Below are positions 1 to 64,000 of a stretch of DNA of 64,000 nucleotides, piece after piece. Within the stretch, counting starts at the first letter, position 1. Each line of letters starts with the position of its first letter. The stretch is from a virus. Made by a program: the position numbers and the translations under genes. The stretch lies in IMG/VR virus record IMGVR_UViG_3300032069_000005, positions 1-64,000 of that record; one strand, written 5' to 3'. The notes under the pieces are model-generated. The model had not been told where the DNA came from, ran no database searches, and worked only from the letters and a program-made list of their open reading frames with translations.

Positions 1-16
1 CGTGGCAGAATAGATA

Positions 17-25
17 TGTTATACT
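17..25 (+). promoter_or_regulatory. Extended -10 promoter element
   Basis: TG at 17-18, one base, then TATACT at 20-25 forms an extended -10 box. The following bases (TTTAGGTAGAAGG) resemble those after the promoters at 2400 and 10399. The -35 box would fall at or before the window edge, so only half of the promoter is visible. Confidence 0.6.
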
Positions 26-31
26 TTAGGT

Positions 32-117
32 AGAAGGCGTAGAAAGATAGAGTTAGTCGGCTATCGCAAAACAAGGATAAGGCTGACTTAAAAGCATACC
101 CCTTGCCTTATTTTTTT
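32..117 (+). ncRNA. Possible short terminated RNA or attenuated leader
   Basis: Between the promoter at 17-25 and a T-run at 111-117 there is no good ORF, only two hairpins. GTCGGC (56-61) can pair with GCTGAC (82-87), and a terminator-like stem follows. The two stems compete at base 82. This fits either an RNA of about 85 nt or an attenuator ahead of the first genes. The transcription start is inferred. Confidence 0.35.
73..117 (+). terminator. Intrinsic terminator
   Basis: AAGG-AT-AAGG (73-82) pairs with CCTT-G-CCTT (101-109), giving two 4-bp helices around a small internal loop, followed by seven T residues at 111-117. This is a standard Rho-independent layout. It lies about 85 nt after the promoter and before the first plus-strand gene. 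Confidence 0.55.
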
Positions 118-135
118 AAAATAGGAGATAATAAA

Positions 136-216
136 ATGAGAATTTTTAATCTAAACAAAGTATATAATATAGTATGTAATTGGCAAAAAACAAAAACGGT
201 TGTTATATATCCATAG
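136..216 (+). CDS. Short peptide (26 aa), unknown
   Basis: ATG at 136 follows GGAG at 124-127. The peptide is basic and hydrophobic (MRIFNLNKVYNIV...), and no family is recognised. Its good ribosome site and position just after the terminator make it a plausible leader peptide or early micro-protein, but such a short frame could be chance. Confidence 0.35.
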   Translation: MRIFNLNKVYNIVCNWQKTKTVVIYP

Positions 217-251
217 AATATAGCGAAGTGATAATAAGGGAGGGCTAATAA

Positions 252-812
252 ATGTTATACAGAGCCAAAGCAGATAAAGACGAAGGCGTTAAAGGATGTA
301 AACAAGTAGGAAGCGGCGATATATTTGGTTATGAATTAGTTAATACTTTTTTTGTTGATAATAGCGGTTTTGGTGGTGAGGGGATTGCATTGGATTTTAA
401 GGAATTTTTAAACAAAATTAGGGCTGGTTTTTATTATGGCATAACATCCGCCGGACAATTTCAAGTTTATATAGGCGAATTTAAACGAATATCAAGAGCC
501 AAGATATTCAAAGAGCAAGAAATTGCCAGCAGTAAACTAATTAGTAAGTCTTGCAGGGTAATTAATTATATTAATGGCGATAAAACTATTCGGTTATATA
601 CTACGGATATTTTACAATATAAGGGAGATAAGATTATTTTTAATTCTGGCGGTTATAAAACAGTTACCACAAAAAGCCGAATAAATCAATTTTTACCAGC
701 CGGAGTATATTTATATCAAAAAGATTACGAATGGTATATCGCAGACAATCGCAAAAAAAACATAGAAGGTGTTACTAAATTTTTTAATGGTATAGAATTG
801 CCAAGATATTAA
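252..812 (+). CDS. Hypothetical phage protein (186 aa)
   Basis: A soluble protein with no recognised domain, starting at ATG 252 after GGGAGGG. Alternating short hydrophobic and polar stretches suggest a beta-rich fold. It is the first sizeable gene of an early-type run of small unknown genes. A non-coding gap of about 50 nt separates it from the next gene. Codon use matches the neighbours. Confidence 0.75.
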   Translation: MLYRAKADKDEGVKGCKQVGSGDIFGYELVNTFFVDNSGFGGEGIALDFKEFLNKIRAGFYYGITSAGQFQVYIGEFKRISRAKIFKEQEIASSKLISKSCRVINYINGDKTIRLYTTDILQYKGDKIIFNSGGYKTVTTKSRINQFLPAGVYLYQKDYEWYIADNRKKNIEGVTKFFNGIELPRY

Positions 813-863
813 ACAAGAGGCAGGGCGTTCCCTTGCCTTCTTATAAAAAAGGAGAATGAGATT

Positions 864-1067
864 ATGTTAGAAATAACCGAAACAGACAAAATTATAATAG
901 GTAATAATATCGCAGATATTTTATTGTTAAAAGAAGATAGGGGATATAATCCCAAAAGATATAAAACTTCCTGGGGCAATAAAAGTGCTTTGGGAATATA
1001 TGAAGTTGTGAATAGACTATTTGAAGAAAAAGAATTTAGAATAATAAAGTTAGGGCAGATATACTAA
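864..1067 (+). CDS. Hypothetical protein (67 aa)
   Basis: Small soluble protein with a GGAG ribosome site upstream. No motif is recognised. The middle (KRYKTSWGNKS) is basic and aromatic, which could fit nucleic-acid or protein contact. It lies 15 nt before the next gene and is probably co-transcribed with it. Confidence 0.6.
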   Translation: MLEITETDKIIIGNNIADILLLKEDRGYNPKRYKTSWGNKSALGIYEVVNRLFEEKEFRIIKLGQIY

Positions 1068-1082
1068 AAGGGGGAATAAAAA

Positions 1083-1697
1083 ATGATTAATAAAAAAATA
1101 ACTTATGTTAGTGATGAAGGATTTGAATTTACTTTTGAACCGATTGAAGATACTTTAAAAATAAAGAAAATAAAAGACGGATTTGAAGCCAGATATTTAA
1201 CGCCGGATAATGACCCACAGAATCCTTTTGAAAACGGCGAAGGTAATGGGAATTTTTTTCATTGGAAGGATAGGGGAAGGGAAGAATTACTTAAATATTG
1301 CGAAGCTCTGGGCTATGACCCAGAAACAAGAGAAAAAATCGGCAAGGGAAATCCCGACGCTGTAAAAATAGATAAATACGAACATTCCAGCGTTTCTTAT
1401 TCTATTTCCGGCGAAGGTAGGCAATGTCAATGGGACACTTCGTCTGCTTGGGCGGTATGGCTACCAGACAATTGCCTATTAGACGAATTAAAGAAATTAA
1501 AGGGTAACGTCAGGCATAAGAAATGTATTGAATATGCAAGGCAAGCGTGCGAATTATTTAATCAATGGGCGAATGGGGATGTTTATTGTATTGTAAAAGA
1601 AACATACGATAAAAAGAAAAGCCCGATTGATTATGAGATAGTGGGTGGCATTTTTGGCAGAGATTATGCAGAGAAGGCATTAGAAACCGATATATAA
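1083..1697 (+). CDS. Conserved-type phage protein (204 aa)
   Basis: Acidic soluble protein. The middle holds VSYSISGEGRQCQWDTS followed by AVWLPDN, and the C-terminal part holds FNQWANGDVYCIV. From memory this arrangement recurs in uncharacterised phage proteins; I know no function for it. The start follows a GGGGG-rich ribosome site. The neighbours are small early genes, so a role in host takeover is possible but unproven. Confidence 0.75.
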   Translation: MINKKITYVSDEGFEFTFEPIEDTLKIKKIKDGFEARYLTPDNDPQNPFENGEGNGNFFHWKDRGREELLKYCEALGYDPETREKIGKGNPDAVKIDKYEHSSVSYSISGEGRQCQWDTSSAWAVWLPDNCLLDELKKLKGNVRHKKCIEYARQACELFNQWANGDVYCIVKETYDKKKSPIDYEIVGGIFGRDYAEKALETDI

Positions 1698-1708
1698 AGG
1701 GGGATAAT

Positions 1709-1792
1709 ATGATTAGGTGCGGAAATCCAGAAATATTTTGTAATGAACGCCGTAGAGGATATTGCGAAAATGAAAATCAAGTAATTAAATGA
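1709..1792 (+). CDS. Cys-containing micro-protein (27 aa)
   Basis: ATG at 1709 follows AAAGGGGG, and the stop overlaps the next start as ATGA (1789-1792), the coupling style of real genes here. Four Cys residues (RCGNPEIFCNE...GYC) could bind zinc. No family is recognised. Confidence 0.5.
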   Translation: MIRCGNPEIFCNERRRGYCENENQVIK

Positions 1793-2175
1793 CCCAGACT
1801 TACGCCAATTATTATAAGGCATACCGGAAGAAACGCCAGGAGCAAGACCCAGGCTATTTATCAGAGTATAGAAGAAAATATTATGATTATCTCAAAATAA
1901 ATAAGAAATGGCTCTTGCATTGGAAATGGGCTAAAGAACGCTGTAATAGAGTTAATGCCCCTAATTATCCGGCTTATGGCGGTAGAGGGATTAAATTTCT
2001 TTTGAGTAAAAAAGAAGCGAGGTTATTATGGGAAAGAGATAAGGCAGACCAATTATGGCGAGCAAGTTTAGACCGGATAGACCGGAACGGAAATTATGAA
2101 TTTGATAATTGCCGATTTATTGAGCATAAAACAAATTCTGGAAAGGATAAGAAAAAGGAGAGATATAAATGTTGA
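1789..2175 (+). CDS. HNH/AP2-type homing-endonuclease-like protein
   Basis: 128 aa. The C-terminal half reads YGGRGIKF...LDRIDRNGNYEFDNCRFIEH, a pattern shared by many free-standing phage proteins annotated as HNH-like or AP2-domain homing endonucleases. The N-terminal 40 residues are a basic helix rich in Tyr, Lys and Arg that could contact DNA. It overlaps the genes on both sides. The nuclease assignment rests on family resemblance; complete catalytic residues cannot be confirmed by eye. Confidence 0.65.
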   Translation: MTQTYANYYKAYRKKRQEQDPGYLSEYRRKYYDYLKINKKWLLHWKWAKERCNRVNAPNYPAYGGRGIKFLLSKKEARLLWERDKADQLWRASLDRIDRNGNYEFDNCRFIEHKTNSGKDKKKERYKC

Positions 2176-2360
2176 GAATTAGATTAAAGAAAAAATTTTT
2201 ATATAAAGTTATAGATAAGGACAGAATGATTGAATATCATTGCCGATATACTTATTTAGATATTGGTTATAAAGGCAGTATTTATTTTATAACTATTACT
2301 CAAGAGGATTGGTGTAATTCATTTCTTGGGGCTACAATGCGGTGGAATAGTGGATTTTAA
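2169..2360 (+). CDS. Hypothetical protein (63 aa)
   Basis: Starts inside the last codons of the preceding gene and has a GGAGAG ribosome site. A basic N-terminus is followed by a probable beta-rich segment. No family is recognised. It is the last gene before the promoter at 2376. Confidence 0.5.
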   Translation: MLRIRLKKKFLYKVIDKDRMIEYHCRYTYLDIGYKGSIYFITITQEDWCNSFLGATMRWNSGF

Positions 2361-2375
2361 TACAGAAAAAATCTC

Positions 2376-2405
2376 TTGTTAATATTATTACATTTGTGTT
2401 ATACT
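2376..2405 (+). promoter_or_regulatory. Sigma70-type promoter with extended -10
   Basis: TTGTTA (2376-2381), an 18-bp spacer, then TATACT (2400-2405) preceded by TGT, so the -10 is extended. The next bases, TATAGTAGGAGG, resemble those downstream of the promoters at 20 and 10399. Transcription would begin near 2412, almost on top of the ribosome site, giving a nearly leaderless transcript. Confidence 0.7.
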
Positions 2406-2422
2406 TATAGTAGGAGGTATAT

Positions 2423-2482
2423 ATGACTTTCTTAAAACGATTTTATCAATGGCTGGATAATTTATTGACTTCTATTTGTTAA
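2423..2482 (+). CDS. Micro-protein (19 aa)
   Basis: ATG at 2423 is placed well behind TAGGAGGT (2411-2418) and directly follows the promoter. The peptide (MTFLKRFYQWLDNLLTSIC) could form an amphipathic helix. Strong transcription and translation signals argue for expression. Its function is unknown, and it could be a leader peptide for the AT-hook gene. Confidence 0.45.
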   Translation: MTFLKRFYQWLDNLLTSIC

Positions 2483-2505
2483 GAGATAATGAGGAGAAAT
2501 AGATA

Positions 2506-3081
2506 ATGGGCAGAAGAAAAGGCTCAAAAAATAAACCTAAAATAATAACGCCTTCTTTAGAAAATCTTGAAGATGAACAAAGAGAACAGGTAGCTCCTGC
2601 GGATAGTATTGAAATAAAAAATCTCACTCCTGGCAATGATACTAAACAGGAATTAGGGGATATTCCTCCTATTATAAAGAGAGGTAGAGGCAGACCGAGA
2701 AAGAATCCGGTAGGAGAAGAAAGTGTAAAAGTGATTATAGGAGAAAAAATCTCCGTAGTAAATAGCCCTTCTCCTATATATACCAATATAAAGAATCTCA
2801 AAAGAGAAATACGCCAGCTAAAGAAACTTAAATTGCAATGTAGAGCCGGAAGCTCAGAAAGAATAAAATTACATCATAAGATTAAAGGAATGAAAATCCA
2901 ATTGGCTGAATTAAAGAAACAAAAAAATATTGCCCCAATAGAGCCAATAAAAGAAATAGATACCAAAAAATATAATAAAATAAATTTTACCGGAGAGTTA
3001 AGCCCACAAACAATTGAAAGGTTTAAAAAGAATTTTGGGATTGAATTTATTAATATAGGATATATGAGGGAGGATAAATGA
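2506..3081 (+). CDS. AT-hook DNA-binding protein
   Basis: 191 aa. An N-terminal GRRKGSKNKPK element and a clear AT-hook, KRGRGRPRKNP near residues 63-73, predict binding in the minor groove of AT-rich DNA. A central Lys/Arg-rich helix (about 95-140) may be a coiled coil. It is the first large gene behind the 2376 promoter, so it may be an early DNA-binding factor. The N-terminus resembles that of the RecA-like protein at 25150. The exact role is unknown. Confidence 0.7.
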   Translation: MGRRKGSKNKPKIITPSLENLEDEQREQVAPADSIEIKNLTPGNDTKQELGDIPPIIKRGRGRPRKNPVGEESVKVIIGEKISVVNSPSPIYTNIKNLKREIRQLKKLKLQCRAGSSERIKLHHKIKGMKIQLAELKKQKNIAPIEPIKEIDTKKYNKINFTGELSPQTIERFKKNFGIEFINIGYMREDK

Positions 3082-3836
3082 GAAAAACAATTTTTTGGTT
3101 AGTAATAATTGGGATTTTATTATTTACTTCTTTGGGATATTGTGCTAATTATAATGTGCAAAGTAATACACCACAAAATAATCAGGGTTATATTTTTATT
3201 AGCACTGGGCAGAAGCAAGGAGGCACAGAAATAGGCACTTGGACAGACCCAATTACAATACCGACTTTAAAGGGAGATAAAGGAGACCAGGGAATTCAAG
3301 GTATAGCCGGAAAGGATGGTTATACGCCTATTAAAAATATTGATTATTTTGATGGAGTAAATGGGGCAGATGGTTTAAATGGAAAAGATGTAGACCCCGC
3401 AACAGTTACTAATTTACAAAATGAAGATAATATTTTAGATAAAAAAATAATAGATATTGGTGATTTTAATAGTTATGTAAATAATAGACAAGATAATCAA
3501 TTACAAGACCACGAAAATAGGATAAATGCGTTAGAGGAAACTCAATACAATGTTGAAAGTGCAGTAAGAATATTAGATACCAAAAAAACTACATTGGAAA
3601 TTTATAATACATATGATATAAGGCACTCCAGAGAAATAGCAATAGGTATTCGGGTTATATATAAGTTAGGCAAATCATATCAAGATAGAGTGAATGAAAA
3701 AATAGAAACAAGATTGTCTAATTTAGAAAAAACATTAGACAATTCTCCTATAATTACGAAAGTAGTAGATATAAAAGGAAATACTAAATCTGTTCGGATA
3801 ACTGAAAATGGTTTAAAGATTGAAGGAGGATTTTAA
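3078..3836 (+). CDS. Secreted collagen-like protein
   Basis: 252 aa. Residues 1-22 form a signal peptide (basic start, hydrophobic core, GYCA cleavage region). A collagen-type Gly-X-Y stretch, KGDKGDQGIQGIAGKDG, lies near residues 68-84, with a second short run, GADGLNGKD. The C-terminal half is helical and probably a trimeric coiled coil (about 110-220), ending in a short beta region. Collagen-like stalks are common in phage fibres, but a secretion signal is unusual for a virion part and points to export or the host surface. It overlaps the AT-hook gene by 4 nt. Confidence 0.7.
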   Translation: MRKTIFWLVIIGILLFTSLGYCANYNVQSNTPQNNQGYIFISTGQKQGGTEIGTWTDPITIPTLKGDKGDQGIQGIAGKDGYTPIKNIDYFDGVNGADGLNGKDVDPATVTNLQNEDNILDKKIIDIGDFNSYVNNRQDNQLQDHENRINALEETQYNVESAVRILDTKKTTLEIYNTYDIRHSREIAIGIRVIYKLGKSYQDRVNEKIETRLSNLEKTLDNSPIITKVVDIKGNTKSVRITENGLKIEGGF

Positions 3837-3837
3837 A

Positions 3838-3984
3838 ATGATGAAGAATTGTTTTAAATCTAATATTTTTGTTCCAGATAATTATCCTGAAGTATTTTTT
3901 GACGAATTTTTATTGAGATGCAGAACTTGTGATAAATTTGAAATCTGCAGAGAAATAATAGAAAGAAAAAAATGTTTAAAGTAG
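3838..3984 (+). CDS. Cys-rich micro-protein (48 aa)
   Basis: Starts at ATG 3838 after TGAAGGAGG. It contains RCRTCDKFEIC and a later Cys, a possible compact zinc site. It overlaps the next gene by 13 nt. No family is recognised. Confidence 0.55.
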   Translation: MMKNCFKSNIFVPDNYPEVFFDEFLLRCRTCDKFEICREIIERKKCLK

Positions 3985-4151
3985 CTTTCGTAACTTATAA
4001 ATCTGGTGTAATGCCCCTTAAATCTTTTGAGACAAAAGATGAGGCGGATAACTATATTCTGGAAATAGCCGAAAAGGAGTTGGGGATAAAGACCGGATAT
4101 ATAGAAGATACAGTAACCGGAAAAAGAGAAAAGATAGAGGATTTAAGATGA
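3972..4151 (+). CDS. Hypothetical protein (59 aa)
   Basis: Small alpha/beta protein (MFKVAFVTYKSG...). It overlaps the genes on both sides, ending in the ATGA coupling at 4148-4151. The spacing of conserved-looking hydrophobic residues supports real coding. No family is recognised. Confidence 0.55.
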   Translation: MFKVAFVTYKSGVMPLKSFETKDEADNYILEIAEKELGIKTGYIEDTVTGKREKIEDLR

Positions 4152-4288
4152 AAATCTATCGTTGTTGTATAGGAATTCACAAAAAATATAGATGTTTTGT
4201 TATTAGTATTTATAGGTTGAAGATTGAGATTATTTCTTTTGGAAGAAAAAGAATGTATTGTATTTCTTGGAATGATTGGGGCGAATAA
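4148..4288 (+). CDS. Basic micro-protein (46 aa)
   Basis: Coupled to the preceding gene through ATGA. Rich in Arg, Lys, Ile and Cys (MKIYRCCIGIHKKYRC). It ends just before the strong ribosome site of the next gene. No family is recognised. Confidence 0.45.
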   Translation: MKIYRCCIGIHKKYRCFVISIYRLKIEIISFGRKRMYCISWNDWGE

Positions 4289-4302
4289 TAAGGAGGCTCA
4301 CA

Positions 4303-4710
4303 ATGGCTAAAAACGCTGGCTTTACCTGGCATTGTCATCACACTGTTTTATTAGAGTTTTGTTACGACTACAATAAAAGAAAAAACATTATTAAAACTAC
4401 TAAATCCAAAAACGAAATAGAAACTCGCTTACGCCTATTTAAATTTGTTAAAGGCAAACTCCCCGGTGGAATTATTAAGACTGGGCAAAAGCAAGCAAAA
4501 GCTTGGCAGAAGTGGCAGGAGGCTTGGGTCTCGTGCGGCACGTCTTGGCAGGAATACAATGAAGCTTGGCTGAAATACAATGCAGTGGGGCAGGAATGGA
4601 AAAAAGCTTTATCTAAATATAAAAACCGTTTAGAAGCCCTACACAAACAAGAATGTGGATGTAAGGAATGGAACGGAAAAGAGATAGTATTCCCAAAAGA
4701 AATAAAATGA
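4303..4710 (+). CDS. HH...CYDY / CGCKEWNGKE family protein
   Basis: 135 aa. ATG 4303 is chosen over an upstream TTG (4276) because AAGGAGG at 4290-4296 is ideally placed. The N-terminus (HCHHTVLLEFCYDY, then ETRLRLFK) and C-terminus (CGCKEWNGKEIVFPK) match those of the gene at 11459. The middle is a degenerate Trp/Ala-rich repeat (WQKWQEAW, WQEYNEAW) where the paralogue has a clean 7-residue repeat. His and Cys clusters at both ends suggest metal binding. Function is unknown. Confidence 0.7.
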   Translation: MAKNAGFTWHCHHTVLLEFCYDYNKRKNIIKTTKSKNEIETRLRLFKFVKGKLPGGIIKTGQKQAKAWQKWQEAWVSCGTSWQEYNEAWLKYNAVGQEWKKALSKYKNRLEALHKQECGCKEWNGKEIVFPKEIK

Positions 4711-5012
4711 TAATTAAATTTTATTGTGATAATGGGCACTGGTTTACCAAGACCGATGCCGAATTAAGAGAAGAAAAACAGTCTCAAAGATTCTGTAATT
4801 TATGCGGAAAAAAATTGCACATTGAACAACAAAGTTTAGAGAATGTAATAACTTTTGATTTAGAAGAGCAAATTAAAAATAATATTGATTCTTCTGTGGC
4901 TAAAATTGGATGGGACAATACTCTTGATATAATCCAAAGAAATAAAAACCAGGCGTGTTACAGATTATATAAAATTGAATTAGAAAAAAGAGGGTTTAAA
5001 ATAAATGAATAA
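4707..5012 (+). CDS. Zinc-ribbon-like small protein
   Basis: 101 aa from ATG 4707, which overlaps the preceding stop as ATGA; this favours it over a start 39 nt upstream. An N-terminal CDNGHWF...RFCNLCGKKL segment (about residues 6-38) is a probable zinc ribbon. The rest is helical and acidic. It could be a DNA- or protein-binding adaptor. Confidence 0.6.
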   Translation: MIIKFYCDNGHWFTKTDAELREEKQSQRFCNLCGKKLHIEQQSLENVITFDLEEQIKNNIDSSVAKIGWDNTLDIIQRNKNQACYRLYKIELEKRGFKINE

Positions 5013-5235
5013 ATGCAAATGCGGAATAAAAATGCATAATATTTTAGATTATTTAGATAAAGAATCAGAAAGAAATCCAGATAGATTTCAATTAACTAAA
5101 TCCGCAGTATTAAAAATAGAACAGGCGATAATAGATACTGGATTAGATTTTGATGATTCTTGGGCAGAATTTAAAACTAATGGATTATTAAATAACTATC
5201 GGGGAATTCCGATAGAAATAGTGGAGGAAAAATGA
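5005..5235 (+). CDS. Hypothetical protein (76 aa)
   Basis: Starts MNKCKCGIKMHN and overlaps the preceding gene by 8 nt and the next by 4 nt. Otherwise acidic and helical. No family is recognised. The N-terminal CKCG may be half of a zinc site. Confidence 0.5.
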   Translation: MNKCKCGIKMHNILDYLDKESERNPDRFQLTKSAVLKIEQAIIDTGLDFDDSWAEFKTNGLLNNYRGIPIEIVEEK

Positions 5236-5450
5236 GTTTACCAAAACCAAAAAGCAAATATGGATATAGTCAAAAAGAAGTTGAAATTATCTGTCAAGAA
5301 AGAAATATAAAAATTAAAGATTTTTGGAGAGCATTTGGCGTAAAGACGGTAATTGTTGAAGAGGGAGAAAACAGATATTTTATCTGTGATATAGAGCGAA
5401 CATTATATAAACTAAATTGTAAAGATGGAAAATTTCATTTACGGGATTAA
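5232..5450 (+). CDS. Hypothetical protein (72 aa)
   Basis: Starts within an ATGA overlap. A basic N-terminus is followed by a mixed alpha/beta pattern ending in FHLRD. The segment SQKEVEIICQERNIKIKDFWRAFG has a helix-turn-helix-like look, but this is weak. No family is assigned. Confidence 0.5.
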   Translation: MSLPKPKSKYGYSQKEVEIICQERNIKIKDFWRAFGVKTVIVEEGENRYFICDIERTLYKLNCKDGKFHLRD

Positions 5451-5456
5451 AATAAA

Positions 5457-5726
5457 ATGAATAATATTTGGACTTTAGATTTAGATACTGTCATTGAAAT
5501 TTATGATTTGGCTATGGCTCACGGAAAGAAGCCAGGAGATAGTATGCAGGAAGAATTTGACGAAGTATTAAAAAATAAACCGGATAGATTTACTTTTTTA
5601 GGTAATATTGGAGAAGATATGGATGTAGATTTATTAGTTGGCAATCTTCGTGAGAAAGGATTAAAAATATTAAATCTAAAAGAGACTGATAGGAGAAATC
5701 AATATAATGGGCGAAATAATTTATAA
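5457..5726 (+). CDS. Hypothetical protein (89 aa)
   Basis: Acidic helical protein (MNNIWTLDLDTVIEIYD...). Its last 20 nt overlap the next gene, whose ribosome site (TAGGAGA) lies inside it. No family is recognised. Confidence 0.5.
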   Translation: MNNIWTLDLDTVIEIYDLAMAHGKKPGDSMQEEFDEVLKNKPDRFTFLGNIGEDMDVDLLVGNLREKGLKILNLKETDRRNQYNGRNNL

Positions 5727-6093
5727 ATTACCCAAAGGCGTAGAATTATCAGACCACGTTAAAGAAAAGGCACTGGCTTATTTGGATATTCGTCTTTGTG
5801 GAATACATTATTACATTCCCATTACTAAAGAAATTAAAAAGCAGTTTAATTTAATAGAAAGAAAGGGAAAATTAACTCCTACTAATTGGAAAGCGTTTAG
5901 AAGATTAAGTGATATTATGCAACTTACGATTGATAGTATATATTTACAAGTGCGTGATGTAGTTTGTGCTGGAATAGAAGAATCTTTAGACCAAGAGTTA
6001 AAAGAAGGATTTTCTAAATTATTTGATAATTTTATTCATAAAAGAGTAAATGCAGAAATGACTAAAAAGCTACCTAAATCGGAGAAGAAATGA
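5707..6093 (+). CDS. Hypothetical helical protein (128 aa)
   Basis: Start ATG 5707 has TAGGAGA nine bases upstream. The sequence is mostly amphipathic helices with a Lys-rich tail, and no motif is recognised. It sits between small unknown genes, coupled to the next by ATGA. Confidence 0.55.
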   Translation: MGEIIYKLPKGVELSDHVKEKALAYLDIRLCGIHYYIPITKEIKKQFNLIERKGKLTPTNWKAFRRLSDIMQLTIDSIYLQVRDVVCAGIEESLDQELKEGFSKLFDNFIHKRVNAEMTKKLPKSEKK

Positions 6094-6275
6094 AAAATAA
6101 AGATAAATATTATTCTAAAAATAAACGATGTAAATGTGGCAGATTAATCCGGAATTATTCTAAACAATGTAAAAAATGTCATTTAAAAAAATTGTCATTG
6201 TTTAGAAATAAATATTGTTTGAGAGAGAAATCTTTTTCTATATTATGTAGAATCTGTAAAAACAAAACAAATTGA
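6090..6275 (+). CDS. Zinc-ribbon remnant of homing-endonuclease type
   Basis: 61 aa, basic. CKCGRLIRNYSKQCKKCHLKK closely resembles the N-terminal zinc module of the homing endonucleases at 37936 and 60731, but no nuclease domain follows. It may be a truncated homing endonuclease or an independent zinc-finger peptide. A later CRIC pair suggests a second partial metal site. Confidence 0.5.
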   Translation: MKNKDKYYSKNKRCKCGRLIRNYSKQCKKCHLKKLSLFRNKYCLREKSFSILCRICKNKTN

Positions 6276-6308
6276 TAAATATGTTGCTTGGTTCAAAAGG
6301 AATTATTT

Positions 6309-6578
6309 ATGATTTTTGATAATAAAAAAGAAAATATATATTGTCCTATCTGTCAGAAATGGATAGATAAGTTGGCAGGAACTTTAATTTTAGAAACAAT
6401 AGTTTATTGTATTTTTTGTTACAATGAAGAAAAAAACATAAAATCTTATTTAGGTTATATATGGGATTTAACGCCTTGTCAATATTTATTTGAAGGTAAC
6501 TGGTGCTTGAAACAAAATAAAATGATTGATTGTAATGGCAAAGAAGAAGGATGTAAATTTTTAGGGGAGGAAGAATGA
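6309..6578 (+). CDS. Double zinc-site small protein (89 aa)
   Basis: ATG 6309, placed after AAAAGG, is preferred to a TTG at 6288. CPICQKW...CIFC (about residues 12-38) forms a zinc-knuckle-like pair, and the C-terminal part has four more Cys residues. It overlaps the next gene by 4 nt. Function is unknown. Confidence 0.5.
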   Translation: MIFDNKKENIYCPICQKWIDKLAGTLILETIVYCIFCYNEEKNIKSYLGYIWDLTPCQYLFEGNWCLKQNKMIDCNGKEEGCKFLGEEE

Positions 6579-6772
6579 AAGTAAAAGACTTGAAATTAAT
6601 TTTAAATGCTTTTCATAATGATTGCCCTATTGAATTTGAAGATGAAAACGGAAAGAGGCATACTATTTCTAATATTAAATCCGATAGTTGCCTTGTATTT
6701 TGGACTATGCTTTTAAGTGAAAGAAATTTTGATAAAAGAAAAGATGGGCAGGAAATTATTTGGCATAATTAA
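6575..6772 (+). CDS. Hypothetical protein (65 aa)
   Basis: Begins MKVKDLKLILNAF, followed by CPIEFED and a beta-rich C-terminal half. Similar short proteins lie near replication genes in other phages, but I cannot assign a role. It lies 15 nt before the RuvB-like gene. Confidence 0.5.
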   Translation: MKVKDLKLILNAFHNDCPIEFEDENGKRHTISNIKSDSCLVFWTMLLSERNFDKRKDGQEIIWHN

Positions 6773-6787
6773 TTTGATAGGTGATAA

Positions 6788-7825
6788 ATGAGTTTTTTAA
6801 ATTCTATATATGATGTATTGGGAATTTCTTTTCTTATGGAGAGAGAGCATAAGACCGAACAATATGAAGCAGAGCCGGAAACTGCCCCAGAAGAAAAGAA
6901 AGAAGTAATTATTCAAGAAATAAAACCAATTAAATTTATTTATAGACCAGATACACTCGAAAAATATATTGGTCAAATTCAAGCTAAAAAATTAGTAAGA
7001 ATGGCTTCGAATGTTATAATTAATAAGAAACCGTTGCATTTTTTGATTAGTGGACACGCAGGTATGGGGAAAACCACATTAGCACAAATTATAGGAAAAG
7101 GGCAATTAGGATATAATTTTTATTCTTATATTGGCAATTCATTTACTCAAGATACTTTAAAAGATTTTTTAATTAAGAATGAGGAAAGTGCCAGACCAAG
7201 TGTTTTATTTTTAGATGAAATTCATTCTGCTGATAAAGAAATTTTAGAATTTATGCTTCCAATAATTGAAGATTTTAAATTAAATGAAATAAAACTATCT
7301 CCATTCGTGATGATATGTGCTACAAATGAAAAGAGCGTTTTATTGAGAAAATCAAAACCCTTTTGTGATAGAATACAAATACAAGTTCAATTAGAAGATT
7401 ATAATGCAGAAGATATTAAAATAATATTAAAACAATATACTCAACAAGTCTATGATATAGAAATATCAGAAGAAGTTTATGATATATTATCGGTTAATAC
7501 TCGATATAATCCACGCATTTCCATTGCTTATATGGATTTATACATTGGTTGTAGAGATATTAAAACTGTTTTAGAAGCCAATCGAGTTATAAAAGATGGA
7601 ATAACGGATATAGATTTAAAGATATTGAATCATCTTAATTCTACTAATGGGAAACCGATAGGCGAGCAAGCATTATCAGTAATTGCAAATGTAGAGAGAA
7701 TAGATTATGTGGAATTACTTGAACCTTATCTTATGAGGAGAGATTTAATTTCTCGCACAAGTAGAGGAAGAATACTCACTGAGCAAGGGAAAATATTTTT
7801 ACAAGAATTAAAAAATGAAAAATAA
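6788..7825 (+). CDS. ruvB: RuvB-like Holliday-junction branch-migration helicase
   Basis: 345 aa, the length of bacterial RuvB, with an acidic N-terminal extension (1-45). RPDTLEKYIGQ (53-63), Walker A GHAGMGKTT (89-97), Walker B FLDEIH (141-146), sensor 1 CATN (177-180) and an arginine-finger region FCDR (192-195) are all present. The C-terminal winged helix reads GKPIGE...LLEPYLMRRDLISRTSRGR, the RuvB DNA-binding pattern. It would drive branch migration at recombination junctions. No RuvA is seen in the window. A clamp-loader role is less likely given the winged helix. Confidence 0.85.
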   Translation: MSFLNSIYDVLGISFLMEREHKTEQYEAEPETAPEEKKEVIIQEIKPIKFIYRPDTLEKYIGQIQAKKLVRMASNVIINKKPLHFLISGHAGMGKTTLAQIIGKGQLGYNFYSYIGNSFTQDTLKDFLIKNEESARPSVLFLDEIHSADKEILEFMLPIIEDFKLNEIKLSPFVMICATNEKSVLLRKSKPFCDRIQIQVQLEDYNAEDIKIILKQYTQQVYDIEISEEVYDILSVNTRYNPRISIAYMDLYIGCRDIKTVLEANRVIKDGITDIDLKILNHLNSTNGKPIGEQALSVIANVERIDYVELLEPYLMRRDLISRTSRGRILTEQGKIFLQELKNEK

Positions 7826-8420
7826 ATACTGTAAATTATGTAACAAATTATTTAATCCTACGGGGCAGAATCAAAAATATTGTTCTAAATTATGTTATAA
7901 ATTAACTCGTAAAAAATACATTCATAATTGGCGAAAAAATCATCCCGATTATAGTAAAAAATATTCTAAACTCCACAAAAAAGAAATCAATGAATATAAT
8001 AAAAAATTTTGTAAAGATTGCGGCAAAGCAGTATTTGGACACGATAAAAATATAAAGAGATGTAAAAGGTGTTCAAATATTAAAAATATGTCTATTAGAG
8101 ATTATACTGGAAAAAATAATCCTAATTTTAATAATCATATTTTAAAAGGCAGATTTAAAGGAAAGAAAAATCCGATGTATGGCAAACCTGCCCAAAGTCA
8201 TAATACAAAAAATACAATAGTTGAACATCATATAGATTTAAATAAAATTAATCACAAAAAAAATAATAAATTATTTTTAACCCACAGTATTCATTCGAAA
8301 TTACATCAACGAGCATATGAATACTTGGTAAAAAAAGAATTGGTTCGTAAATATATCAAATGGTTTTTTAAAAATAAACTCAATAATAAAGAAAAACAAC
8401 TATTACAGGAGATTAAATGA
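7815..8420 (+). CDS. HNH-type homing endonuclease with zinc fingers
   Basis: 201 aa, strongly basic. Two zinc modules (CKLCNKLF...YCSKLC near 6-30; CKDCGK...CKRC near 67-87) are followed by NUMOD3-like GKNNPNF and GKKNPMYGK elements (about 100-125). The catalytic-type segment VEHHIDLNKINHKKNN...LHQRAYEYLV lies near 138-175. This is the layout of free-standing phage homing endonucleases. It overlaps both neighbours, so it sits as an intergenic insertion between ruvB and the recombinase. Confidence 0.75.
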   Translation: MKNKYCKLCNKLFNPTGQNQKYCSKLCYKLTRKKYIHNWRKNHPDYSKKYSKLHKKEINEYNKKFCKDCGKAVFGHDKNIKRCKRCSNIKNMSIRDYTGKNNPNFNNHILKGRFKGKKNPMYGKPAQSHNTKNTIVEHHIDLNKINHKKNNKLFLTHSIHSKLHQRAYEYLVKKELVRKYIKWFFKNKLNNKEKQLLQEIK

Positions 8421-8647
8421 AAGAACAGATTAAACTAACTCTAAATGATATTGATGATGTTCCTAAAACTTTTAATGCAATTGCGAGTGTAATAGAATCA
8501 ATAGTGCTATATTATGTAACTCAAAAGAAAGAGCAGGAATTAAGGGCATTTATTCTTGGGCTTGCTGTTTATGCTGGAAGTTTAATGCAGATGTTTGGAT
8601 ATACCGAAGAGGATGATAAAGATTATGGAGATTCTAATCCGATATAA
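8417..8647 (+). CDS. Hypothetical protein (76 aa)
   Basis: Coupled by ATGA to the upstream nuclease. Helical with a hydrophobic centre (AFILGLAVYAGSLMQMFG) and an acidic tail. The 3' end overlaps the recombinase start. A single membrane helix is possible but marginal. No family is recognised. Confidence 0.5.
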   Translation: MKEQIKLTLNDIDDVPKTFNAIASVIESIVLYYVTQKKEQELRAFILGLAVYAGSLMQMFGYTEEDDKDYGDSNPI

Positions 8648-9458
8648 AGAATTTTTATTAGCCAGGAAGCAATCAGCAAATTATTATAATATAGTGCGTA
8701 TTTTTTTGGGTTATTTAGAAGAACAAAAAATAGATTATGCCAAAATTACGCAGGAGACAATTACTAATTTTTTTAATGCTCATCCCGAATATAGTAAAAA
8801 TACTCTTACACAAAATATAAAAGCGGGCAGGCATTTTTATACTCAATTTTTACAAGTGCCTAAAGAACAGAATGAGTGGTATAAAATTAAATATATAAAA
8901 AGTCCCAGAAGAACTCCTAAATTTTTAACTCCAGAAGAATTGGGAGAGATAATTAGTAAATTTTGTTCTTATGAGAATAGATTAATGCCTCCATATAAAG
9001 TCAGAGTATTTACTACTTTTATGTATATGACTGGATTAAGGAAAAACGAAATTTTAAATCTTAAACGAACCGATATTAATTTTGGCATTGAAGAAAAGAA
9101 AAATAAATGCACCATAAAAATAATAGGCAAAGGTGATAAAGAGAGATTTGTGTATTTTTCTGATAAGTATTCCCCAGGGCTAAGGCAACAACTAATTGAT
9201 TATTTTCAGACCGAACCGGAAATCCAAAATGCCTTTAATTTAACTCTTGGGCAAGTCAATTACTTTGTAAGAAAAATGAATAAATATTTAGTAGAAAGAA
9301 AGATAACTCCACATCTATTCCGTCATTCGTTTGCGAAGTATCTTTTAGATAAAGGAGTGCCAATAACATATATTTCCCAGATGTTAGGGCATAGTTCAAT
9401 CGCCACTACAATGATATATCTAAATCCGACAGAAGAGCAGATTAAGAATTGTTTTTAA
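8625..9458 (+). CDS. Tyrosine recombinase / integrase
   Basis: 277 aa from ATG 8625; an ATG at 8613 and a TTG at 8595 are alternatives, but GAAGAGG (8606-8612) fits 8625 best. The N-terminal SAM-like DNA-binding domain spans about 1-95. The catalytic set is complete: Arg in TGLRKNEIL (139), Lys in GKGDKER (169), His-x-x-Arg in HLFRH (230, 233), His in LGHSS (256) and Tyr in MIYL (265). It is XerC/D-like in size and could integrate the genome or resolve multimers. No attachment site was identified. Confidence 0.88.
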   Translation: MEILIRYKEFLLARKQSANYYNIVRIFLGYLEEQKIDYAKITQETITNFFNAHPEYSKNTLTQNIKAGRHFYTQFLQVPKEQNEWYKIKYIKSPRRTPKFLTPEELGEIISKFCSYENRLMPPYKVRVFTTFMYMTGLRKNEILNLKRTDINFGIEEKKNKCTIKIIGKGDKERFVYFSDKYSPGLRQQLIDYFQTEPEIQNAFNLTLGQVNYFVRKMNKYLVERKITPHLFRHSFAKYLLDKGVPITYISQMLGHSSIATTMIYLNPTEEQIKNCF

Positions 9459-9493
9459 ATCGGAAAGATTTTGGAAACAGAAAGAAGTAATTA

Positions 9494-9670
9494 ATGTGGA
9501 AAGAATGTTTTAATTGCGGATTAAAATTTCAGGAAGATTTTATTAAGGATGAAATATTAATTGCTTTATGTAAAGCACGCCATCTGGATTTTTGTTCAAT
9601 GGAATGTTATGATAATTATGAAGCAGAACATATTAAATTTTTAGATAACGAAGGAGTGAATGATGAATAA
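9494..9670 (+). CDS. TRASH-like zinc-finger micro-protein (58 aa)
   Basis: ATG 9494. CFNCGLKF at the N-terminus and FCSMECYDNY near 33-42 give a CxxC...CSxxC pattern like TRASH or MYM zinc fingers. The 3' end overlaps the sigma-like gene. Probably a small zinc-binding regulator or adaptor. Confidence 0.6.
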   Translation: MWKECFNCGLKFQEDFIKDEILIALCKARHLDFCSMECYDNYEAEHIKFLDNEGVNDE

Positions 9671-10388
9671 TTTGACTGAAAAAGTTGTTAATTATAAAAA
9701 AACAAATGACAAGAATTTATTAGAAGAAATTTTTGAATTATTACAATCTACAATAAAAGAAAAAGCCAAGTTTATTTATTCTCAAAAATGGTTTCCTAAT
9801 AATTTATATATTAAATGCAAATATTGCCAAAAATGTAAATATAATAAAGAAGATGACTCAATAATAAAAGAATTTGAAAAAAGGAAGATATGCGAAAAGT
9901 GTGTTGATTGCACTTGCAAGAGAGGATATTTTAATTTAAAAACCAATAATTTATGCCATTACAAAGATGTAGAGCAAGACTTATTTCTGGAAGTTTTGAG
10001 ATTAATTAATGAATTCGATATAAAAATAGGCGATTTTGATTCTTATCTGTTTTGCTCGTTATGGAATTGGCGACCTAGTTTTATAACACTTGATTTTGTA
10101 GAAAACATAAATCATCATTCATTATTTAAACAAAATGAAGATGGGGAAGACATAATTTTGGAAAAAGAAGATAAGGCAGATGGGAATCAAATTAAATCAA
10201 ATTTAAATATAGAAGATATTTTCAATGAATGTAAAACAGCGAATGAAAGAAAAATATGCAATTTATTATTTGAAAATCCCAATATGACAATGCGGGAATT
10301 GGGGGAAAAATTAAAAATGACCAAACAAAATATTTATTTGATTTTAAAGAAGTTACGAAAAAGAATAAAAAATCACTTGACAAAATGA
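9663..10388 (+). CDS. Sigma-factor-like protein with inserted Cys cluster
   Basis: 241 aa. ATG 9663 is preferred to the adjacent ATG 9660 because AAGGAG (9651-9656) fits it better. DVEQDLFLEVLRLINEFD...FDSYLF resembles sigma-70 region 2 (core binding and -10 recognition). MTMRELGEKLKMTKQNIYLILKKLRKRI at the C-terminus is a region-4-type helix-turn-helix. Between the first helix and region 2 lies a block of about 45 residues with eight Cys (CKYCQKC...CEKCVDCTC), a likely zinc-binding insert. It may direct host RNA polymerase to phage promoters; one such promoter overlaps its own 3' end. Confidence 0.65.
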   Translation: MNNLTEKVVNYKKTNDKNLLEEIFELLQSTIKEKAKFIYSQKWFPNNLYIKCKYCQKCKYNKEDDSIIKEFEKRKICEKCVDCTCKRGYFNLKTNNLCHYKDVEQDLFLEVLRLINEFDIKIGDFDSYLFCSLWNWRPSFITLDFVENINHHSLFKQNEDGEDIILEKEDKADGNQIKSNLNIEDIFNECKTANERKICNLLFENPNMTMRELGEKLKMTKQNIYLILKKLRKRIKNHLTK

Positions 10389-10404
10389 GAAATTGATATA
10401 TACT
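10377..10404 (+). promoter_or_regulatory. Sigma70-type promoter
   Basis: Perfect TTGACA (10377-10382), a 16-bp spacer and TATACT (10399-10404), embedded in the 3' end of the sigma-like gene. The downstream TAGTAGTAGAAGGA matches the post-promoter motif at 2406 and 26. It would drive the HTH regulator and the endonuclease VII-like gene. Confidence 0.75.
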
Positions 10405-10426
10405 TAGTAGTAGAAGGACAACGAGA

Positions 10427-10477
10427 ATGACTAAGAGCCAAAAAGAGCCAAAAATAAGTGAAGTAATAATAAAATGA
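10427..10477 (+). CDS. Possible leader peptide (16 aa)
   Basis: ATG 10427 lies nine bases after GAAGGA and just downstream of the promoter start site. The peptide is Lys/Glu-rich (MTKSQKEPKISEVIIK). It could be a leader peptide; coding is not certain. Nothing else is visible in the 145-nt gap except the inverted repeat at 10495. Confidence 0.25.
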   Translation: MTKSQKEPKISEVIIK

Positions 10478-10494
10478 GATTTTAATTTTTTTTA

Positions 10495-10511
10495 ATTTGA
10501 TTTATTCAAAT
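10495..10511. promoter_or_regulatory. Possible operator (inverted repeat)
   Basis: ATTTGA, five bases, TCAAAT: a 6-bp inverted repeat centred about 30 bp before the HTH regulator gene. The size suits a Cro/CI-type dimer, so autoregulation is possible. The region is very AT-rich, so chance is a real alternative. Confidence 0.25.
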
Positions 10512-10532
10512 AAAATTTTTTGAAGGAATAAT

Positions 10533-10730
10533 ATGAATTTTTTATCAGTTTATAGAAAAGCAAAAAAATTAACTCAATTTGATGTTGCTAAAATTTTAGG
10601 CATTACCGATACACTTATTTGTAAATGGGAAACAGGTAAGATTATACCTACAAATGAACAAATTGTTAAATTAAGTGAAATTTATGGAGTAGGAGTAAAA
10701 AAATTATTTCCTGAATTATTTGGAGAATAA
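10533..10730 (+). CDS. Cro/CI-type HTH regulator
   Basis: 65 aa, essentially one HTH_3 domain: YRKAKKLTQFDVAKILG then DTLICKWETGKIIPT and a terminal helix. This is the size of Cro or XRE-family phage repressors without an oligomerisation domain. It sits directly behind the 10377 promoter and next to the sigma-like gene, suggesting a control node. Together with the recombinase at 8625 it hints at a lysogeny-type or lysogeny-derived module. Confidence 0.8.
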   Translation: MNFLSVYRKAKKLTQFDVAKILGITDTLICKWETGKIIPTNEQIVKLSEIYGVGVKKLFPELFGE

Positions 10731-10734
10731 TAAA

Positions 10735-11283
10735 ATGAATACAAAAATTTGTAATATATGCAAAATAGAAAAATTAGCAACAGAAGAACATTTTTATGAA
10801 GGAAGCTGTAAAGATGGACTGGCTTCTTCTTGTATAGATTGTCATAAAATATATATGAAAAATTGGCGGGCAAGAAACAAAGATAGAATAAGAAAAGCTC
10901 GAAAACAATATTATCAAAAACATAAAAAAGAAGCCATTCAGTATCAACAAAATCATAAAGAACAAATGAAAATCTATGATAAAAAGTATCGTCAACGCCA
11001 TTCCGACAGAATAAAAAATAAAAATTTAAAATATATTTATGGAATAACTTTAGAGGATAAAAAGAAAATATATAAAAATCAAAATAATAAGTGTAAAATT
11101 TGTGATAATTTTTTTGATATTAATCTATTGAAAATAGACCACAATCATTTAACAAACGAAATAAGAGGATTATTATGTAATAAATGCAATGCAGGGATTG
11201 GATTTTTACAAGAAAATCTTAAAATATTACAAAATGCAATTAATTATTTAAAAGAATATGAAAAATTCATAGGGGGAAAATAA
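10735..11283 (+). CDS. Recombination endonuclease VII-like nuclease
   Basis: 182 aa; ATG 10735 is preferred to an upstream TTG because GGAG lies nine bases before it. An N-terminal zinc module (CNICKIEKLATEEHF...CIDCHK) is followed by a very basic linker (about 45-100). The C-terminal domain has KCKICDNFF, IDHNHLTNEIRGLLCNKCN and the typical GFLQENLKILQNAINYL end. This is the His-Me endonuclease VII pattern (T4 gp49 family), which resolves Holliday junctions; free-standing homing versions also exist. It may partner the RuvB-like protein. Confidence 0.8.
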   Translation: MNTKICNICKIEKLATEEHFYEGSCKDGLASSCIDCHKIYMKNWRARNKDRIRKARKQYYQKHKKEAIQYQQNHKEQMKIYDKKYRQRHSDRIKNKNLKYIYGITLEDKKKIYKNQNNKCKICDNFFDINLLKIDHNHLTNEIRGLLCNKCNAGIGFLQENLKILQNAINYLKEYEKFIGGK

Positions 11284-11285
11284 TA

Positions 11286-11462
11286 ATGGAAGAAATTAAA
11301 CCTACGCCAGAACAAATTGAAACAAAGAAAAAAGAATTTAAATTACTTCAAGAAAAAATGACAAAAGCAATGTCAAAAATTAATGCTATCTTGGAAGAAG
11401 AGGGGTTAGTATTGCGAATTGCTCAAGATATTATATTAGCACCTAAAAGGGAGGTAAAATGA
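11286..11462 (+). CDS. Helical micro-protein (58 aa)
   Basis: Lys/Glu-rich, probably coiled coil (EQIETKKKEFKLLQEKMTK...). It starts just after the nuclease gene, and its stop overlaps the next start as ATGA. Its final codons contain the GGGAGG ribosome site of the repeat gene. Function is unknown. Confidence 0.55.
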   Translation: MEEIKPTPEQIETKKKEFKLLQEKMTKAMSKINAILEEEGLVLRIAQDIILAPKREVK

Positions 11463-12010
11463 AAACTGCGGGTTTAGCCATACACGTTCACCACAATATT
11501 TTAGTAGAGAATTGCTATGATTATAAAGAACGAGAAGAAGCGATAAAAGCTGCTAAACCTCTAAACGAACAAGAAATAAGATTACGTCTATTTAAAATGT
11601 TACCAAAAAAAGCCATAGCTGAATTGCCAAGAAATTTAATCAAGGCAATCGCTGACTGGGATAAGGCAAACGCTGACTGGGATAAGGCAAACGCTGACCT
11701 GGATAAGGCAAACGCTGACCTGGATAAGGCAAACGCTGACCTGGATAAGGCAAACGCTGACTGGGATAAGGCAAACGCTGACCCGGATAAGGCAATCGCT
11801 GACCTGGATAAGGCAATCGCTGACTGGGATAAGGCAAACGCTGACCTGGATAAGGCAAACGCTGACCTGGATAAGGCATACGCTGACCTGGATAAGGCAA
11901 ACGCTGACTGGGATAAGGCAAACCAAGAAGCTTGGCATAAGAAATGGTGCGGTTGTAAGGAATGGAACGGGAAAGAGATTATATTTCCAAAAAATAAAAA
12001 ACGATTATGA
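11459..12010 (+). CDS. Tandem-heptapeptide protein, HH...CYDY family
   Basis: 183 aa. The N-terminus (HVHHNILVENCYDY, IRLRLFK) and C-terminus (CGCKEWNGKEIIFPK) are shared with the protein at 4303. Between them lie about 14 copies of a 7-residue unit, DKANADL or DKANADW with minor changes, encoded by a 21-bp tandem repeat. The repeat is Ala/Asp-rich and should form one long helix. Because the unit is 21 bp, copy-number changes would keep the frame. Function is unknown; terminal His and Cys clusters suggest metal binding. Confidence 0.75.
   Translation: MKTAGLAIHVHHNILVENCYDYKEREEAIKAAKPLNEQEIRLRLFKMLPKKAIAELPRNLIKAIADWDKANADWDKANADLDKANADLDKANADLDKANADWDKANADPDKAIADLDKAIADWDKANADLDKANADLDKAYADLDKANADWDKANQEAWHKKWCGCKEWNGKEIIFPKNKKRL
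11642..11923 (+). repeat. 21-bp in-frame tandem repeat (about 13.4 copies)
   Basis: AAGGCA recurs 14 times at exact 21-bp spacing from 11642 to 11915. Units differ by a few substitutions (CTG/TGG/CCG and AAC/ATC/TAC codons). The array is GC-rich compared with its surroundings and wholly inside the gene at 11459. Confidence 0.95.
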
Positions 12011-12156
12011 TATTCTTACAAATTATAGCTACAATAAGTTTCTTATTGATGGGAGCAATTAATCTTATTTTTGTTCCAAGAGATTTTAACTTCGCACTAA
12101 TAAATTTATCGCTTTTTGTTCTTTATCTTGGACTTTACTTTCATCCATTTAAATAA
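12007..12156 (+). CDS. Two-helix membrane micro-protein (49 aa)
   Basis: Starts in an ATGA overlap. Two hydrophobic stretches (about 2-22 and 29-46) separated by PRDFN predict a small helical hairpin in the inner membrane. Its size would suit a holin-like or regulatory membrane peptide, but there is no direct evidence for lysis function. Confidence 0.55.
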   Translation: MIFLQIIATISFLLMGAINLIFVPRDFNFALINLSLFVLYLGLYFHPFK

Positions 12157-12168
12157 AGGAGATTATTC

Positions 12169-13251
12169 GTGAAAAATTGGTCGCCAGAAGAAGATAAAAA
12201 ATTAGAGGAAATGATAAAACAACAATTAACAACCGATGAAATGGCTGATAAATTAAAAAGAACTTTTAAATCAGTTCAACATAGAAGGGCATCTGTAGCA
12301 AAAGGATTAGAAATGAATTATGCACCTGAAATTCCAGAAAAGAAAAAGGATTTATCCGCACTCATAATTCAATCTTTAAAAGAAGAATTGGCAAATGTTA
12401 AACCTTATACTGTTTCTGCTCAAAGTAAAGTAGATATAAAAGGAGATACTTTAGTAATTCATATAACCGACCTTCACGCAGGTAAAATTGTCAAAGACCA
12501 AGAAGGGGAATTAATTTATAATGAAGAAATTTTTAGGAAAAGAATGAATCGCTTATGCGAGCAAACTTTAAAACTACTGGATAATAACATTAGTAAAGGT
12601 GTTCCGATAAATGATGTAGCAATATTATTAACCGGAGATTTAGCAAATGGAGAGGGAATTTATTTGACCCAGGCATATGAGCAAGAAATTGCTCCTCCCG
12701 CCCAAGTTATGCTCGTTGTTGATATTCTTACAAAATTAATCACTTCTTTATTAAAAAGAAATCTGCCTGTTAGGGTATTCGGAATAAGGGGAAATCACGG
12801 CAGAACGGGTAAGGATACAGATGTGGCATCGAATTGGGATTTGATGATTTATGAAATCCTGGATTTTTGGGCGAAACTGGTTTTAAAAAATCCAAAATTG
12901 CAGATTAAATTTGCTGAAACTGAACATCTAAGATTTGATATTCGAGGGCACGGATTTTTAATTAGACATATTTGCCCCGAACAGCCAGATACTCCTGCGG
13001 GTAGAGTAAAAATTAATCAATGGGCAAGACAACATAATGTAGAAGGGATTTGCTATGGGCATTATCATCACGCAGGGGTTTTTGATTGTGATAATGTTCG
13101 TGTTATGCGAGGAGGTTCTACAGTTGGCGGAGATAGTTTATCTGATAGTATGGCAAAAAATTCAGAACCAATACAATTAATATTTGGCGTGAATGAGCAA
13201 AGAGTAACTACATTCATATATTTCGTTGATTTAGCAGAGAAAAAGAAATAA
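12169..13251 (+). CDS. Metallophosphoesterase with SANT/Myb-like N-terminus
   Basis: 360 aa with a GTG start behind AAAGGAG. Residues 3-40 (WSPEEDKKLEEMI...FKSVQHRR) resemble a Myb/SANT-type DNA-binding helix set. The phosphoesterase domain has DLHAGK (D-x-H), GDLANGEG, RGNHGR and GHYHHAG, a full two-metal site. The DNA-binding head suggests a nuclease or a DNA-end phosphatase. It differs from the SbcD-like protein at 32966. Confidence 0.75.
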   Translation: MKNWSPEEDKKLEEMIKQQLTTDEMADKLKRTFKSVQHRRASVAKGLEMNYAPEIPEKKKDLSALIIQSLKEELANVKPYTVSAQSKVDIKGDTLVIHITDLHAGKIVKDQEGELIYNEEIFRKRMNRLCEQTLKLLDNNISKGVPINDVAILLTGDLANGEGIYLTQAYEQEIAPPAQVMLVVDILTKLITSLLKRNLPVRVFGIRGNHGRTGKDTDVASNWDLMIYEILDFWAKLVLKNPKLQIKFAETEHLRFDIRGHGFLIRHICPEQPDTPAGRVKINQWARQHNVEGICYGHYHHAGVFDCDNVRVMRGGSTVGGDSLSDSMAKNSEPIQLIFGVNEQRVTTFIYFVDLAEKKK

Positions 13252-13264
13252 GGAGACAGGGACT

Positions 13265-13462
13265 ATGAAACTTTCCCCATCAAGAAAAAATAAAGTTAAA
13301 GATAAAGTTAGTCAAAAAAAGAAAGTTACGGTCTCTGTCTCTTCTATTATTCGAGCAATTAATTTGGCGGGATTTAACTTGGTGCAAGATATGAAAAATG
13401 GAACTGTATATTTGGTCGCTGGTTATTATAAAATTTATTCTAATGAAAGAATAATTAAATAG
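13265..13462 (+). CDS. Basic small protein (65 aa)
   Basis: Very Lys-rich N-terminus (SPSRKNKVKDKVSQKKK), then a short alpha/beta stretch resembling a small regulator. It starts 13 nt after the phosphoesterase with GGAGAC upstream. No family is recognised. Confidence 0.5.
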   Translation: MKLSPSRKNKVKDKVSQKKKVTVSVSSIIRAINLAGFNLVQDMKNGTVYLVAGYYKIYSNERIIK

Positions 13463-13465
13463 ACG

Positions 13466-13552
13466 ATGAACAAAAATAATAATTTCCACAATTTATGGGT
13501 CTTAATTTTTTTACCTGCAATAATGTTCATTGGTATTTTTGTGGAGGATTAA
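13466..13552 (+). CDS. Single-helix membrane micro-protein (28 aa)
   Basis: MNKNNNFHN followed by one strong hydrophobic helix (LWVLIFLPAIMFIGIFV). Its last codons contain the GGAGG ribosome site of the next gene. The membrane location is clear if expressed; function is unknown. Confidence 0.4.
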   Translation: MNKNNNFHNLWVLIFLPAIMFIGIFVED

Positions 13553-13553
13553 G

Positions 13554-14363
13554 ATGAATATTATATTAAAAGATGGTTTAATGCTCTTGGTCGGAATAGT
13601 CATAGCAATTCTTTTTGCAGTTATAAAAAATAAAATATTTAAAACTGCTAAACAAGAAGTTATAAAAATAATCCCAGAAGAAGATAAAATAAAAATAAAA
13701 GAACTCTACGAAAAAGGATTAGTGCCTAAAAAAGTTTATGATGAAGTTTGTGCGGTTCCTAAAGAAACCGAAGGATTTGATACTAAAAAATTAACTAAGG
13801 GATTATTGTCTATTGGCAATCCAGTTCTTTGGGCGAAGGAATTATCTTGGTTTTTTAATGCGAGAAAATTAATTATAATCGGAATTGTAATTGGAGTAAT
13901 CTATGGCTATGGTTATTGGAAAGGAAAATTGGGAGTGCAACCAATTTTAAATTGGCGAGGAAAAGAAGAATGGGCATCCCTTAATGAGCATTATTTGCAC
14001 ATTAAACCCGATGGAACTTTAGAAGTAGTAGACAAAGACAAAAAAACAGTCTTGAAAAAGATTACGGTGGGGGATTTGGAAATATTAAAAAAGAATTTAA
14101 AACCATATGGGTTTAAATTTGAACCTATTGCAGTTGCCGGATTAAGTGCAGGAACATCCGGTGCAGGGGCTGAGGCGGGTGCAGGATTATCTTGGGCAAA
14201 ATATTATAAATGGAATCTCGACGCATTTTTGACTAATCGAGGGTTATATCCATTAGCAACTTCATATCAAATCACAAATAATAGTGGCATAGGATTAGGT
14301 GCTGGTTTTGGGTTTAAAAATGCCGAAAAACGCATAATACTTTATTATAAGTGGAAATTTTAA
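13554..14363 (+). CDS. Membrane protein with two TM helices (269 aa)
   Basis: ATG 13554 directly follows GTGGAGG. An N-terminal TM helix (8-26), a Lys-rich cytoplasmic-type segment with KELYEKGLVPKKVYDEV, a second TM helix (about 104-122), then a domain of about 140 residues ending in a Gly/Ala-rich stretch (AGTSGAGAEAGAG...GIGLGAGFGF) and YYKWKF. The final part resembles an amphipathic beta-hairpin or channel-like segment. No family is recognised. Confidence 0.65.
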   Translation: MNIILKDGLMLLVGIVIAILFAVIKNKIFKTAKQEVIKIIPEEDKIKIKELYEKGLVPKKVYDEVCAVPKETEGFDTKKLTKGLLSIGNPVLWAKELSWFFNARKLIIIGIVIGVIYGYGYWKGKLGVQPILNWRGKEEWASLNEHYLHIKPDGTLEVVDKDKKTVLKKITVGDLEILKKNLKPYGFKFEPIAVAGLSAGTSGAGAEAGAGLSWAKYYKWNLDAFLTNRGLYPLATSYQITNNSGIGLGAGFGFKNAEKRIILYYKWKF

Positions 14364-14411
14364 ATGAATAATTATATTAAATGGTTTGATAAAAAATACG
14401 GATTAAAATGA
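14364..14411 (+). CDS. Possible 15-aa peptide
   Basis: MNNYIKWFDKKYGLK fills the gap between the membrane gene and the next gene, starts right after the previous stop and overlaps the next start by 4 nt. The coupling style is the only support. Confidence 0.25.
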   Translation: MNNYIKWFDKKYGLK

Positions 14412-14575
14412 ATTTTTTTACTTGCCCCATATGTAAGCTATCACTTCCTTTAAGCGTCGGCGTCTTAGTTACAGCACGAATTAATGGCAAAATCGGGGAA
14501 GTCCGAGTCTGTATTAACTGTAAACAAAGGAAAGATAATGAACGAACTCAAAAGAATAATAACAATCCATCGTAA
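14408..14575 (+). CDS. Zinc-ribbon micro-protein (55 aa)
   Basis: FTCPICK near the start and VCINCKQRK near 33-41 make a CxxC...CxxC ribbon. The C-terminal tail is Asn/Arg-rich. Its 3' end overlaps the next gene by 38 nt, so the tail may be under little constraint. Confidence 0.5.
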   Translation: MNFFTCPICKLSLPLSVGVLVTARINGKIGEVRVCINCKQRKDNERTQKNNNNPS

Positions 14576-14924
14576 TTTACTGAAGTTGATTATTTCTGAA
14601 AGCAAAAAGAAAAAGCCAATTAATCTGCATACGAGATTTTTTCTCCATTTAGGAAAAGAATATTGCCGAGTAATGATTAATGAATATAAGAATTTATTTC
14701 TTATTTTAGACCCTATTTATAGAAAGAGATTAAGTGAACGGAATAAATATAATCGTTTAAAAACAGACTTACATCGAGCTATTAAAATGCTTCAATTGGT
14801 TGACCGGAGAATGAAAGAGCAGGGGTTTCCCAGATGGAAAACACAACAATTTTGGCGGGATTTCTGGAAGAATGGTCAAGTTAGAGTAGATGTGTTTGAA
14901 GATTTATTGAAAGAGATAAAATAA
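14538..14924 (+). CDS. Hypothetical basic helical protein (128 aa)
   Basis: ATG 14538 follows AAAGGAAAG; an upstream in-frame start would lie deep in the zinc-ribbon gene. Lys/Arg-rich helices and a C-terminal FPRWKTQQFWRDFWKNGQ. No family is recognised. Its stop touches the next start. Confidence 0.5.
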   Translation: MNELKRIITIHRNLLKLIISESKKKKPINLHTRFFLHLGKEYCRVMINEYKNLFLILDPIYRKRLSERNKYNRLKTDLHRAIKMLQLVDRRMKEQGFPRWKTQQFWRDFWKNGQVRVDVFEDLLKEIK

Positions 14925-15187
14925 TGGATTATAATCCTTATATTGACCCATCTGAAAGAGTAAATTTTGATATACCATTAAATCTTGTTCCCGAAATGAA
15001 AACTAAAGGGCAATTGGAATACTGTATTTTTAAACTCTTAGTAAAATTTATGTCTACAAGAGAATTTAGATATTCCACGCTCCACGATTGTGTTTATGGT
15101 TGTATACACGCTGGCGAGGAGTTTAGGCGTAGGTTTTTAGACAAAAGGGAAGACGAAGCCCTGGGGAAGAACGGGGATATTAAATGA
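14924..15187 (+). CDS. Conserved phage protein, DUF6899-like pattern
   Basis: 87 aa. GQLEYCIFKLL...RYSTLHDCVYGCIHAGEEFRRR...KNGDIK follows a layout common in small phage proteins (a GxLxY start, an EFxRR element and a terminal NGD), which I recall as DUF6899. The family name is from memory and function is unknown. Overlaps the next gene by 4 nt. Confidence 0.55.
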   Translation: MDYNPYIDPSERVNFDIPLNLVPEMKTKGQLEYCIFKLLVKFMSTREFRYSTLHDCVYGCIHAGEEFRRRFLDKREDEALGKNGDIK

Positions 15188-15420
15188 ATAAAATGCGGGA
15201 AGCGATTGAGGTATTAGAGCAACTTTATAATATCAAAATGGAGCAATGCGATTATATGCCGCCATACGAAACGAGTAGAGAGGCAAAAGCATTACAACTT
15301 GCTATTTCTTTCTTCTATCAAGTTTTAGAGGGCAAGGGGATGCTGAGGTTCATTCAGTTAAAGATAATTATGCTTCGGTTGAAAATATACCAAATGCAAA
15401 CACGATGCAATCGAAAGTGA
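15184..15420 (+). CDS. Hypothetical protein, probably frameshifted (78 aa)
   Basis: The first 50 residues (MNKMREAIEVLEQLYNIKMEQC...AISFFYQVLEG) look like real protein. After a GGGG run near 15338 the frame turns into an unlikely Leu/Arg-rich tail. In another frame the same bases read DAEVHSVKDNYASVENIPNAN, which looks more protein-like. A one-base slip at the G run is likely. Confidence 0.45.
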   Translation: MNKMREAIEVLEQLYNIKMEQCDYMPPYETSREAKALQLAISFFYQVLEGKGMLRFIQLKIIMLRLKIYQMQTRCNRK

Positions 15421-15553
15421 TTGTCAAGCGTGCACTATTGCCTGGCTTACAGAAAGATGCAAATGTTTAGAAAAAATTATTAGAGAATATAATATTCACC
15501 TCGTCAAACTCCAAGCAGAATGGCGGGAAACCCTACACAATTACCTAAAATGA
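15383..15553 (+). pseudogene. Start-less ORF continuing the frameshifted gene
   Basis: An open frame without ATG, GTG or TTG start, reading ESDCQACTIAWLTERCKC...WRETLHNYLK. Its stop overlaps the ATG at 15550 as ATGA, the coupling seen between genuine genes, so it is probably the true C-terminus of the gene beginning at 15184. At least two frame changes would be needed to join all parts. Confidence 0.4.
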
Positions 15554-15834
15554 CCAAAAACATAAGTCTTATAATAACCGAAATTGCCAGAAAAGAGGGA
15601 ATTGACTATTCTTCTGTTAATCCAGAAGTAGTGCAATTCTGGGAGGATGCAAAAAGAATAGGCGAAATAGTTAGAGATTTTGAAGTATTGATAGATGAAT
15701 TAGATTGTCTTCTTGTTCGCCATAGAATAGAGAATGGGATAGGTAAATTAATTAGAGAAGATTTAAATAACTTACATAATATCGAGCACGACCTTTTAAA
15801 ATTGGCACGAAAAATACAAAAAGAAAAGAAATGA
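15550..15834 (+). CDS. Hypothetical helical protein (94 aa)
   Basis: ATG 15550 is preferred to ATG 15520, which has no ribosome site and overlaps the upstream frame. All-helical, charged (TKNISLIITEIARKEG...IEHDLLKLARKIQ). Four-base overlap with the next gene. No family is recognised. Confidence 0.5.
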   Translation: MTKNISLIITEIARKEGIDYSSVNPEVVQFWEDAKRIGEIVRDFEVLIDELDCLLVRHRIENGIGKLIREDLNNLHNIEHDLLKLARKIQKEKK

Positions 15835-16142
15835 TTATATATATTATCATTATTTTAGTTGGTCTAATAGAAGCATTTTGTAGCACTTTAAATTCTAAAT
15901 TTAGACAGAAGAGCAATAGAACATTGACATTTATTACATCGTTTATCAATATTTTCGTCTGGTATTGTTTACTTCGTATGGTAATTGAAAATATAGCGAA
16001 TATTTATTTGGCACTTGTCTATGGCATTGCTTATGCTATGGGGGATGTATTAGGTCTACTTTTTGACTCTTATCTTGAAAAAATTGCGAAATTTAAAGGG
16101 CTTAAATTTAGAAGGAAGTCATCCAATAAAAGGAAAAGATAA
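15831..16142 (+). CDS. DUF5698/UPF0316-like membrane protein
   Basis: 103 aa with about three TM helices, then a basic tail ending RRKSSNKRKR. GLIEAFCSTLNSK, FIWNIFVWY-type aromatic helices and YGIAYAMGDVLG recall the N-terminal part of the DUF5698 family, which in bacteria carries an extra C-terminal domain. The assignment is moderate and the function of that family is unknown. Confidence 0.5.
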   Translation: MIIYIIIILVGLIEAFCSTLNSKFRQKSNRTLTFITSFINIFVWYCLLRMVIENIANIYLALVYGIAYAMGDVLGLLFDSYLEKIAKFKGLKFRRKSSNKRKR

Positions 16143-16144
16143 TT

Positions 16145-16285
16145 ATGGACAAACCTTTTGTGGGATATGATTCAAAATATTCTAAAAATTATAATCGAAT
16201 TTTTAGGAAACCGTTAAAAGAGAGAATTAAAATTTTAATAGATAATTTATTAATCAAGGTCTTTATTAATGGAGAAAAGAAATGA
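16145..16285 (+). CDS. Basic micro-protein (46 aa)
   Basis: Starts two bases after the preceding stop and overlaps the lipoprotein start by 4 nt. The first half is Tyr/Lys/Arg-rich, the second a hydrophobic amphipathic helix. No family is recognised. Confidence 0.4.
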   Translation: MDKPFVGYDSKYSKNYNRIFRKPLKERIKILIDNLLIKVFINGEKK

Positions 16286-16515
16286 AAAAAATATTATTGA
16301 TAACTATTTTGTTTATGATATTTTTAATCGGCTGTGAAAGGTCAATAGAAAAAATTTATATTCAATATTGTGATTATGGAATGTTCGGCGGTAAATCTTG
16401 CGGATGGGCAATTGCAGATGTAATCAAAAAAGATGGCGATATGTGGACTATTGTGGCAAAGGGGAATAGATTTATAATCGACATAACGGCGACAGATTGG
16501 AAACCAATGAAATAA
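16282..16515 (+). CDS. Small lipoprotein
   Basis: 77 aa. A type II signal (KKILLITILFMIF) with lipobox LIGC puts the lipidated Cys at about 18. The mature part (about 60 residues) is beta-rich, with SCGWAIADV and DWKPM. Likely anchored in the membrane facing the periplasm. In temperate phages such lipoproteins often act in superinfection exclusion, but nothing here proves that. Confidence 0.65.
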   Translation: MKKILLITILFMIFLIGCERSIEKIYIQYCDYGMFGGKSCGWAIADVIKKDGDMWTIVAKGNRFIIDITATDWKPMK

Positions 16516-16537
16516 AATATTTTGAGGAGATTAAAAG

Positions 16538-17449
16538 ATGAAAAAGATAATAAAAATCATAGGAATTTGGGTTGGTTTAGCTTTTTTAATGGCATATCTG
16601 AGTTTAAATGTTATGTATCTTCGGGATATTGATTGCCAATTAACCGCCTATAATGATGGGCTAAATACACTTAGTTATTATCTTTCTAATTTTAATTCTT
16701 ATAATAAATTAATCACGCAGTGCATTAAATCGGATATAGAAATATTAAATTTAATAAGTATGACTAAAGACTATATAGATGAGAAAGATAATGCCCTGCT
16801 AGATGGGTTAAAAAATCTTTATAATTATATAGACCTCCAACCTCGCACAGAAAAATTAAAAAAACTAATTACCGAAGGAATTCTAATGCAAGTTGTAATT
16901 ATGATAGAAAATGCCACAGAAGGAACTCAGGGAAGTGGAGTAACTCTAAAGTATAATGATAAATATTACGTTCTTTCCGCAGGGCATATGGTTGATAAAG
17001 AGACCGACGAAATTTATATGTCTGAAAATGGAACGACTATATGCAAATTAAAAATAATTAAAATCAACAAGAAAAAGGATTTAGTTCTTTTCGCACCAGA
17101 AAACGAAGACATAATTCCTCATTATTATAGTGAATTGGCAGAAAAAGACTCCTCAATATCAGAAGAAGTTTATGTAGTTGGTAATCCAATAGGCATAGAA
17201 GATGTTTTGAGTGAAGCAAGAATAATTAAATATACCGAAGATTATTTTTATTTTCTCGACCATAGTTATTTTGGTAGTTCTGGCGGCGGAATTTTTACAT
17301 TAGATGGAAAATTATTAGGAATTATTTCTCATATGCAATGGGCTGACCCCAATCCTGGAAATATAATGGGCAATTTAAAACCGACATTTGTTATTAATGG
17401 GGCAGTAAATACACAAACGATTCGTGAATTTTTAAAGGATATAAAATGA
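16538..17449 (+). CDS. Membrane-anchored trypsin-like serine protease
   Basis: 303 aa. N-terminal signal anchor (8-28), a helical stalk (30-115), then a chymotrypsin-fold protease. The triad is visible: His150 in LSAGHM, Asp181 in KKDLVLF and Ser248 in GSSGGG. The fold is HtrA/DegP-like but no PDZ domain follows. The catalytic domain should face outside the cytoplasm. It lies next to a lipoprotein gene, with GGAG upstream. Possible roles are degradation of exported proteins or processing of surface proteins. Confidence 0.8.
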   Translation: MKKIIKIIGIWVGLAFLMAYLSLNVMYLRDIDCQLTAYNDGLNTLSYYLSNFNSYNKLITQCIKSDIEILNLISMTKDYIDEKDNALLDGLKNLYNYIDLQPRTEKLKKLITEGILMQVVIMIENATEGTQGSGVTLKYNDKYYVLSAGHMVDKETDEIYMSENGTTICKLKIIKINKKKDLVLFAPENEDIIPHYYSELAEKDSSISEEVYVVGNPIGIEDVLSEARIIKYTEDYFYFLDHSYFGSSGGGIFTLDGKLLGIISHMQWADPNPGNIMGNLKPTFVINGAVNTQTIREFLKDIK

Positions 17450-17622
17450 AACCCAAAAAGTATATTTATGGAAGAAATAATACGAAACTTTTAAATATAG
17501 AAATAAAAGGTAGGTGGAAAGATGATGCCAAGAAGAAATTTAGATTATTTGAGAAATTATATCCGATAATTAATATTAATTTAATTAGACGCAATCAATT
17601 ACAAAAAATAGGAATAATATAA
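17446..17622 (+). CDS. Basic micro-protein (58 aa)
   Basis: ATGA-coupled to the protease, and its stop touches the next start. Rich in Lys and Arg. The central KGRWKDDAKKKFRLFEKL may be a nucleic-acid-binding helix. No family is recognised. Confidence 0.45.
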   Translation: MKPKKYIYGRNNTKLLNIEIKGRWKDDAKKKFRLFEKLYPIININLIRRNQLQKIGII

Positions 17623-18245
17623 TGACTAAAATAAAATACACTTATTATACTGCGGGAGCAATAGAAAAAGCCACTGATACTCAAATGGTAGATTGGAGAA
17701 AAGAAGTAAAAGAAAAATTAAATACTCCAGAAGCAATTCAATATAACCCAGTGGAAAGAGAAACACAAAAAACAGGAAAACCAGCCGGAGAACAAACAAA
17801 ATATATTAGCGGTCTCAAACAAGCTGGACTTTGGGAGAAATTTTTGGAAGAAATGGACAAAATATGGTTAGGAACTATTCGCCCAGAAGCAAATCTCATA
17901 GAAATATTTCTTGATTTAAGAAATAGAAAATGTATAGATGGAAATGAAATGAGGGATTTGGATTTTTGGGCGGATTATGAAGCCACAATTCGTTCAGATT
18001 TTGTAGTTGCATTAATGAAAAAAGATATACCAACTGTAGGCACATATGGCGAAATATTCATTTGTTATTTGTTACATATTCCAGTGTATTTAGTTTTGCC
18101 AGACCAATCAAAGACTGATTGTAATTCAACATTACTTTATTGGGTATTAAGAAGTGGCGGTGATGTATTTTATTCGATTTCTGAAGCGTGTAATTTTATT
18201 AGAGATAAATATAAATTAAAGGAAGTTAAAGAGGAAAAGAAATGA
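17622..18245 (+). CDS. Nucleoside 2-deoxyribosyltransferase-like enzyme
   Basis: 207 aa. The N-terminal YYTAGAIE...DWRKEV, the central DLDFWADYEATIRSDFVVALM and GTYGEIF (candidate catalytic Glu), followed by IPVYLVLP, match the Rossmann-like nucleoside deoxyribosyltransferase family. Such enzymes move deoxyribose between bases and could serve unusual-base supply or salvage. It lies close to a dATP/dGTP diphosphohydrolase gene, supporting a nucleotide role. The substrate cannot be read from sequence. Confidence 0.6.
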   Translation: MTKIKYTYYTAGAIEKATDTQMVDWRKEVKEKLNTPEAIQYNPVERETQKTGKPAGEQTKYISGLKQAGLWEKFLEEMDKIWLGTIRPEANLIEIFLDLRNRKCIDGNEMRDLDFWADYEATIRSDFVVALMKKDIPTVGTYGEIFICYLLHIPVYLVLPDQSKTDCNSTLLYWVLRSGGDVFYSISEACNFIRDKYKLKEVKEEKK

Positions 18246-18451
18246 TATATCTATTTATTGCAATTTTTATTTTATATATTACATTGAGTTTAATTTATGA
18301 ATTGCAACTTCATCAGTGTGAAGAATGTAAGAAATGGGTCTGGAATTTAAAACCAACGAGAATTTATGAAGCGGATGAAGAAGGAAATCCTATTTATGCG
18401 GGGGATGTTTATTGGTGTAATCATTGTAAGATTTATAAAGGAGAAGAATAA
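18242..18451 (+). CDS. Membrane-anchored zinc-ribbon protein (69 aa)
   Basis: One N-terminal TM helix (2-19), then HQCEECKKW and, 30 residues later, WCNHCK, forming a CxxC...CxxC ribbon. It lies between the deoxyribosyltransferase-like and diphosphohydrolase genes with 4-nt and 1-nt overlaps. Role unknown. Confidence 0.55.
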   Translation: MIYLFIAIFILYITLSLIYELQLHQCEECKKWVWNLKPTRIYEADEEGNPIYAGDVYWCNHCKIYKGEE

Positions 18452-18927
18452 TGAAAGATTCTAATAATTTAAAAAATACCAATCCTAAAGATTTTATTGG
18501 GGCTAATAAAGTTCCTTTACATTTATTTCCCGAAACCGCTACTATATATGGAGCATTGGCTTTATTAGATGGAATGTTAAAATACGGCAGGTCAAACTGG
18601 AGAGAAGCGGGAGTAAGGGCATCTATTTATTATGATGCTTGTAGAAGGCACATAAATGCTTGGTTTGAAGGAGAAAATATTGACCCCGATTCTGGGTTAC
18701 CTCATTTAGCTCACGCAATCGCTTGCTTGGCTATTTTAATAGATGCTTATGCTTGCAATAATCTAAGAGATGATAGAATGTATCCTGGAGGATATAGAAA
18801 ATTAATTAATGAAATGACCAAAGAAGTTGCGAGATTGAAAGAATTACATAAAGATAGAAATCCTAAGCATTGGACAATAGAAGATAAAAAAAATGATAGA
18901 CCATTTATTGAGATGGGGGATAAATAA
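18451..18927 (+). CDS. dATP/dGTP diphosphohydrolase (MazZ-like)
   Basis: 158 aa. NPKDFIGANKVPLHLFP, LLDGMLKYGRSNWR, HINAWFEGENIDPDSG and LPHLAHAIACLAILIDA are the pattern of the phage dATP/dGTP diphosphohydrolase N-terminal domain family (DUF5664-type), which includes MazZ of 2-aminoadenine phages. It would hydrolyse purine dNTPs to dNMPs. No PurZ homologue is visible in this window, so a link to base Z is open; pool balancing is the simpler reading. Confidence 0.75.
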   Translation: MKDSNNLKNTNPKDFIGANKVPLHLFPETATIYGALALLDGMLKYGRSNWREAGVRASIYYDACRRHINAWFEGENIDPDSGLPHLAHAIACLAILIDAYACNNLRDDRMYPGGYRKLINEMTKEVARLKELHKDRNPKHWTIEDKKNDRPFIEMGDK

Positions 18928-18928
18928 A

Positions 18929-19108
18929 ATGATTAATATTATAAATTACCACTGGGTTTGGTATTTATTGGGATTTATATTTGCTCCGAGATTAACATTT
19001 ATGATTTGGTTATCTATTTATTTTAGAACGATTTTGCCAATGCCATTATATATTATTGGTTGGATTTTGGCAATAATCCAACCAATAACAAAATTAGGAG
19101 ATGAATAA
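18929..19108 (+). CDS. Two-helix membrane protein (59 aa)
   Basis: ATG 18929 gives a membrane protein with two helices (about 8-28 and 34-52), the turn holding APRLT. It lies immediately after the diphosphohydrolase. No family is recognised. Confidence 0.5.
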   Translation: MINIINYHWVWYLLGFIFAPRLTFMIWLSIYFRTILPMPLYIIGWILAIIQPITKLGDE

Positions 19109-19582
19109 ATGAAATATTCAAAAATAGTAGATTATTTTGATAGGGGCGTTGAAGGTGTCAATGAATTTATGAAATTAGAAGAAATCAAAATAGTAATTGA
19201 TACAATAGAAGATTATCAGGGGAGATTTAAAGCTAATATGATAACAGAAGAATCAGATTTAAAAGAAGGATTAAATATTTTAACTGGATTGCACAGCGAA
19301 ACGACAGTTATTGCCGGAATACTCGAAGCATATGCAGAAACTAATGAAGCCAGGGAATTATTATTAGCAAAAAGCATCCCTCAGGATGATGGCAAAGGCG
19401 GTAAGAAATTACCTACAGATGAAGTAGCAAAGTCAATGTCCAAAGTCAATAATTTAATATTTGAACGAACCTGTAATTTATTCAAAGCATTTAGCAAAAC
19501 CTGTAGTCAAAAAATAATGACTTGTCAATCTCAAATGAATTATCTTAAAGGGCAAAAATATATGCCGCAGGAAGAACAATAA
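19109..19582 (+). CDS. Hypothetical helical protein (157 aa)
   Basis: All-helical acidic protein. The segment KANMITEESDLKEGLNILTGLHSE and the C-terminal Gln-rich tail recall uncharacterised proteins placed before exonuclease genes in phage replication operons. It shares one base with the exonuclease start, so the two are probably translated together. Confidence 0.55.
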   Translation: MKYSKIVDYFDRGVEGVNEFMKLEEIKIVIDTIEDYQGRFKANMITEESDLKEGLNILTGLHSETTVIAGILEAYAETNEARELLLAKSIPQDDGKGGKKLPTDEVAKSMSKVNNLIFERTCNLFKAFSKTCSQKIMTCQSQMNYLKGQKYMPQEEQ

Positions 19583-20448
19583 TGAATAAAATAATTATTT
19601 TAGATGGAAACAATATCCAGTTCAGAAGTATCTTTAATTTTATTGGGCAATATAATAGAGAAAAAATAAAAATCTGTGCCAATATGACCAATCAAAAATT
19701 CTCTAAAATTGAAGAATACTCCCAAGAAGTCCAGGACAAAGCAGAACAAATATTAGATGGAAAACTGAGGCGACACGAACTTTTTATCGGTGCACCTACC
19801 TGGACTTTTATGAATATGCTTACTGGGTATTATAATATTTTGAATGTTGATTTGGAAGATTCAATTATTCTTGCACTTGATTTTGGAAGCTGGAGGAAAG
19901 CCCTCGATTCTCGATACAAAAGCCAGCGGGAGGGATTTCGTCTCAAATTCAAAAGTGCAGAATGGTGGAAAGAACAATATAGCCATTTTAATGATTTATA
20001 TAATAAAATTAATGAAAGTATGCCCATTTATATAATAAAGGTATTTATGAGAGAGGCGGATGATGTAATAAGTTGCGTTGCTCGATATAATCCAAATAAA
20101 GAAGTTATTATTATTTCTTCAGATAAAGACCTTGAAATGTTGGCGAAGTTTCCTAATGTCAAGATATTTTCTCCCATTACCAGAAAATTTAAAGAAATTC
20201 CCAATCCAGTAGGTGTTTTAATGGAGAAGATACAGGGAGACATTAGCGACAATTTATTAGATAAACCTTCATCAGAAGCAGAATGGGAACGCCGAAGAAA
20301 GATAGTTGACCTTACTCAATTGCCGATTGAAATTGAACAGCCAATAAAAGAAGAACTGAATAAGATAATGCCCAAAAATTTAAATCTCGCCAGAGTTCCT
20401 TTTCCTTCTATTAGAAAGAAATTAGCAAAGATTTATAAACTGGAGTAA
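19582..20448 (+). CDS. 5'-3' exonuclease, FEN/T4 RNase H-like
   Basis: 288 aa. Acidic metal-binding positions occur in order: ILDGNN (about 6-11), ALDFG with YKSQREGFR (102-117), READDVIS (155-162), SSDKDLEML (177-185) and GDISDN (218-223). This is the PIN-like FEN superfamily, which removes RNA primers and flaps behind the fork. Its place just before the primase and polymerase genes fits Okazaki fragment processing. Confidence 0.75.
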   Translation: MNKIIILDGNNIQFRSIFNFIGQYNREKIKICANMTNQKFSKIEEYSQEVQDKAEQILDGKLRRHELFIGAPTWTFMNMLTGYYNILNVDLEDSIILALDFGSWRKALDSRYKSQREGFRLKFKSAEWWKEQYSHFNDLYNKINESMPIYIIKVFMREADDVISCVARYNPNKEVIIISSDKDLEMLAKFPNVKIFSPITRKFKEIPNPVGVLMEKIQGDISDNLLDKPSSEAEWERRRKIVDLTQLPIEIEQPIKEELNKIMPKNLNLARVPFPSIRKKLAKIYKLE

Positions 20449-20748
20449 ATGATGAAAAATAAAATCAAACCAATCAAAAAAGTTCTTAAATCAATTTGTT
20501 ATACTTGTGAAGGCTTGGGCATTATAGAGCCAAAACAAGTAGAAACTGCATTAATAATTGGTATGGGATTTATTGGTTGGGGAAAATTATATAACTCAAA
20601 AAACCAAAAACAGATAATTTTAAGATTTGTAAAAAAATATTATCCACAATATCTTTGCAGAACTTGTAATGGAACTGGAATTTATAAAGAAAATCATTAC
20701 ATTATTTCAGATGGAAAGAACGCAATTGATAAGGATACCCTGGAATGA
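20449..20748 (+). CDS. DnaJ-type zinc-finger protein
   Basis: 99 aa. CYTCEGLG (about 17-24) and CRTCNGTG (about 71-78) are two CxxCxGxG motifs, as in the DnaJ cysteine-rich region, but separated by about 45 residues instead of being tandem. No J domain. Possibly a stand-alone zinc-binding chaperone-like or adaptor protein. Confidence 0.6.
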   Translation: MMKNKIKPIKKVLKSICYTCEGLGIIEPKQVETALIIGMGFIGWGKLYNSKNQKQIILRFVKKYYPQYLCRTCNGTGIYKENHYIISDGKNAIDKDTLE

Positions 20749-20978
20749 AAAATAATATCCAATCAAAAGAAGATTATTGGAAGAAGACAGAATTAAGAAA
20801 AAAAGAATTCTTAATCGAACTCAATAAAAAGACAGAACTAACCAATAAACAATTAGATAAATTATTATTAAAATATGATATTGATTTTAAAGATATTGTT
20901 ATTGATATGATTCATAGCGGTTGGGTAGATAGAGCAACTAAATCTGGAAAAATAGAACTTAGGAGGATAATAAAATGA
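20745..20978 (+). CDS. Hypothetical basic protein (77 aa)
   Basis: Lys-rich helical N-terminus (about 1-45), then a short beta segment with SGWVDRATKSGKIELRR. Overlaps both neighbours by 4 nt. No family is recognised. Confidence 0.5.
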   Translation: MKNNIQSKEDYWKKTELRKKEFLIELNKKTELTNKQLDKLLLKYDIDFKDIVIDMIHSGWVDRATKSGKIELRRIIK

Positions 20979-21166
20979 AATGCCCTCAATGTGGAGAAAA
21001 AATATTAGAAAATATTATGGAAACAGAAGAAGAAATTCTTCCTTATAAAGAACAAGGGAAATTATTTCCAATTCAAATTACAGTAATAGAATTAAGAATA
21101 TATAAATGTAATTGTGGAACAATTATTAAAATTCCAGAATATAGACATTATAATTTAGGAGAATAA
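20975..21166 (+). CDS. Zinc-ribbon small protein (63 aa)
   Basis: CPQCGEK at the N-terminus and YKCNCGT near residue 50 make a split zinc ribbon. Mostly beta-rich between. The start follows TTAGGAGG inside the preceding gene. Confidence 0.5.
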   Translation: MKCPQCGEKILENIMETEEEILPYKEQGKLFPIQITVIELRIYKCNCGTIIKIPEYRHYNLGE

Positions 21167-21167
21167 A

Positions 21168-21344
21168 ATGAACGCAGCGAGATTAATAGTTGATAAATTG
21201 GGGGATATTTATCTTAAAGTTATGGGGAAACCATTAAAACATCCTGTATATTTTAAAGTAGAATCATATGCTACTAATCCCGAAGGAAAGAAAAAAGACA
21301 TAACCACACAGGAAATGGTAGTGAATTTAAAAAAGGAGGAATAA
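21168..21344 (+). CDS. Hypothetical protein (58 aa)
   Basis: ATG 21168 follows TTAGGAG. Beta-rich, ending LKKEE, where the final codons form the AAGGAGG ribosome site of the SSB-like gene. No family is recognised. Confidence 0.5.
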   Translation: MNAARLIVDKLGDIYLKVMGKPLKHPVYFKVESYATNPEGKKKDITTQEMVVNLKKEE

Positions 21345-21347
21345 AAA

Positions 21348-21884
21348 ATGGAACTAACAGGAAAATTAGCGGTAATAGCGAAAACAAAAAATTCAAAAGG
21401 TTCATTGGGATTTAAGGTTGAGGGCGACGATGGTTGGTTCAGTGCAATGGGTGGCTCAGTAAATTATTTAGAGAAAATGAAAAAGGGAGATACAATAAAA
21501 ATCGAATATAAGCAAAATGGTGTTTATCGTAATGTAACCAGTTTAAGTAAAGTTGAAAGTGCAAAGACAGAAACGCCCAAAGAGACAAAATCAGACTCCC
21601 AGGAAGTTCCAGAATTTACTTGCGAAGATTGCGGAGCAGCATTAAAGGATGGGAAATATAAGAAATGTTATACTTGCAATCAGAAAAATCCCACAGTTAC
21701 TAAAGGAAAAGATAATCCTATGGCAACTACAAAAGATGTTCAGATTCAAAGAGGCAATAGTCTCAATTCAGCAAGTGCAGTATTAAAAGGAAATTACGAA
21801 GGAACGAATACTGACCCAGACAAAATAAAAGAAGCAACACTACATCTGGCAGAGGCGTTTCTGGATTGGTTAAGATTAGAATAA
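21348..21884 (+). CDS. Single-strand DNA-binding-like protein
   Basis: 178 aa. Residues 1-70 look like an OB-fold strand pattern (GKLAVIAKTKNSKGSLGFKV...YRNVTSLSKVE). A zinc ribbon follows (CEDCGAAL...CYTCNQ, about 88-108). The C-terminal segment (QIQRGNSLNSASAVL...DKIKEATLHLAEAFLDWLR) resembles the tail of archaeal and phage SSB-like proteins. It sits directly before the primase-helicase. The SSB call comes from fold pattern and context, not from a clear family match. Confidence 0.6.
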   Translation: MELTGKLAVIAKTKNSKGSLGFKVEGDDGWFSAMGGSVNYLEKMKKGDTIKIEYKQNGVYRNVTSLSKVESAKTETPKETKSDSQEVPEFTCEDCGAALKDGKYKKCYTCNQKNPTVTKGKDNPMATTKDVQIQRGNSLNSASAVLKGNYEGTNTDPDKIKEATLHLAEAFLDWLRLE

Positions 21885-21924
21885 AAATTACACACATAAC
21901 AAAACATAGAATCAAAGGAGATTT

Positions 21925-23841
21925 ATGGGCGTTAATATTGACCAACTTTTTTCTTATCTAAAAGAAAAAGTTCCTAATTTTGTTAAGACAACTAAACGAG
22001 GTAAGATTCTTTTTACTTGCCCGCAGGAGAATAAACATCATTTTAAATCTTCTTCTCCTACAATGACAGTTATCCCAGGCAGCGAAAAATTTTATTGTCT
22101 GTCTTGTGCCTGGAAAGGAAATACTTATGATTTAGTTCGATTAGTAGAAAATAAACAAATGACCGATGAAGAAATTATAAATTTTCTCACCAATAATACT
22201 AAAATAGATATTTATCCTGAATTAGATGAATATAAGAAATATGGGTGGTATTTATTTGCTATTGCTAAAAATAGTAAAAAACCCCTGAAAGATGAACATT
22301 GGAGAGAAAAAGAATATTGTTCCAATGAAAAAGCAAGGTGGATACAATGGCTGGAAAATGGATGCAATATAGCCATTAATTGTGAATTTAGTAATACAAT
22401 GTTAGTTGATTTTGATGATAAAGAAGTTTCTCCAGCATTACAGCCGCTAAGAAATGAATTGAAGAAAATGCTGGAAGATAGCAAAACATTAATGCAAAAT
22501 ACCCCCAGGGGAGGAAAACATTATGTTTTTGTATTTGACTCTGAACTTTGTTTTAAACAACAAGTAGATTTGGGCGAAGGATTAAAAATAGATACAAGAA
22601 CACATAAGGGATATTTCCTTCTTGCTCCTTCTAAAGTATATGATAAATCCTATAATTGGATTAATCTTGGTGCGGAAATTAAAACAGTTCCGGCAGAATT
22701 GAAATCTAAACTATTGGAAATAATCAAGGTAGATTCAGGTAGAAAATTAGAAACCCCCCCAGAAATGTCTCAAGAAATGAAAGAAATAATAGATAATCCC
22801 ATTGAGCTAAAAGGCAATGATTTATCCGGTTGTAGGAATAACACCTTTATTCAAACTGGCGGAGCACTCCTAAAAATGGGTATTCCCCCAGATAAAATAA
22901 AAGTTATATTACATTATCTCAATAAAAATTGGTTAGCAACACCAAGAGCAGCACACGAAATAGAAGCAATGATGGGAAGTTTGGAAGGATATAAAGAAAC
23001 TGAAGAACAGACCCAGGAAAATTCTATATATGAATGTTGTAAATTACTTAGTTCTGACATATCCGCAAAAGATATTATGGAGCACGTTTTTCCTGGAGAA
23101 AGAAATAAAAGAGCTATCGTTGATAAATATTTAGCAAAATTTCACAAAGAAGGAAAATTATCAAGAAGAGGCAGAGGAAAATATGATTGTAAACAGGTAG
23201 TAGAATGGATTAATGAAGAACAAGAGCAATCTAAGGAAATAAATTATAAAATTCCTTATTTTGATGATGTGGCGTATTTTAGGAATGGAGATATTATTTT
23301 GATTGGTGCACCAACCGGACACGGAAAGACCACAATAGCAATTAATTTTATTAAACAAATGAAAGAACAAGGAATTAGACCCTATTATTTATCATTAGAG
23401 GCGGGGTCTCGCCACGAAAAAACTGCCAATGCTCTGGGATTAACCCAAGCCGATTATTATATTCCAAAAGAAACCGTAGTTAATCCGCTTGCAATAGAAA
23501 TAGAGCCAAATTCATTTACTATTGTTGACTGGCTTTATACAGGAGACGATTTTTCTCAGACCCAGGCGGTCTTCAAACATCTTAATGATGAAATGGTTAG
23601 AAAGGGGGGAATATTAATAGCTTTTACGCAACTCAAAGAATCATACGAATATTTTGCTATAAATCTTGTGAAATCGTTTCCTCGTTTCTCTGCTCGATAT
23701 ATTTATGACGATGAAACGGGAATTATCGGTCATTTTCAAGTTGATAAGATTACAGACCCACGTGGGCACTATCAGAATTATATAATTCCTTGTGAATTTA
23801 ATTTTTCTACAAAAGAAATTTTAAAGAAAAATAATATATAA
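21925..23841 (+). CDS. Primase-polymerase / helicase fusion
   Basis: 638 aa. A CHC2-type zinc finger (Cys32, His38/39, Cys58, Cys61) is followed by a PrimPol domain (about 105-250) with VDFDD (161-165), TPRGGKHY (193-200) and DTRTHKGY (223-230). A primase C-terminal helical domain (RNNTFIQTGGALLKMGI) and a winged-helix-like linker come next. The RecA-fold helicase has Walker A GAPTGHGKTT (about 461-470) and a FTIVDWL Walker B region. It would prime and unwind DNA at the fork, comparable in role to T7 gp4 but with a PrimPol rather than a TOPRIM primase. Confidence 0.85.
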   Translation: MGVNIDQLFSYLKEKVPNFVKTTKRGKILFTCPQENKHHFKSSSPTMTVIPGSEKFYCLSCAWKGNTYDLVRLVENKQMTDEEIINFLTNNTKIDIYPELDEYKKYGWYLFAIAKNSKKPLKDEHWREKEYCSNEKARWIQWLENGCNIAINCEFSNTMLVDFDDKEVSPALQPLRNELKKMLEDSKTLMQNTPRGGKHYVFVFDSELCFKQQVDLGEGLKIDTRTHKGYFLLAPSKVYDKSYNWINLGAEIKTVPAELKSKLLEIIKVDSGRKLETPPEMSQEMKEIIDNPIELKGNDLSGCRNNTFIQTGGALLKMGIPPDKIKVILHYLNKNWLATPRAAHEIEAMMGSLEGYKETEEQTQENSIYECCKLLSSDISAKDIMEHVFPGERNKRAIVDKYLAKFHKEGKLSRRGRGKYDCKQVVEWINEEQEQSKEINYKIPYFDDVAYFRNGDIILIGAPTGHGKTTIAINFIKQMKEQGIRPYYLSLEAGSRHEKTANALGLTQADYYIPKETVVNPLAIEIEPNSFTIVDWLYTGDDFSQTQAVFKHLNDEMVRKGGILIAFTQLKESYEYFAINLVKSFPRFSARYIYDDETGIIGHFQVDKITDPRGHYQNYIIPCEFNFSTKEILKKNNI

Positions 23842-23969
23842 TGAAAAGAAAAATATTTATATCTGTTCGTAATTTTATACTTAAAATAAAATATCCTAAT
23901 CGAGATATTATTTGGAAAAGCAGAAAATGGAATCGAAAATATACTGATTATGTTGATTTATCTGGATAA
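23841..23969 (+). CDS. Basic micro-protein (42 aa)
   Basis: Overlaps the primase-helicase stop by one base. Arg/Lys-rich with a short hydrophobic N-terminus (MKRKIFISVRNFIL). It fills the only gap before the nuclease gene. No family is recognised. Confidence 0.4.
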   Translation: MKRKIFISVRNFILKIKYPNRDIIWKSRKWNRKYTDYVDLSG

Positions 23970-23974
23970 AGATA

Positions 23975-24307
23975 ATGGATAATAAAAAAAAGGGAATCCA
24001 GTTAGAATTAATGGCAGCGAGTAAACTTCAAGAAATCTTCCAAGAAACTCCGCCAATTCGTCCCTCAAAAGCATCCTCTGGCGGGTCGCATAATACTGAA
24101 CTCGCCGATATTCAATCTCAGAATATATTTGTTGAGTGTAAGAACGATGGCAATTGGTTTAGAAGAAAGATTTGGGTGAAATTGCTTAATTCACTTCCAT
24201 TCGGAACTACCAAACTGCCTATGTATATAATCAATGACCCGATTGAAGGTGTTTTAGTTATGTTATCTTTTAATGATTTGTGTAGATTATTGAAGGAGAA
24301 AAGATGA
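23975..24307 (+). CDS. PD-(D/E)XK nuclease, Hjc/VRR-type resolvase-like
   Basis: 110 aa. KKGIQLELMAASKL supplies the first acidic residue. IRPSKASSGG...ELADIQ and IFVECKNDG give the D...ExK core of small PD-(D/E)XK nucleases such as Hjc-type Holliday-junction resolvases. It lies between primase-helicase and recombinase genes. Its DNA substrate (junction or other structure) is inferred from context. Confidence 0.65.
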   Translation: MDNKKKGIQLELMAASKLQEIFQETPPIRPSKASSGGSHNTELADIQSQNIFVECKNDGNWFRRKIWVKLLNSLPFGTTKLPMYIINDPIEGVLVMLSFNDLCRLLKEKR

Positions 24308-24468
24308 AAAAAATTACTCAAAAATCACTTAAAAAAAATTTAATTAAAATAATAAATCAAAGCAAAATTGAAGAAGTGATTTATGAACCAAGATATTATG
24401 AAGGATATGAATTACAAAAAACACTTATCGGTAGCACTATTACTATAAGAACAAGGCTATTAAAATGA
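24304..24468 (+). CDS. Basic micro-protein (54 aa)
   Basis: Overlaps both neighbours by 4 nt. Lys-rich N-terminal helix, then YEPRYYEGYELQKTLIGSTITIRTR, a likely beta pair. No family is recognised. Confidence 0.45.
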   Translation: MKKITQKSLKKNLIKIINQSKIEEVIYEPRYYEGYELQKTLIGSTITIRTRLLK

Positions 24469-24851
24469 CTAATTTTTTTAATAATATAAAATATTTTATT
24501 CAAAGAGGTAAACGAGGTTACGCTGATTGCGACCTATGGGATTTTGATGTTTATCTTGCAAAAACATTAACAAATGCGTTAAAAGATTTTAAAAAAATAA
24601 ATCAAGGAATTGCCCCAAATATCTACAGGAAATATATTAATAGAAAAGATTTAACACAGAAACAAAAAGACGAATTAGCAAAAAAAGAATGGAATACAAT
24701 ATTAGATATAATGATTAGAGGATTTAGTATTGTTCCTAAATTATTTGAAGGAAAAGTATTAAACAATAAAATATTAAAAGAAGGTTATATGTATGAATTA
24801 GGAATAGCTTTTGATTTTCTTAAAAAATATTATTTTGATTTATGGGATTAG
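24465..24851 (+). CDS. Conserved phage protein with GYADCDLWDFDVYL motif
   Basis: 128 aa. The N-terminal KRGKRGYADCDLWDFDVYLAK... followed by an Asn/Pro region and a Trp-containing helix resembles a family I have seen in phage replication regions; no function is known to me. Its 3' end contains the GGAG ribosome site of the next gene. Confidence 0.6.
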   Translation: MTNFFNNIKYFIQRGKRGYADCDLWDFDVYLAKTLTNALKDFKKINQGIAPNIYRKYINRKDLTQKQKDELAKKEWNTILDIMIRGFSIVPKLFEGKVLNNKILKEGYMYELGIAFDFLKKYYFDLWD

Positions 24852-24859
24852 GAGATAAT

Positions 24860-25150
24860 ATGATTAAGATTTTTTGTTTTGACCCAGGTAAAAAGAAGAC
24901 CATATTGGCGGGATTTTATAATAAAGAACTTAAAACTTTTTTTAAAAAAGTTAAATCATCTCATTGGATGCGAATAGAAAAATCCTATGGAATACAGGAC
25001 ATTGTATTACAACAATTAAATAATTTAGGCTGTAAAAGCATTTGCATAGAAACTAAAACGTCGATAATACAATCTAATTTAGAAGATTGGCTAAAACAGC
25101 CAACAAAAAATTATGGGAATGGTAATCAAAGATTTTTAGGAGGTAAATAA
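24860..25150 (+). CDS. Small RuvC/RNase H-like fold protein (96 aa)
   Basis: ATG 24860 follows TTAGGAG. IFCFDPGKKKTILAGFY at the start resembles the first strand pair of an RNase H-like fold (DxGxxx), and SICIETKT resembles the second acidic strand. The rest of the domain is short. It may be a degenerate resolvase-like protein. The next start overlaps its stop. Confidence 0.45.
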   Translation: MIKIFCFDPGKKKTILAGFYNKELKTFFKKVKSSHWMRIEKSYGIQDIVLQQLNNLGCKSICIETKTSIIQSNLEDWLKQPTKNYGNGNQRFLGGK

Positions 25151-26193
25151 TGGGTAGAGGCAGACCGAAAGGAAGCAAAAATAAAAAAATAACAACTCCC
25201 AAAACAGTTACAGAACATATTCAGGAGCAATCACCAAAAGTCAAGGAAATGATTAAAGAAGAAAAAGAGAAATTATCTAAAAAAAATGAGATTAACTCCG
25301 CACTCAGAAACTCGGTAAATGAACTTACAAAAAAATTTGGGCACGAAATCATTCACTTTGCTTCTGAAGAGCCGGAAAGAGAGAGAATTCCCACTGGAAT
25401 ACCTGAATTAGACAAGATGATTACTGGATTCCCTTCTGGTGCATTTTCAGTAATTTGGGGAAATAAAGGAAGCACAAAATCAACCACAGTATTGAATTTG
25501 ATTGCTCAAGCACAGAAACTTGGAAAACAATGCCTTTATTTAGATTTAGAAACCTCCTTTGATAATAAATGGGCGGATAAATGCGGAGTAGATAGAAATA
25601 AATTATTAATTGGTCATTTTGACAATGCTGAGCAAGCATTAGATACTGCAATAAAAATGAGCAAAGAGAAAGTTATAGATATAATTATATTAGACAGCGT
25701 CCAATCTCTTTCTCCCGAAGGAGAACAAGAAACTAAGAAAGGCGAAACCAAAAGCACTGGCGACGACACTGTGGCTTTATTGGCGAGGAGATTAAGTCAA
25801 TTTTTTAGAATGGATGCAGCAGGAAATTATAGAGGTAATATAACATTTATTTTAATCGGGCAAAGTAGGATGGATTTAAGCGGATATATTAAATTGGAAA
25901 AATTAAGTGGAGGAAAAGCAATCGCACATTGGGCTACTTTAATTATAAAGGCATATCGGTCAACTAAGGCAGATGCACCAAGATTTAAATTTGAAATCAA
26001 AGGTAAGAAAAAAGAAATCCCAATTGGATTTGAGATTTGTTATCGTTTAGAAAAAAAGAAGATTAGTGGAACTGCTCCTGAAGAAACAGAAGTAAGAGCA
26101 AATTTTTATAATGAATTTGGTTTTGTAGAACCTACAGAAAAACAGATAAAAGAATTATATTCGGATTGGATTTCTTTTGAAGAAAATTCTTGA
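25150..26193 (+). CDS. RecA/UvsX-like recombinase with N-terminal AT-hook
   Basis: 347 aa. Residues 2-13 (GRGRPKGSKNKK) are an AT-hook, followed by a charged helical linker (20-60). The RecA core has PTGIPELDKMITGFPSG, Walker A GNKGSTKSTT (104-113), YLDLETSFD and Walker B IIILDSVQS (about 179-187), then a C-terminal IGQSRMD...KLSGGKAI loop region. It should catalyse strand exchange and recombination-dependent replication. The AT-hook may add affinity for the AT-rich genome. Confidence 0.8.
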   Translation: MGRGRPKGSKNKKITTPKTVTEHIQEQSPKVKEMIKEEKEKLSKKNEINSALRNSVNELTKKFGHEIIHFASEEPERERIPTGIPELDKMITGFPSGAFSVIWGNKGSTKSTTVLNLIAQAQKLGKQCLYLDLETSFDNKWADKCGVDRNKLLIGHFDNAEQALDTAIKMSKEKVIDIIILDSVQSLSPEGEQETKKGETKSTGDDTVALLARRLSQFFRMDAAGNYRGNITFILIGQSRMDLSGYIKLEKLSGGKAIAHWATLIIKAYRSTKADAPRFKFEIKGKKKEIPIGFEICYRLEKKKISGTAPEETEVRANFYNEFGFVEPTEKQIKELYSDWISFEENS

Positions 26194-26432
26194 TGAAAAC
26201 TAAATATAAATATATTCAATTTGATTTGGTAGAACAAGATGAAACAAAGAAGACTCAAGCATATACCGTAAGAAATATAAGTCTTCAGATAATATTAGGT
26301 TATATAAAATGGTATGGTGCTTGGAGACAATATTGTTTCTTTCCAATGATAGGAACAATCTATAGCGAAGGATGTTTAAAAGATGTTGCAGATTTTATAA
26401 AACAATTAATGGAAGATAGGAAGAAGGGGTAA
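26193..26432 (+). CDS. Conserved phage protein with WYGAWRQYCFFP motif
   Basis: 79 aa from ATG 26193 (a TTG at 26190 is in frame). NISLQIILGYIKWYGAWRQYCFFP...SEGCLKDVADFIKQL is a recurring pattern in small proteins of phages and some bacteria; function unknown. It lies directly after the recombinase. Confidence 0.6.
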   Translation: MKTKYKYIQFDLVEQDETKKTQAYTVRNISLQIILGYIKWYGAWRQYCFFPMIGTIYSEGCLKDVADFIKQLMEDRKKG

Positions 26433-26435
26433 TAA

Positions 26436-26750
26436 ATGTTTAAAGATATTATATATCAGATTTATTCGGATATAGAAATAAGAATTTATGAATTAGCAGA
26501 CAAAAAAATACTTATTTTTATTATAGCTGCTTGGTTATTTAATTTACAAGATAAATTAATATTTAAATGGCTAAGATTGCAGTGTTGGTTATTTGGATGT
26601 GAAGAAAGGGGCGGATATGGGGGATTTAATCTTCCTTGTGATGCTTATTGCTTTTATTGTAATAGATGCGGAGCAACTTATAGTAATTATGAAGGAAACA
26701 CCAATTATCATTTATTAAAAGGGATTTTTAAAAGAAAATATAATGCTTAA
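26436..26750 (+). CDS. Membrane-associated zinc-ribbon protein (104 aa)
   Basis: A hydrophobic segment (about 27-47), then a Cys-rich C-terminal half (CWLFGCEERGGYGGFNLPC and CFYCNRCG). Metal binding is likely. It overlaps the polymerase start by 8 nt. No family is recognised. Confidence 0.5.
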   Translation: MFKDIIYQIYSDIEIRIYELADKKILIFIIAAWLFNLQDKLIFKWLRLQCWLFGCEERGGYGGFNLPCDAYCFYCNRCGATYSNYEGNTNYHLLKGIFKRKYNA

Positions 26751-28983
26751 TCTTCCAATCCAAAATATATCCTCAATTGGTCGTGAAATAATTCTCTTTA
26801 ATCGACAACAAAGCGGAGAGCTTACAATAATGAGAGATTTATTGTTCAGTCCCTATTATTATGTTCCTTCTCCTACTGGAATATTTAGAGGATACTTTGG
26901 CGGAAAATATGATAAAGTTACTTGTAAAAATCCCCGGGAAATAAAAGATAAACGAAATGTAAAAACAGATGGGGAAAGTGATGTTCCATATGTTCGTCGT
27001 TATCTACTTGATAAAGTAAATATAATTAAATCTCCTACGAGATGGATTATGTTTGATATTGAGACTCTTAGTAAAATTGTTCCTAATCCATTGGTTGCCC
27101 CAGACCCAATTACTTCAATAACCGCATATGATAATTATGAAAAAAAGTATATTCAATTTTGGTGCGAAAATTATCCATCTGAATATGAACTTATAGATGC
27201 GTTTATCAATTATATTAAGGAAAGGAAGCCAGATTTACTCCTGGCGTATAATATAAATGGATTTGATATGCCTTATTTGGTTACTCGTTTTTCTGACTTC
27301 GGAGAAAAGGTTAGCCCCATAGGACAAATTAAAAAAAGAAATGGATACCCAGAAGGAATCAGTATAGTCGACTATTATGAACTCATTAAAAAAGTATATA
27401 AATATAAGAGGCATACTTTAGATTTTATTTATTCTGATGAATTTAAAGTTCCCCAGAATTTTATAAAATATAGATTTAATGAGATTAGCCCAATCATTAA
27501 AGAAAAGAATCTGGAAGATGTAAAAAAAATGGTCGCCTTAGAAAATAAATTGCATCTCATTGATTATTTTGATGAACAAAGGAGAATTGCAAAAGTTCTT
27601 TGGGAAGATTTATGTCATTTTAGTGTATCTATCGATGGATTGATTTTGCAAACTGCGAAATCTAAAGGCGTAGTCTTACCGAGTAAACCAGACGAAGAAG
27701 AAAAACTTCGTCGAATAGAGGAAGATGAAATCGAAGGCGGATATGTATTTGCCCAACCAGGAAAATATGATGACGCTTCTTTACTAGATATTTCTGGGAC
27801 ATACCCGAATCTAATTACTACATTTAATCTTGACCCTGTAAATAAGAAGAAAATCCCCAATTCGCAGACAGTAACTATCAGAAAAATCCACATAGAACAG
27901 AATCCCAACGCCATTGTGCCAACAGTTGCCAATAGATTAATCGCTTCTCGTAAACAAATCCAAAAAGAACTCGAAGGAAAAACAGGCGAAGAATATGATT
28001 TATTAAAGAAAAAAGATGATGCACATAAATCGCTTAATAATGTGGTCTACGGGATTTTGCTTTTTAAGAATTCTCGTATATATGATAAAGACATCGCCGA
28101 TTGCATTACCTATTTAGCGAGGTTCTTAATTCGATATACCAAATTTGCTTTAAGAAAATTGGGATATTCAGTCATTTCTTCAGACACCGATTCTATTTTT
28201 GTTCATTCCAGAGATTATGAGAAAATAGAAAAATTATGCAATGAAACATTAATTCCTAACTGGCTTAGACACTTTGGCAAAACAGAAGGAACTCTGAGAT
28301 TTAAATATGAAGGATATTTTGAGAATGTTGTTTTTGAAGCACCAAAACATTACAGAGGCAATTTTGTTACTGCTAAGGGCGAACATAAAATGATAAATAA
28401 AGGCATCGAAATTGTTCGCAAAGATTCTTCTAAATTTCAAGAAGAATTTTTAGAGGAATTATATAATAGAATTTTAAAAAATGAAAGTGAGCAAACCATC
28501 TCTAATTGGATATTAGAACAAATAAAAGAATTACCCAATAAACCATTGAAAAATATTGCATTTCCTTTTCAAATAGTCCAAAAAATTTATAATAGTATTC
28601 CTATATCTATTCGAGCACTTCAATATACTGACGAAATAATTCCCAATTTTAGTCAAGATTATCATAATGAATTATATTATATTTATGTTAAACCATTTGG
28701 AACAGCAGAAAGACATTCCAAAAGTATGCGAAAGAATAAAGATACTGGAAAAAAGGAATTAAAAGAATCACATACTATAATAAATAAGAACGTCCTCGCC
28801 TTTGACGAAAATACTGACCACATAAAAGAAGTAGATTATTCAGAAATGATTAGACGCAATATTTTAGATAAGGCGGAAAAGCTCTTTGATGTTTTGGGAT
28901 GGAATAAAGAATTGATTGGGATAAAAAAGAAAATTTCTAAAAAAGATGCAATTGCCGAACTCAAAAAAAGAGGATTATTATAA
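26743..28983 (+). CDS. Family B DNA polymerase
   Basis: 746 aa. The 3'-5' exonuclease motifs are present: FDIETL (Exo I, 104-109), YNINGFDMPYL (Exo II, 169-179) and KRHTLDFIYSD (Exo III region). Polymerase motif A is atypical (ASLLDISGTYPNLI, about 343, instead of SLYP). Motif B is KSLNNVVYG and motif C is SSDTDSI (about 478-484) with both aspartates. It is the replicative polymerase of the element. Its last 16 codons are copied downstream (29989-30036) by a tandem duplication. Confidence 0.88.
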   Translation: MLNLPIQNISSIGREIILFNRQQSGELTIMRDLLFSPYYYVPSPTGIFRGYFGGKYDKVTCKNPREIKDKRNVKTDGESDVPYVRRYLLDKVNIIKSPTRWIMFDIETLSKIVPNPLVAPDPITSITAYDNYEKKYIQFWCENYPSEYELIDAFINYIKERKPDLLLAYNINGFDMPYLVTRFSDFGEKVSPIGQIKKRNGYPEGISIVDYYELIKKVYKYKRHTLDFIYSDEFKVPQNFIKYRFNEISPIIKEKNLEDVKKMVALENKLHLIDYFDEQRRIAKVLWEDLCHFSVSIDGLILQTAKSKGVVLPSKPDEEEKLRRIEEDEIEGGYVFAQPGKYDDASLLDISGTYPNLITTFNLDPVNKKKIPNSQTVTIRKIHIEQNPNAIVPTVANRLIASRKQIQKELEGKTGEEYDLLKKKDDAHKSLNNVVYGILLFKNSRIYDKDIADCITYLARFLIRYTKFALRKLGYSVISSDTDSIFVHSRDYEKIEKLCNETLIPNWLRHFGKTEGTLRFKYEGYFENVVFEAPKHYRGNFVTAKGEHKMINKGIEIVRKDSSKFQEEFLEELYNRILKNESEQTISNWILEQIKELPNKPLKNIAFPFQIVQKIYNSIPISIRALQYTDEIIPNFSQDYHNELYYIYVKPFGTAERHSKSMRKNKDTGKKELKESHTIINKNVLAFDENTDHIKEVDYSEMIRRNILDKAEKLFDVLGWNKELIGIKKKISKKDAIAELKKRGLL

Positions 28984-29126
28984 TATGGATTTATCTAAAT
29001 TATCTAATGAAGAATTAATGAAAATAGCGAAAATATCTCCTAAATTTGCGGGGGAAGTATCGAAAAAGATACTCCTTGCTTCCAGCGAGGAAGGTGGGGT
29101 GCAAGTCCCTAACCCCGCTCCAAATA
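28936..29126 (+). repeat. 191-bp direct repeat, copy 1
   Basis: Matches 29989-30179 with an offset of 1053 bp. 28954-29126 is identical base for base to 30007-30179; the first 18 bp differ at a few positions. It spans the polymerase C-terminus and the first 47 codons of the first Mom-like gene. Confidence 0.95.
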
Positions 29127-29917
29127 AAGAATTAATAATTAAAAAAAAAGAAGAATTGATGCACTCTGATTTTGATTCTTCAAATTTTATGATAGAATTA
29201 ATTGAACCAAAAATGACATATGAGTGGATGATGTATAAACATTATGCACATAAAATACCTCCGGTTATTAAATATTGTTACGGTTTATTTAAAAATAAAC
29301 AACTCGTGGGGGTTTGTGTTTATGGAATATTGGCAAATAAAGAATATAATAATGGAAAATGTTTGTTTAAAAATTATCGAGTTGATGTTTTAGAATTAAA
29401 AAGATTAGTTGTAGATGATGATTTGCCAAAAAATACATTATCTTATTTTGTTTCAAAAACATTAAAAATGCTTCCACAACCAACGTGCGTTGTTAGTTAT
29501 GCAGATAGTAATCAAAATCATCACGGATATATTTATCAGGCTACCAATTGGTTATATACAGGTATGGGAAGAGGGAAATTAGCAATAATAGACAAATCAA
29601 CGGGAGAGGAAATTCACGAGAAAACGATATATGACAGGTATGGGACAAATAATATAGAAATTTTAAAAACTAAATTTGATTTTGATACAAAAATTTTAAA
29701 AGGAAAATATCGTTATTTAAAATTTATTGGAAATCATAAACAAAAAAAAGAAATGTTACACTCATTAAAATGGAAACTTTTTCCATATCCAAAAGGCGAT
29801 AATATCAATTATGATGCTTCTTATAAAATTAAAAATTTAAATATAAATAAAAAAGGAATAATTCAGGAAAAGAGAGAGGAAGATAGACAGACAGAAAAAC
29901 AGGAGGAAGAGAGATGA
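28985..29917 (+). CDS. Mom-like DNA-modification acyltransferase, copy 1
   Basis: 310 aa from ATG 28985. Residues 1-47 are a helical module identical to the paralogue at 30038. The core (about 60-260) has KHYAHKIPP, YGLFKNKQLVGVCVYG, ELKRLVVDDDLPKNTLSYF, SYADSNQNHHGYIYQATNW and EKTIYDRYG, the pattern of the phage Mu Mom-type GNAT family that modifies adenine in DNA. The C-terminal 17 residues (EKREEDRQTEKQEEER) again match the paralogue. It probably protects phage DNA from restriction. The exact modification cannot be read from sequence. Confidence 0.7.
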   Translation: MDLSKLSNEELMKIAKISPKFAGEVSKKILLASSEEGGVQVPNPAPNKELIIKKKEELMHSDFDSSNFMIELIEPKMTYEWMMYKHYAHKIPPVIKYCYGLFKNKQLVGVCVYGILANKEYNNGKCLFKNYRVDVLELKRLVVDDDLPKNTLSYFVSKTLKMLPQPTCVVSYADSNQNHHGYIYQATNWLYTGMGRGKLAIIDKSTGEEIHEKTIYDRYGTNNIEILKTKFDFDTKILKGKYRYLKFIGNHKQKKEMLHSLKWKLFPYPKGDNINYDASYKIKNLNINKKGIIQEKREEDRQTEKQEEER

Positions 29918-29919
29918 TA
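29857..29919 (+). repeat. 63-bp direct repeat, copy 1
   Basis: Matches 30874-30936 (offset 1017 bp) with one mismatch. It covers the last 20 codons of the Mom-like gene and the start of the next gene. It is purine-rich. Confidence 0.92.
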
Positions 29920-30036
29920 TTGAAATTTCAACAACATAATGGTTGGGTATATGTTTCTGATTTATATAAAGTAGAAACCAGACAAATGTCAAAAAAAGAA
30001 GCACTCGCCGAACTCAAAAAAAGAGGATTATTATAA
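29914..30036 (+). CDS. Hybrid 40-aa ORF at a duplication junction
   Basis: The N-terminal half (MILKFQQHNGWVYVSDLYKV) resembles the start of the gene at 30931. The C-terminal half (SKKEALAELKKRGLL) is nearly the same as the end of the DNA polymerase. It therefore looks like the fusion made when a block from the polymerase tail to the next gene was duplicated in tandem. It may be expressed, since it has the same ribosome site as the 30931 gene, but probably has no selected function. Confidence 0.6.
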   Translation: MILKFQQHNGWVYVSDLYKVETRQMSKKEALAELKKRGLL

Positions 30037-30179
30037 TATGGATTTATCTAAATTATCTAATGAAGAATTAATGAAAATAGCGAAAATATCTCCTAAATTT
30101 GCGGGGGAAGTATCGAAAAAGATACTCCTTGCTTCCAGCGAGGAAGGTGGGGTGCAAGTCCCTAACCCCGCTCCAAATA
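29989..30179 (+). repeat. 191-bp direct repeat, copy 2
   Basis: Second copy of the repeat at 28936. It includes the duplicated polymerase tail and the first 47 codons of the second Mom-like gene. A GC-rich hairpin (stem GTGGGGT/ACCCCGC) lies near its end in both copies. Confidence 0.95.
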
Positions 30180-30934
30180 TAAATAAAATCATAAAACAAA
30201 AATATGATAAAATACAAGACAATAAATCACAATCGAAAGAGATAAAAAATTTTAATTTAAAAGATTTAAATATGAAAGAATTGGAATTTCAAATAACTAA
30301 AGAATTTATTGTTAAGAATCATTACAGTCATACAATTTCTTCATCTATAAAAGCAAGTATTGGATTTTTTTATAATAATAAATTAGTTACTGCTATTGTT
30401 TATGGTCATCCAATTGGAATTAATGTTGGTTCTTGGTTGCAAGTTCCTGAAGGAAGTTATGCCGAATTAATTAGAGTTTTTAGTGTTGATGAGTTACCAA
30501 AAAATACGGAAAGTTATTGTTTGGCAAAGTCATTTGAATTTTTGAAGAAAAATAAACCAGAATTAAAATATTTAATTAGTTATGCAGACCCCACTCAAGG
30601 GCACGTAGGTTATATTTATCAAGCAACTAATTGGTATTATGTTGGTAAACAGATAGGAATGGATAGAATTTTTAAAATTGATGGCAAACAAGTTCATAGA
30701 AGAACCGCCAATGCTGCTTATGGAACATCTTCAGTTAAAAAATTATCAGAATTATTAGGCAAAAGATTTGAAGTATCAATAACATATCCAAAACACATTT
30801 ATTTAATGTGTTTGGGTTCTCGTAAAGAAAAAAAAGAATGGTATAATAAATTCAAACAATTACCATATCCTAAAATAATTCAAGAAAAGAGAGAGGAAGA
30901 TAGACAGACAGAAAAACAGGAGGAAGAGAGATGA
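30038..30934 (+). CDS. Mom-like DNA-modification acyltransferase, copy 2
   Basis: 298 aa. Same N-terminal 47-residue module and C-terminal tail as the gene at 28985, but a clearly divergent core: KNHYSHTISSSIKASIGFFYNNKLVTAIVYG, ELIRVFSVDELPKNTESY, SYADPTQGHVGYIYQATNW and RRTANAAYG. The family motif set of Mom-like GNAT enzymes is intact, so both copies may be active, perhaps with different specificity. Near-identical flanks with a divergent core suggest recombination at the flanks. Confidence 0.7.
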   Translation: MDLSKLSNEELMKIAKISPKFAGEVSKKILLASSEEGGVQVPNPAPNINKIIKQKYDKIQDNKSQSKEIKNFNLKDLNMKELEFQITKEFIVKNHYSHTISSSIKASIGFFYNNKLVTAIVYGHPIGINVGSWLQVPEGSYAELIRVFSVDELPKNTESYCLAKSFEFLKKNKPELKYLISYADPTQGHVGYIYQATNWYYVGKQIGMDRIFKIDGKQVHRRTANAAYGTSSVKKLSELLGKRFEVSITYPKHIYLMCLGSRKEKKEWYNKFKQLPYPKIIQEKREEDRQTEKQEEER

Positions 30935-30936
30935 TA
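30874..30936 (+). repeat. 63-bp direct repeat, copy 2
   Basis: Second copy of 29857-29919 with one difference (A for G at 30883). It ends six bases into the 30931 gene. Confidence 0.92.
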
Positions 30937-31194
30937 GTAAAAATTATTCAAGAAAATGGAGCATTGTTTTATGATGGATTTGAAAAAATCAGATATGAAT
31001 ATAAAACCAGTGAAGAAATGGAAACCATCGATACAAACGCTATGTGGATAAACAGTAAGTTGCCTCTGAGCGGAATTTTGATTATAGGTCGTAGAAAACC
31101 GATAATTGGAACTGACCCAGAATTTACTATTAGAACAAATGGGGAGACATATCTTCTTAATGATGAAGGTAAGACGATAGAAAGGATTAGATAA
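30931..31194 (+). CDS. Hypothetical beta-rich protein (87 aa)
   Basis: Overlaps the second Mom-like gene by 4 nt. The start resembles the 29914 ORF, which marks it as the right-hand end of the duplicated block. Beta-strand-rich with GILIIGRRKPIIGTDPEFTIRTNGE. No family is recognised. Confidence 0.5.
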   Translation: MIVKIIQENGALFYDGFEKIRYEYKTSEEMETIDTNAMWINSKLPLSGILIIGRRKPIIGTDPEFTIRTNGETYLLNDEGKTIERIR

Positions 31195-31198
31195 AACA

Positions 31199-31777
31199 AT
31201 GATTTCTCTTCTTCTCTCTAAACTTGAAAAGAATCTTGGATTGAAACTTCGTAAGAATGTAATGTGCCTCGGAGTTGATACTGCTTCAACTACTGGACTG
31301 GCTCTTATTTCTACTTTTGGGGGAAAAGCAATAATCGATTATTCTATTTTTAAATTACCCTCAATTCCCCGAAAAATAGCTGACCAAATGTTAAAGGCGG
31401 AAAAATACGAGCAAGCAATGGACAGTGCTCTTAATTTAATTAGAGATTATAAAAAAGAAATGAAAATTAAATCCCCATCTATTTTGATATTGGAGCAATC
31501 TTTTCTTTTAATGAGTCCAGAAACTTTTGGTTATCTTAGAAGTCTTGGGGGTGTTTTCTATTCTGAACTTTATGATTCGTTTGATGAGATAAAATTTTAT
31601 CTTCCTGGAGTTGCAAGAAAATTAGTTGGATTTCACTCAAATTTAAAAAGAGGAACTCCAACAGACCAAAAGAAAAAAGAAATAGTAGATTGGATTTCTA
31701 ATGTAGTAGGAGAAAAGATTAAAGACCATAATATTGCGGATTCCATCCTATTATCACTTGCGGGGATAAGATTATGA
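31199..31777 (+). CDS. RuvC-like Holliday-junction resolvase
   Basis: 192 aa. LGVDTASTTGLAL (first Asp), SILILEQSF (Glu) and IKDHNIADSILLSLAG (two terminal acidic residues) give the RNase H-fold RuvC catalytic set in the right order and spacing. It should cut four-way junctions in partnership with branch migration. It is the clearest of three resolvase-type nucleases in the window. Its stop overlaps the next start. Confidence 0.7.
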   Translation: MISLLLSKLEKNLGLKLRKNVMCLGVDTASTTGLALISTFGGKAIIDYSIFKLPSIPRKIADQMLKAEKYEQAMDSALNLIRDYKKEMKIKSPSILILEQSFLLMSPETFGYLRSLGGVFYSELYDSFDEIKFYLPGVARKLVGFHSNLKRGTPTDQKKKEIVDWISNVVGEKIKDHNIADSILLSLAGIRL

Positions 31778-32202
31778 CAAATTGGAAAGAAGATTTAGAA
31801 AAAAAAGCAATTGAACTCAACATTAAAAAGGAGGAGAAAAATGGTAGTTCTACTCAAGGAAATAGTCGCCTTCGTGATAGGAGTAGTAGCGGGCGGGGGC
31901 GGGATGCTGATTTATCAAACATTCGCAAAGAAAAGTTAAATAATGTTAGAGGAGGTGAATTAATGATTTCTAAAGAAGGTGCACTTCGGGACATTGATGG
32001 TATCGTTAGTAAAGGGGAATATATTGATAGGGAAACAAAAAAGACAATAACATTAAATAGTGATTTGGAAAAGTTAGGGGCAATCGTTAAAGTTTTGATT
32101 GTGTTTTTGAATTCAATGAGGTCAAATCAGTTGCTTCCTGAAACAGAAAAGGCTCGCATTTACACCGAAAGAAAAAACAGGAAAGAAACAAATAAACAAT
32201 AA
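31774..32202 (+). CDS. Hypothetical protein, probably starting at 31963
   Basis: The frame opens at 31774, but between about 31841 and 31939 another frame encodes a clean membrane peptide, while this frame gives a poor Ser/Arg/Gly stretch. A strong site (AGAGGAGGTG) precedes ATG 31963, so the real protein is probably 79 aa (MISKEGALRDIDGIVSKGEY...). That part is helical and looks like a small phage regulator. The first 22 codons from 31774 may be a separate short ORF. Confidence 0.5.
   Translation: MTNWKEDLEKKAIELNIKKEEKNGSSTQGNSRLRDRSSSGRGRDADLSNIRKEKLNNVRGGELMISKEGALRDIDGIVSKGEYIDRETKKTITLNSDLEKLGAIVKVLIVFLNSMRSNQLLPETEKARIYTERKNRKETNKQ
31841..31939 (+). CDS. Nested single-TM micro-protein (32 aa)
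   Basis: MVVLLKEIVAFVIGVVAGGG... ending QTFAKKS: one hydrophobic helix with a Gly run and a basic tail. AAAAGGAGGAG sits at ideal distance from ATG 31841. The frame differs from the overlapping 31774 frame and explains the odd GC-rich bases there. Such small TM proteins can be holin-like or stress-signal peptides; function unknown. Confidence 0.55.
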   Translation: MVVLLKEIVAFVIGVVAGGGGMLIYQTFAKKS

Positions 32203-32208
32203 CTTAAC

Positions 32209-32236
32209 GAGAGTGATGGTTAATAGCCTCACTCTC
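32209..32236 (+). promoter_or_regulatory. Intergenic hairpin (attenuator or weak terminator)
   Basis: GAGAGTGA (32209-32216) pairs with TCACTCTC (32229-32236), with two more G-C pairs inside after a bulge. No T-run follows, and the next ribosome site starts at about 32240, so this may control translation or transcript stability rather than terminate. Confidence 0.45.
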
Positions 32237-32252
32237 CCAAAAAGGAGTTAAA

Positions 32253-32468
32253 ATGAAGAATTATATTCATATTATAATTCCCAAAAATAAAGAGGTCATT
32301 AAAGCACAAAGAGCAACAATTTCTATTGGAAGAAAGAAATATTATGTTCAGGTTGAAGATATTAAGATTGAATATAAAAATTCGTTTTGTGAAATTGGAA
32401 ATTCCGATATTATCACACAACCCATAGAGCATATTAAAATAAATTTTAAATTATTAAAAAATGAATGA
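32253..32468 (+). CDS. Hypothetical protein (71 aa)
   Basis: Has AAAAGGAG upstream. Beta-rich (YIHIIIPKNKEV...ISIGRKKYYVQVEDIKIEY). Overlaps the following Cys-rich gene. No family is recognised. Confidence 0.5.
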   Translation: MKNYIHIIIPKNKEVIKAQRATISIGRKKYYVQVEDIKIEYKNSFCEIGNSDIITQPIEHIKINFKLLKNE

Positions 32469-32610
32469 TTTAATTTGGTGTCCTAAATTTAAAATAAATG
32501 TTAATCCCGAAATGGAAGAAAATTGTTTAGGGTGTATTTTTTGGGATAAAGAAAAAAAGATATGTTTTTTTGATGAATGGCTTCCAGGATTAAAAAAAGA
32601 AAATGAATAA
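32461..32610 (+). CDS. Cys-rich micro-protein (49 aa)
   Basis: CPKF, NCLGCIFWDKEKKIC: four Cys residues with spacing suitable for metal binding, similar in style to small phage ferredoxin-like or zinc peptides. Overlaps both neighbours by 8 nt. Confidence 0.5.
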   Translation: MNDLIWCPKFKINVNPEMEENCLGCIFWDKEKKICFFDEWLPGLKKENE

Positions 32611-32965
32611 TTTAAAAGATATTTTTGGTGGACTATTAATTTTAACATCTATAGGCGATGCCCTAAAATATACTATCCAGGCAAATAAGATTAGAAAAAC
32701 ACAAACTGCGAAATCAATGTCAAGGAGATTCATTAATCTTGCTTTGCTAAATGATTTTGTGAAATTGGGATATGGATTTGTCATTAAAGATTTATTTATC
32801 ATTACTTCTTCTATGTTGGCATTGGTTTGCATGACGGATTTATTTTGGCAGATTTATTGGTGGTATCCGTATCGCAAAAGAGGGTTAATCAACTTTCGCC
32901 GACCATCTATTTTTATTTATTTAATAAATAGTTTAACCCCGAATAACAGAAGAAAGAGGCTTTAG
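32603..32965 (+). CDS. SemiSWEET/PQ-loop-like membrane protein
   Basis: 120 aa with three TM helices. LLILTSIGDALKYTIQANKIRKTQTAKSMS, then ALLNDFVKLGYGFVIKDLFIITSSMLALVCM, follows the SemiSWEET layout (a TM1 with Q..K in place of the PQ motif, a K-t-k-S loop, then a WxxYG-like element and a third helix). The basic C-terminus lies in the cytoplasm. Members are small sugar transporters that work as dimers; transport by this copy is unproven. Confidence 0.6.
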   Translation: MNNLKDIFGGLLILTSIGDALKYTIQANKIRKTQTAKSMSRRFINLALLNDFVKLGYGFVIKDLFIITSSMLALVCMTDLFWQIYWWYPYRKRGLINFRRPSIFIYLINSLTPNNRRKRL

Positions 32966-34000
32966 ATGAATTTATTATTCGCTTCCGATTTTCATATCGA
33001 AGAGCAGAGTTTCGAGGAATTAGAATTGGTTTTTAATGAAATCCTTGAAATCAAAGAAGCTAATAAAATAGATAAAATTATCATTCCTGGGGATTCATTT
33101 GACCGCATTTCGCCCACCTCAAAAGAATTAGATTTTCTTTCTACTTTTATAAAAAAATTAAATTGCCAAATAATTCTAATTGCGGCAAACTCACACGAAA
33201 GCACGACCCAAGAAGATAGTGTCATAAACCACATAGGAATTTTGCGGGATGATATTTTAGTTTGTAAAGAATGGAAGGATGAACACCGTCTTTTCGCTGG
33301 GCACTTTATTGTTAAACAATCTACCAAAAATAAAGGCGGAACAATCAACCAATCAGAATTAAAGGATTATCGGAATGTGGTTTTGGGGCACGGGCATATT
33401 TTCGAGTTGGTAAAACCAAATTTATGCCAACTTGGGAGCATTAGATTTATTAGTTTCGGGGAAGACCCCGCTATTAATAAGAAGGTAGCAATCTGCTATA
33501 ACTATGGTGAAAAAGACCAGGGATGGCAATTTATTGACCTAAAAACGCCCTATCCATTGATAGATATAGAGTTATGTAAAATGAACATTTCCAAAGACCT
33601 TAAAATCGTTCAAAATGACCCCCCAGAGCTTCGCTCCGGTAAGCAAGGGAAAGCTCCGAAACCCATAAACAAAGCCAAAATCGCCCCTTCAAACCCTATG
33701 AATCGCTCTTCATTTGGGGCAGTAGGCGAACTTTGTTCCTTTCTGGATAAAACCAGCCCTAAGAGCAAGGTTAGGGTAGTTTTTAAGGATTATTCAAGTT
33801 GGGTAAATTTCTTACCTTTCTACCAGAGATACAAGGATAAATTCTATGTGATGAGGGATAAGAAGGACTTTTTAGTTACCATAGATAATACTCCAAAAGA
33901 TAATAAAAAAGAAACAATGAGAGAATCATTAATTAAGTGGATGACTACAAATAAGATTGAAGATAAGATACAGAAGATTTTATTAGAGGAAATTAAATGA
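32966..34000 (+). CDS. SbcD/Mre11-like recombination nuclease subunit (gp47-like)
   Basis: 344 aa. Phosphoesterase motifs FASDFHIEE, PGDSFDR, AANSHES (a variant of GNHE), FAGHF and LGHGHIF form the two-metal nuclease site. The C-terminal region (about 245-300) would bind the SbcC-like partner at 35871. Around 33614-33660 a GC-rich stretch encodes PPELRSGKQGKAP and can form a hairpin; it may be a small inserted element. The pair processes DNA ends and hairpins for recombination. Confidence 0.75.
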   Translation: MNLLFASDFHIEEQSFEELELVFNEILEIKEANKIDKIIIPGDSFDRISPTSKELDFLSTFIKKLNCQIILIAANSHESTTQEDSVINHIGILRDDILVCKEWKDEHRLFAGHFIVKQSTKNKGGTINQSELKDYRNVVLGHGHIFELVKPNLCQLGSIRFISFGEDPAINKKVAICYNYGEKDQGWQFIDLKTPYPLIDIELCKMNISKDLKIVQNDPPELRSGKQGKAPKPINKAKIAPSNPMNRSSFGAVGELCSFLDKTSPKSKVRVVFKDYSSWVNFLPFYQRYKDKFYVMRDKKDFLVTIDNTPKDNKKETMRESLIKWMTTNKIEDKIQKILLEEIK

Positions 34001-34146
34001 ACTTAAATCCTTTTCTTATTATAAGTATTTTATTAAATTTTTGTGCATCTGGTTGGTATTTTTATAAATCAGGGATAGTATTAGGTTTATTATTTTTAGG
34101 TTATGCTTTCTGTAGTTTTATTAGTTTATTTTTAAAGGTACAATAA
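33997..34146 (+). CDS. Two-helix membrane micro-protein (49 aa)
   Basis: ATGA-coupled to the nuclease gene. Hydrophobic helices at about 6-22 and 27-47 with a short YKSG turn. Function unknown; size and topology are like those at 12007 and 18929. Confidence 0.5.
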   Translation: MNLNPFLIISILLNFCASGWYFYKSGIVLGLLFLGYAFCSFISLFLKVQ

Positions 34147-34156
34147 AGGAGACAAT

Positions 34157-34945
34157 ATGGAAATAAAAGAAATGTTAAATAAAATATTTTTAGAAACTAA
34201 AAATGGGTTTGAGTATGTAAAAGAAATTCCCGACAAGAGTATTGATATGATACTTTGCGATTTACCTTATGGCACGACTGCCTGTAAGTGGGATGCCGTT
34301 ATTCCTTTTGAGCCACTCTGGGAACAGTATAAACGAATAATAAAAGACAATGGGGCAATAGTTTTAACAGCTTCACAACCTTTTACCAGTGCTTTGGTGA
34401 TGAGTAATATTAAGATGTTTAAGTATGAGTGGATATGGGAGAAAAACACAGGAGCAGGATTTATCCACGCAAAAAATAGACCACTAAAAAGACACGAAAA
34501 TGTATTAGTTTTTAGCAAAGGAAGTATGGGTCATATAACTTTATTGGGTGAGAAAAGGATGATATACAACCCCCAAAACTTAATAAAACAAAAAACTATC
34601 AGAAAAAATGGTGTAAGTGGAACAACTATTGGCGATAGACCATCACATCACGATAATTTAATTTCAGAATTTATGAATTATCCAACAACAATTCTTAACT
34701 ATAAAAATGATAAGGGTCTCCACCCAACTCAAAAACCAGTAGCCCTATTTGAGTATCTTATTAAAACCTACACCAACGAAGGAGATATTGTTCTTGATAA
34801 TTGTATAGGTAGCGGAACAACTGCTGTAGCGTGTAAAAGATTAAATAGAAATTTTATAGGTATGGAGATTTATCAAAACTACATAGATATTAGTTATAAA
34901 AGATTATCTGAAACAAAACAAGGAGAAGGATTATGTTTGAAATAA
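34157..34945 (+). CDS. DNA adenine/cytosine-N4 methyltransferase
   Basis: 262 aa. Motif IV MILCDLPYGTTACKWD, the target region with NRPLKRHENVLVFSK, KGLHPTQKPVALFEYLI and motif I VLDNCIGSGTTAVACK appear in the order of beta-class N6/N4 methyltransferases (PF01555 type). It transfers a methyl group from SAM to an exocyclic amino group in DNA. The next gene makes SAM, which strongly suggests functional pairing. No cognate restriction enzyme is seen. Confidence 0.85.
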   Translation: MEIKEMLNKIFLETKNGFEYVKEIPDKSIDMILCDLPYGTTACKWDAVIPFEPLWEQYKRIIKDNGAIVLTASQPFTSALVMSNIKMFKYEWIWEKNTGAGFIHAKNRPLKRHENVLVFSKGSMGHITLLGEKRMIYNPQNLIKQKTIRKNGVSGTTIGDRPSHHDNLISEFMNYPTTILNYKNDKGLHPTQKPVALFEYLIKTYTNEGDIVLDNCIGSGTTAVACKRLNRNFIGMEIYQNYIDISYKRLSETKQGEGLCLK

Positions 34946-35874
34946 TAGAATATAAAAGTCCAGGGCATCCAGATACTTTAACAGATTTGGTGGTTGAGGA
35001 GTGTGCTACTTTTTTGGATAAGTATTATCTTTCTATTTATAATAAAATTCTGCATTATAATGTTGATAAAGCAGTTTTTCTTGCTGGAGATGCCAGAATT
35101 GATTTTAAAGATTGGAAAATAATAAAGCAACCTTGTTTTATTTTGGCAGGACAAGTTAGTAAAATAACAAAAGATTTAAAATGTGGATTAACTGATATAA
35201 TAGAAAAAACAATAAAAAAATACTTGCCTAATCTTAAACAATTCAAAATAGAAATTAGATGTAATAATGTTGTTGCTAATCTTTCTAACATAGCAGAATC
35301 AAAAGAAATACTTGCTAATGATACTTCATTTGGAGTAGGCTATTATCCTTATTCTAAATCAGAACAAAAAGTTTTTGCTATTAAAAAAGAATTGGATGAA
35401 ATGATTGCTTTACAACAAATACCCATTGGCGAACTTTATAAAATAATGTATACCCCTAAAACTATAAGTATTTCTGCTCCGCTTTATGTTCAACGAGTTC
35501 ATAATAGAAAAGAATACGCCAAATATAAGAAACAAATAGAAAAGAAAGTATCTAAGTATGGAAAAATTATTTTTAATCCTGATTTTGAAAATGGATTTCC
35601 TTATTTAACAATTACAGGAAGTAGTATTGAATGTGGAGACGATGGACAAGTGGGAAGAGGAAATAGATACAATAATTTAATTACTCCCTGCCGACCAATG
35701 ACCATAGAAGCATATCATGGAAAAAATAATAAAAATCACGTTGGTAAATTATATAGTAAAATGGCTTTTGAAAGAGCAAAAGAAATCTATGAAAAAACTG
35801 GAAAATATACAGAAGTCATTTTAGTTAGTAAAATAGGCAAAGCGATAGCCGATTATGAAGAATATATAAAATGA
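34933..35874 (+). CDS. S-adenosylmethionine synthetase, archaeal type
   Basis: 313 aa. KSPGHPDTLTD, HYNVDKAVFLAG and especially GDDGQVGRGNRYNNLITPCRPM followed by KNHVGKLYS match archaeal-type methionine adenosyltransferase (COG1812), not the common bacterial MetK. It is about 90 residues shorter than typical archaeal enzymes. It makes SAM from ATP and methionine, and would feed the methyltransferase whose gene it overlaps by 13 nt. Confidence 0.8.
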   Translation: MFEIIEYKSPGHPDTLTDLVVEECATFLDKYYLSIYNKILHYNVDKAVFLAGDARIDFKDWKIIKQPCFILAGQVSKITKDLKCGLTDIIEKTIKKYLPNLKQFKIEIRCNNVVANLSNIAESKEILANDTSFGVGYYPYSKSEQKVFAIKKELDEMIALQQIPIGELYKIMYTPKTISISAPLYVQRVHNRKEYAKYKKQIEKKVSKYGKIIFNPDFENGFPYLTITGSSIECGDDGQVGRGNRYNNLITPCRPMTIEAYHGKNNKNHVGKLYSKMAFERAKEIYEKTGKYTEVILVSKIGKAIADYEEYIK

Positions 35875-37958
35875 AACTCACCAAACTCAAATTAACTAAT
35901 ATTGGACTTTTCAAAGAAGGAACTTTAATTCCTCAACAAATTAATCTTATTAAAGGAATTAATTGCGATAATCCAAAAAATAGTTCCAATGGATGTGGGA
36001 AATCTACTCTTTTTAAAATCGCTTTATTATTTGGATTATTTGGAGAAACTTGCGGAAGAAAACTTGAACGAATAATTCATTCCGGTGCGAAAACTGCGGA
36101 AGTAGAATTGGAAATAACTCACGGCAGCAACATCATTCGCATTATTAGAAAAATCCCAACCAAATTACAGGTCTTTGTTAATGGCATAGATAGGGAATTT
36201 AATTCTTCTACAATCGCACAGAATTATCTTAATGAGATTTTTGGAGATTTTACTTTCTTTAAGAAGTATTGTTTAGTTGATACTAAATCCATTAACTTAT
36301 TAGATTCCTTAGATGATAGTAGGTCGATTGTTTCTTTTAAAAAGGAACTAATGGGTTTCATTGATACCGAATTCGCTCCGCACAGGGAATCATTATTAGG
36401 CAAAAAGAATGACCGAGAACTCTATTCAGTCGATAAGCGACTGTATAAATTTCATCTTTCCAAAAAGAGATTAGAGATACTCGAAAACGGGCTTGAAAGA
36501 ATTAAAGAAGAACTCAATAATGTTAATCGAGATAGAGAAATACAGCAGCAATCAATCAATCAATTGAGTGGGGAGATTACTTCTTCTGAATCTAAAATAG
36601 AATTTTTATATAATAAGGAAAGTGAAAATTTAAATAATATAGAACAGTGCAATGGGTTTGTTGAGGACAACAAAACGATAATAGAAAAATTAAATAATCT
36701 TCCGAAGCAAGAAAAAATAGCTGTAATTGATTATGATAAAGATTTATCTATAGCAGAAAAAAAATCGGAATCATTAAATCAAGAATTAAAAGAAAACGAA
36801 AAGAAGATAGACTTAGTTAAAAAGGATATTGAAAAAATTAATTTCCAGATTCATTCAGCCGAAAATGATTTAAGCAAGTATAATAATGATAAAGTAAAGT
36901 TAAATAAAGAAATCATTGGATTGGATAATGTTAAAATAGGAACGAAATGTGATAAGTGCGGTTCTCTTGTTTCAATAGAATATCGGGACAGTTATCGAAA
37001 AGATAAAACTAATGAAATTGAGGATATAATAAAAAAAGAAATTCTATTAAAGAATTCTTTAATTGAATTGCAGAATTCGCTTACTACAAAAAATAATGAA
37101 TTAAAATCATTAATTAATCGGAAATCGCTTGTGAGTGATAATATTGAAGTCATTAAAAAAGATATTAAAGAATTAAATAACAAAAAATTCGCACAAGCAG
37201 AGGCAGTAAAAAAACAGGAAAACTCGGCTACCCAGATTACAACTGATATTGAAAAACATCAAAATTCAATAAAAATATCCGAAGAACAGATAAAAAAATA
37301 TCTTAACCACAATATCGAAATAAAGAAAGAAATCTCTGAACTAAAAATTACTATTGAATCTAACAAAACTAAATTATCCGAAGAAAGTAATTGTATAGAT
37401 TATTACAATGATTTGTATAATGGAATACAACATAAAGAAACCAGGACTAAAGATTGTATAATGAAACTCAAAGAGGCATTTAAATTTTCGGATTATAAAT
37501 ACACTAAAGAAGATATTCGGCTCTATGCCGATTCAATTAAGACCCTGGATGCCTTTTCCGGCTACTATATACAGGAATGGATGAATAATTTGTCATTTAT
37601 TATTAATGACCTTTTAAAAGATTTAAATCTATCAATTGAATTAACCGATGAAAAAGAATTCCTAAAAATAAAAGACGGAGAAGAAGAACTTACTTATGCG
37701 GATTTAAGTGATGGGCAAAGGATTTTCTTTTCTGGAATATTTAAATTGGCGATTTTATTGAAAAAAGGCGAATCTGATGGAATAATTATAATGGATGATG
37801 GATTGGGATGTTTAGATAAAATTAATTTTAAAAATTTAATAGATATTTGCCAGAATCTCCCATTTCAGCTTTTTGCGGTTTTTCAGGATTTGCCAATAAT
37901 CGAAAATGTCAATGAATTTATAATAGAAAGAAAAAATGGTGAAAGCAAAATCATATAA
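35871..37958 (+). CDS. SbcC/Rad50-like ATPase (gp46-like)
   Basis: 695 aa. Walker A NGCGKSTL (about 42-49), long coiled-coil arms (about 190-560), a zinc hook KCDKCGSL (about 359-366), ABC signature LSDGQR (about 617-622) and Walker B IIIMDDGLG (about 638-646). It forms a complex with the SbcD-like subunit at 32966, tethering and resecting DNA ends. The two subunits are usually adjacent; here methyltransferase and SAM synthetase genes lie between. Confidence 0.8.
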   Translation: MKLTKLKLTNIGLFKEGTLIPQQINLIKGINCDNPKNSSNGCGKSTLFKIALLFGLFGETCGRKLERIIHSGAKTAEVELEITHGSNIIRIIRKIPTKLQVFVNGIDREFNSSTIAQNYLNEIFGDFTFFKKYCLVDTKSINLLDSLDDSRSIVSFKKELMGFIDTEFAPHRESLLGKKNDRELYSVDKRLYKFHLSKKRLEILENGLERIKEELNNVNRDREIQQQSINQLSGEITSSESKIEFLYNKESENLNNIEQCNGFVEDNKTIIEKLNNLPKQEKIAVIDYDKDLSIAEKKSESLNQELKENEKKIDLVKKDIEKINFQIHSAENDLSKYNNDKVKLNKEIIGLDNVKIGTKCDKCGSLVSIEYRDSYRKDKTNEIEDIIKKEILLKNSLIELQNSLTTKNNELKSLINRKSLVSDNIEVIKKDIKELNNKKFAQAEAVKKQENSATQITTDIEKHQNSIKISEEQIKKYLNHNIEIKKEISELKITIESNKTKLSEESNCIDYYNDLYNGIQHKETRTKDCIMKLKEAFKFSDYKYTKEDIRLYADSIKTLDAFSGYYIQEWMNNLSFIINDLLKDLNLSIELTDEKEFLKIKDGEEELTYADLSDGQRIFFSGIFKLAILLKKGESDGIIIMDDGLGCLDKINFKNLIDICQNLPFQLFAVFQDLPIIENVNEFIIERKNGESKII

Positions 37959-38592
37959 CAATAATTCTAATAGAAATTCCCATAGGAAAACAAATCGATG
38001 CTGTGATTGTGGGAAAAAAATACTCAAAATATCTGTTCGATGTTATAAATGTTTTAGGAAAGGAAAATTAAATCCTATGTTTGGAACTCATAAATTTTAT
38101 GGTAAAAGATTACCTTCAGAAATATTATTTAAAATCAGAAAAGTTTTAAAAGGAAAAGACCATCCGAGTTTTGCAGGGGGAAAGCCCAGGTGTATGGTTT
38201 GCGGAAAAAGATTGAGTAGTTATGGATGTATAAGATGCAGATTTCATAAAGATAAATATTATAGCGGAAAGCGAAGTCCCAGATTTGGGAAAATCGCACA
38301 TCCCAAATATATTAAATATAAAAACATTTGGTTTCATTCTTCTTATGAAGTAGCATATGCAAGATATTTGGACTATAATAATATTAAATGGCAATACGAA
38401 CCCGAAACTTTTAATTTAGGAAACACCACCTATACTCCAGATTTTTATTTGCCAAAGTTTAATCTTTATATCGAGATAAAGGGATTTTGGAGAGAAGATT
38501 CTAAAAAGAAATATATTAAATTTAAACAAAAGAATACGATTGTGTTGTTAAATCAATCAAAATTACATAATTTAGGAATAATGGTTAAATAA
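37936..38592 (+). CDS. Homing endonuclease: zinc finger, NUMOD3, PD-(D/E)XK
   Basis: 218 aa, very basic. CCDCGKKI...RCYKC (about 22-39), NUMOD3-like GKLNPMFG, GKDHPSFAGG and GKRSPRFGK, and an inner zinc pair (CMVCGKR...CIRC). The C-terminal nuclease reads FHSSYEVAYARYLDYNNIKWQYEPE...YTPDFYLPKFNLYIEIKGFW, with E, PDF and ExK as in EDxHD/PD-(D/E)XK homing enzymes. It overlaps the end of the SbcC-like gene by 23 nt, as expected for an intergenic mobile gene. Confidence 0.75.
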   Translation: MVKAKSYNNNSNRNSHRKTNRCCDCGKKILKISVRCYKCFRKGKLNPMFGTHKFYGKRLPSEILFKIRKVLKGKDHPSFAGGKPRCMVCGKRLSSYGCIRCRFHKDKYYSGKRSPRFGKIAHPKYIKYKNIWFHSSYEVAYARYLDYNNIKWQYEPETFNLGNTTYTPDFYLPKFNLYIEIKGFWREDSKKKYIKFKQKNTIVLLNQSKLHNLGIMVK

Positions 38593-39039
38593 ATGATTAA
38601 AATAGAAAAGATATATAATATTCTTAAAGAAAATATCCCCAATAGACTAATTATTCCTATTATAATTTTTCCTACAACAGAAGAAATGTTAAAACAAGAA
38701 GCAAATGAATTATTTCGTGATTATCAAGAATTAGTAGAGTCATATAGTAGACAATATAGGGCAGAGAATTATCTTGATACTCCTTACTGTAGACACATTG
38801 TCAATAAACATAAAATAAATGCCTTTAATATTAATATGTTAGCGACTAATCCTATAAAAATATCTTTTGAAAATGTAGAATGTAGACCTGAAAGAGAAAT
38901 TGCATTTCTTTTATTACACGAATTCGGTCATTTGGCTATGGCGAAAGCAGGAAAATATCGAGATGAAATATTAGCAGATAAATTTGCTATTGTATGGACT
39001 AAAAGATTAATAGATAAAGGATTAATAAAAAATGATTAA
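38593..39039 (+). CDS. HExxH zinc metallopeptidase
   Basis: 148 aa. LLLHEFGHLAMAK holds the HExxH zinc site (about residue 114) and ILADKFAIVW gives a downstream acidic ligand candidate, as in ImmA/IrrE-like peptidases. Members cleave phage repressors or other regulators, but no partner repressor is adjacent. It opens a run of protease and membrane genes. Confidence 0.65.
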   Translation: MIKIEKIYNILKENIPNRLIIPIIIFPTTEEMLKQEANELFRDYQELVESYSRQYRAENYLDTPYCRHIVNKHKINAFNINMLATNPIKISFENVECRPEREIAFLLLHEFGHLAMAKAGKYRDEILADKFAIVWTKRLIDKGLIKND

Positions 39040-39463
39040 ACAATTCATTTATATGATAATTATGGCAATTATTTATAGCCTACTTGAAATTCAAGTTGAA
39101 GGGAGAGATGGCTGGTGCAGAAACCTGCCCACATTTCGCATCAATGTGTTCTTTAGAAAAATATTGGGTGGAAAGCCATTAACAGGATACCATCTTTATT
39201 TACTTATTTTTATGAGTATTGTATTTCACGGATTATTCTTAGGAGAAATATATTCTTATAAGATAAGTTGTAGAGCATTTGGTTTAATGAGTTATTTTTT
39301 TGTATTAGAAGATGGATTGTGGTTTATCTTCAATCCGCATTACTCTATTATAAGATTCAACAAAAAAAATGTAGATTGGCATAAAAGATGGGTCTGGGGC
39401 ATACCGCTAACCTATTATTGGGGAATAATTATAGGAACTGGATTATTAATTCTTGGGAGGTAG
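39032..39463 (+). CDS. Integral membrane protein (143 aa)
   Basis: About four TM helices. EIQVEGRDGWCRNLPTFRI and PLTGYHLYLL followed by FNPHYSI are distinctive, and similar small membrane proteins occur in uncultured bacteria. Function unknown. It lies between a metallopeptidase and a peptide deformylase, with 8-nt overlap upstream. Confidence 0.6.
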   Translation: MIKQFIYMIIMAIIYSLLEIQVEGRDGWCRNLPTFRINVFFRKILGGKPLTGYHLYLLIFMSIVFHGLFLGEIYSYKISCRAFGLMSYFFVLEDGLWFIFNPHYSIIRFNKKNVDWHKRWVWGIPLTYYWGIIIGTGLLILGR

Positions 39464-39464
39464 A

Positions 39465-40109
39465 ATGTTAAAAAATAAATTTTATTCACAACTTGAATTT
39501 GATATTTATATTGCAGAACAAAAAATAAGAAAAGATTCTGGTTACTTATCTGTCTCTGAAAGAACTCAATTAGAAGAAATGATTAAAAATCCCAAATCTT
39601 ATATTACTGAAAAACCAAAAGATAATCCTAATGTAAAGAAAATAGTTACTGATATTATCGAACTTCGTGTTCCTTGTCAGAAAGTAGAAAAAGGAGAAGA
39701 TATAAAACAAATCATAACTGAACTTAAAGAAACTTGCCACGCACATAACGGACTTGGATTAAGTGCCAACCAAATTAATTATAGAAAAGCAATTTCATAT
39801 ATTAATGTTCTTAAATCCTTTGACCCTAAGACCAAGAAGGTAGATAAGACCGAATTAATCTTAATTAATCCGAGGATTATAGAAAAATCTAATCCCATAA
39901 AAATACAAAATGAAAGCTGCCTATCCTTTCCTGGGATTTCTGTTGCGACTAAAAGATATATTTATTGTATAGTTACTTTCCTATCTGAGGATTTTAAAGA
40001 AAAGACAATGGCATTGCAAGATTTGGAATCTTTTGCCTGTCAGCACGAAATACATCACATACAAGGAAAAACGATTCTTGATTTAGATGTAAAGTGGAAA
40101 AGTAAATAA
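39465..40109 (+). CDS. def: Peptide deformylase
   Basis: 214 aa; ATG 39465 follows TTGGGAGG. GLGLSANQI (motif 1), ESCLSFPG (motif 2, metal Cys) and QHEIHHIQG (motif 3, metal His residues) are all present. Motif 3 has HH where DH is usual. The N-terminal 70 residues are an extension. It removes formyl groups from new proteins. Phage versions are known and may speed maturation of phage or photosystem proteins; here a link to the neighbouring proteases is possible. Confidence 0.8.
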   Translation: MLKNKFYSQLEFDIYIAEQKIRKDSGYLSVSERTQLEEMIKNPKSYITEKPKDNPNVKKIVTDIIELRVPCQKVEKGEDIKQIITELKETCHAHNGLGLSANQINYRKAISYINVLKSFDPKTKKVDKTELILINPRIIEKSNPIKIQNESCLSFPGISVATKRYIYCIVTFLSEDFKEKTMALQDLESFACQHEIHHIQGKTILDLDVKWKSK

Positions 40110-40113
40110 TTTA

Positions 40114-40746
40114 ATGATAATCCTCCTAACCATAATCTATTCTATCATCATAATCGGGGTTCATGAATTGGCTCATTTATTCGCTGCAAAAGTCGTTGGT
40201 TGTTCAGTATCTGTATTTTCAATTGGCTTTGGGCGACCCTTCTATTCTTTTTATATAGGTAACACCCGATACAATATTGCACCAATTCTTTTAGGCGGTT
40301 ACTGTGAACTAAAAGGCGAGAATGAACTTAGTCCAGACAAAGACGCTTTCTGTAATCTAACCTATAGAAAAAAATTCTTTCTAATTTCGGCTGGGTGTAT
40401 ATGTAATATTATTATGGGGGTTATTCCTTATTTATTGGGATTGAAATGGGGAATTTTTTGGCTTTATTATTTTGGTTATTTAAGTATTGGATTAGGTGCG
40501 AGTAATCTATGCCCCGTTCCGTGTCTTGACGGAAGTTATTTAATTTTTGTTTGGATTGAAAAATTATTCGGAAAAGAAAAAGGAAATTATTTACTTAATA
40601 AGATAATGAAAACTGGATTTGTAGTTTTAATCGTTTTAAATATTTTGACTGGATTGTGGTTAGCTTATTACTATAAATCAGAGTTACTATATTGGATTAT
40701 TTTTTATTGGAAATTAATTATTGATTTTGTTGGGAGGATATTATGA
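40114..40746 (+). CDS. Site-2-type (M50) intramembrane metalloprotease
   Basis: 210 aa. GVHELAHLFAA in the first TM helix is the HExxH zinc site, and NLCPVPCLDGSYL is the NxxPxPxLDG third-ligand motif. About four to five TM helices and no PDZ domain: a minimal S2P. Members cleave membrane-bound anti-sigma factors, signal peptides or pheromone precursors. The substrate is unknown, and it overlaps an M16 peptidase gene. Confidence 0.75.
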   Translation: MIILLTIIYSIIIIGVHELAHLFAAKVVGCSVSVFSIGFGRPFYSFYIGNTRYNIAPILLGGYCELKGENELSPDKDAFCNLTYRKKFFLISAGCICNIIMGVIPYLLGLKWGIFWLYYFGYLSIGLGASNLCPVPCLDGSYLIFVWIEKLFGKEKGNYLLNKIMKTGFVVLIVLNILTGLWLAYYYKSELLYWIIFYWKLIIDFVGRIL

Positions 40747-41900
40747 AAAAAATATATATAAATAAACCAGGAAATACTACATTCGTAATGGTTGCGGTAA
40801 ATACTGGAGCGTTTAACGAAGTAGATGCCTATAAGGGAATTTCTCATTTTGTAGAACATCTTTGTTTTAAAGGAAATCCAAAAAGAAACCAAGAACAAAT
40901 TTCTTCAGCAATCGACAATATTGGCGGAGTTTTAAATGCCTTTACCGATTGGGAAATAACTGCATATTGGGCTAAAGTAGGAAATTCATATAAAGATTTG
41001 GCTATAGATGTTATTTCTGATTTGGCAACTAAACCCATATTCCCAGAAAAAGAAATTGATAAAGAGCGAGAAGTAATTATCCAAGAACTAAAAATGTATG
41101 AGGATGACCCTAAATCCGCAGTTTATGATTTATTTAATAAACAATTATATAGCAAAGAGTCTGGATTTTATCTTCCAATTATAGGAACTAATGAAACTCT
41201 CAATAATATTAAGAGAGATAATTTAATTTCCTATCATAAAGAAAAATACAATAATCCCACATTAATAGTAGTTGGAAATGTAAAAAATTATTCTACTATT
41301 AGTTATCCTAATCCAAAATATATGCCATCTTCATTGGAAAAAGAACCAAAAGATTTATTAGTTGAAAGAAAAAATATAACTCAAGCGAATATTCTCATAG
41401 GAAATTCTATTAACTTAACAGATAAATTTGACAAAATAGAACAATCGCATTGTTTATTATTGCTCGATGCGGTCTATGGTGATATGTCTGGAAGATTATT
41501 TAAAACAATTAGAGAAAAATATAATATGGTCTATCGAGTTCATTTTAATTGGGATTTATTTAGTAATGGATTTATTCAATGGGAAGTATCTGCGGGATTA
41601 GAAAAAGAAAATATTGCCCAGGCAAGAGATTTAATTATTCAGGAATTAATTCGCCCAATTTCAGAAAAAGATATGGATATTATTTTAAATAAGGCGATTG
41701 GGCAAAGAGAAATGACATTCGACAACAATATCAACGTAGGCAGCACAATTGCATATTCATTATATAAAGGAATTGATTATAAAGAATATTTAAATAATTA
41801 TGATGAATATCTCGAAAAAGCAACAGAAGTGGTAAACGAGTTTATAGAAAAAATGAAATTTAACAATAATATTTTAGTCGGAATTGTGCCCGAAAAATGA
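40743..41900 (+). CDS. M16 family zinc peptidase
   Basis: 385 aa. HFVEHLCFKG (inverted zinc motif HxxEH) and EREVIIQELKMYEDDP (third ligand Glu) are intact. The second half (about 200-385) is the non-catalytic M16 lobe with GRLFKTIREKYNMVYRV. The size matches single-subunit M16B peptidases, which cut short peptides and appear in RiPP and PQQ gene sets. No signal peptide. ATGA-type overlaps tie it to the S2P and transporter genes. Confidence 0.75.
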   Translation: MKKIYINKPGNTTFVMVAVNTGAFNEVDAYKGISHFVEHLCFKGNPKRNQEQISSAIDNIGGVLNAFTDWEITAYWAKVGNSYKDLAIDVISDLATKPIFPEKEIDKEREVIIQELKMYEDDPKSAVYDLFNKQLYSKESGFYLPIIGTNETLNNIKRDNLISYHKEKYNNPTLIVVGNVKNYSTISYPNPKYMPSSLEKEPKDLLVERKNITQANILIGNSINLTDKFDKIEQSHCLLLLDAVYGDMSGRLFKTIREKYNMVYRVHFNWDLFSNGFIQWEVSAGLEKENIAQARDLIIQELIRPISEKDMDIILNKAIGQREMTFDNNINVGSTIAYSLYKGIDYKEYLNNYDEYLEKATEVVNEFIEKMKFNNNILVGIVPEK

Positions 41901-42805
41901 TAAATAAAAAATTATTTTGGTTGTATTTACTTTCTGCTTCTATTTATGCAACTCAAGGATTAGAAGGGCTTCCTGGATTGCCATTATTCTTTTATCTTAA
42001 AGAACATCTTCATTTAACTCCAGAAAAAATAATGTGGATTTCGTCGATTATTACTCTCCCTTGGTTAATTAAACCGATATTTGGATTTTTTATCGACAAT
42101 TTCTTAACTAAGAAAATTTGGATTATTCTTTCTCTTATTGGAAGTATTTTGGTGTCTTTCTATTTCGGATTATCTCCTTATTTAACTATTCCTATAATTA
42201 TATTAGTATCGATTTTAGGAAATTTAGCAACTGCTTGGAGAGATATTTCAAACGACGGATTGGCGTGTGTAGAAGGCAAAGAAAATAATTGCTGTGATAT
42301 TTTTCAGAATGTGCAATGGACTTCAATTACTTTGGCAGGGATTATTACAGGATTAGCTGGAGGATATATTGCCGACCATTTTAATTATAAATTTGCTTAT
42401 TTATGTTTAATTCCTATTTATTTAATTATTATAGGAATTGTATTAAAATATAAAGAACAAAATGCTTTAAAAGAATTAAAAAAACATTATCATAGTTCAA
42501 TTACCATACATCATAGAAAGAAATCATCTTTGTTAGGTAACATTCTATCTTATAAAGAACTCTTTGCAAATAAATCATTTTTATTAGGCTGTTTATTTAT
42601 TTTTCTATTTAATTTTAATCCAAGTTTCGGAACACCTTTATTATTTATTGAAAGAAAATGGGGTTGGTCAGGATTTTTTATTGGGTTATTAGGAGCATTA
42701 AGTTCAACTATTAGTATTATTGGGGCACTTTTATATTATAAATTTAGTAAAAAAATTAAAAATAAAGATATGAAAATAATCATTCCAACAATCAAAATAA
42801 AATGA
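41897..42805 (+). CDS. BT1/MFS-type transporter, N-terminal part
   Basis: 302 aa with eight or nine TM helices. ATQGLEGLPGLPLFFYLKEHLHLTP and LKPIFGF...AWRDISNDGLACVEG resemble folate-biopterin (BT1)/PAT-type MFS transporters. It ends in an unusual tail (KIKNKDMKIIIPTIKIK), and the missing helices are encoded at 42880, so the gene is split. The substrate is unknown. ATGA overlap with the M16 gene. Confidence 0.65.
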   Translation: MINKKLFWLYLLSASIYATQGLEGLPGLPLFFYLKEHLHLTPEKIMWISSIITLPWLIKPIFGFFIDNFLTKKIWIILSLIGSILVSFYFGLSPYLTIPIIILVSILGNLATAWRDISNDGLACVEGKENNCCDIFQNVQWTSITLAGIITGLAGGYIADHFNYKFAYLCLIPIYLIIIGIVLKYKEQNALKELKKHYHSSITIHHRKKSSLLGNILSYKELFANKSFLLGCLFIFLFNFNPSFGTPLLFIERKWGWSGFFIGLLGALSSTISIIGALLYYKFSKKIKNKDMKIIIPTIKIK

Positions 42806-42864
42806 AAAATAAATGTAATTGTGGAGGTTATAAATTGGGAAAAAGAATTAATAAGAACAAATGA
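42802..42864 (+). CDS. 20-aa ORF in the transporter interruption
   Basis: MKNKCNCGGYKLGKRINKNK overlaps the transporter stop by 4 nt. Its CNCGG start resembles the CxCG zinc modules of homing endonucleases here. It may be the remnant of a mobile gene that interrupted the transporter. Weak evidence of coding. Confidence 0.3.
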   Translation: MKNKCNCGGYKLGKRINKNK

Positions 42865-42879
42865 ATTAAAGGAAAAATT

Positions 42880-43266
42880 ATGCGTGTGGTTATCGAATAT
42901 AAAGAAGTTATTTTAGACCTGAAAAATATTCTGAAATTAAGTGTTTTTATTTCAGCCGGAATTACTCTTTTTTATATTTATTTTACTCCCGTAAGTGCAA
43001 TTATTTATAGTTGTTTATTTAGTATTTTTGGTATGTTTATTTTCCTTACTGTTATGACCTTTATGGCAGAATCAACTATTAAAGGAAAAGAATCTACATC
43101 ATTTGCATTACTTTGTTCTATTAATAATTTAGCAGGAACTTTATCGATAATGACCGGAGCATTTTTATTACCTTTGCTCGGACTAAAGTGGCTTATTATT
43201 TTATCTGCGGGGACTTCATTTTTGTGCTTCCCCCTAATTGGCAAATTAGGAATAAAAAATGACTAA
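42880..43266 (+). CDS. BT1/MFS-type transporter, C-terminal part
   Basis: 128 aa with four TM helices (from about residue 16). FLTVMTFMAESTIKGKESTSFALLCSINNLAGTLS is a typical last-third MFS sequence. It carries the helices missing from the gene at 41897, separated by about 75 nt. If both parts are translated they might assemble, but inactivation is the simpler reading. Confidence 0.6.
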   Translation: MRVVIEYKEVILDLKNILKLSVFISAGITLFYIYFTPVSAIIYSCLFSIFGMFIFLTVMTFMAESTIKGKESTSFALLCSINNLAGTLSIMTGAFLLPLLGLKWLIILSAGTSFLCFPLIGKLGIKND

Positions 43267-43444
43267 ATTATCTATCGAAGAAAAAACTAAACTAATTGAG
43301 AGAATACAGAAATTATTTTCTTTGGGTGATAGTTCCAGAAATCCCAATGAGGATGAAGTAAAAAGTGCCCTATGAAAAGCCAAACAATTAACGAGACAAC
43401 ATAATTTAAGTTTATCAAAATTAAGGGGAAGAAATAATGAATAA
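43259..43444 (+). pseudogene. DUF2786 protein with in-frame TGA
   Basis: The frame reads IERIQKLFSLGDSSRNPNEDEVKSAL, then TGA (43373-43375), then KAKQLTRQHNLSLSKLRG. The two parts together match the DUF2786 pattern (a kIxKLLxLa helix and an AlxKAqxL..khnls helix), so the stop interrupts a once-intact domain of about 60 residues. Genome-wide TGA recoding is excluded because many genes here end in TGA. A single base change (for example AGA or CGA to TGA) explains it. Confidence 0.6.
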
Positions 43445-44027
43445 AATTTATCGAAATGACGAAGAACCCATTGAAGATATTATCAAAAAAGATGAGCGAT
43501 ATACCGAAGAATATTATTTTCGAGTATTAAATAAAGACCGATATATTCTTTTATATGATATTATTACAAATACATCTACCGATATAACAGTTTCTAAAAT
43601 AAAAGCAATGAATATATTAGATTCAAAGAAACCAATTACAATCGAAATTAACAGCCCTGGTGGAGATGTTAGTTGCGGATTCTCTTTAATTAATGCGATT
43701 GAACAAAGTATTGCTCCCATTCATACTATTATTAGTGGTCAATGTGCAAGTATGGCTGCGTTGATTAGTATTGTAGGAAAGAAACGAAATATATATTATA
43801 ATTCGTATTGGATGCAACATCCGCTTTCTGAGGGGCAAGCAGACTATTTGCAGTTTATCAAAGATAGAACCAAATTCTTAATTCATTTAGATAACATAAC
43901 CAATAATATATTAAGAAAATATACCAAATTAACCAAATTAGATTTACGAAAATGCTCTGTTGGAGAACTTTGGCTGTCAGCAGACGAATGTTTAAAAAAA
44001 GGCATAGTCGATAAAATAATAAAATGA
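43437..44027 (+). CDS. ClpP-like serine protease
   Basis: 196 aa. INSPGGDV (oxyanion region), SGQCASMAA (catalytic Ser), YWMQHPLSEG (catalytic His) and a late LRKCSVGELWLSADECLKKGIVDKI tail are typical of ClpP. Phage ClpP-like enzymes often act as head-maturation proteases, but this one is far from head genes and lies in a cluster of proteases, so a regulatory role is equally possible. It has GGGGAAG upstream. Confidence 0.75.
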   Translation: MNKIYRNDEEPIEDIIKKDERYTEEYYFRVLNKDRYILLYDIITNTSTDITVSKIKAMNILDSKKPITIEINSPGGDVSCGFSLINAIEQSIAPIHTIISGQCASMAALISIVGKKRNIYYNSYWMQHPLSEGQADYLQFIKDRTKFLIHLDNITNNILRKYTKLTKLDLRKCSVGELWLSADECLKKGIVDKIIK

Positions 44028-44089
44028 AAAAATACAAAGAATGTAAAATCACTAAAAAGAGGCATATAAGACCAGCGGAGGAAAAATAA
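44024..44089 (+). CDS. Possible 21-aa basic peptide
   Basis: ATGA-coupled to clpP-like; MKKYKECKITKKRHIRPAEEK. Its end contains the CGGAGG ribosome site for the following gene. Support is positional only. Confidence 0.3.
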   Translation: MKKYKECKITKKRHIRPAEEK

Positions 44090-44737
44090 TGAATATTTAT
44101 TTTTCTGCCGACTGGCATCTTTAACCACGCAAATATAATAAAATATTGCGGAAGAACTGCGTTTATGAATGATGAAGAACTTTCAATTTATAATAAATTA
44201 AAAGATAGACCTCAAGAAGAACAAAAACAATTTAAAATAAGTAAAGAATCTACTATTAAAATGAATGAAAGATTAATCAACAATTGCAATGAAAGAGTAA
44301 AAGAAGATGATATATTGATTTTTGATGGAGATTTAGGGTTTAAATCTGGAACTGGCAGAGGGGAAGGAGAACCAGAAAAATTACAAAAATATGTCGAACA
44401 AATCAAATGTAAGCATATATATTGGATAGAAGGCAATCACGATGCAAAAGGCAAAAATAGTTTTAAAACTCCCCTCCAAAAAATGATTATCAAATGTGGG
44501 GGGAAAAGAATTTGTATAGTGCATAACCCCGAATTCGCAGATGTAAACTATGAAATCAACTTAACCGCCCACGTTCATAATAATTGGGAAATGAGGAGAA
44601 TTCGCAAAGGATTTTCTTACACAGATGCTATAAACATAGGCGTAGATGTGTGGAACTTTTATCCCGTAAACTGGCAAGAAATTTGGCAAAGATATTCGCA
44701 TTACTTAAAGGAATTAAAATGCACCGAATCTGTATAG
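44089..44737 (+). pseudogene. Frameshifted metallophosphoesterase
   Basis: The ATG at 44089, behind CGGAGG, reads MNIYFSADWHL and then stops. One base further on, the reading HANIIKYCGRTAFMNDEEL continues into the 44165 frame. Removing one T from the CTTTAA at about 44122-44125 joins them into a normal phosphoesterase: ADWHLNH, FDGDLGF, EGNHDAKG, HNPEF and TAHVHNN. It is either an inactivated gene or a sequencing slip. The visible 3' frame alone (190 aa from 44165) lacks the first metal motif. Confidence 0.7.
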
Positions 44738-44844
44738 GAATAATTATTGGAATGTTGATTACTTTCTTTATTTTAATAGATGAATTATTTGGATGGTTAA
44801 CAATTAAGAAATTAAAAAAATTATGGAAAATATTAAACCAATAA
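44719..44844 (+). CDS. Single-TM micro-protein (41 aa)
   Basis: MHRICIGIIIGMLITFFILIDELFGWL then a Lys-rich tail: one membrane helix with cytoplasmic positive end. Overlaps the genes on both sides. Function unknown. Confidence 0.4.
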   Translation: MHRICIGIIIGMLITFFILIDELFGWLTIKKLKKLWKILNQ

Positions 44845-46115
44845 ATACTGCAATTATTTTAGCTGGCGGTCTGGGCACTCGATATGGCAGCGAAATACCG
44901 AAGCAATTCTGTAAGATTAATGGGAAACCAGCTATTCATTATGTATTAGATGAATATATTGCATCTAATCTATTTCCCAAAATTATCATTGCGATAAATG
45001 ACCTAAGATACAAATACTTGTTTAAGAATTATGATAAAAATACAATCAAAGTAATAAAAGGCGGAGATACTCGCACAAAAACTCTTTATAATGCAGTTCA
45101 TTATGCCAAGCGGTTTAATCCTGAGAATGTATTTATTCAAGATTCTGTTCGCCCATTAATTAAAAAAGAAGACCTACTGCAATATTTAGAAGCCATAAAA
45201 GGATTTGATTGTGTTGTTACCTATGAACCAATAACAGATGCCCTCTTTGACGATGACCGAGATAAATTTAAATTAATTCAATCTCCTGATGTAGTGAAAT
45301 TTAAGAAACTCTATCAGGAAATAAATCCCAATAATCATACCTCAGCAATCTACCAACAATTAAAAACCCCCAAAATAAACTTCATAAAATTGAACCACGC
45401 AAACAATAAAATTACCTATCCTTATGACCTTTTTATATTAGAACATCTAATAAAATATAATGAGTATTTCCCTCATTCTCCCATTCTAAATGGTCGAACA
45501 ATATTATTATTGGGTTATTCGGGAGGAATTGGATATTCAGTTTATGAAAACTTATTACAACGCAATGTTAAACAAATTTGGATTCCTTCTCATAAAGAAC
45601 TAAATCTGGCGGAAAATTTTGAAGATTCTTTATTGAGTAAATATTATGATGTTGATGTGATTATAAATTGTGCAGGAATTCCTTATAAAAATGAAAACTC
45701 ATTATTATCTCATTATGAAGAAATGATGAATGTAAACTTTAGAGCCAATGTCCTATTAATAGAATTTACTAAAAAAATAAGAAAGACATTTCACGATAGA
45801 CCCATTAATATAGTTACTATTAGTTCTTCTTCTGCGACAAAAGGTAGACCTGGATTTACTATTTATTCAGCTTCTAAAAGTGCCTTGCATAGCCTGGTCG
45901 AAAGTCAGGCAGAAGAACTCGCAAAACAAGAAATCTATCTCAATTGCGTTTGCCCAGAGAAAGTGAATACTCCTTTTTGGAAAAAATTACATACCCCAAT
46001 CAATAAATTAGAAACGCTTACTCCACGAGAAGTGTCTCAAATAGTGGTATCATTTTGCGACACCAAAGAATATGGAAAAATAATTCATATTAGAAAAGGA
46101 TTGGTTTATGAATAA
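44823..46115 (+). CDS. IspD/TarI-like cytidylyltransferase fused to SDR reductase
   Basis: 430 aa. The N-terminal domain (about 8-215) has AIILAGGLGTRYGSEIPKQF, FIQDSVRP and a late K-type site, typical of IspD/TarI enzymes. The C-terminal domain (about 225-430) is a short-chain dehydrogenase with GYSGGIGYSVYENL, NCAG and the YSASK catalytic pair. This fusion matches bifunctional CDP-ribitol synthases (Bcs1-like: ribulose-5-phosphate reduction plus CTP transfer). The LicD-like gene two places on supports a CDP-ribitol pathway. Confidence 0.7.
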   Translation: MENIKPINTAIILAGGLGTRYGSEIPKQFCKINGKPAIHYVLDEYIASNLFPKIIIAINDLRYKYLFKNYDKNTIKVIKGGDTRTKTLYNAVHYAKRFNPENVFIQDSVRPLIKKEDLLQYLEAIKGFDCVVTYEPITDALFDDDRDKFKLIQSPDVVKFKKLYQEINPNNHTSAIYQQLKTPKINFIKLNHANNKITYPYDLFILEHLIKYNEYFPHSPILNGRTILLLGYSGGIGYSVYENLLQRNVKQIWIPSHKELNLAENFEDSLLSKYYDVDVIINCAGIPYKNENSLLSHYEEMMNVNFRANVLLIEFTKKIRKTFHDRPINIVTISSSSATKGRPGFTIYSASKSALHSLVESQAEELAKQEIYLNCVCPEKVNTPFWKKLHTPINKLETLTPREVSQIVVSFCDTKEYGKIIHIRKGLVYE

Positions 46116-46833
46116 TATTGCAGTAATAATAACTACAATAAAAAAAGACCAAATGATGTTAAAGTGCCTCCCTTCTTTTGACAAACCTGGAATAACAATC
46201 TATCTTTTAGACCAGGGGAAAATAACTCCCGAAAAAGAAACATTCTATAATTCACTTACTGATAAGGGGCATTGTATTTATCATATAGAAAAAGACATTG
46301 GATTATCTGCTGCAAGGAATTTTCTGTTAACAAAAGTTACTGAACCATATATTATGGTCGCAGACGATGATGTAGAATTATTATCTAATCCCTATGATGT
46401 CTTGCATCATTTTGAAGAAAATCCAAATATGGGTCTCGTTGGCGGATGCCTATTTAATGTAGCTAAAAATAAAGAGCATCATTATGAATATGCCCTGGAA
46501 ATAAGTAAAAAAATGCTCTGGCTAAAAAATTCCAATAAAATAGATTTAGTATTAAATTTTTTTATTGCAAGAAAAGAACTTTTTGGGGATATTCAATGGG
46601 ACGAACAACTTCAGGTCATCGAGCATACGGACTTTTTTCTGCGTCTAAAGCAATTAAATAAATGGATTATTGTATATGATAAAGTATTATTTGGAAATCA
46701 TTATTCTTATGAATTTAGAACAAATGATTATACTACTTTTAGAAAAACTAAATTTGCCAAATGTATGCGAATATTTCATCAAAAATGGGGGATTAATGGA
46801 ACTAAAAGAGACCTATGGAGGGAGATAAAATGA
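46108..46833 (+). CDS. GT2-type glycosyltransferase
   Basis: 241 aa. AVIITTIKKDQMMLKCLPSF, GLSAARNFLL and the metal-binding MVADDDVELL (about 89-98) are GT-A fold landmarks; FIARKELFGDIQWDEQL...EHTDFFLRL gives the acceptor-side acidic region. It transfers a sugar from a nucleotide donor. Overlaps the preceding gene by 8 nt; part of the surface-glycan block. Confidence 0.7.
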   Translation: MNNIAVIITTIKKDQMMLKCLPSFDKPGITIYLLDQGKITPEKETFYNSLTDKGHCIYHIEKDIGLSAARNFLLTKVTEPYIMVADDDVELLSNPYDVLHHFEENPNMGLVGGCLFNVAKNKEHHYEYALEISKKMLWLKNSNKIDLVLNFFIARKELFGDIQWDEQLQVIEHTDFFLRLKQLNKWIIVYDKVLFGNHYSYEFRTNDYTTFRKTKFAKCMRIFHQKWGINGTKRDLWREIK

Positions 46834-47402
46834 CTAATCCAAATGTAATTAAAGATTTTGACCTTATTCTAAAAGTTACTAAAGAATTAAATGTAAGAAT
46901 TTTTTTAGAAGGAGGGGTTCTTCTGGGTGCAATCAGAAATAAAGATTTCCTTTATCACGATAACGATTTTGATTTTGGAATATATAGGTCTGAATTCCCA
47001 TCAGAAAGAAAAGATGGTTTTATAAAAGCATTGACGAGCAAAGAAATGATATTCAAAGGATTTGAAGCTCCCTGCTTTGCAGAACGAGTAGAATTTGCCC
47101 CCAGGGAACATATGATGAAGTTCTGGTCGAAGTATGCTAAATGGAATGTTGATTTCTTTATCTTTGAAAAAACAGATAATGAATATTATCATAAAGGGTG
47201 GGGGGGATATTTTCATTTCCCACTGGAATGTTTAGACACTTTAGACGAAATTGATTTTTTAGGATATAAAGTATTAGTTCCTCATAATCCAGAATTATAC
47301 TTAGAAACTTTATATGGAAAAACTTGGAGAATTCCCAATCCAGGATTCAAAAAAAATGGGATTAAAAAAGATTATTGTAATTGGACAAAAGAGTTGAGAT
47401 GA
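46830..47402 (+). CDS. LicD/fukutin-type phosphotransferase
   Basis: 190 aa; ATG 46830 follows TGGAGGGAG. FLEGGVLLGAIRNKDFLYHD (about 25-44) and NDFDFGIYR match the LicD/fukutin family, a nucleotidyltransferase-like fold that transfers phosphocholine or ribitol phosphate from a CDP donor to glycans. With the CDP-ribitol-type gene upstream, ribitol-phosphate transfer is a reasonable prediction. Confidence 0.65.
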   Translation: MTNPNVIKDFDLILKVTKELNVRIFLEGGVLLGAIRNKDFLYHDNDFDFGIYRSEFPSERKDGFIKALTSKEMIFKGFEAPCFAERVEFAPREHMMKFWSKYAKWNVDFFIFEKTDNEYYHKGWGGYFHFPLECLDTLDEIDFLGYKVLVPHNPELYLETLYGKTWRIPNPGFKKNGIKKDYCNWTKELR

Positions 47403-48457
47403 ATAATGCCGAATTTAATAAACAATTAAAATCCACAATAAAAAATAAAACAGTTCTTATTACTGGAGGAACTGGTTCTTTAGGACGAACTTTAATAAAA
47501 AGATTATTAAACTTTAATCCAAAAAAGATAAAGATTCTTAGCAGAACAGAAGATAAACGAGCAAAGGCAAAAAAAGAGTTTGAAAAAATATCCATAATCG
47601 AATATATTCCTGGCGACATATTGGACAGAGACAAACTTAAATTTGCATTAGAAAATGTAGATATTGTCTTTCATTTGGCAGCAATGAAACGAATTGAAGA
47701 ATGTCAACAACATCCTGAAGAAGCAATCAGAATCAATCAAGGAGGAGCATCTAATCTAACCGAATTAATTTTGCAGAATAAAAATATACAATATGTAATC
47801 GGAGCGAGTTCGGATAAAGCCTGTAATCCTACCAATATTTATGGAAACACTAAAAGGGCAATGGAAGATATATTTATTGGTGCTCAAAGAGGAGCAGAAG
47901 GAAGAGGAATTAAAACAAAATTCTCATTAATTAGGGGAGGGAATTTTCTTGGAAGTGATGGTTCAGTTCTACCTACCTGGATTAATGCAGCCAAAGCGGG
48001 AAAATCATTGGAAATTACCGACCCCGAAATGAAACGATATACCCTATTATTATCTGAGGCGGCAGATTTATTTCTTTGGGCATTATTGAATTCAAGAGGC
48101 GGAGAAATTATTACCAGAGAAATGCCGATGTTTCGTTTAGGCGATTTAGCAGAAATAATTTCAGATATTTATAAAATAAAAATAAAGAAAATTGGAATAA
48201 GAATCGATGGCAGAGAAAAAATTAAAGAAGAATTAATTTCAGACACAGAAATTCCATTTACAGAAGAAATATACTATCCTTTCAAAACTAAATATTTAAA
48301 TAGACCAATAAAATTCAGAATTCTTATATTTACTCCTGGGAAAAAGGTAGAGCAAACCCCCGATATTAAATATTCTATCTGTTTATCAAAAAAAGAATTA
48401 TATAAAATGCTCAAAATCGGAGAGCCTTCTCCTGGAGAATGGTTTCCTAAAAAATAA
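47399..48457 (+). CDS. CapD/PseB-type NDP-sugar dehydratase/epimerase
   Basis: 352 aa from ATG 47399, overlapping the previous stop. LITGGTGSLGRTL is the NAD-binding loop; FHLAAMKRIEECQQHP and SDKACNPTNIYGNTKRAMED give the catalytic and active-site signatures of the polysaccharide biosynthesis (CapD/FlaA1/PseB) family. It modifies UDP-N-acetylhexosamine. The C-terminal 70 residues (KFRILIFTPGKKVEQ...) are family-typical. Confidence 0.75.
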   Translation: MNNAEFNKQLKSTIKNKTVLITGGTGSLGRTLIKRLLNFNPKKIKILSRTEDKRAKAKKEFEKISIIEYIPGDILDRDKLKFALENVDIVFHLAAMKRIEECQQHPEEAIRINQGGASNLTELILQNKNIQYVIGASSDKACNPTNIYGNTKRAMEDIFIGAQRGAEGRGIKTKFSLIRGGNFLGSDGSVLPTWINAAKAGKSLEITDPEMKRYTLLLSEAADLFLWALLNSRGGEIITREMPMFRLGDLAEIISDIYKIKIKKIGIRIDGREKIKEELISDTEIPFTEEIYYPFKTKYLNRPIKFRILIFTPGKKVEQTPDIKYSICLSKKELYKMLKIGEPSPGEWFPKK

Positions 48458-48459
48458 CT

Positions 48460-49122
48460 ATGAATGAAATATTAACTGTATTTGTAATTTCTACTCAAAG
48501 AAAAGAAAATTATCGAGAATGTATTAATTCATTAAAATCTCAGACTATGAATTTTAACTTAATTGAAATAAAAGATATTTCTCCAATGCCAGTCGCTTTT
48601 AATAGAATGATTGAATTATATAATCATTCTTATTACCATCTTCTAAATAACAATACTGCTGAATTTACTTATACCTCTTATAAATATCAATTAGAAAGTA
48701 TAAATAAAACTCAAGAAATCATACAAAAACATTTAAATTATAAAATTCGCGTATTTGGAGCAGTAGCAAATTCAATAAGTAAAAAAACAATGAGAATTAT
48801 AGAGCATAATAAAGATTTAACTCATCTTTATTATTATCTAAATTATAAAGAAAAAATTCCCAAAATACCTAACAAAAAAGCAATATCAGTAAATGGATAT
48901 GGTTATTTAGAATTAAACATCGATAATTTTTCAAATGAAAACCAAAAAATATTAGACTTGCAATCATTTATATTTAATTTTGAAAAGTTTCAAGAAAATC
49001 CAATCATTTATCAATTACATCCTCAAATGTGGAATAACAGAGACTTTTTGCTTTTTGAACAAATATTGAATTATTTAATCTCAATTAATACAAACTTTAT
49101 TTTCCCAACGGAGATTTTATGA
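48460..49122 (+). CDS. Reduced GT2-like protein (220 aa)
   Basis: The start LTVFVISTQRKENYRECINSLKSQ and the segment ISPMPVAFNRMIEL resemble the first part of a GT2 enzyme, but the acidic metal-binding block is missing. The end (QLHPQMWNNRDFLLFEQILNYL) recalls polysaccharide deacetylase tails. It may be a degenerate glycosyltransferase or an accessory protein. Confidence 0.4.
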   Translation: MNEILTVFVISTQRKENYRECINSLKSQTMNFNLIEIKDISPMPVAFNRMIELYNHSYYHLLNNNTAEFTYTSYKYQLESINKTQEIIQKHLNYKIRVFGAVANSISKKTMRIIEHNKDLTHLYYYLNYKEKIPKIPNKKAISVNGYGYLELNIDNFSNENQKILDLQSFIFNFEKFQENPIIYQLHPQMWNNRDFLLFEQILNYLISINTNFIFPTEIL

Positions 49123-51680
49123 TAGACAAAAATCTATTATATAAGAGATATTATGATACAATGGAAAAATACAAAGAAAATTCTATTATTGAACTTCCCA
49201 AACAATTATTCAGAATTTATTTAAATAATCCCAATGAATCTAATTTTATTGCCTTAATGGGATGCCTGGATAATTTACTTAGTAAAAATCCAGACATTAA
49301 TTTCTTTTATGTAGATAAATTATACGGAAAGTTTCTTAATGAAAAACAAAAAGAAATGATTAATCCAAAGAAAAAACTTGTCGTTCAATTGGCTCGTATC
49401 CCCTGTGCTAATTGTGGATATGAATTACGAAATTTAATAAATACCTATTCAGATAATTTTATTTCTGTATATATTTTGGGACAAGAATACCATGCCAGTT
49501 ATAAATGGTCTCTTTTTAGAAAATTTCCATATGAATTTTTTTGGAAAACGCAAAAAGAACAGTGTATTGAACTTATAAAAAAAGCAGATATAATTCACGC
49601 TCATCATCTTTGGGACTTTGAAGAAATACCAGACTTAATAAAAGATAAAATAATAATCACTACTTTATATGATATTTCGTCTTCGGGTCAGAAAAAATAC
49701 CAAGAAAGGGTTAAAAAATATAGTTCATTTATTACAGTTGCCGACCAGCCATTACAAAAGGAAATATTCAAAGAATTAACCACTTATAGTCTTCCTATAG
49801 TTAGATTTCTCTTTAATGAATCAATAATTAAAAATAATCCAGTTCCCGTTGTTGTATTCGCCCCAACTATAAAAAATTTGGGAAATGATTTACCATTATG
49901 CTCTAAAAGAAGAGAAGAAGTATTAGAAATTATTGAAAGATTAAAAAAAGAAATGAATTTTGAATTTGACTTAATTGAAGGAATTCCGTATGAAGAAAAT
50001 CTTGATAGAAAAAGAAAAGCGGATATTATAATTGACGATATGAATGATAAGTTTGAGGAATTTCATTGCACTTGTTTTTCAGATGATACCAAAGTTCTTA
50101 CTGAATCTGGATGGAAATATTTTAAAGATTTAAAAATGTCAGACAAAATATATTCATTAAATGAAAAGAAAAAAATTATAGAATTATCTAAGATTAAAAG
50201 AATTATTAAACAAAATTACAATGGAAAATTAATCAATCTCAAAAAACAAAATATTGATTTATTAATTACTCCTAATCATAGAGTAGTATATCATAATGGC
50301 TATAAAGATAAAAAATTAAAAATAAAACCAATTAAAGATTTAATTTCGAGGTGCAGAATAGATATTCCTACGTCTGGTTTTTTATATGAAAAGTTAAATA
50401 GCAAAACATATAATAAAACCGATGCTCATTGGGCAAAATTCCTGGGATTGTTTTTATCTGATGGATATAGTCATAAAAATCATATCGGATTCCATATAAG
50501 AAAAAAATCAACTATTAAAATGTTAAAAAAATGTTTACGAAAATTGCATACTCCTTATACAGAATATACATATAATAGAAATAATGTATTAGATACAATA
50601 ATAAAAATAAGAAAACCCGACACAATTCATTATGATGAACTCAGAAAATATGGGAAAACTCACGATAAATTTATTCCCTCTTATCTTTTTAAATCACATC
50701 CAAATATCATCAAGGAATTTCTGAATGGATTTATAGAAGGAGATGGAAGTATCAATAAAAATAATCAAATTACAATATATAATTCCAATAAAAATTTATT
50801 AGAAGATATTCAACAATTATATGTTTTAATAGGAGTATGCACAAATATCATTAGAACATATAATAAACAATTCAAAAAATATTTATTCAGAATCGTAATT
50901 AGAAAAAGTAAAAATATAGGAATCGAAATAAAAAAACATATTAAATTTAAAAAATATAAAGGAAAAGTAGTATGTATTGAATTAAAAACCAATTCTTTAA
51001 TATATGTAAAAAGAAAAGAAAAATGTTGTTGGAGTGGAAATTCCTTAGAGGCTGCGTGTTTCGGGGCAATTCCCTTAACCAGTTATAGCGGGGAAGATTA
51101 TCCATTCACAAAAACAAACATTAAAACTCTGGAATCTACTTTACGGTTCTATATAAATAATCCAAAAAAACTAAAAGAAGAACAACGAAGAATCGTGGAG
51201 TGGAGAAAAACATATTATACTCCAAAAAAATTATTACTTCCTTATGAAACATTATACCAAAATCTATTAGAAAATAAACAGATAAAAAAATCTAAAATCA
51301 TTGAAATAATACCTATAGAACCCCAAACTGAAGAAAAAAAAGAAATAGTAGTTAAATCAAGCCCCGAAAAAAGAATTGAGGAAATATTTAATATATTAAA
51401 TGAAAATAAAATTTATTATTGGGCTGCAAAAGATACTTTATTATCTATTTTCAAAAATATGCCAATAGATACTAACATAATAAAAATAGGAACGACCAAT
51501 AATACTATTAAACAAAATATTTTAATTTTGCTCAAGGATATAGATTTAAAAATTGAAATTGAAATAAGACCAAATCAAGAAATTAAAAAATATAGATTTT
51601 TGGATATGGATATTAATGTTCCAAAACCATTAATAAAATATTTGGAGTATTTTACAAAAAAATCATTCAAAAAAATATAA
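49119..51680 (+). CDS. Glycosyltransferase containing an intein
   Basis: 853 aa as translated; 530 aa after splicing. The N-extein (1-318) and the C-extein (from Ser642) together form a GT4-like enzyme: KLVVQLARIPCANCGYEL, HAHHLWDF and, at the splice site, FHCT-SLEAACFGAIPL, a conserved donor-binding loop. The last 100 residues (YYWAAKDTLLSIFKNMPI...) may be a degenerate LicD-like domain. The intein interrupts the reading frame without a stop. Part of the glycan block. Confidence 0.7.
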   Translation: MIDKNLLYKRYYDTMEKYKENSIIELPKQLFRIYLNNPNESNFIALMGCLDNLLSKNPDINFFYVDKLYGKFLNEKQKEMINPKKKLVVQLARIPCANCGYELRNLINTYSDNFISVYILGQEYHASYKWSLFRKFPYEFFWKTQKEQCIELIKKADIIHAHHLWDFEEIPDLIKDKIIITTLYDISSSGQKKYQERVKKYSSFITVADQPLQKEIFKELTTYSLPIVRFLFNESIIKNNPVPVVVFAPTIKNLGNDLPLCSKRREEVLEIIERLKKEMNFEFDLIEGIPYEENLDRKRKADIIIDDMNDKFEEFHCTCFSDDTKVLTESGWKYFKDLKMSDKIYSLNEKKKIIELSKIKRIIKQNYNGKLINLKKQNIDLLITPNHRVVYHNGYKDKKLKIKPIKDLISRCRIDIPTSGFLYEKLNSKTYNKTDAHWAKFLGLFLSDGYSHKNHIGFHIRKKSTIKMLKKCLRKLHTPYTEYTYNRNNVLDTIIKIRKPDTIHYDELRKYGKTHDKFIPSYLFKSHPNIIKEFLNGFIEGDGSINKNNQITIYNSNKNLLEDIQQLYVLIGVCTNIIRTYNKQFKKYLFRIVIRKSKNIGIEIKKHIKFKKYKGKVVCIELKTNSLIYVKRKEKCCWSGNSLEAACFGAIPLTSYSGEDYPFTKTNIKTLESTLRFYINNPKKLKEEQRRIVEWRKTYYTPKKLLLPYETLYQNLLENKQIKKSKIIEIIPIEPQTEEKKEIVVKSSPEKRIEEIFNILNENKIYYWAAKDTLLSIFKNMPIDTNIIKIGTTNNTIKQNILILLKDIDLKIEIEIRPNQEIKKYRFLDMDINVPKPLIKYLEYFTKKSFKKI
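50073..51041 (+). mobile_element. Intein with LAGLIDADG endonuclease
   Basis: 323 residues from Cys319 to Asn641 of the host protein. Block A CFSDDTKVLTESG, block B LITPNHRVVY, LAGLIDADG blocks KFLGLFLSDG and LNGFIEGDGS, block F YKGKVVCIELKTNSL and block G WSGN followed by Ser (+1). The penultimate residue is Gly, not the usual His, which occurs in some active inteins. Both endonuclease motifs are intact, so it is likely mobile. The length is typical for an endonuclease-bearing intein. Confidence 0.88.
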
Positions 51681-51841
51681 TGTATCTCTCTCAAACAGTA
51701 TTAATCAAATATAATGAAAAGATAGTTGAAGGAAAAGTAGTAAAAATTTATGATGAAGAATTGGATATTAAATTGGATGATGGTGAAATTGTTAGAAAAA
51801 AATATTGGGAAATAAGGAGCGTGCCCATTGAAAAAGAATAA
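51680..51841 (+). CDS. SH3/Tudor-like micro-protein (53 aa)
   Basis: MYLSQTVLIKYNEKIVEGKVVKIYDEELDIKLDDG then KYWEIR is a compact five-strand beta-barrel pattern. Its 3' end overlaps the amidoligase-like start and contains its AAGGAG site. Role unknown. Confidence 0.5.
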   Translation: MYLSQTVLIKYNEKIVEGKVVKIYDEELDIKLDDGEIVRKKYWEIRSVPIEKE

Positions 51842-52511
51842 AAAGAAAGAAATAGAATTAATTGATATTACCAAAATCCGGTTTGCTCCAGAATTAGAAA
51901 TCGAACTCCCTGCCAAAAAGGATTCTCAACGATTAATTGATAGAGGAAAGACCCTAAAAGGATGGGAAATTAAAGCGGATGGTAGTTTGGATAATGGCAT
52001 TGAATTATCTCCAGAAAATAGCAATCATTTATATTGGAATGAAGAATCTCTTATGCAAATAAAAGAAATCCTTGCTTTGGTTAGAGTATATAGAGGAAAA
52101 ATAAATCCAAAGACTTGCGGATTTCATCTGCATATCAATATAAAAAATTTAACTGATGCCCAAATCCTAACAATAATCAAAGAATTTATCCACAAACAAA
52201 GATATATTATAAAAAGATTTAATGTTCATCCTGATAGATTAAAAGAAACCTGTAAACTATTACCAAAAGGGGAAATAAATAAATTAACAGAAAAACAAAT
52301 TCACAAATTTAGGAATCAGAAAGAATATTCTTTTAGAAATTATGAGTATCTTGATGAAAAATATTATTCTTTAAATGTCTGCCATCTACCCAAGAGTGAT
52401 TATCAGACCATAGAATTTAGACTATTTGGCGGTAGTGTTAATTTCAGGGAAATAAAAGAAAGGATTTATTGGACACTCTGTTTTGTTCGTGATTCACTTG
52501 AAAGAGAATAG
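51828..52511 (+). CDS. Amidoligase-like enzyme
   Basis: 227 aa with a TTG start eight bases behind AAGGAG; no ATG is better placed. Order of features: FAPELEIELP (family FGxExE position), GWEIKADGSL...GIELSPE, CGFHLHINI and YQTIEFRLFGGSVN. This is the pattern of the phage/fungal amidoligase family (PF12224 type), related to ATP-dependent carboxyl-amine ligases. It may amidate peptide side chains, for example in the cell wall; the substrate is unproven. Confidence 0.65.
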   Translation: MKKNKKKEIELIDITKIRFAPELEIELPAKKDSQRLIDRGKTLKGWEIKADGSLDNGIELSPENSNHLYWNEESLMQIKEILALVRVYRGKINPKTCGFHLHINIKNLTDAQILTIIKEFIHKQRYIIKRFNVHPDRLKETCKLLPKGEINKLTEKQIHKFRNQKEYSFRNYEYLDEKYYSLNVCHLPKSDYQTIEFRLFGGSVNFREIKERIYWTLCFVRDSLERE

Positions 52512-52512
52512 A

Positions 52513-52743
52513 ATGAAAAATAATCGCCTAAAAGCGTGGTCTAAATTAATAGGTATATTATGTAGTTTTGGGTATAATAAGAGTAAAGAAAGCGGTATCT
52601 TGGGGGTAAACCAGCCTATTTTGAGGGGGTTAGCGTGCCCTAATTGCCTAAGACCATTGCCTAATAAAAAATTTCGTAGAAAATGGGGATGTAAATACTG
52701 TATCCCAAAAAAAACAACGGGGTATTGTAATGGAAAATATTAA
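52513..52743 (+). CDS. Zinc-ribbon protein (76 aa)
   Basis: ATG 52513 after the amidoligase stop. CPNCLRPL...WGCKYC (about 42-64) is a zinc ribbon and the C-terminus is KTTGYCNGKY. Overlaps the next gene by 14 nt. No family is recognised. Confidence 0.5.
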   Translation: MKNNRLKAWSKLIGILCSFGYNKSKESGILGVNQPILRGLACPNCLRPLPNKKFRRKWGCKYCIPKKTTGYCNGKY

Positions 52744-53476
52744 AGACTGTGTAATAATTGGGAGCGGGAAATCAATTGAACCATATCGAATTGAATTGAT
52801 AGAAAAACTCAAAGACCGATTTGTAATCGTTATAAATTATTCCTATAAGCATTTCCCACATACCTGTATGTGTTTCGGAGATAATGAATTTTATATTCCT
52901 CAAAATGCAAAAAAATATCCAGAAAAACATCCAGATATTTATGAAGAGTTAAAAAAAGAACCTCTTATTATCTATAATAATCATAAAAATGATATTATCA
53001 AATATCAGTTACCCAATACAATATTCGTCAAAAGTGGAAGCGGATACAATATTAATCCGCTTAAATCGGGATTCTATTGCCACGTTATTACAGGCATTTT
53101 TGCTCTATCACTGGCTCAGTTCTTATTGAATTATGATGGCATTATTTATATATGTGGGTTCGATTGGAATAGAACCCCGCCCAATCCTAAAATTGATATA
53201 CATTATTATTCCGACCAAGAATTAAATCATAAAGGCAAACATAAAACCGACTATTATAAAAATAATAATCCTGATAATTTCTTTGGGCATTTCAAAGAAC
53301 CCAAAATAAAAATATATAATGTATCCCAGCTTTCTTCAATCCAGAGTTTTGAAAAAATAGCTTATGAGCAAATGTTTAGTTCACTATCTAATGAACATTA
53401 TGACCAAAGTGAACTGAGACAGGAAATAAGAAAAAAATTAATTAATACCGATGGGATTATAAATTTGAATCATTAA
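52730..53476 (+). CDS. Sugar-transferase-like protein (248 aa)
   Basis: DCVIIGSGKSI at the N-terminus, VIVINYSYKHFPHT with a following DNEFY, and IIYICGFDWN in the second half form a Rossmann-like nucleotide-binding pattern, similar to DUF115/sialyltransferase-like proteins in surface-glycan clusters. It is the last plus-strand gene, and its 3' end overlaps the tail gene on the other strand by 39 bp. Confidence 0.45.
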   Translation: MENIKDCVIIGSGKSIEPYRIELIEKLKDRFVIVINYSYKHFPHTCMCFGDNEFYIPQNAKKYPEKHPDIYEELKKEPLIIYNNHKNDIIKYQLPNTIFVKSGSGYNINPLKSGFYCHVITGIFALSLAQFLLNYDGIIYICGFDWNRTPPNPKIDIHYYSDQELNHKGKHKTDYYKNNNPDNFFGHFKEPKIKIYNVSQLSSIQSFEKIAYEQMFSSLSNEHYDQSELRQEIRKKLINTDGIINLNH

Positions 53477-53935
53477 TTTTAAATCTACATCTAAACTCGG
53501 AGAAATAGAAAAGCACTGAATCGTATTGTTCATTCTAACTTCCGCAAATTGATTATGAGAGTCCAAATCCATATCAATGCCATAGACCGTAAAAAACCTA
53601 CTATAAACTAAACTTAAATCCCCTTGATACTGATAAAAAACCGCAGTTTTGATAAAAGGTAGCCAAGCTATTTTCAAATTCTTAAAAAGATTATCAAATA
53701 CATAAATTCCTCTATTTCTCGTATTGGAAATCTCTCTATAAAAAGGTTCGTAATAATGAAATTTCACCCAATCATATTCTATTGTTATTATTCGATTATT
53801 TATTTGTAAAATAGAACAATCAATTTCATTATCAATTTTTTCTTGTTTCAATTTCAAATCATATAAATCATTTCCTGAAGTAATTAAATCATTGTAGAGG
53901 GTTCTTATTTTATGTTTTTCTTGTTCGTAACCCAT
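53438..53935 (-). CDS. Tail-module protein, KHKIRxLYN family (165 aa)
   Basis: Starts MGYEQEKHKIRTLYNDL, an N-terminal motif shared with the genes at 54826 and 54965. The rest is beta-rich and aromatic. It overlaps the last plus-strand gene at its 3' end, with no terminator visible between the converging units. Probably a minor tail or baseplate part by position. Confidence 0.55.
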   Translation of the reverse strand: MGYEQEKHKIRTLYNDLITSGNDLYDLKLKQEKIDNEIDCSILQINNRIITIEYDWVKFHYYEPFYREISNTRNRGIYVFDNLFKNLKIAWLPFIKTAVFYQYQGDLSLVYSRFFTVYGIDMDLDSHNQFAEVRMNNTIQCFSISPSLDVDLKLMIQIYNPIGIN

Positions 53936-54825
53936 TATATTTTTCTCTCTTTGGAATCTATTCCTGACTTTATGGTTATTATTTCTTTCATTTGAGTTTG
54001 GTGTTGAGGAATATCTGCTTTATATTTGTTCTTAGTAATAATTTGCCCATAGGCAGAACCCAAATGAAAATGCCAAGTTCCATCTCCCACATCGTGCCTC
54101 GTTAACTGTTGTGAATATTGAGTAAACCGCAATGAAATATCTGGTATAGCATCAACCACTTCCTGTAATTCATATAAAGATTTCATCATTATTTTTCTAT
54201 CGCTTAACTTTATATAGAATTTTCCTTTAGCAGTTATAAAAAATTTAGGAACATTTAATGTTTCCATTTCGCCTAAATAAAAAGCATCTGGATAATTTCC
54301 CTTAATTTCTAAAATTTCTCCAGGAGGAAGTGGGTCAACTCCATATGTTCCGTGTAAATCTCCGTGATATAAATGAGGTCTCAATCCCATTGAATTTTCT
54401 TCCATTCCTCCGCCAATTACCCGCAGAGTAGTTACTTGTATCCGCCAATCTTTTAAAGAATCATAATAAATATATCTGGCATAAGAAGGAGATGTATCAT
54501 AATATAATGCTACATTAGAATCGAGATAAGAATTATATATTACTCCGTGATTGGGATACTGGTAATAAGGTAAAGAAGTTTTTTGGCATACCAAAACTCC
54601 ATCTACAAAAATACTATAATAATCCATCCACGATGGAGAAATACGATAAATTGGATATATTTCTTCTTCTAATTCCCTATCATAATTTATTAATAAATCA
54701 GAGTTAATATTTTTTATCATTTCTTCTGTAATATCCAAAGATGTAGAAAATCTTTTTGTATAAGAAATTAATTTATACTGTTCTTCCGCCTGGTCTTTAA
54801 AATTAGGAATAATGAGTTCTGACAT
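53935..54825 (-). CDS. Tail-module structural protein (296 aa)
   Basis: Begins MSELIIPNFKDQAEEQYKL. Beta-rich centre with PHLYHGDLHGTYGVDPLPPGE and late THHFHL-type His/Gly segments (GDGTWHFHLGSAYG). No family match. Position at the 3' end of the tail block suggests a fibre, baseplate or host-contact part. Overlaps its neighbour by one base. Confidence 0.55.
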   Translation of the reverse strand: MSELIIPNFKDQAEEQYKLISYTKRFSTSLDITEEMIKNINSDLLINYDRELEEEIYPIYRISPSWMDYYSIFVDGVLVCQKTSLPYYQYPNHGVIYNSYLDSNVALYYDTSPSYARYIYYDSLKDWRIQVTTLRVIGGGMEENSMGLRPHLYHGDLHGTYGVDPLPPGEILEIKGNYPDAFYLGEMETLNVPKFFITAKGKFYIKLSDRKIMMKSLYELQEVVDAIPDISLRFTQYSQQLTRHDVGDGTWHFHLGSAYGQIITKNKYKADIPQHQTQMKEIITIKSGIDSKERKI

Positions 54826-54990
54826 TTATATAATATTCTCCCAAGCCGATTCCAAATAAATTATTCTCTTAATAGAATTTCCAGAAGGATATTTTTCTCC
54901 ACTATAATTTATGTGTTTTATATCATTCTTTAATTCTTTATTTTTATTATAGATTGTTCTTATTTTATGTTTTTCTTGTTCGTAATTCAT
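54826..54990 (-). CDS. Short KHKIRxLYN-family protein (54 aa)
   Basis: MNYEQEKHKIRTIYNK followed by about 38 residues. It appears as a truncated copy of the genes on either side, which share the same opening. The start at 54990 (or MM at 54993) lies inside the upstream gene's 3' end. May be a chaperone-like fragment or a decayed copy. Confidence 0.45.
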   Translation of the reverse strand: MNYEQEKHKIRTIYNKNKELKNDIKHINYSGEKYPSGNSIKRIIYLESAWENII

Positions 54991-55444
54991 CATAGTATTT
55001 GGGATAATCAATAAATAATTTAATTTTTAATCTAATTGTGCTCACAGGAACATCATCTGGTAATGCTCCCAAAAATCCAAAATTAATCTGTAACATATAT
55101 ATAATCTCATCCGTAGATTCATTGAGAATTGTTTTAAAATATTCATAAGTAAAAATATTAAAATCATAATCGTCAAAACATTCATCATATGCTTCTAAAG
55201 GATAATAAATATAATTTATTTTTAAATAGGGAAGGATTTTTTTTGGAAAATTCTTTAATAATAATTCAAGTGTATATACTGGTTCTCCGATTGTATCTTC
55301 CAAAACATATTCCGCCTGTTTCTTTATATAATTAATACTTTTCCGTTCAATAATTTCTTTTTTTAATTTATCATATTCAGTATATTTTTCTTCAATTTTA
55401 TTATAGAGTATTCTTATTTTATGTTTTGTTAAATCATAATTCAT
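54965..55444 (-). CDS. Tail-module protein, KHKIRxLYN family (159 aa)
   Basis: ATG 55444 follows GAAGAAG and overlaps the previous stop; an upstream in-frame start at 55468 would add a Lys-only stretch from the other reading. Opens MNYDLTKHKIRILYNK, then a long charged helix and a beta-rich half. Third member of the local family. Function unknown, position suggests tail. Confidence 0.5.
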   Translation of the reverse strand: MNYDLTKHKIRILYNKIEEKYTEYDKLKKEIIERKSINYIKKQAEYVLEDTIGEPVYTLELLLKNFPKKILPYLKINYIYYPLEAYDECFDDYDFNIFTYEYFKTILNESTDEIIYMLQINFGFLGALPDDVPVSTIRLKIKLFIDYPKYYDELRTRKT

Positions 55445-55445
55445 A

Positions 55446-58400
55446 TTATTCTTCTTCTTCTTTTTCATCTACATATTCTTCGTTTGCCAAATCAAATTTT
55501 CCGCTGACTTTCTGAAATTCTCCCGCAATCACCAAGGGCTCTATGGGATATTCCCCATCTAATAATTCTATTTCATAATTTGATTTTATATTATCACAAG
55601 TCAGATTTACTTTCATTGTGCCAGAATCAATTGATATTTGTTTAATACTTACCGGAAATCCATTAGAATTTTTATAGATATTTTTATGAGTTGTGTTTAT
55701 GATGTTTACTCTATTCAACAATTTTAATTTATAATATAAATAAGCATCAATATGTAAGTCTAAATTAACTGATGTTATAGGAAGAATATTCCCATTGATA
55801 TTTTTTAATTTTTTATATTCAATTGCAGCAACATCTTCAACATATTGAAGATAATCATAAGTTTCTCCATCTGTGCCCCAATAGAGCCCATCTACTTTAT
55901 CTATATATCTTTGGCAGGATATTCTTTTCCCATTTTTACAAGATACTTCTTTATAAGGAGCTTCACCAACTAAATAATATCCTAATTCAACTTCTAAATC
56001 ATCAAATATTTCTTGCTCTATGTAATTTGCCCATAAAACTTCATATAAATCTCCACTTAAAGGAGCTAAATTCGTTCCTATATAAAGATGAGGTTCATCG
56101 CTTGGGGAGAATATATACCCTCCCCAACTCGTTTCACCAATCAAACCATAGACCTGTATTGTTACATACCAAAAATAGCTATATCCTGGTTTAAATTTAA
56201 AAGTTCCTTCTTCCATCTGCTCTGCGAGTTTTTTTTCGTCCATATAATTAAAACCCATTATTACACGTTCTGTTATTTTTGTTCCTTTATTTATTTTTAT
56301 CCCTTTATAATATTTTGGACTTTCTTCTTTGTTATCTACTCTTGGAGTAGCTTTCGTAAAATTATCATTGCTTTTATTTGCTTCAATATAGCCATAAGCC
56401 CCTTGAAAACTACCAAATATTAGTGCATTTGCTCTTTTACTAGTCCATTTAAATCCATTCCAAAACATTCCGGCTTCTGAAATAATTATAATTTGATTAT
56501 CAATATAAGGATTGTCAATAGAAACATCATTAATCAAAACATCATATAAATGCAATTGCTCATTCGGGGCAGTTAGAGGCAAATCTATCGTCCTTAAACC
56601 ATAATTCGAATTTATTTCATCTGATTCACAAGAAACTTCTACTGATTCTGATTCGCTTGATGCCTGTAATGCGATTATTTTTCCTATAAATTCGGGGTTA
56701 CTTTCTCTATTTGTAAAATAAATTTTTACTATATTATTATCAGTTATTCTCGTCGGATTATTCAAATCATCGTGTTTACGAGTCAATGTAAAAGTCGCAG
56801 TGCTCTTATTATCCGCAGTATGCGTTATTTTTATACTATTTAATTTTAAATCATTATCCGCTAATTCTGTTCCATTTATCTTAATATGGAAATCTTCTAT
56901 CCCTAATGGAGATAAAGAAACATCTTTATATATTATTTTATTAACTCGCAAATCTGTTTCAATTATTGATTGTGATAATTTTTTTGCTCTCAAATCAGTA
57001 TTTATCAATGCCCCGAATCCGGCGGATAAATAAGTATTTATTAATTCTTGTTCTGACCTTCTTACTCTTAAATCCATATTTATGATGGATTTTTCAGATT
57101 CATCTAAAACAAATAAACTCTCATCTGCTTCTAAATCAGAAGCAAATGTAATTAAATAATCTTCACTATGAGATATTGAGTATAATTGTTTATTTTCTCC
57201 TAAATAAAATGATGTATATGAAGATGGGTCAATCAAACTAACTTTTATAATATATCCATTATTAGAAGATAAGTATAAATATTCTCTATCGTGATTAATT
57301 ACCAAATCTTTTGCATTTAATTTCCCAGTTAAAGTATATATAGTATAAATACTTGGGTCATATAAATATACCTTAATTACTTTTATGGGGTTAGTATCAG
57401 TTACTATATAAATATGGCTATTATGTATAAATTTATTATGACAAACTTCTACTATATTTGCATTGGAAATAATAGTTTGCTTTGTATTATCTATATAAGC
57501 GGAGGATGTAATATTCTGAGTTATATTTCCTTTAATATGTGCAACTGATGTAATTGTTTTTGTAATAAAATGGCTTTCTTCCGCACCGGCCGAGGAATAG
57601 GTAGGTTCTGTGGCAACATATTTTTTTACAATAAAATCATCAAATATTGCGTTTATTTGCGGTGCACCTGAAGAAGTATCAAATACCAATAATCCAAGAT
57701 ATTCATTGGTTATTGTATTTGTTCCAGCATTAGAAACTGAAAGAGTAAAAGAATCTGTTCCATAAAGACCATTATATGTAGTAGAAACTTTACGCAAACC
57801 AATCCAAAAATTAGTTCCGGTATAATTTATTGTTTGTATAGTAGTTGCAGTATTTTTAGCGAAACCGATGTGTTGCCCACCACCATATTGCCTTAAAAAG
57901 TATACCCAATTAGTATCACTACTATAATTTATCATTCCAGCGTTATGATAATTTGTCGTTGGAGAAAATTTTAAATGAACTAATGCTTCGTGGTCTACTG
58001 TTATTGCGGTCTTTCTTTTCAATATTGGTGCAGTCCAAGTCCCATTCCAAAATTCCGTATCAGTGGTTTTTATATTAAGTTCATCTGGGCTGGTTACTCC
58101 TTCGTCCCAATTTCCAACTGACTCTCTAACCCATTCCCATTTATCAGTATTTAAACTTTCATCATCAAACCCATCATAAAATAAAAAAGTGTTTTCCCCA
58201 TTACTTACATTATCTGCTCCAGATTTCCCATAATAACAATATACATCTTGATTGGTTTCAAGACTATCGGCGACTTCCAACCAAATATAAGCAATCCTAT
58301 TTGGAGTAGTTCCAGTAACTTGTTCTACCCAAAAATCTAATAAAGTAGTGCCATCAGAAGAAGTAAATCTCAAATCTCCAGAATCATTTTTATCGGATGG

Positions 58401-58550
58401 AAAATCTGAAGAATTTCCCTCTGTGTGAAAATTAACTCCCGCAGAACCAGAACTTTCGCCAACCTTTAATCTAACTTGATAGTTAGTCCCTGCTCCAGCC
58501 TGTCCTGTAATAGTTACTTTTTTTCTATAAGTCCAACTATCTAACCACAT
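55446..58550 (-). CDS. Large tail/baseplate protein with DUF2341 N-terminus
   Basis: 1034 aa. Residues 1-140 (WLDSWTYRKKVTITGQ...DLRFTSSDGTTLLDFWVEQ...YCYYGKSGADNVSNG) match the DUF2341 pattern, followed by a concanavalin-like region (FDDFIVKK near 310). The middle is beta-propeller-like (380-480). The C-terminal half (about 550-1010, with KINGTELADNDLKLNSIKI and EFIGKIIALQ) resembles baseplate hub/side-tail proteins. Probably involved in host contact. Acidic tail DEKEEEE. Confidence 0.65.
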   Translation of the reverse strand: MWLDSWTYRKKVTITGQAGAGTNYQVRLKVGESSGSAGVNFHTEGNSSDFPSDKNDSGDLRFTSSDGTTLLDFWVEQVTGTTPNRIAYIWLEVADSLETNQDVYCYYGKSGADNVSNGENTFLFYDGFDDESLNTDKWEWVRESVGNWDEGVTSPDELNIKTTDTEFWNGTWTAPILKRKTAITVDHEALVHLKFSPTTNYHNAGMINYSSDTNWVYFLRQYGGGQHIGFAKNTATTIQTINYTGTNFWIGLRKVSTTYNGLYGTDSFTLSVSNAGTNTITNEYLGLLVFDTSSGAPQINAIFDDFIVKKYVATEPTYSSAGAEESHFITKTITSVAHIKGNITQNITSSAYIDNTKQTIISNANIVEVCHNKFIHNSHIYIVTDTNPIKVIKVYLYDPSIYTIYTLTGKLNAKDLVINHDREYLYLSSNNGYIIKVSLIDPSSYTSFYLGENKQLYSISHSEDYLITFASDLEADESLFVLDESEKSIINMDLRVRRSEQELINTYLSAGFGALINTDLRAKKLSQSIIETDLRVNKIIYKDVSLSPLGIEDFHIKINGTELADNDLKLNSIKITHTADNKSTATFTLTRKHDDLNNPTRITDNNIVKIYFTNRESNPEFIGKIIALQASSESESVEVSCESDEINSNYGLRTIDLPLTAPNEQLHLYDVLINDVSIDNPYIDNQIIIISEAGMFWNGFKWTSKRANALIFGSFQGAYGYIEANKSNDNFTKATPRVDNKEESPKYYKGIKINKGTKITERVIMGFNYMDEKKLAEQMEEGTFKFKPGYSYFWYVTIQVYGLIGETSWGGYIFSPSDEPHLYIGTNLAPLSGDLYEVLWANYIEQEIFDDLEVELGYYLVGEAPYKEVSCKNGKRISCQRYIDKVDGLYWGTDGETYDYLQYVEDVAAIEYKKLKNINGNILPITSVNLDLHIDAYLYYKLKLLNRVNIINTTHKNIYKNSNGFPVSIKQISIDSGTMKVNLTCDNIKSNYEIELLDGEYPIEPLVIAGEFQKVSGKFDLANEEYVDEKEEEE

Positions 58551-58551
58551 T

Positions 58552-59010
58552 TTATTCCTCTATAATGAAATTACCGCTTTCATCAATTTGTAATACTATT
58601 TTTTTATTGAATCCGTGATTATCTAAATATTGATAGCCCAAATGGTATATTATTTCTACTTTCTTTTGTTTTAAATCTTGTAATCCAAAAGTCATATAAA
58701 CTCTTCTAAAATAAATAAGACGTATGTTATTTTTTTTAACTTCGGGGTTTCTATAAGGTATAATGAGGTCATTAAATCCTATAATTCCTTCTTGTAAATT
58801 TACTGTAAATAATTTGCCTTGCTTATTTGTCAAATTGAAATAAATTAAATCATTAAATTTATTTAACACTTCTCGAAATTCGTGTATAGTTCCATCTTCA
58901 TCAAGTTGATTTATTTTTGTTCCATCGGAAAATATGGCAAACCAAAAAAAAGTAAGGTCAGATATTGAATTACCGACCTCTGAATTTTTTTTGCCAATTG
59001 AATTCGACAT
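58552..59010 (-). CDS. Tail-module protein (152 aa)
   Basis: FFWFAIFSDGTKINQLDEDGTIHEF...LIYFNLTNKQGKLFTVNL is a pattern I know from short proteins beside tail and fibre genes in phages; function unknown. Has GGAG-type spacing (TTGGAG) upstream on the minus strand. Confidence 0.55.
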   Translation of the reverse strand: MSNSIGKKNSEVGNSISDLTFFWFAIFSDGTKINQLDEDGTIHEFREVLNKFNDLIYFNLTNKQGKLFTVNLQEGIIGFNDLIIPYRNPEVKKNNIRLIYFRRVYMTFGLQDLKQKKVEIIYHLGYQYLDNHGFNKKIVLQIDESGNFIIEE

Positions 59011-59025
59011 TTTTTATTCTCCAAA

Positions 59026-59514
59026 TTAGATTACATCGTATGACATATTAAAAAGTTTCTGATTAACTACTCCGATAGGAGAAGTTATTAAAGTTTGCAT
59101 TTGCAGACGCAAATAATCCGTAAATCCCGAAACTCCAGTTGCACCATATATAATTGTTGGGTCTCCTTCATAAGAATTAACCGAAAGAGCAGAACCATAT
59201 TCAGTAGGAATCGGGTCATCTCCAGTATCAATCTGAGAAGGAGTTGCATAAACTACATTAGCTGCCGCTTTTATCACTTCATCAGTAACATAATTTCCTT
59301 CCAATTTCCAAAATTTAATATTTGAAATTTCAGTCCAAGTCCCAGTAAATTTTCCTCTAATATATTTGGCAAAAGAATTAGTTCCTCTTATCACTGGATT
59401 ACTTGCGGGAACAATGTTTGGGGCATCTACAGACCCAAAATTTATATTCTCTATGTCATCGGTAATATCTTCTCCCACTCCATTGCTCTCCGAAAAAACA
59501 AACGAAGCACTCAT
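59026..59514 (-). CDS. Phage structural protein, probable tail tube/major tail protein
   Basis: 162 aa after AAAAGGAG. FVFSESNGVGEDITDDIENINFGSVDAPN and NSFAKYIRGKFTGTWTEISNIKFWKLEG follow a pattern of small virion proteins I recall from several phages. Beta-rich, Thr/Ser-rich. Location in the tail block favours a tail tube or a decoration role. The exact role is inferred. Confidence 0.55.
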   Translation of the reverse strand: MSASFVFSESNGVGEDITDDIENINFGSVDAPNIVPASNPVIRGTNSFAKYIRGKFTGTWTEISNIKFWKLEGNYVTDEVIKAAANVVYATPSQIDTGDDPIPTEYGSALSVNSYEGDPTIIYGATGVSGFTDYLRLQMQTLITSPIGVVNQKLFNMSYDVI

Positions 59515-59527
59515 AAATTTTCTCCTT

Positions 59528-60103
59528 TTAACTTAATTCTTGATTATTATGTTCCCAACCAGTATCTTTCCATACTTTTGTCAAGATTGGGATTGAATCT
59601 AAATTAGAAACTACCCATAAATTTCCATCATTGTCAATATCTATTTTTTGTGCATTACTTACATCTGCCAAATCTATGGTCTCAATAAATGCTCTTGTTG
59701 ATTTATTATATTTACATATTTTGGTATTTTCTCCAGTTCCCTCAGTTCCAGAAATTAAAAAATATACATAAGTAGTATCTTCAACTAAATCAATTGCTTC
59801 TTCGGTTATTCCCATCTCTTTAGTAAAATAAGTTATACTTGATGGATTAGATTTATTTACTTTTGCTCCTATATAAACAGAATGGTCTAATGCCAAATAA
59901 AGATAAGTAGTATCATCGACCATATAATTTATTGCATCGGCTATAATGTCAACATCCCAGTAGCGAAAATTAACATTAAAAACACTACTTTTATAAAGTG
60001 AGCATACAGAATCTTCGCCAAAGAAAGCGAGCCAAATAAACTCGCCATTCACTAATTGGGCGGTAACTGCCTGTTTTCCTGCGAATGTATATTTATTTTT
60101 CAT
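59528..60103 (-). CDS. Repeat-type beta structural protein (191 aa)
   Basis: Repeating units of about 40 residues (VNGEFIWLAFFG, DDTTYLYLALDH, EDTTYVYFLISG, DNDGNLWVVSNL) look like blades of a beta-propeller or similar repeat fold, as in tail-fibre-associated proteins. A related repeat lies in the large protein at 55446 (REYLYLSSNNG). Probably virion surface. Confidence 0.5.
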   Translation of the reverse strand: MKNKYTFAGKQAVTAQLVNGEFIWLAFFGEDSVCSLYKSSVFNVNFRYWDVDIIADAINYMVDDTTYLYLALDHSVYIGAKVNKSNPSSITYFTKEMGITEEAIDLVEDTTYVYFLISGTEGTGENTKICKYNKSTRAFIETIDLADVSNAQKIDIDNDGNLWVVSNLDSIPILTKVWKDTGWEHNNQELS

Positions 60104-60104
60104 T

Positions 60105-60728
60105 TTACGTATATTTTATTGCCATTACTGGAACTTCGGCAAAGCCATATGGAAAATTCGCTGGAAGAGTAATTCGCAAATTAAAATAAAGGTCTTTCGC
60201 TGCTTCCAATGAACCCTCTCCCCCACCATTGTTTAACCATAGAAAATGCCCTGGAGAACTGCCCGCTAATCTACTTCCTACCCAGGGATAGCCTGGCAGA
60301 CCATCTGTAGTGACTATTCCTCTAAAAAAACTATTATTCGCCACTCCCTGACCTAAAGCATAACTCGCCACACTATCCAAACCACTGTCATCCCATAATT
60401 CTAATGCGGGTTCAGAAAAAGTCTCAGCATCAAATGAAGCACAAAAGACATATCTTTTATTCTGATGTCCTGCCAAATGTATTTCTCTTAAAATCCCCTC
60501 AGAAGCATCTGCTAAAAATAAATGAGCATATTCAACATCACTTCCAATAATTAAAGGTGCAGCAGAGCCGAGTTCGTGTGGAGATGGAATTAGTTCTCCA
60601 TCCTTTACTATATCCGAACCTGCGGAAAAAATTAATCGGTCATTCGTTAGATTAATTTCTACATAATCCGCCCCAGTCTCTCCCCTTGCAACATCATCTG
60701 TTCCAACATTTACATATAATTTAAGCAT
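60105..60728 (-). CDS. Tail-module structural protein (207 aa)
   Basis: Opens MLKLYVNVGTDDVARGETGADYVEINLT. Beta-rich with PLIIGSDVEYAHLFLADASEG, a jelly-roll-like pattern, and ends EVPVMAIKYT. Likely part of the distal tail. No family name recalled. Immediately downstream (on the minus strand) of a homing endonuclease gene. Confidence 0.5.
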   Translation of the reverse strand: MLKLYVNVGTDDVARGETGADYVEINLTNDRLIFSAGSDIVKDGELIPSPHELGSAAPLIIGSDVEYAHLFLADASEGILREIHLAGHQNKRYVFCASFDAETFSEPALELWDDSGLDSVASYALGQGVANNSFFRGIVTTDGLPGYPWVGSRLAGSSPGHFLWLNNGGGEGSLEAAKDLYFNLRITLPANFPYGFAEVPVMAIKYT

Positions 60729-60730
60729 TT

Positions 60731-61468
60731 TTATTTTTCTCCTTTAAGAAACTTTTTGCCTTTTGATAAATTCTCTTCAGCCCATAAGGGCTGGAGATTA
60801 GTATAATGAAAACACTTGCGTTGTTCACTTAGTTTTCGTAAATCAAATGAAGCACAAGGTCTTATGTGGTCTATATGCCACTCTTTCATTCCTCTACCAT
60901 TCCAACCACTGCCATAGTTAGACCAACTCATTCCTGGTTTAAATTGAGATTCTAAATGAATTTTAAGTTGTTTAACAGAACATCCTATCAATTTAATAGT
61001 AGATTCCAACTTAGAATTTCGTTTCAACACCGCTCTCAATCTATTGGATAAATATAATCTAATTTTAAAAAGTATGTCTTTTTTTAGTTTCAACATTAAT
61101 TTTTTGTGTATTGTTGTTTTATTTTTTAATCTATATAATATACTATATTTTATAAGTTTTTCTCTATTTTTATAATAATATTTATGCCGATATTTTTTAA
61201 TGTCTTTATTTATTGGATTGTGCCTTCCTTTATTCCAAGCATAATGTGTTTTAAAATAATTAAAAATTGCTTTGCTCAAATCTCGTCTGTATTTTTTGGA
61301 TTTGCTTCTATCTTTCATTGTTCCATATTTTCTTTTAATTAATTTAGTCCTCCCGTCTTTATAATTTCCATTATTTTCTGGTATTCTAACCCATTGGCAA
61401 TAACATTTCCAACATCTTTTATTTGGATAATATATTTCTTTTCCACAGTCAAGACAATGATTTTTCAT
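60731..61468 (-). CDS. HNH homing endonuclease within the tail block
   Basis: 245 aa, very basic. CLDCGKEI...RCWKCYCQ zinc module (about 5-24), a long Lys-rich middle, a DNA-binding LIGCSVKQLKIHLESQF helix region, and the HNH site WHIDHIRPCASF...HYTNLQPLWAEENLSKGKK. It lies between two tail genes, 2 nt from one and 7 nt from the other, as an intergenic insertion. The zinc module resembles those at 6090 and 37936. Confidence 0.75.
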   Translation of the reverse strand: MKNHCLDCGKEIYYPNKRCWKCYCQWVRIPENNGNYKDGRTKLIKRKYGTMKDRSKSKKYRRDLSKAIFNYFKTHYAWNKGRHNPINKDIKKYRHKYYYKNREKLIKYSILYRLKNKTTIHKKLMLKLKKDILFKIRLYLSNRLRAVLKRNSKLESTIKLIGCSVKQLKIHLESQFKPGMSWSNYGSGWNGRGMKEWHIDHIRPCASFDLRKLSEQRKCFHYTNLQPLWAEENLSKGKKFLKGEK

Positions 61469-61475
61469 TTTTTAA

Positions 61476-61889
61476 TTACCAAGAATTCACCCGCATAATA
61501 CAGGTATACTCAATTTGGTCTACTCGTAAATTATCTTCTGGATACTCAATTGGAGATATTCTTTTACATTTATAAGAATATTCGGGAACTCCAGTTTCAT
61601 CTGATTCAATTTTTAAATAATAAGGTGTATTAAGAACTATTGATGATTCCATTGTATCTATTAAAGCCATTAAAGAACCATAGGTTTCATTCCCAGAACC
61701 AAGAACACCTTTAAGAGTTAAATCCCAAACTTCTTCCCCGCCTCCAATTATAATCGAACCCTTAGAACGAACATTTTCGTGTTCGATAAATTTCTTTCCA
61801 CTATGAGGATAATTAGCAGAAAAAACCACTGGAAAAGTATATACTGGAGTAGTTCCATCACTTGCATATAAAGTGAATATAATTGACAT
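61476..61889 (-). CDS. Tail protein next to the tape measure (137 aa)
   Basis: IFTLYASDGTTPVYTFPVVFSANYPHSGKKFIEHENVRSKGSIII and the end EYTCIMRVNSW follow a pattern of small tail proteins that accompany tape-measure genes (distal-tail or connector type). Beta-rich. AGGAG upstream. The likely role is at the tail tip, by position. Confidence 0.6.
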   Translation of the reverse strand: MSIIFTLYASDGTTPVYTFPVVFSANYPHSGKKFIEHENVRSKGSIIIGGGEEVWDLTLKGVLGSGNETYGSLMALIDTMESSIVLNTPYYLKIESDETGVPEYSYKCKRISPIEYPEDNLRVDQIEYTCIMRVNSW

Positions 61890-61904
61890 TATTTATTCCT
61901 CCGA

Positions 61905-64000
61905 TTACCAATCGTCTATTTTACCATAAATATTTAAACTCATTTTTGACTTTACATTGTCTAATTCTTTATTTATGGCATCTTTGACTTTTTGAGTTAT
62001 TTTTTCCGAATCTATATTAACATTTATAGTCATTGGTTCAACTAAAACTGATTGTAATACTTCGAGATTTCGTATTTTCTTTCTCTCTCTTTCAACTTCT
62101 TCTGGAAATACAAACCCAGGTGCTTTTTGAGCAAAGAATTTTTCTGCTGTGGCCTCTTCAAATGTCCCACCACTAAATTTCTTCAATGCTTTCATTGCAG
62201 AAGTAGAAAGTTGGGGAGCGGTTAATTCTCCTCCAAGATACCTCGATATTTCGTTGGCAACTGCACTGCCATATTTTTGATAAATTTTAAATAATTCAAC
62301 TATATGAGAAGATTTCTTTTCTTGTTCATCAATTTCTTTCGTAATTCCCGCAGCCAATTTAAGTCTATCTTCAAAACTATTTTTTAAATATTCTTCTCCT
62401 TGTATTAACGCCTTTGTCTTCATTTCTTGATATATAATAAGATATGATTCCTGACCAAGATAATCAAGAACAGAATTTTGTAATTTTAATCTTTCTTCAA
62501 TATCTTTATTTATCGCACCCACTCTTTCTTCTTCTAATTCCTGCTTTTTAATTGCCCTTTCGTGAATATTATTAAATTCATATAAACTATCCATCATTTG
62601 AATTTCTAAATCCAATAATTGTTCATTAGTATATAGCCCACTTGCTTTTGCACGATTTAATTTTTCTGTTGCCGATATTTTATCTTTTTCATAATCGAGT
62701 AATTTTGTTGACCCATCTAATTCCTTTTCTAAATCAGATATAGTTTTCGGTGTTTTTTCTACTTCATATTTGCTCATTCGTTCATCTATTAATTTATTTT
62801 GTTTTTCTTCTAATTTTATGAGTGCCTCTTTGGCTGATTTTAATTCTGCCAATTTCGCTGGGGCACGAAATAATGTCAATCCAACCTTTATGGGTGATAG
62901 TGTATTGGATGTTAATTCGTTTGTTATTTTTTTTATTTGTGCCTCAAGAACTTCTTTATCAGTCTTAATTTCTAAATCTACTTCTTGCTTTATACTAAAT
63001 TTAGCAATATCATCTATTAACAATTCCAATTTCTGCACTGCATCATCAGTATCTATATTTATGGCAGATGGTATTGAACTATTTTTTCTTATTCTATCGA
63101 TTGAAGAATTTATCTTTTCGAGTATTTTAGTATTTATATCTGATGCGGGTCTATTTAAATATTCATTTCTTAATTCTATTAATTCTTTCAAACTATTAAT
63201 TTGTGCGATTTGAGAATCAGTTCCTTTTTGCACTTCGGCTCGGTATTTTGCTCCTTCGGCTTTTATCGATTGTGTTGTATTCAATAATCTTGTCCATCCG
63301 CCAATTAATTCTGCTAATACATCTAAAGAAACTTTAAATCCTTCAGTATCTGCTACAGCAGTTGTTAAACTATTCCAAGAAGCCGATAACCTATCTATTT
63401 TAATTTTAGTAGTTTCTTGTATAATGCCAAATGCTTGTTCTGCTGCACCCGCCGAATCTAATGCAATAATGCGTGCATTTAATGAAGCATTATAATTCTG
63501 CATCAACGCCATAAAAATAGTAAGTTGTCGTTTAGATGCTACGCTTGCTGCTATAGACATTTTCTCTGTATTAGCCAATCCATTCCATTTAGAAGCTAAG
63601 TCATCCAAAACTGAAGTAGCACTCCTATATGTATTTGTTAATGCAAAGGTCGCCTTGTTTTGTTTGTCTAAATAAATAGGTATTTTTGCTATCTGGGTTA
63701 TTGTTTTTGCTCCGGTAGTTAATAATCTTGCATAAATAAACTGCAATCCCCGTGCTGCTTCTGAACCGCTTTTACGAGTTACTTCTACGACAGCAGCAAC
63801 ATCTCCAAGAAAAGCATTAATAGTAATTCCTAACTGATTGGCGGTAGCTCCAGCAGCTTTGGTTGCGTCGGCTAAATCTTTTGAAGTAACTGCAAAATTT
63901 TTAGCCACACTAATCCATTTATCTATGATAGATATACTATTTGCTACTGGTATATTAAAACTTTCTACACCAGCAGTTAAATCATCTACAGTAGTTTTCA
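61905..64000 (-). CDS. Tail tape measure protein, TP901 type (partial)
   Basis: The frame stays open to the window edge, so the N-terminus lies outside; 698 codons are seen. The start (DDLTAGVESFNIPVANSI...AKNFAVTSKDLADATKAAGATANQLGITINAF) and the repeated SATSVLDDLASKWNGLANTEKMSIAASVASKRQLTIF segment are typical of TP901-type tape measures. Long helices follow (about 300-600) and the C-terminus ends with a beta-like KMSLNIYGKIDDW. It sets tail length and implies a long tail. Confidence 0.8.
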   Translation of the reverse strand, partial: KTTVDDLTAGVESFNIPVANSISIIDKWISVAKNFAVTSKDLADATKAAGATANQLGITINAFLGDVAAVVEVTRKSGSEAARGLQFIYARLLTTGAKTITQIAKIPIYLDKQNKATFALTNTYRSATSVLDDLASKWNGLANTEKMSIAASVASKRQLTIFMALMQNYNASLNARIIALDSAGAAEQAFGIIQETTKIKIDRLSASWNSLTTAVADTEGFKVSLDVLAELIGGWTRLLNTTQSIKAEGAKYRAEVQKGTDSQIAQINSLKELIELRNEYLNRPASDINTKILEKINSSIDRIRKNSSIPSAINIDTDDAVQKLELLIDDIAKFSIKQEVDLEIKTDKEVLEAQIKKITNELTSNTLSPIKVGLTLFRAPAKLAELKSAKEALIKLEEKQNKLIDERMSKYEVEKTPKTISDLEKELDGSTKLLDYEKDKISATEKLNRAKASGLYTNEQLLDLEIQMMDSLYEFNNIHERAIKKQELEEERVGAINKDIEERLKLQNSVLDYLGQESYLIIYQEMKTKALIQGEEYLKNSFEDRLKLAAGITKEIDEQEKKSSHIVELFKIYQKYGSAVANEISRYLGGELTAPQLSTSAMKALKKFSGGTFEEATAEKFFAQKAPGFVFPEEVERERKKIRNLEVLQSVLVEPMTINVNIDSEKITQKVKDAINKELDNVKSKMSLNIYGKIDDW

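Follow-up and report, generated by a model that had tools for sequence, protein, structure and literature searches.

A putative ECF-like sigma factor of a phage, with a cysteine-rich insert in its region 2.1/2.2 loop

The window, a stretch of 64,000 nucleotides from the virus record IMGVR_UViG_3300032069_000005 (positions 1 to 64,000 of 86,231 bases), encodes a 242-residue protein that profile matches and alignments support as a divergent sigma-70/ECF-like protein. A block of Cys residues interrupts its region 2, and the homologous protein of a second phage lacks this block. We consider it probable that the protein is an ECF-like phage sigma factor, in which a metal-stabilised Cys module serves as an accessory contact surface, and that the nearby promoter is read by the housekeeping sigma factor of the host. 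The coordinates of the gene, its segments and its neighbours are given in Table 1.

Table 1. Features of the window around the sigma-like gene
Feature	Position	Strand	Basis
Tyrosine integrase, conserved neighbour	8595..9458	+	ORF profiles, synteny
58-aa Cys-containing protein just 5' of the sigma-like gene	9494..9670	+	Kept in the relative phage (55 aa)
Sigma-70/ECF-like gene with Cys-rich insert	9660..10388	+	242 aa; profile matches and RpoE alignment
Region 2.1-like helix, residues 18-40	9711..9779	+	Alignment with RpoE and the relative; helix predicted at 18-41
Cys-rich insert in the 2.1/2.2 loop, residues about 41-102	9780..9965	+	Cys count, RpoE alignment; missing in the syntenic relative
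Region 2.2-2.3-like segment with D-V-E-Q core-binding motif, residues 103-136	9966..10067	+	Profiles, RpoE alignment
Region 4-like helix-turn-helix, residues about 190-237	10227..10370	+	Profile and fold matches
Promoter TTGACA-16-TATACT, class CTTGACAA-N-TATACTT	10377..10404	+	Consensus scan, class count
Putative 16-codon leader ORF	10427..10477	+	ATG 22 nt past the -10 box, spacing compared with class sites of the relative
65-aa HTH (XRE/Cro-like) regulator 3' of the promoter	10533..10730	+	ORF profiles

Sigma-70 relationship of the 242-residue protein

The reading frame has neighbouring ATG codons at 9660 and 9663 and a stop codon at 10386-10388. The NCBIfam sigma70-ECF model TIGR02937 matches the protein with an E-value of 2.4e-10 and 40.3 bits, which is 2.6 below the curated cut-off of 42.9 bits (passed by 10 of 14 named genomes in a control run), region 2 being interrupted by the insert in this match. 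Two PHROGs families named 'RNA polymerase sigma factor', phrog_1740 and phrog_351, gave E-values of 5.6e-7 and 6.8e-7, with the PHROGs sigma match covering residues 163-241 and hence region 4. Pfam Sigma70_r2 stayed below its gathering score, with E-values of 0.0024 for the whole protein and 0.00089 for the region-2-like segment alone, and the Sigma70_r4 score was likewise under the curated cut-off. The best Pfam match, HTH_24, is a generic helix-turn-helix (HTH) and alone would not have revealed the sigma identity.

The decisive evidence for that identity is the insert-less relative. It is encoded at 102,261-102,821 on the minus strand of the phage contig IMGVR_UViG_3300032046_000006, which surfaced through a clamp-loader search, and it is 44% identical to the window protein. 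The relative passes the TIGR02937 cut-off over its full length (49.0 bits, E-value of 5.2e-13, residues 22-184 corresponding to model positions 3-164), and the PHROGs sigma families match it as well. It also lies in the same gene order, the clamp loader, the integrase, a small Cys protein and the sigma-like gene following one another in both phages. The core-binding motif D-[VIL]-x-Q of region 2.2 is kept, with DVEQ in the window protein and DIKQ in the relative aligned to DVVQ of E. coli RpoE.

The AlphaFold2 model of the relative has a pLDDT of 68.5. Foldseek returned mostly sigma factors for this model, none of them at an E-value below 0.001. VIA-align also returned mostly sigma factors, including region 2 of sigma-E (4lup_C, Z of 8.2 over 87 residues at 2.9 Å), although middling Z values of this kind are common among helical proteins. 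The model of the window protein itself is poor, with a pLDDT of about 47 (47.1) overall and about 30 in the insert, and its best-modelled part is the region 4 HTH. This C-terminal part resembles sigma region 4 domains, for example 3vfz_A (Z of 7.9 over 62 residues at 3.2 Å); the fold matches cover mainly region 4, and other HTH proteins are among them. The sequence-only reading had proposed a phage sigma factor and had made this depend on a sigma-70 relation of the region-2-like segment. Such a relation was found in the TIGR02937 and Sigma70_r2 comparisons, and the proposal is supported by the profile matches, the region 2.2 motif, the fold matches of the relative and the surrounding phage genome.

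Scans of viral contigs for further relatives returned nothing beyond IMGVR_UViG_3300032046_000006, leaving two members in total. Four short genome-contig matches (L020-L023) were dropped after the matching ORFs of two of them, L022 and L023, showed no resemblance to a sigma factor beyond a short HTH. A profile (A3) run against 198 Bacteroidota genomes matched none of them (0/198), in a scan that had no positive control in that set. No close relative was found by tblastn against phage and plasmid sequences, where the best match was an ECF-like ORF on an unannotated scaffold filed as phage (E-value of 0.03), and the DNA of positions 8600-12200 had no match among 50,697 phage records.

A segment corresponding to region 2.4 is present in the alignment. 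It is non-basic in both proteins, with net charges of -1 and -4 over 16 residues compared to +3 in RpoE; at the positions of this basic RpoE segment, the two proteins have W-N-W-R-P and W-T-W-Q-P followed by neutral or acidic sequence. The usual -10 recognition is consequently doubtful, and promoter recognition by the window protein and its relative may be unusual or lost. The loss of the basic region keeps alive a non-sigma, polymerase-appropriating role, in which a sigma-like regulator without -10 recognition would occupy the polymerase or the -35/flap site and redirect or block host transcription, as a coactivator or an appropriator. The replacement of the region 2.4 helix in both proteins and the standing of the region 4 HTH as the best-modelled part would fit such a regulator. 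However, the relative scores above the sigma70-ECF cut-off along its whole length and the region 2.2 motif is retained, and we regard this role as somewhat unlikely. We favour a small ECF-like sigma factor with regions 2 and 4 on a short linker. It would bind the host core RNA polymerase via regions 2.1/2.2, including D-V-x-Q, and via region 4, and could steer the bound polymerase to a subset of phage promoters.

The cysteine-rich insert

The Cys residues of the insert are 53, 56, 59, 78, 81, 84, 86 and 99, the last followed by His100; further Cys residues of the protein are found at 132, 191 and 200. Among the 213 stop-to-stop frames of the window with 60 residues or more, one has eight Cys residues within 47 residues. 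In an alignment with E. coli RpoE and another ECF-like ORF, the insert falls into the loop that joins region 2.1 to region 2.2, and the D-V-x-Q motif comes directly after it. This loop has 12 residues (41-52) in the relative compared to 63 (40-102) in the window protein, a net difference of 51. The sequence-only reading had described about eight Cys residues flanked by regions 2 and 4. The number agrees with our count, but the block splits region 2 itself and does not lie between regions 2 and 4. The insert is directly followed by region 2.2, the surface with which sigma factors hold the polymerase. Two phage sigma factors that differ naturally in the presence of a Cys-rich module at this place offer a test of domain addition and its effect.

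No convincing match to the insert was found in Pfam, PDB or phage sequences. Both phages encode other Cys-rich ORFs. The insert gave weak matches within the two phages (best E-value of 0.033); these fall on small Cys-rich ORFs and were not accepted as homology. Residues 52-101 gave a non-significant match (E-value of 0.6) to the model of an Fe-S cluster domain protein. A literature search by title or abstract opening found no Cys-rich insert described for the 2.1/2.2 loop of a sigma factor.

Judging from the Cys pattern alone, the module would most likely fold round one or two metal ions, zinc by default, and form an accessory contact surface for promoter DNA or polymerase. We call it accessory because the protein of the relative manages without it. 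The insert might also be tolerated decoration that plays no part in regulation, as its presence in one protein of the pair would allow. This is unlikely given eight regularly spaced Cys residues in an AT-rich frame; a single sequence gives no measure of constraint.

The promoter at the 3' end of the gene

The promoter at 10377-10404 matches 11 of the 12 sigma-70 consensus positions. It had been described as a perfect TTGACA/TATACT promoter over the 3' end of the gene; the -35 element is indeed perfect and lies in the last codons, but the -10 element is one off TATAAT. A plain scan of the window, with five such 11/12 sites seen and 4.6 expected by chance, backed a chance match. This was overturned by counting the particular pair of elements and by comparing the two sites of this phage. 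TTGACA followed by TATACT 15-19 bases on occurs six times in the two phage records combined (about 192 kb in nine pieces). In 60 dinucleotide shuffles the count averaged 0.12 and never exceeded 1. TTGACA with a TATAAT partner at the same distance was seen 0 times with 0.62 expected. All six members read CTTGACAA and TATACTT. With a matrix built from the six, the members score 29.7-33.8 and the next site 17.5, a gap that is partly due to this construction. Two members belong to this phage (10377 on the plus strand and about 85,021 of the record on the minus strand) and four to the relative. Window positions 10375-10411 are identical to the site at about 85,021 at 31 of 37 positions.

The four sites of the relative are located 22, 23, 46 and 50 bases upstream of ATG codons behind AGGAG-type ribosome sites. 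They fall within about 5 kb (L011 7383, 8264, 11056 and 12487, minus strand) and precede small ORFs, likely early genes, whose ribosome sites are strong. The site at about 85,021 heads minus-strand genes. Right behind it lies a GC-richer stretch (L003:6600-6992, minus strand; about 84,600-84,992 of the record) of 41% compared to 30% GC, with a folding z-score of only -2.3 and no match in Rfam. This stretch is possibly a structured leader of the minus-strand (late) genes. The promoter at 10377-10404 is credible and probably serves the HTH regulator and genes beyond.

With TTGACA, a spacer in the 16-18 bp range and a TATAAT-like -10 element, the promoter fits the housekeeping sigma-70 type. Since the class resembles housekeeping promoters, it need not be the target of the phage sigma factor, and the suggested link of the sigma-like gene to this promoter is weak. 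No promoter could be assigned to the phage sigma factor; this and the finding of only two family members count against the explanation that we prefer. The phage sigma factor might itself read the TTGACA/TATACT class, the 10377 promoter being its own target. The class is discrete: its -10 element has an invariant C, with six members against none with TATAAT, and it is common to both sigma-carrying phages. Its -35 element is canonical, however, and the promoters read by phage sigma factors are usually not of the housekeeping type, which makes this arrangement quite doubtful. It is also disfavoured by the T7 A1 promoter, TTGACT/GATACT, which works with the E. coli holoenzyme according to the available text of PMC10800924, so that this holoenzyme accepts a -10 element of the TATACT kind. 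The class is most likely read by the housekeeping sigma factor of the host.

Comparison with known systems and genome context

As in ECF (group IV) sigma-70 factors such as E. coli RpoE, region 2 is followed by region 4, with D-V-x-Q in region 2.2 and an HTH in region 4. Unlike these factors, the window protein is phage-borne and has a non-basic region 2.4 and a Cys-rich insert in its 2.1/2.2 loop, and no anti-sigma family was found among the profiled neighbouring ORFs. The anti-sigma module ZAS has the motif H-x3-C-x2-C; this motif is absent from the window protein, none of whose His residues (100, 152, 153 and 239) has Cys at +4 and +7. The profile similarity to the phage sigma factors of phrog_1740 and phrog_351 covers regions 2 and 4; along phrog_1740, the insert-less relative aligns from residue 9 to 182, whereas the best stretch of the window protein, 102-241, comes after the insert.

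CorE-like (ECF44/ECF238) sigma factors also carry a Cys-rich domain. In CorE, a metal-responsive sigma factor, this domain is C-terminal and a CXC motif is present in the sigma2-sigma4 linker, the latter in former ECF44 members only, as far as the available text of PMC8999054 goes. By comparison, the Cys block of the window protein is at residues 53-99, the chain ends just past region 4, and the linker is Cys-free, with none between 132 and 191. A metal- or redox-dependent switch had been suggested. Metal binding or oxidation of the insert would then alter helices 2.1 and 2.2 and switch core binding on or off; the density of Cys residues next to the region 2.2 motif, two C-x2-C-x2-C motifs compatible with zinc or an iron-sulphur cluster, the CorE precedent and the non-significant Fe-S match point that way, but such a switch is improbable, as structural zinc modules look alike, other Cys-rich ORFs occur in both phages, the insert is missing in the relative and no homologue of it was found in Pfam, PDB or phage sequences. 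We give no more credence to a sigma factor gated inside region 2, with a metal or Fe-S module in the 2.1/2.2 loop sensing redox or metal, setting core binding or promoter choice and so timing phage genes. If the module were a switch, it would control a sigma factor with no anti-sigma partner, a mode not found described in the literature searched.

Jumbo phages with a family B DNA polymerase carry their own group 2 sigma factor (PMC7824862, available text). The present phage likewise combines a family B DNA polymerase with a sigma factor of its own; unlike the jumbo phages, its record is 86 kb, and no Cys-rich insert is described for the jumbo group 2 factors in that text.

In the phage genome, the plus strand carries replication genes (clamp loader, primase/helicase, RecA and family B polymerase), and the minus strand carries a tail tape-measure protein and a gene with annotated large terminases among its tblastn matches. 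Neighbours of the sigma-like gene are the tyrosine integrase, the 58-residue Cys protein, the HTH regulator and an endonuclease VII. Intein-like LAGLIDADG insertions were noted in the terminase-like gene of this phage (L002:11672-13810, minus strand) and in the integrase of the relative (L007:10523-12373, minus strand). Window positions 11459-12010 contain 21-nt tandem repeats encoding a 7-residue protein repeat of the D-L-D-K-A-N-A kind, and related repeat ORFs occur in the relative phage (three tblastn matches in L007 and L011). Two adjacent genes share 224 nt at 93% identity (28931-29154 and 29984-30207 of the window), likely a recent duplication.

Follow-up and report, generated by a model that had tools for sequence, protein, structure and literature searches.

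Conserved ends and a variable heptad-repeat arm in a protein family of phages and Patescibacteria

Why would a small phage protein keep its two ends constant and let its middle vary? The question is raised by a 64,000-nucleotide stretch of viral DNA (positions 1 to 64,000 of IMG/VR virus record IMGVR_UViG_3300032069_000005; hereafter, the window), in which a preliminary description made from the letters alone had noticed a pair of paralogous genes with like ends and unlike middles. The first gene, P0001 (11459..12010, plus strand), encodes 183 residues; the second, P0002 (4303..4710, plus strand), encodes 135. The start of P0002 is taken here as ATG 4303; the mechanical list of open reading frames begins it at TTG 4276. 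We asked what the conserved ends and the repeated middle form, how the middle changes and which explanation best accounts for both.

Results

In a protein search of the window's complete 86,231-bp record, P0001 and P0002 were the only members found, and they matched each other with E values of 3.9e-14 in the N part and 1.7e-8 in the C part. They are therefore homologous well beyond chance, and the paralogue pair proposed earlier is confirmed. An N-terminal HxHH stretch and a C-terminal CGCKEWNGKEI-FP stretch are common to both. The middle of P0001 is indeed a clean heptad repeat (xDKAxAD; 11642..11923, plus strand), for which TRF reports period 21, 13.4 copies, 93% matches and a score of 459. 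The Trp/Ala-rich middle of P0002 (4480..4632, plus strand) is as degenerate as had been supposed, with a lag-21 DNA identity of 0.50 and only 2.6 degenerate TRF copies, at 4544-4597. A relative of P0002 in IMG/VR has caps 82% identical to it and an arm longer by one heptad. Among 13 consecutive 21-bp units of P0001, differences are confined to two codons (CTG/TGG/CCG and AAC/ATC/TAC); each of these differences changes the amino acid, and no synonymous one occurs. The variable residues fall at heptad positions a (L/W/P) and e (N/I/Y) and at no other. The P0001 arm has 50% GC (GC3 0.54) within a phage of 29% GC, and most members have an arm richer in GC than the DNA on either side of it (mean 0.52 vs 0.42). 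A unit of 21 bp, about two DNA turns, would also suit iterons lying within the gene; we set this reading aside because what members have in common is the heptad pattern and not the DNA unit, and because the changes alter the amino acid.

In IMG/VR, scans with growing alignments recovered about 57 virus records in which the same two ends enclose differing middles, and five or six Patescibacteria genomes carry such genes as well, so that conservation of the ends extends far beyond the pair. The bacterial carriers include Yanofskybacteria (three copies), one Parcubacteria contig listed as a virus in IMG/VR too, and further genomes that came from searches of relatives. Occurrence in this phylum is sparse, with about one clear case among the 379 genomes of the phylum and 4 of 45 genomes in one order. 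Several queries gave no family match among 50,697 INPHARED records of isolate phages or among PLSDB plasmids. Two to four copies are present in several of the carrier records; in one, a pair of family genes is separated by only 9 bp. Two contigs picked up through short matches (L005 and L023) are not members. P0001, P0002 and 36 diverse relatives, some with single deviations, share a motif whose two parts lie in one open reading frame: HxHH-x(4)-E ... R ... IK ... RLRL in the N part and H-x(3)-C-x(1-3)-C-x(0-3)-W-[ND]-G in the C part. Over these 38 members, H9, H11, H12, E17, R25, K33, R41, H160, C164 and W169 are invariant and the second cysteine, C166, nearly so. In P0001 the first part lies within residues 1-57 (11459..11629, plus strand), with its H9-x-H11-H12 cluster; the second occupies residues 158-183 (11930..12007, plus strand), with H160, C164-G-C166, W169-N-G and I-x-F-P. 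The invariant His and Cys residues suggest that a metal site may hold the two parts together and that the ends may bind a partner, the two roles proposed for them earlier. The ends are without any model in Pfam, NCBIfam or PHROGs, whose matches fall mainly over the coiled coil, and no match to PADLOC defence families that is common to many members falls on them. P0001 itself matches long SMC-like proteins of PADLOC (JetC, LmuB), chiefly along its arm. In the open-access literature, no family having such ends is known to us.

How ends and repeats may fit together is indicated by an AlphaFold2 model of P0001 (pLDDT 89.6, pTM 0.75, 30 aligned sequences). It begins with two strands and three short helices, continues with a helix at 58-102, a turn and a helix at 109-150, and closes with one more helix followed by the Cys segment; in the N-terminal half, strands span 5-11 and 14-19, and helices 22-32 and 35-44. 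The turn, predicted at 103-108, directly precedes P109, the only proline of the array, which is encoded by CCG in a unit 53% along the arm (11768..11788, plus strand). In the model the ends thus meet and the repeats form a hairpin arm. Both ends are thus predicted to make up one base domain, from which the repeats would project as an antiparallel, Ala-rich helical hairpin. The arm superposes on solved coiled-coil hairpins with 1.0-1.5 Å over about 90-95 residues, and the nearly repeat-free member L021 gives a compact one-domain model (pLDDT 85.9, pTM 0.74). The earlier idea of a protein of adjustable helical length with caps therefore holds for the helical arm in the model but not for caps at opposite tips of a rod, as both are predicted to belong to a single base domain. 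A mid-arm proline or phase break is obvious in about ten arms, and about half of the arms are without one, so a hairpin is not necessary in every arm. As for the fold of the base, a weak Foldseek lead to GIY-YIG had a best E value of 2.5, and hhalign gave a probability of 0.5% over 15 columns; a GIY-YIG base thus finds no support, as far as a template of only three UvrC-type sequences can show. No PDB match reached a VIA Z of 2 among the 20 chains compared; because a search of 20 chains is thin, we claim no new fold. The base is a small domain without assigned family or fold match, present across unrelated phages and on some Patescibacteria chromosomes.

The same base also carries other repeats. 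Arrays of 33 bp (11 residues) lie between the same caps in L163 (7760-7986) and in L159 (4869-5055 and 5468-5754). In L148 (1150-1869; identical in L149), the base domain stands behind a pentapeptide-repeat array (E 9e-46) and there is no helical arm. The base thus seems to serve as a general mounting on which arms of different repeats can be placed. Arrays of 33 bp were also seen outside the family gene: in L010, a neighbouring gene has its own repeat of this length (KAIQAPAWESYNAIQ-type) and a further array is present (3702-3954 and 2099-2259). Several genes of the same contig share one 5' sequence at their start (TFTYMKKLTK).

Arm length ranges from about 1 to 22 units across the family, and lengths differ by multiples of 7 residues in many of the pairs compared. 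For instance, L010 and L021 have caps about 93-97% identical in protein sequence and arms of 11-12 vs 1 units. At a syntenic Patescibacteria chromosomal locus with flanks 88-91% identical, the arrays of L093 and L096 differ by 168 bp, that is, 8 x 21. An even closer pair is formed by copy 1 of L042 and the gene of L048, in which 1500 bp upstream, the N-cap and the C-cap are all 100% identical and the arms are separated by two 21-bp gaps and 23 nucleotide changes. The expected in-frame change of copy number by 21-bp units is therefore found among relatives, with differences of two and of eight whole units among others. On the other hand, arms are identical in the near-identical phage pairs L046/L047, L153/L161, L148/L149 and G015/G028, which argues against constant phase variation; judged from these sequences, arm change is frequent, not constant.

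Length is not the only thing that varies, and the earlier emphasis on it was in this respect incomplete: residues at particular heptad positions diversify as well. Between the two arms of L042 copy 1 and L048, 20 codons differ, of which 20 are nonsynonymous and 0 synonymous, and all lie at positions a, b, e and g, with none at c, d or f. Positions a, b and e also stand out in the mean within-array entropy of 34 arrays (a 1.09, b 1.37, e 1.54; c 0.29, d 0.15). Single-base steps at a, b and e taken together were nonsynonymous in 178 cases and synonymous in 14 over the 34 arrays, against an expected 149:43 (p 3e-8); with one array per lineage the counts were 111:9 (p 7e-6, bootstrap ratio 2.1-15.2). 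The observed ratio is 3.7-3.8 times the neutral expectation, in a codon test that assumes freely evolving units and controls only partly for homogenisation and shared ancestry. Position a alone shows no significant excess of nonsynonymous steps. The caps evolve under purifying selection, with dN/dS of 0.05-0.53 between close relatives. When the heptad is drawn as a helical wheel, a, e and b (at 0, 40 and 100 degrees) sit side by side, facing c, g and d (200-300 degrees); one side of the arm, the packing side, is therefore constant and the other varies. The variable a-e-b side is probably exposed and could act as a binding face.

These data bear directly on whether the arm is a molecular ruler or spacer, in which length counts and the residues merely drift on a surface of no importance. 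Arms often differ in length by whole heptads, and the model predicts a stiff hairpin, both of which favour such a device. However, relaxed constraint gives a near-neutral ratio, far from the excess seen at a, b and e and from the 20:0 of the cleanest pair, and nearly armless members such as L021 persist. We consider a ruler unlikely.

Gene movement was apparent from the genomic context. Two relatives, L195 and G016, have their genes in the same order as the window, and in both P0001 is missing at the corresponding site beside a small membrane ORF; G016 has two family copies of its own elsewhere in the shared order. G015 and G028, which share blocks 99.7% identical, carry a 100% identical family gene at two different places. 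The moved gene lies between copies of ATGCAAGAGAG, an 11-bp direct repeat that includes the start codon: this sequence occurs at the gene's two ends and once at the single empty site, and it forms the start of three different genes. In L143, three successive genes begin with ATGCAAGAGAG (5998, 6472 and 7271), which may be a general shuffling site in the phage group of this contig. Within a lineage, Patescibacteria copies share a consensus-like promoter, a ribosome site and a terminator hairpin, and their wider flanks differ. Among dozens of contigs compared, the family itself was the only neighbourhood element common to many. These comparisons show the gene to be an accessory single-gene cassette that moves between sites and unrelated phages, sometimes as tandem paralogues. 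In six IMG/VR contigs (G004, G016, G025, G028, G578 and G589) both ends lie inside a family gene, and those of G028 overlap by about 126 bp, as in circular maps cut within the arm.

Could the gene then be nothing but a selfish cassette, spreading by short-repeat recombination and dragging along an array that is functionless slippage? The ATGCAAGAGAG-bounded gene at two sites in nearly identical phages, the multiple copies per genome and the shared promoter and terminator flanks in Patescibacteria would all suit it. A protein function is nonetheless required, because the caps are under purifying selection and c and d are constrained while a, b and e are free; we therefore regard this alternative as quite improbable.

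The surroundings of the two window genes bear on a third alternative, a coiled-coil part of the virion such as a tape measure, a fibre or a chaperone. In its favour, the arm weakly matches tape-measure and tail-fibre families in PHROGs, but the matches of P0001 cover only the coiled coil. Moreover, the neighbours of P0001 and P0002 are genes of replication and regulation (clamp loader, sigma factor, integrase, endonuclease VII, exonuclease), and the presence of family genes is scattered, their position changes and some copies lie at bacterial chromosomal loci. A virion role is thus very improbable. At least three small ORFs resembling HNH or endonuclease VII nucleases were also seen near the two genes (1789-2175, 7815-8420 and 10720-11283); the PHROGs comparison covered the third of them.

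Variation kept strictly within a few codons, with nearly no synonymous change, could also come from a diversity-generating retroelement, or a machine of similar kind, that mutates fixed codons in a targeted way, and reverse transcriptases are present in three Patescibacteria carriers. However, a PF00078 search found no reverse transcriptase in seven phage records, including that of the window. The mutation spectrum over the arrays comprises all six base-change classes, with transitions to transversions at 147:129, and is not adenine-specific; gain and loss of entire units occur in addition. For the phages tested, diversity-generating retroelements are excluded, and targeted mutagenesis in general retains very little probability. 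Finally, all sequences are metagenome assemblies and several contig ends lie inside the gene, but assembly chimeras are hardly credible as the source of the array differences, since mis-joining shuffles real alleles and cannot yield a nonsynonymous-only pattern at fixed heptad positions, and the 13 units of the window are internally consistent.

Discussion

Collectively, the data are best accommodated by a mobile adaptor protein made of a base and a variable arm, the arm being a diversifying binding element. We give this explanation as a whole a probability of about 0.6; that the architecture and the diversification, taken together, are correctly described is highly probable. The two conserved ends would fold together as a small base domain, probably with a His/Cys metal site, and the tandem heptads would form the predicted antiparallel helical hairpin projecting from it. 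Unequal recombination between 21-bp units may add or remove whole heptads with the frame intact; the whole-unit differences come from direct comparison, and the recombination step is our proposal for their origin. Selection appears to favour residue change at a, b and e, and sometimes g, and to hold d (Ala), c and the base constant, so that the a-e-b side of the arm could serve as the binding face. As a single-gene cassette, the gene moves between sites and unrelated phages.

What such a protein is used for can be suggested only tentatively. The likeliest use, though less probable than not, is that of an accessory protein inside the cell: its base would dock onto a conserved partner, and its arm would follow one that changes quickly, such as a host defence component or a competitor. 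No surface signal or anchor was evident by eye in P0001 or P0002. A bolder version, which we find somewhat more doubtful still, sees the family as a diversity generator free of reverse transcriptase, in which a constant mobile base shows interchangeable 7-residue, 11-residue or pentapeptide arms in the conflict between phages and bacteria. New binding faces would then arise continually from ordinary repeat recombination, with three or four codons of each unit under strong selection.

If the adaptor explanation is true, phages of uncultured bacteria would commonly maintain, by this route, a binding protein that can change although no mutagenic enzyme is at work. The family would also provide a natural series, one base with arms of about 1 to 22 units and known variable positions, in which to study recognition by helical repeats and how fast a helical repeat surface is selected. 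The single-gene cassette with its start-codon repeats offers a direct view of small phage genes moving.

Variation in repeat length and shuffling cassettes are already known in kind. Periscope proteins are described as bacterial cell-surface proteins with folded repeat domains (PMC9704523) whose arrays expand and contract in populations; there, as here, the length of a tandem array sets the length of the projecting part. Compared with that account, the present units are 7-residue helical ones on a small base, found mostly in phages, and their residues diversify too. Borg elements have fast-evolving repeats within ORFs, with units divisible by three, and their description stresses disordered regions and locus-specific repeats (PMC9879509). 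The family described here likewise has fast-evolving in-ORF units divisible by three on extrachromosomal elements, whereas its members are homologous, share their ends, have an arm predicted to be ordered and recur in unrelated phages. The Ala-rich heptads recall the alanine-zipper helices of Lpp type; the Pfam model Alanine_zipper (PF11839) is matched by 8 of 38 members (best E 1.9e-6). The likeness is a resemblance only, since here a hairpin is predicted on a base, one face varies and no lipoprotein signal is seen by eye. In the PeSL cassettes of T4-type phages (cited in PMC4503421), short conserved gene-boundary sequences allow small genes to move between sites in related phages. A short gene-boundary repeat and a small gene moved between sites of related phages are found here as well; the difference is that here an 11-bp start-codon repeat bounds the moved gene. 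Diversity-generating retroelements also combine a constant scaffold with hypervariable codons; they differ from the present family, which has no reverse transcriptase in the seven phage records and no adenine bias. Lastly, the family touches the pentapeptide-repeat proteins (PF00805) through the one member whose base stands behind such an array (E 9e-46), whereas the arms in the window are helical heptads.

Follow-up and report, generated by a model that had tools for sequence, protein, structure and literature searches.

A tRNA-Gly(UCC)-like element inside two tandem phage mom genes and its possible role as a glycyl donor in DNA modification

The product of Mom is a glycinamide-type adenine (N6-carbamoylmethyl adenine) in DNA, and the Mom of phage Mu (8bv8; PF25680, phrog_1384) has a GNAT-type fold. 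The published proposal for the donor of Mom is an acyl-CoA such as glycyl-CoA (PMC7824862). Two other systems involve tRNA-Gly: a non-translation tRNA-Gly of Staphylococcus, in which the D-loop GG is lost, is thought to escape EF-Tu and to give its glycine to a non-ribosomal transferase (PMC4052509), and the TacT toxin is a GNAT that recognises Gly-tRNA-Gly by U73 and G71 (PMC9976931). Mimicry of tRNA within a message is displayed by viral tRNA-like structures of the tymovirus type.

The locus described here shares features with each of these systems. Its Mom proteins belong to the same family as Mu Mom, are predicted to adopt the same type of fold and keep the serine at the mutated position; however, in contrast to Mu Mom and the Mom family, here two genes with N-terminal extensions stand in tandem; each contains a tRNA-like gene, unlike the roughly 100 further Mom loci that were scanned. 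This element lacks GG in the D-loop, as does the S. aureus cell-wall tRNA-Gly that serves the FemXAB glycine bridges, but its T-stem pair 51-63 is G-C where the Staphylococcus non-translation tRNA-Gly has A-U, and the acceptor of its glycine, if we infer donor use correctly, would be DNA adenine rather than a peptidoglycan precursor. The element has the U73 and G71 that TacT recognises; TacT acetylates the glycine, whereas Mom, which has a GNAT fold as well, would transfer it. The T-arm resembles that of tymovirus-type structures (GGGUGCAA[CG]UCCC), but the phage element lies inside a gene of a DNA phage, at the 5' end of the reading frame, and is a regular cloverleaf with an encoded UCCA.

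Two mom genes between shared flanks

The window, that is, the whole stretch of 64,000 nucleotides that was analysed, comes from an 86,231 bp virus record of metagenome type. All features described here are on the plus strand. A family B DNA polymerase (26743-28983; PF00136, 1e-31) is followed by mom copy 1, read here from the ATG at 28985 (28985-29917; PF25680, 2.3e-38; phrog_1384, 2.4e-53), for which the last codons of the polymerase include a Shine-Dalgarno-like AGAGGA (AAAAAAAGAGGATTATTATAATATGG); this open reading frame has a further opening at 28946. Mom copy 2 (30038-30934; PF25680, 3e-41) likewise matches phrog_1384, and downstream of it lies an intact small gene (30931-31194), the end of which matches the end of L001 5910-6179 (YLLNDEGKTIERI). 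The Mom domains of core type 1 (29186-29794) and core type 2 (30266-30874) score 132 and 142 bits against the Mom profile, compared to a curated cut-off of 27.1, and cover positions 2-202 of its 202. An AlphaFold model has a GNAT-like fold with Mu Mom (8bv8) as its best PDB match (1.8e-13). Both cores retain all residues that are invariant in 30 Moms, and the serine aligned with the inactivating S124A position of 8bv8 is invariant; because these residues are kept in both, the two cores may produce one and the same modified base and perhaps differ in the sites that they modify.

The preliminary description of this DNA had claimed identical flanks around widely divergent cores, and base-by-base comparison bears this out. 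The 5' shared block, which spans the polymerase end, the mom start and the tRNA-like gene, is the same letter for letter at 28954-29126 and 30007-30179 (173 bp, offset 1053), and the 3' shared block (29857-29919 and 30874-30936; 63 bp, offset 1017) has a single mismatch, at 29866, while the two Mom cores are 43% identical in protein. The 173-bp repeat is not a chance match, as it is part of the top-scoring repeat within the window. Furthermore, the open reading frame at 29914-30036 is indeed a fusion, as had been described: its start, which resembles the start of the gene at 30931 and comes from another allele of this downstream gene, runs into a repeated polymerase tail (SKKEALAELKKRGLL vs SKKDAIAELKKRGLL). 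Since the same two repeats bracket each core, an assembler could have exchanged the order of the two cores.

A tRNA-Gly(UCC)-like cloverleaf in the 5' block

Each 5' block holds a cloverleaf of 75 nt with an encoded CCA, in frame within the mom open reading frame (29048-29122 and 30101-30175). Covariation, fold and a covariance model (98 bits for copy 1) identify both copies, and a scanner found copy 1 with no background hits. The cloverleaf has four arms and 21 pairs; among five distinct sequences, a small sample, pairing is kept in 99% of the pair cells and both sides have changed in 8 of the 21 pairs, compared to 0/500 shuffles and to slid controls that are 30-46% paired. Between the window and L001 elements there are 19 differences, 16 of them in stems, yet all 21 pairs are intact, an outcome that was reached in 2 of 100,000 random trials. 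Because the pairs are preserved while the 19 differences are spread 7/4/8 over codon positions 1/2/3, it is the RNA rather than the protein that is conserved. The peptide encoded by the tRNA-like gene (residues 22-46 in mom copy 2) is predicted by AlphaFold to be disordered (pLDDT 33-46 for blocks of residues 21-50), whereas the Mom domain is well predicted. The GC content is 57% in the element but 30% in the genome, and the fold of the element has a z of -3.4.

The bacterial glycine identity set consists of G1-C72, C2-G71, U73, C35 and C36 (PMC9976931), and all of these, together with the encoded CCA, are invariant in the five sequences. Also found in 5/5 are a 7-nt anticodon loop with U33 (CTTCCAG), a 7-nt T-loop (TGCAAGT) and a TCCA end. 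By contrast, marks of a translation tRNA are absent from all five, the D-loop (GAAAAA) being without GG and the T-loop without TTC. Two features count against the tRNA reading, namely that the acceptor stem consists of six clear pairs and a G-A mismatch, and that the minimum-energy fold of the L005 element loses the acceptor stem. The element was not called as a tRNA by ARAGORN; the Rfam tRNA model RF00005 remained below threshold (in L031, 14.7 bits against a threshold of 29), and Rfam searches of the region at the gathering threshold and at E<=1 gave no match. Sub-threshold tRNA-like Rfam matches came from a narrow window only, the best being a viral tRNA-like element. This is thus a tRNA-like gene that is read in frame within a protein gene and is missed by standard tRNA finders. 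A transposon guide RNA, a riboswitch and a group I intron were dropped as candidates once L031 revealed the closing stem.

The element is present only at mom in 6/6 virus records, with either core type, and no other (standard) tRNA was detected in those six. No such RNA was present in or near the gene at about 100 other Mom loci (L007-L027, L035-L041 and L042-L121, same members aside and the Mu locus left out), including those of Listeria, Bacillus and Staphylococcus phages, which indicates that Mom in general needs no tRNA of its own. A pattern search of viral contigs with the T-arm and anticodon arm returned the same phages only, and three weak Mom relatives in a genome collection were without the RNA (0/3). 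Two D-arm matches, L130 and L131, were rejected as further elements, as they form no cloverleaf and have no mom gene.

Exchange of mom cores among relatives

A search of viral contigs based on the polymerase confirmed no close relatives. The relatives compared have a single pol-mom locus, and the Mom core that follows its common 5' block belongs to one or the other of two deeply divided types. The core is of type 2 in L001 and of type 1 in L005, and the 5' block is common to both: the tRNA part is 97% identical and the preceding 94 bp 91%, but identity drops to 49-55% directly behind the block. Core 2 of the window is 84% identical to that of L001, whereas the polymerases are only 38% identical; core 1 groups with L005 and with members of the set L007-L026. 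The cassette exchange at common flanks that had been proposed from the window alone is therefore supported by the relatives, and two unrelated cores have ended up in tandem here, each with its own tRNA-like gene. Such an exchange could switch the specificity of modification, as was also suggested there, but the two cores may equally well share one modification. The 5' flank is kept because of the tRNA-Gly-like gene, a reason absent from the preliminary description.

A candidate glycyl donor for Mom

The best explanation, to which we assign a probability of roughly 0.5, is that each mom gene bears an unusual tRNA-Gly(UCC) that supplies glycine to Mom. This reading is preferred because the Mom product is a glycinamide-type adenine whose donor is only proposed; moreover, a dedicated tRNA-Gly that probably avoids translation, and that mom genes retain when their cores are exchanged, points to Gly-tRNA as the donor. 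Cleavage of a share of the pol-mom transcript would release the tRNA. The host glycyl-tRNA synthetase would charge it, and EF-Tu would bind it poorly because its D-loop is without GG; the GNAT-fold Mom would then use it as glycyl donor and place the glycine on adenine N6, where it would end as the glycinamide-type base. Uncut transcripts would yield Mom, and therefore one DNA stretch would encode both the enzyme and the carrier of its donor. Several points speak against donor use: the published proposal is an acyl-CoA, the predicted Mom fold resembles CoA-dependent GNATs, and excision would leave the mom message in two pieces. The wider claim, an aminoacyl-tRNA-dependent DNA modification in which glycine passes from glycyl-tRNA to DNA adenine with a dedicated carrier inside the enzyme gene, is tentative, with chances a little short of even. 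If true, it would mean a DNA base modification fed by aminoacyl-tRNA, of which we know no earlier case, and a literature search found no paper linking Mom with tRNA. If general, it would extend to phages that lack such a tRNA, whose Mom would draw on host Gly-tRNA. Mu Mom together with charged tRNA offers a direct test of the donor question.

Alternatively, the element could act in cis, never being excised, and control mom translation or message stability through a binder such as Mom, a synthetase or RNase P. Its place directly behind the mom start and the Shine-Dalgarno-like site, the control of Mu mom translation by Com via a hairpin (PMC6483171) and the viral tRNA-like element as best sub-threshold Rfam match all agree with such a role, but we hold it unlikely, since a whole glycine identity set with a 3' UCCA is hard to explain without a charged free 3' end. 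It is more doubtful still that the element is an ordinary accessory tRNA-Gly(UCC) that helps the ribosome read GGA and adjoins mom by an accident of gene order. Many phages carry tRNAs, and among the glycine codons of the window GGA is used most often (137/242 in sampled ORFs); however, the D-loop without GG and the odd T-loop are poor for translation, and the element is the sole tRNA candidate detected in six records, is located inside the mom frame and remains with mom through exchange of the core. A conserved patch that takes no part in modification and serves only to anchor the recombination by which mom cores are exchanged would fit the sharp fall in identity between L001 and L005 at the tRNA 3' end; this is very improbable, as an anchor requires sequence and not pairing, whereas compensatory stem changes preserve the structure despite drift to 75-77% identity between the window element and the other members. 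Finally, the plain tandem duplication, with cores diverged and flanks gene-converted, that the repeat layout and the junction open reading frame had suggested in the preliminary description is scarcely credible, because the cores fall into two old Mom clades with strong support (100/100 and 100/99), and each has its match, at this same locus, in a relative with one copy only.

Paired mom genes and their flanking repeats

The two mom genes of the window (28985..29917 and 30038..30934, both on the plus strand) each encode a full-length Mom domain and share their flanks. Base-by-base comparison showed that 28954-29126 and 30007-30179 are identical over 173 bp; this 5' block holds the polymerase end, the mom start and a cloverleaf resembling tRNA-Gly(UCC). 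The 63-bp 3' blocks behind the cores (29857-29919 and 30874-30936) differ by a single mismatch, and the cores between the repeats share approximately 43% protein identity. These data bear out the shared flanks and divergent cores reported in a preliminary description. The whole 86,231-bp virus record, of which the window is bases 1-64,000, holds just these two mom genes and two copies of the 5' block. At the junction (29914-30036), a foreign start of the downstream small gene (30931..31194, plus strand) runs into another copy of the polymerase tail that differs slightly from the first, which fits an illegitimate join of two related genomes. That the flanks are identical would be explained by common descent combined with exchange, or else by gene conversion at a later time. 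If the two 173-bp copies recombined, core 2 alone would remain; if the 63-bp copies did, core 1 alone; the downstream gene would be intact either way.

Other repeats were also seen in the window. ORF 11459-12010, parts of which resemble 4276-4710, contains a 21-bp unit repeated 13 times in tandem (11642-11923); short repeats of 80-88% identity (53891-53939, 54946-54994 and 55388-55444) lie near minus-strand gene starts and are possibly shared promoters; and near-perfect palindromes at 19053-19088 and 37040-37069 are perhaps terminators.

Mom cores in related phages

Among related viral contigs, L001 (15.6 kb) carries one mom, immediately after the polymerase as in the window; its core is of type 2, the type of window copy 2, and the downstream small gene is present as well. 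L005 (77 kb) and L006 (40 kb) carry one mom at that location, with a core of type 1, the type of window copy 1. Type 2 cores are also present in L030 (47.7 kb; L044 covers a longer stretch) and L031 (101.6 kb; L043 as well), and in L031 the polymerase, tRNA-like element and Mom form one unbroken frame of 1066 aa (4181-7381, minus strand), in which Pfam DNA_pol_B and Mom are both found. Between L001 and L005, identity is 65% in the polymerase tail, 91% in the 94 bp before the tRNA-like element and 97% within it, and falls to 49% in the next 125 bp and 55% in the core. Window copy 2 and L001 are 84% identical in core protein and 38% in polymerase, whereas L030 and L001 are 86% identical in polymerase and 61% in core; these disagreements indicate that cores move independently of the polymerase. 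In a tree of 30 Mom cores, window copy 1 grouped with L005 inside one clade (10 rows, support 100/100), and window copy 2 grouped with L001, L044 and L043 in the other clade (100/99). The tandem thus joined two old lineages, and the duplication proposed earlier is not that of one gene that diverged afterwards; the core exchange proposed alongside it is supported by the drop in identity behind the tRNA and by the unlinked cores, and it is very likely that cores have been exchanged between phages.

Two adjacent divergent mom genes, with like starts (SIKDxY) and ends (YKPxTQxKLF), also occur at L008:5983-7293, L013:4349-5770 and L027:140-1385; the tRNA-like element is absent from these two-mom loci. 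The L001 polymerase (1738-5001) has a long intein-like insert with LAGLIDADG and a below cut-off Intein_splicing match, and that of L005 (2681-6001) has a long insert at a different site, intein-like by eye; the window polymerase has no such insert.

A tRNA-Gly-like cloverleaf linked to mom

The element (29048-29122 and 30101-30175) is 57% GC at 29048-29122 in a window of 30% GC, and folds as GCGGGGG-AA-GTATC(GAAAAA)GATAC-T-CCTTG(CTTCCAG)CGAGG-AAGG-TGGGG(TGCAAGT)CCCTA-ACCCCGC-T-CCA. In a gapless alignment of five distinct phage sequences, 99% of cells were paired and 8 of 21 pairs changed on both sides, with compensated variants in the acceptor stem (GCGGGG/CCCCGC, GCAGGG/CCCTGC, GCGAGG/CCTCGC), anticodon stem (CCTTG/CGAGG, CGGAA/TTCCG, CCGAA/TTCGG) and T stem (TGGGG/CCCTA, TAGCG/CGCTA, TAGAG/CTCTA). 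None of 500 shuffles matched the observed pairing, and slid partners paired at 30-46%. The minimum-energy fold was the cloverleaf in four of the five sequences; in L005, where A faces C in the third pair of the acceptor stem, it has three arms only. The window and L001 elements differ at 19 positions, 16 of them in stems, and none of the 21 pairs is broken (an outcome reached in 2 of 100,000 random trials); by codon position these differences number 7/4/8, and 8 of 25 residues are changed. From these comparisons, selection acts on the RNA of the element, and we place the probability of a selected RNA cloverleaf at roughly 95%.

A covariance model built from the five sequences (members, 98-106 bits) found, up to E = 10, nothing beyond the members in 827 kb that included approximately 70 other Mom loci, and exactly one copy, at mom, in each relative's whole record. 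The standard tRNA model found no tRNA in the records of the relatives or of the window, and DNA patterns across the viral collection returned the same phages plus two chance matches only. With a custom cloverleaf scanner, members scored 28.6-33.1, and 587 kb of reversed sequence gave no match of at least 19.

All five sequences share anticodon UCC with U33, U73, G1-C72, C2-G71, C35, C36 and an encoded CCA; these features match the bacterial glycine identity set (PMC9976931), and the element is probably charged with glycine. Its D-loop (GAAAAA) is without GG, and GG loss at 18-19 is one mark of the tRNA-Gly isoacceptors that supply the cell-wall bridges of S. aureus (PMC4052509); its T-loop is TGCAAGT. 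ARAGORN and an Rfam search of the region did not call the element, which the unusual loops would explain; below threshold, L031 gave an RF00005 match and the window a match to a tymovirus tRNA-like element.

The Mom protein and a candidate glycyl donor

The structure prediction is confident for the Mom domain, and residues 22-46, encoded by the tRNA-like element, lie in a stretch predicted to be disordered (pLDDT 33-46 per ten-residue block). Mom proteins outside this group mostly begin directly at the core, indicating that the N-terminal extension does not belong to the enzyme itself. Among solved structures, Mu Mom S124A matched best (1.8e-13), followed by CoA-dependent GNATs (approximately 1e-5 or weaker). 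In the profile alignment, the S124A position falls on a serine invariant in 30/30 sequences (S159 of copy 2), given an inferred nine-residue numbering offset. Where CoA-binding GNATs have Q/RxxGxG/A, these Moms, by inferred placement of the motif, mostly differ, with [GP]KNxxS.

The product of Mu Mom is said by Swinton et al. to be N6-carbamoylmethyl adenine, which is isomeric with N6-glycyl adenine. An acyl-CoA such as glycyl-CoA has been proposed as the donor (PMC7824862). Alternatively, Mom could move the glycyl group from Gly-tRNA, and internal rearrangement would then give the known product; TacT provides a precedent for recognition of Gly-tRNA by a GNAT fold (PMC9976931). A tRNA-Gly with an altered elbow, found only together with mom, retained alongside two unrelated Mom cores and carried by each of the tandem copies, has the look expected of a dedicated donor carrier. 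However, most Mom phages are without such a tRNA and would have to use that of the host, and excising the tRNA would cost the mom message; we give the element an even chance at best of being the donor for Mom. The tRNA and the enzyme would be alternative fates of one RNA, with translation possible in uncut transcripts only, from ATG 28985 or ATG 30038, each of which is preceded by a Shine-Dalgarno-like AGAGGA.
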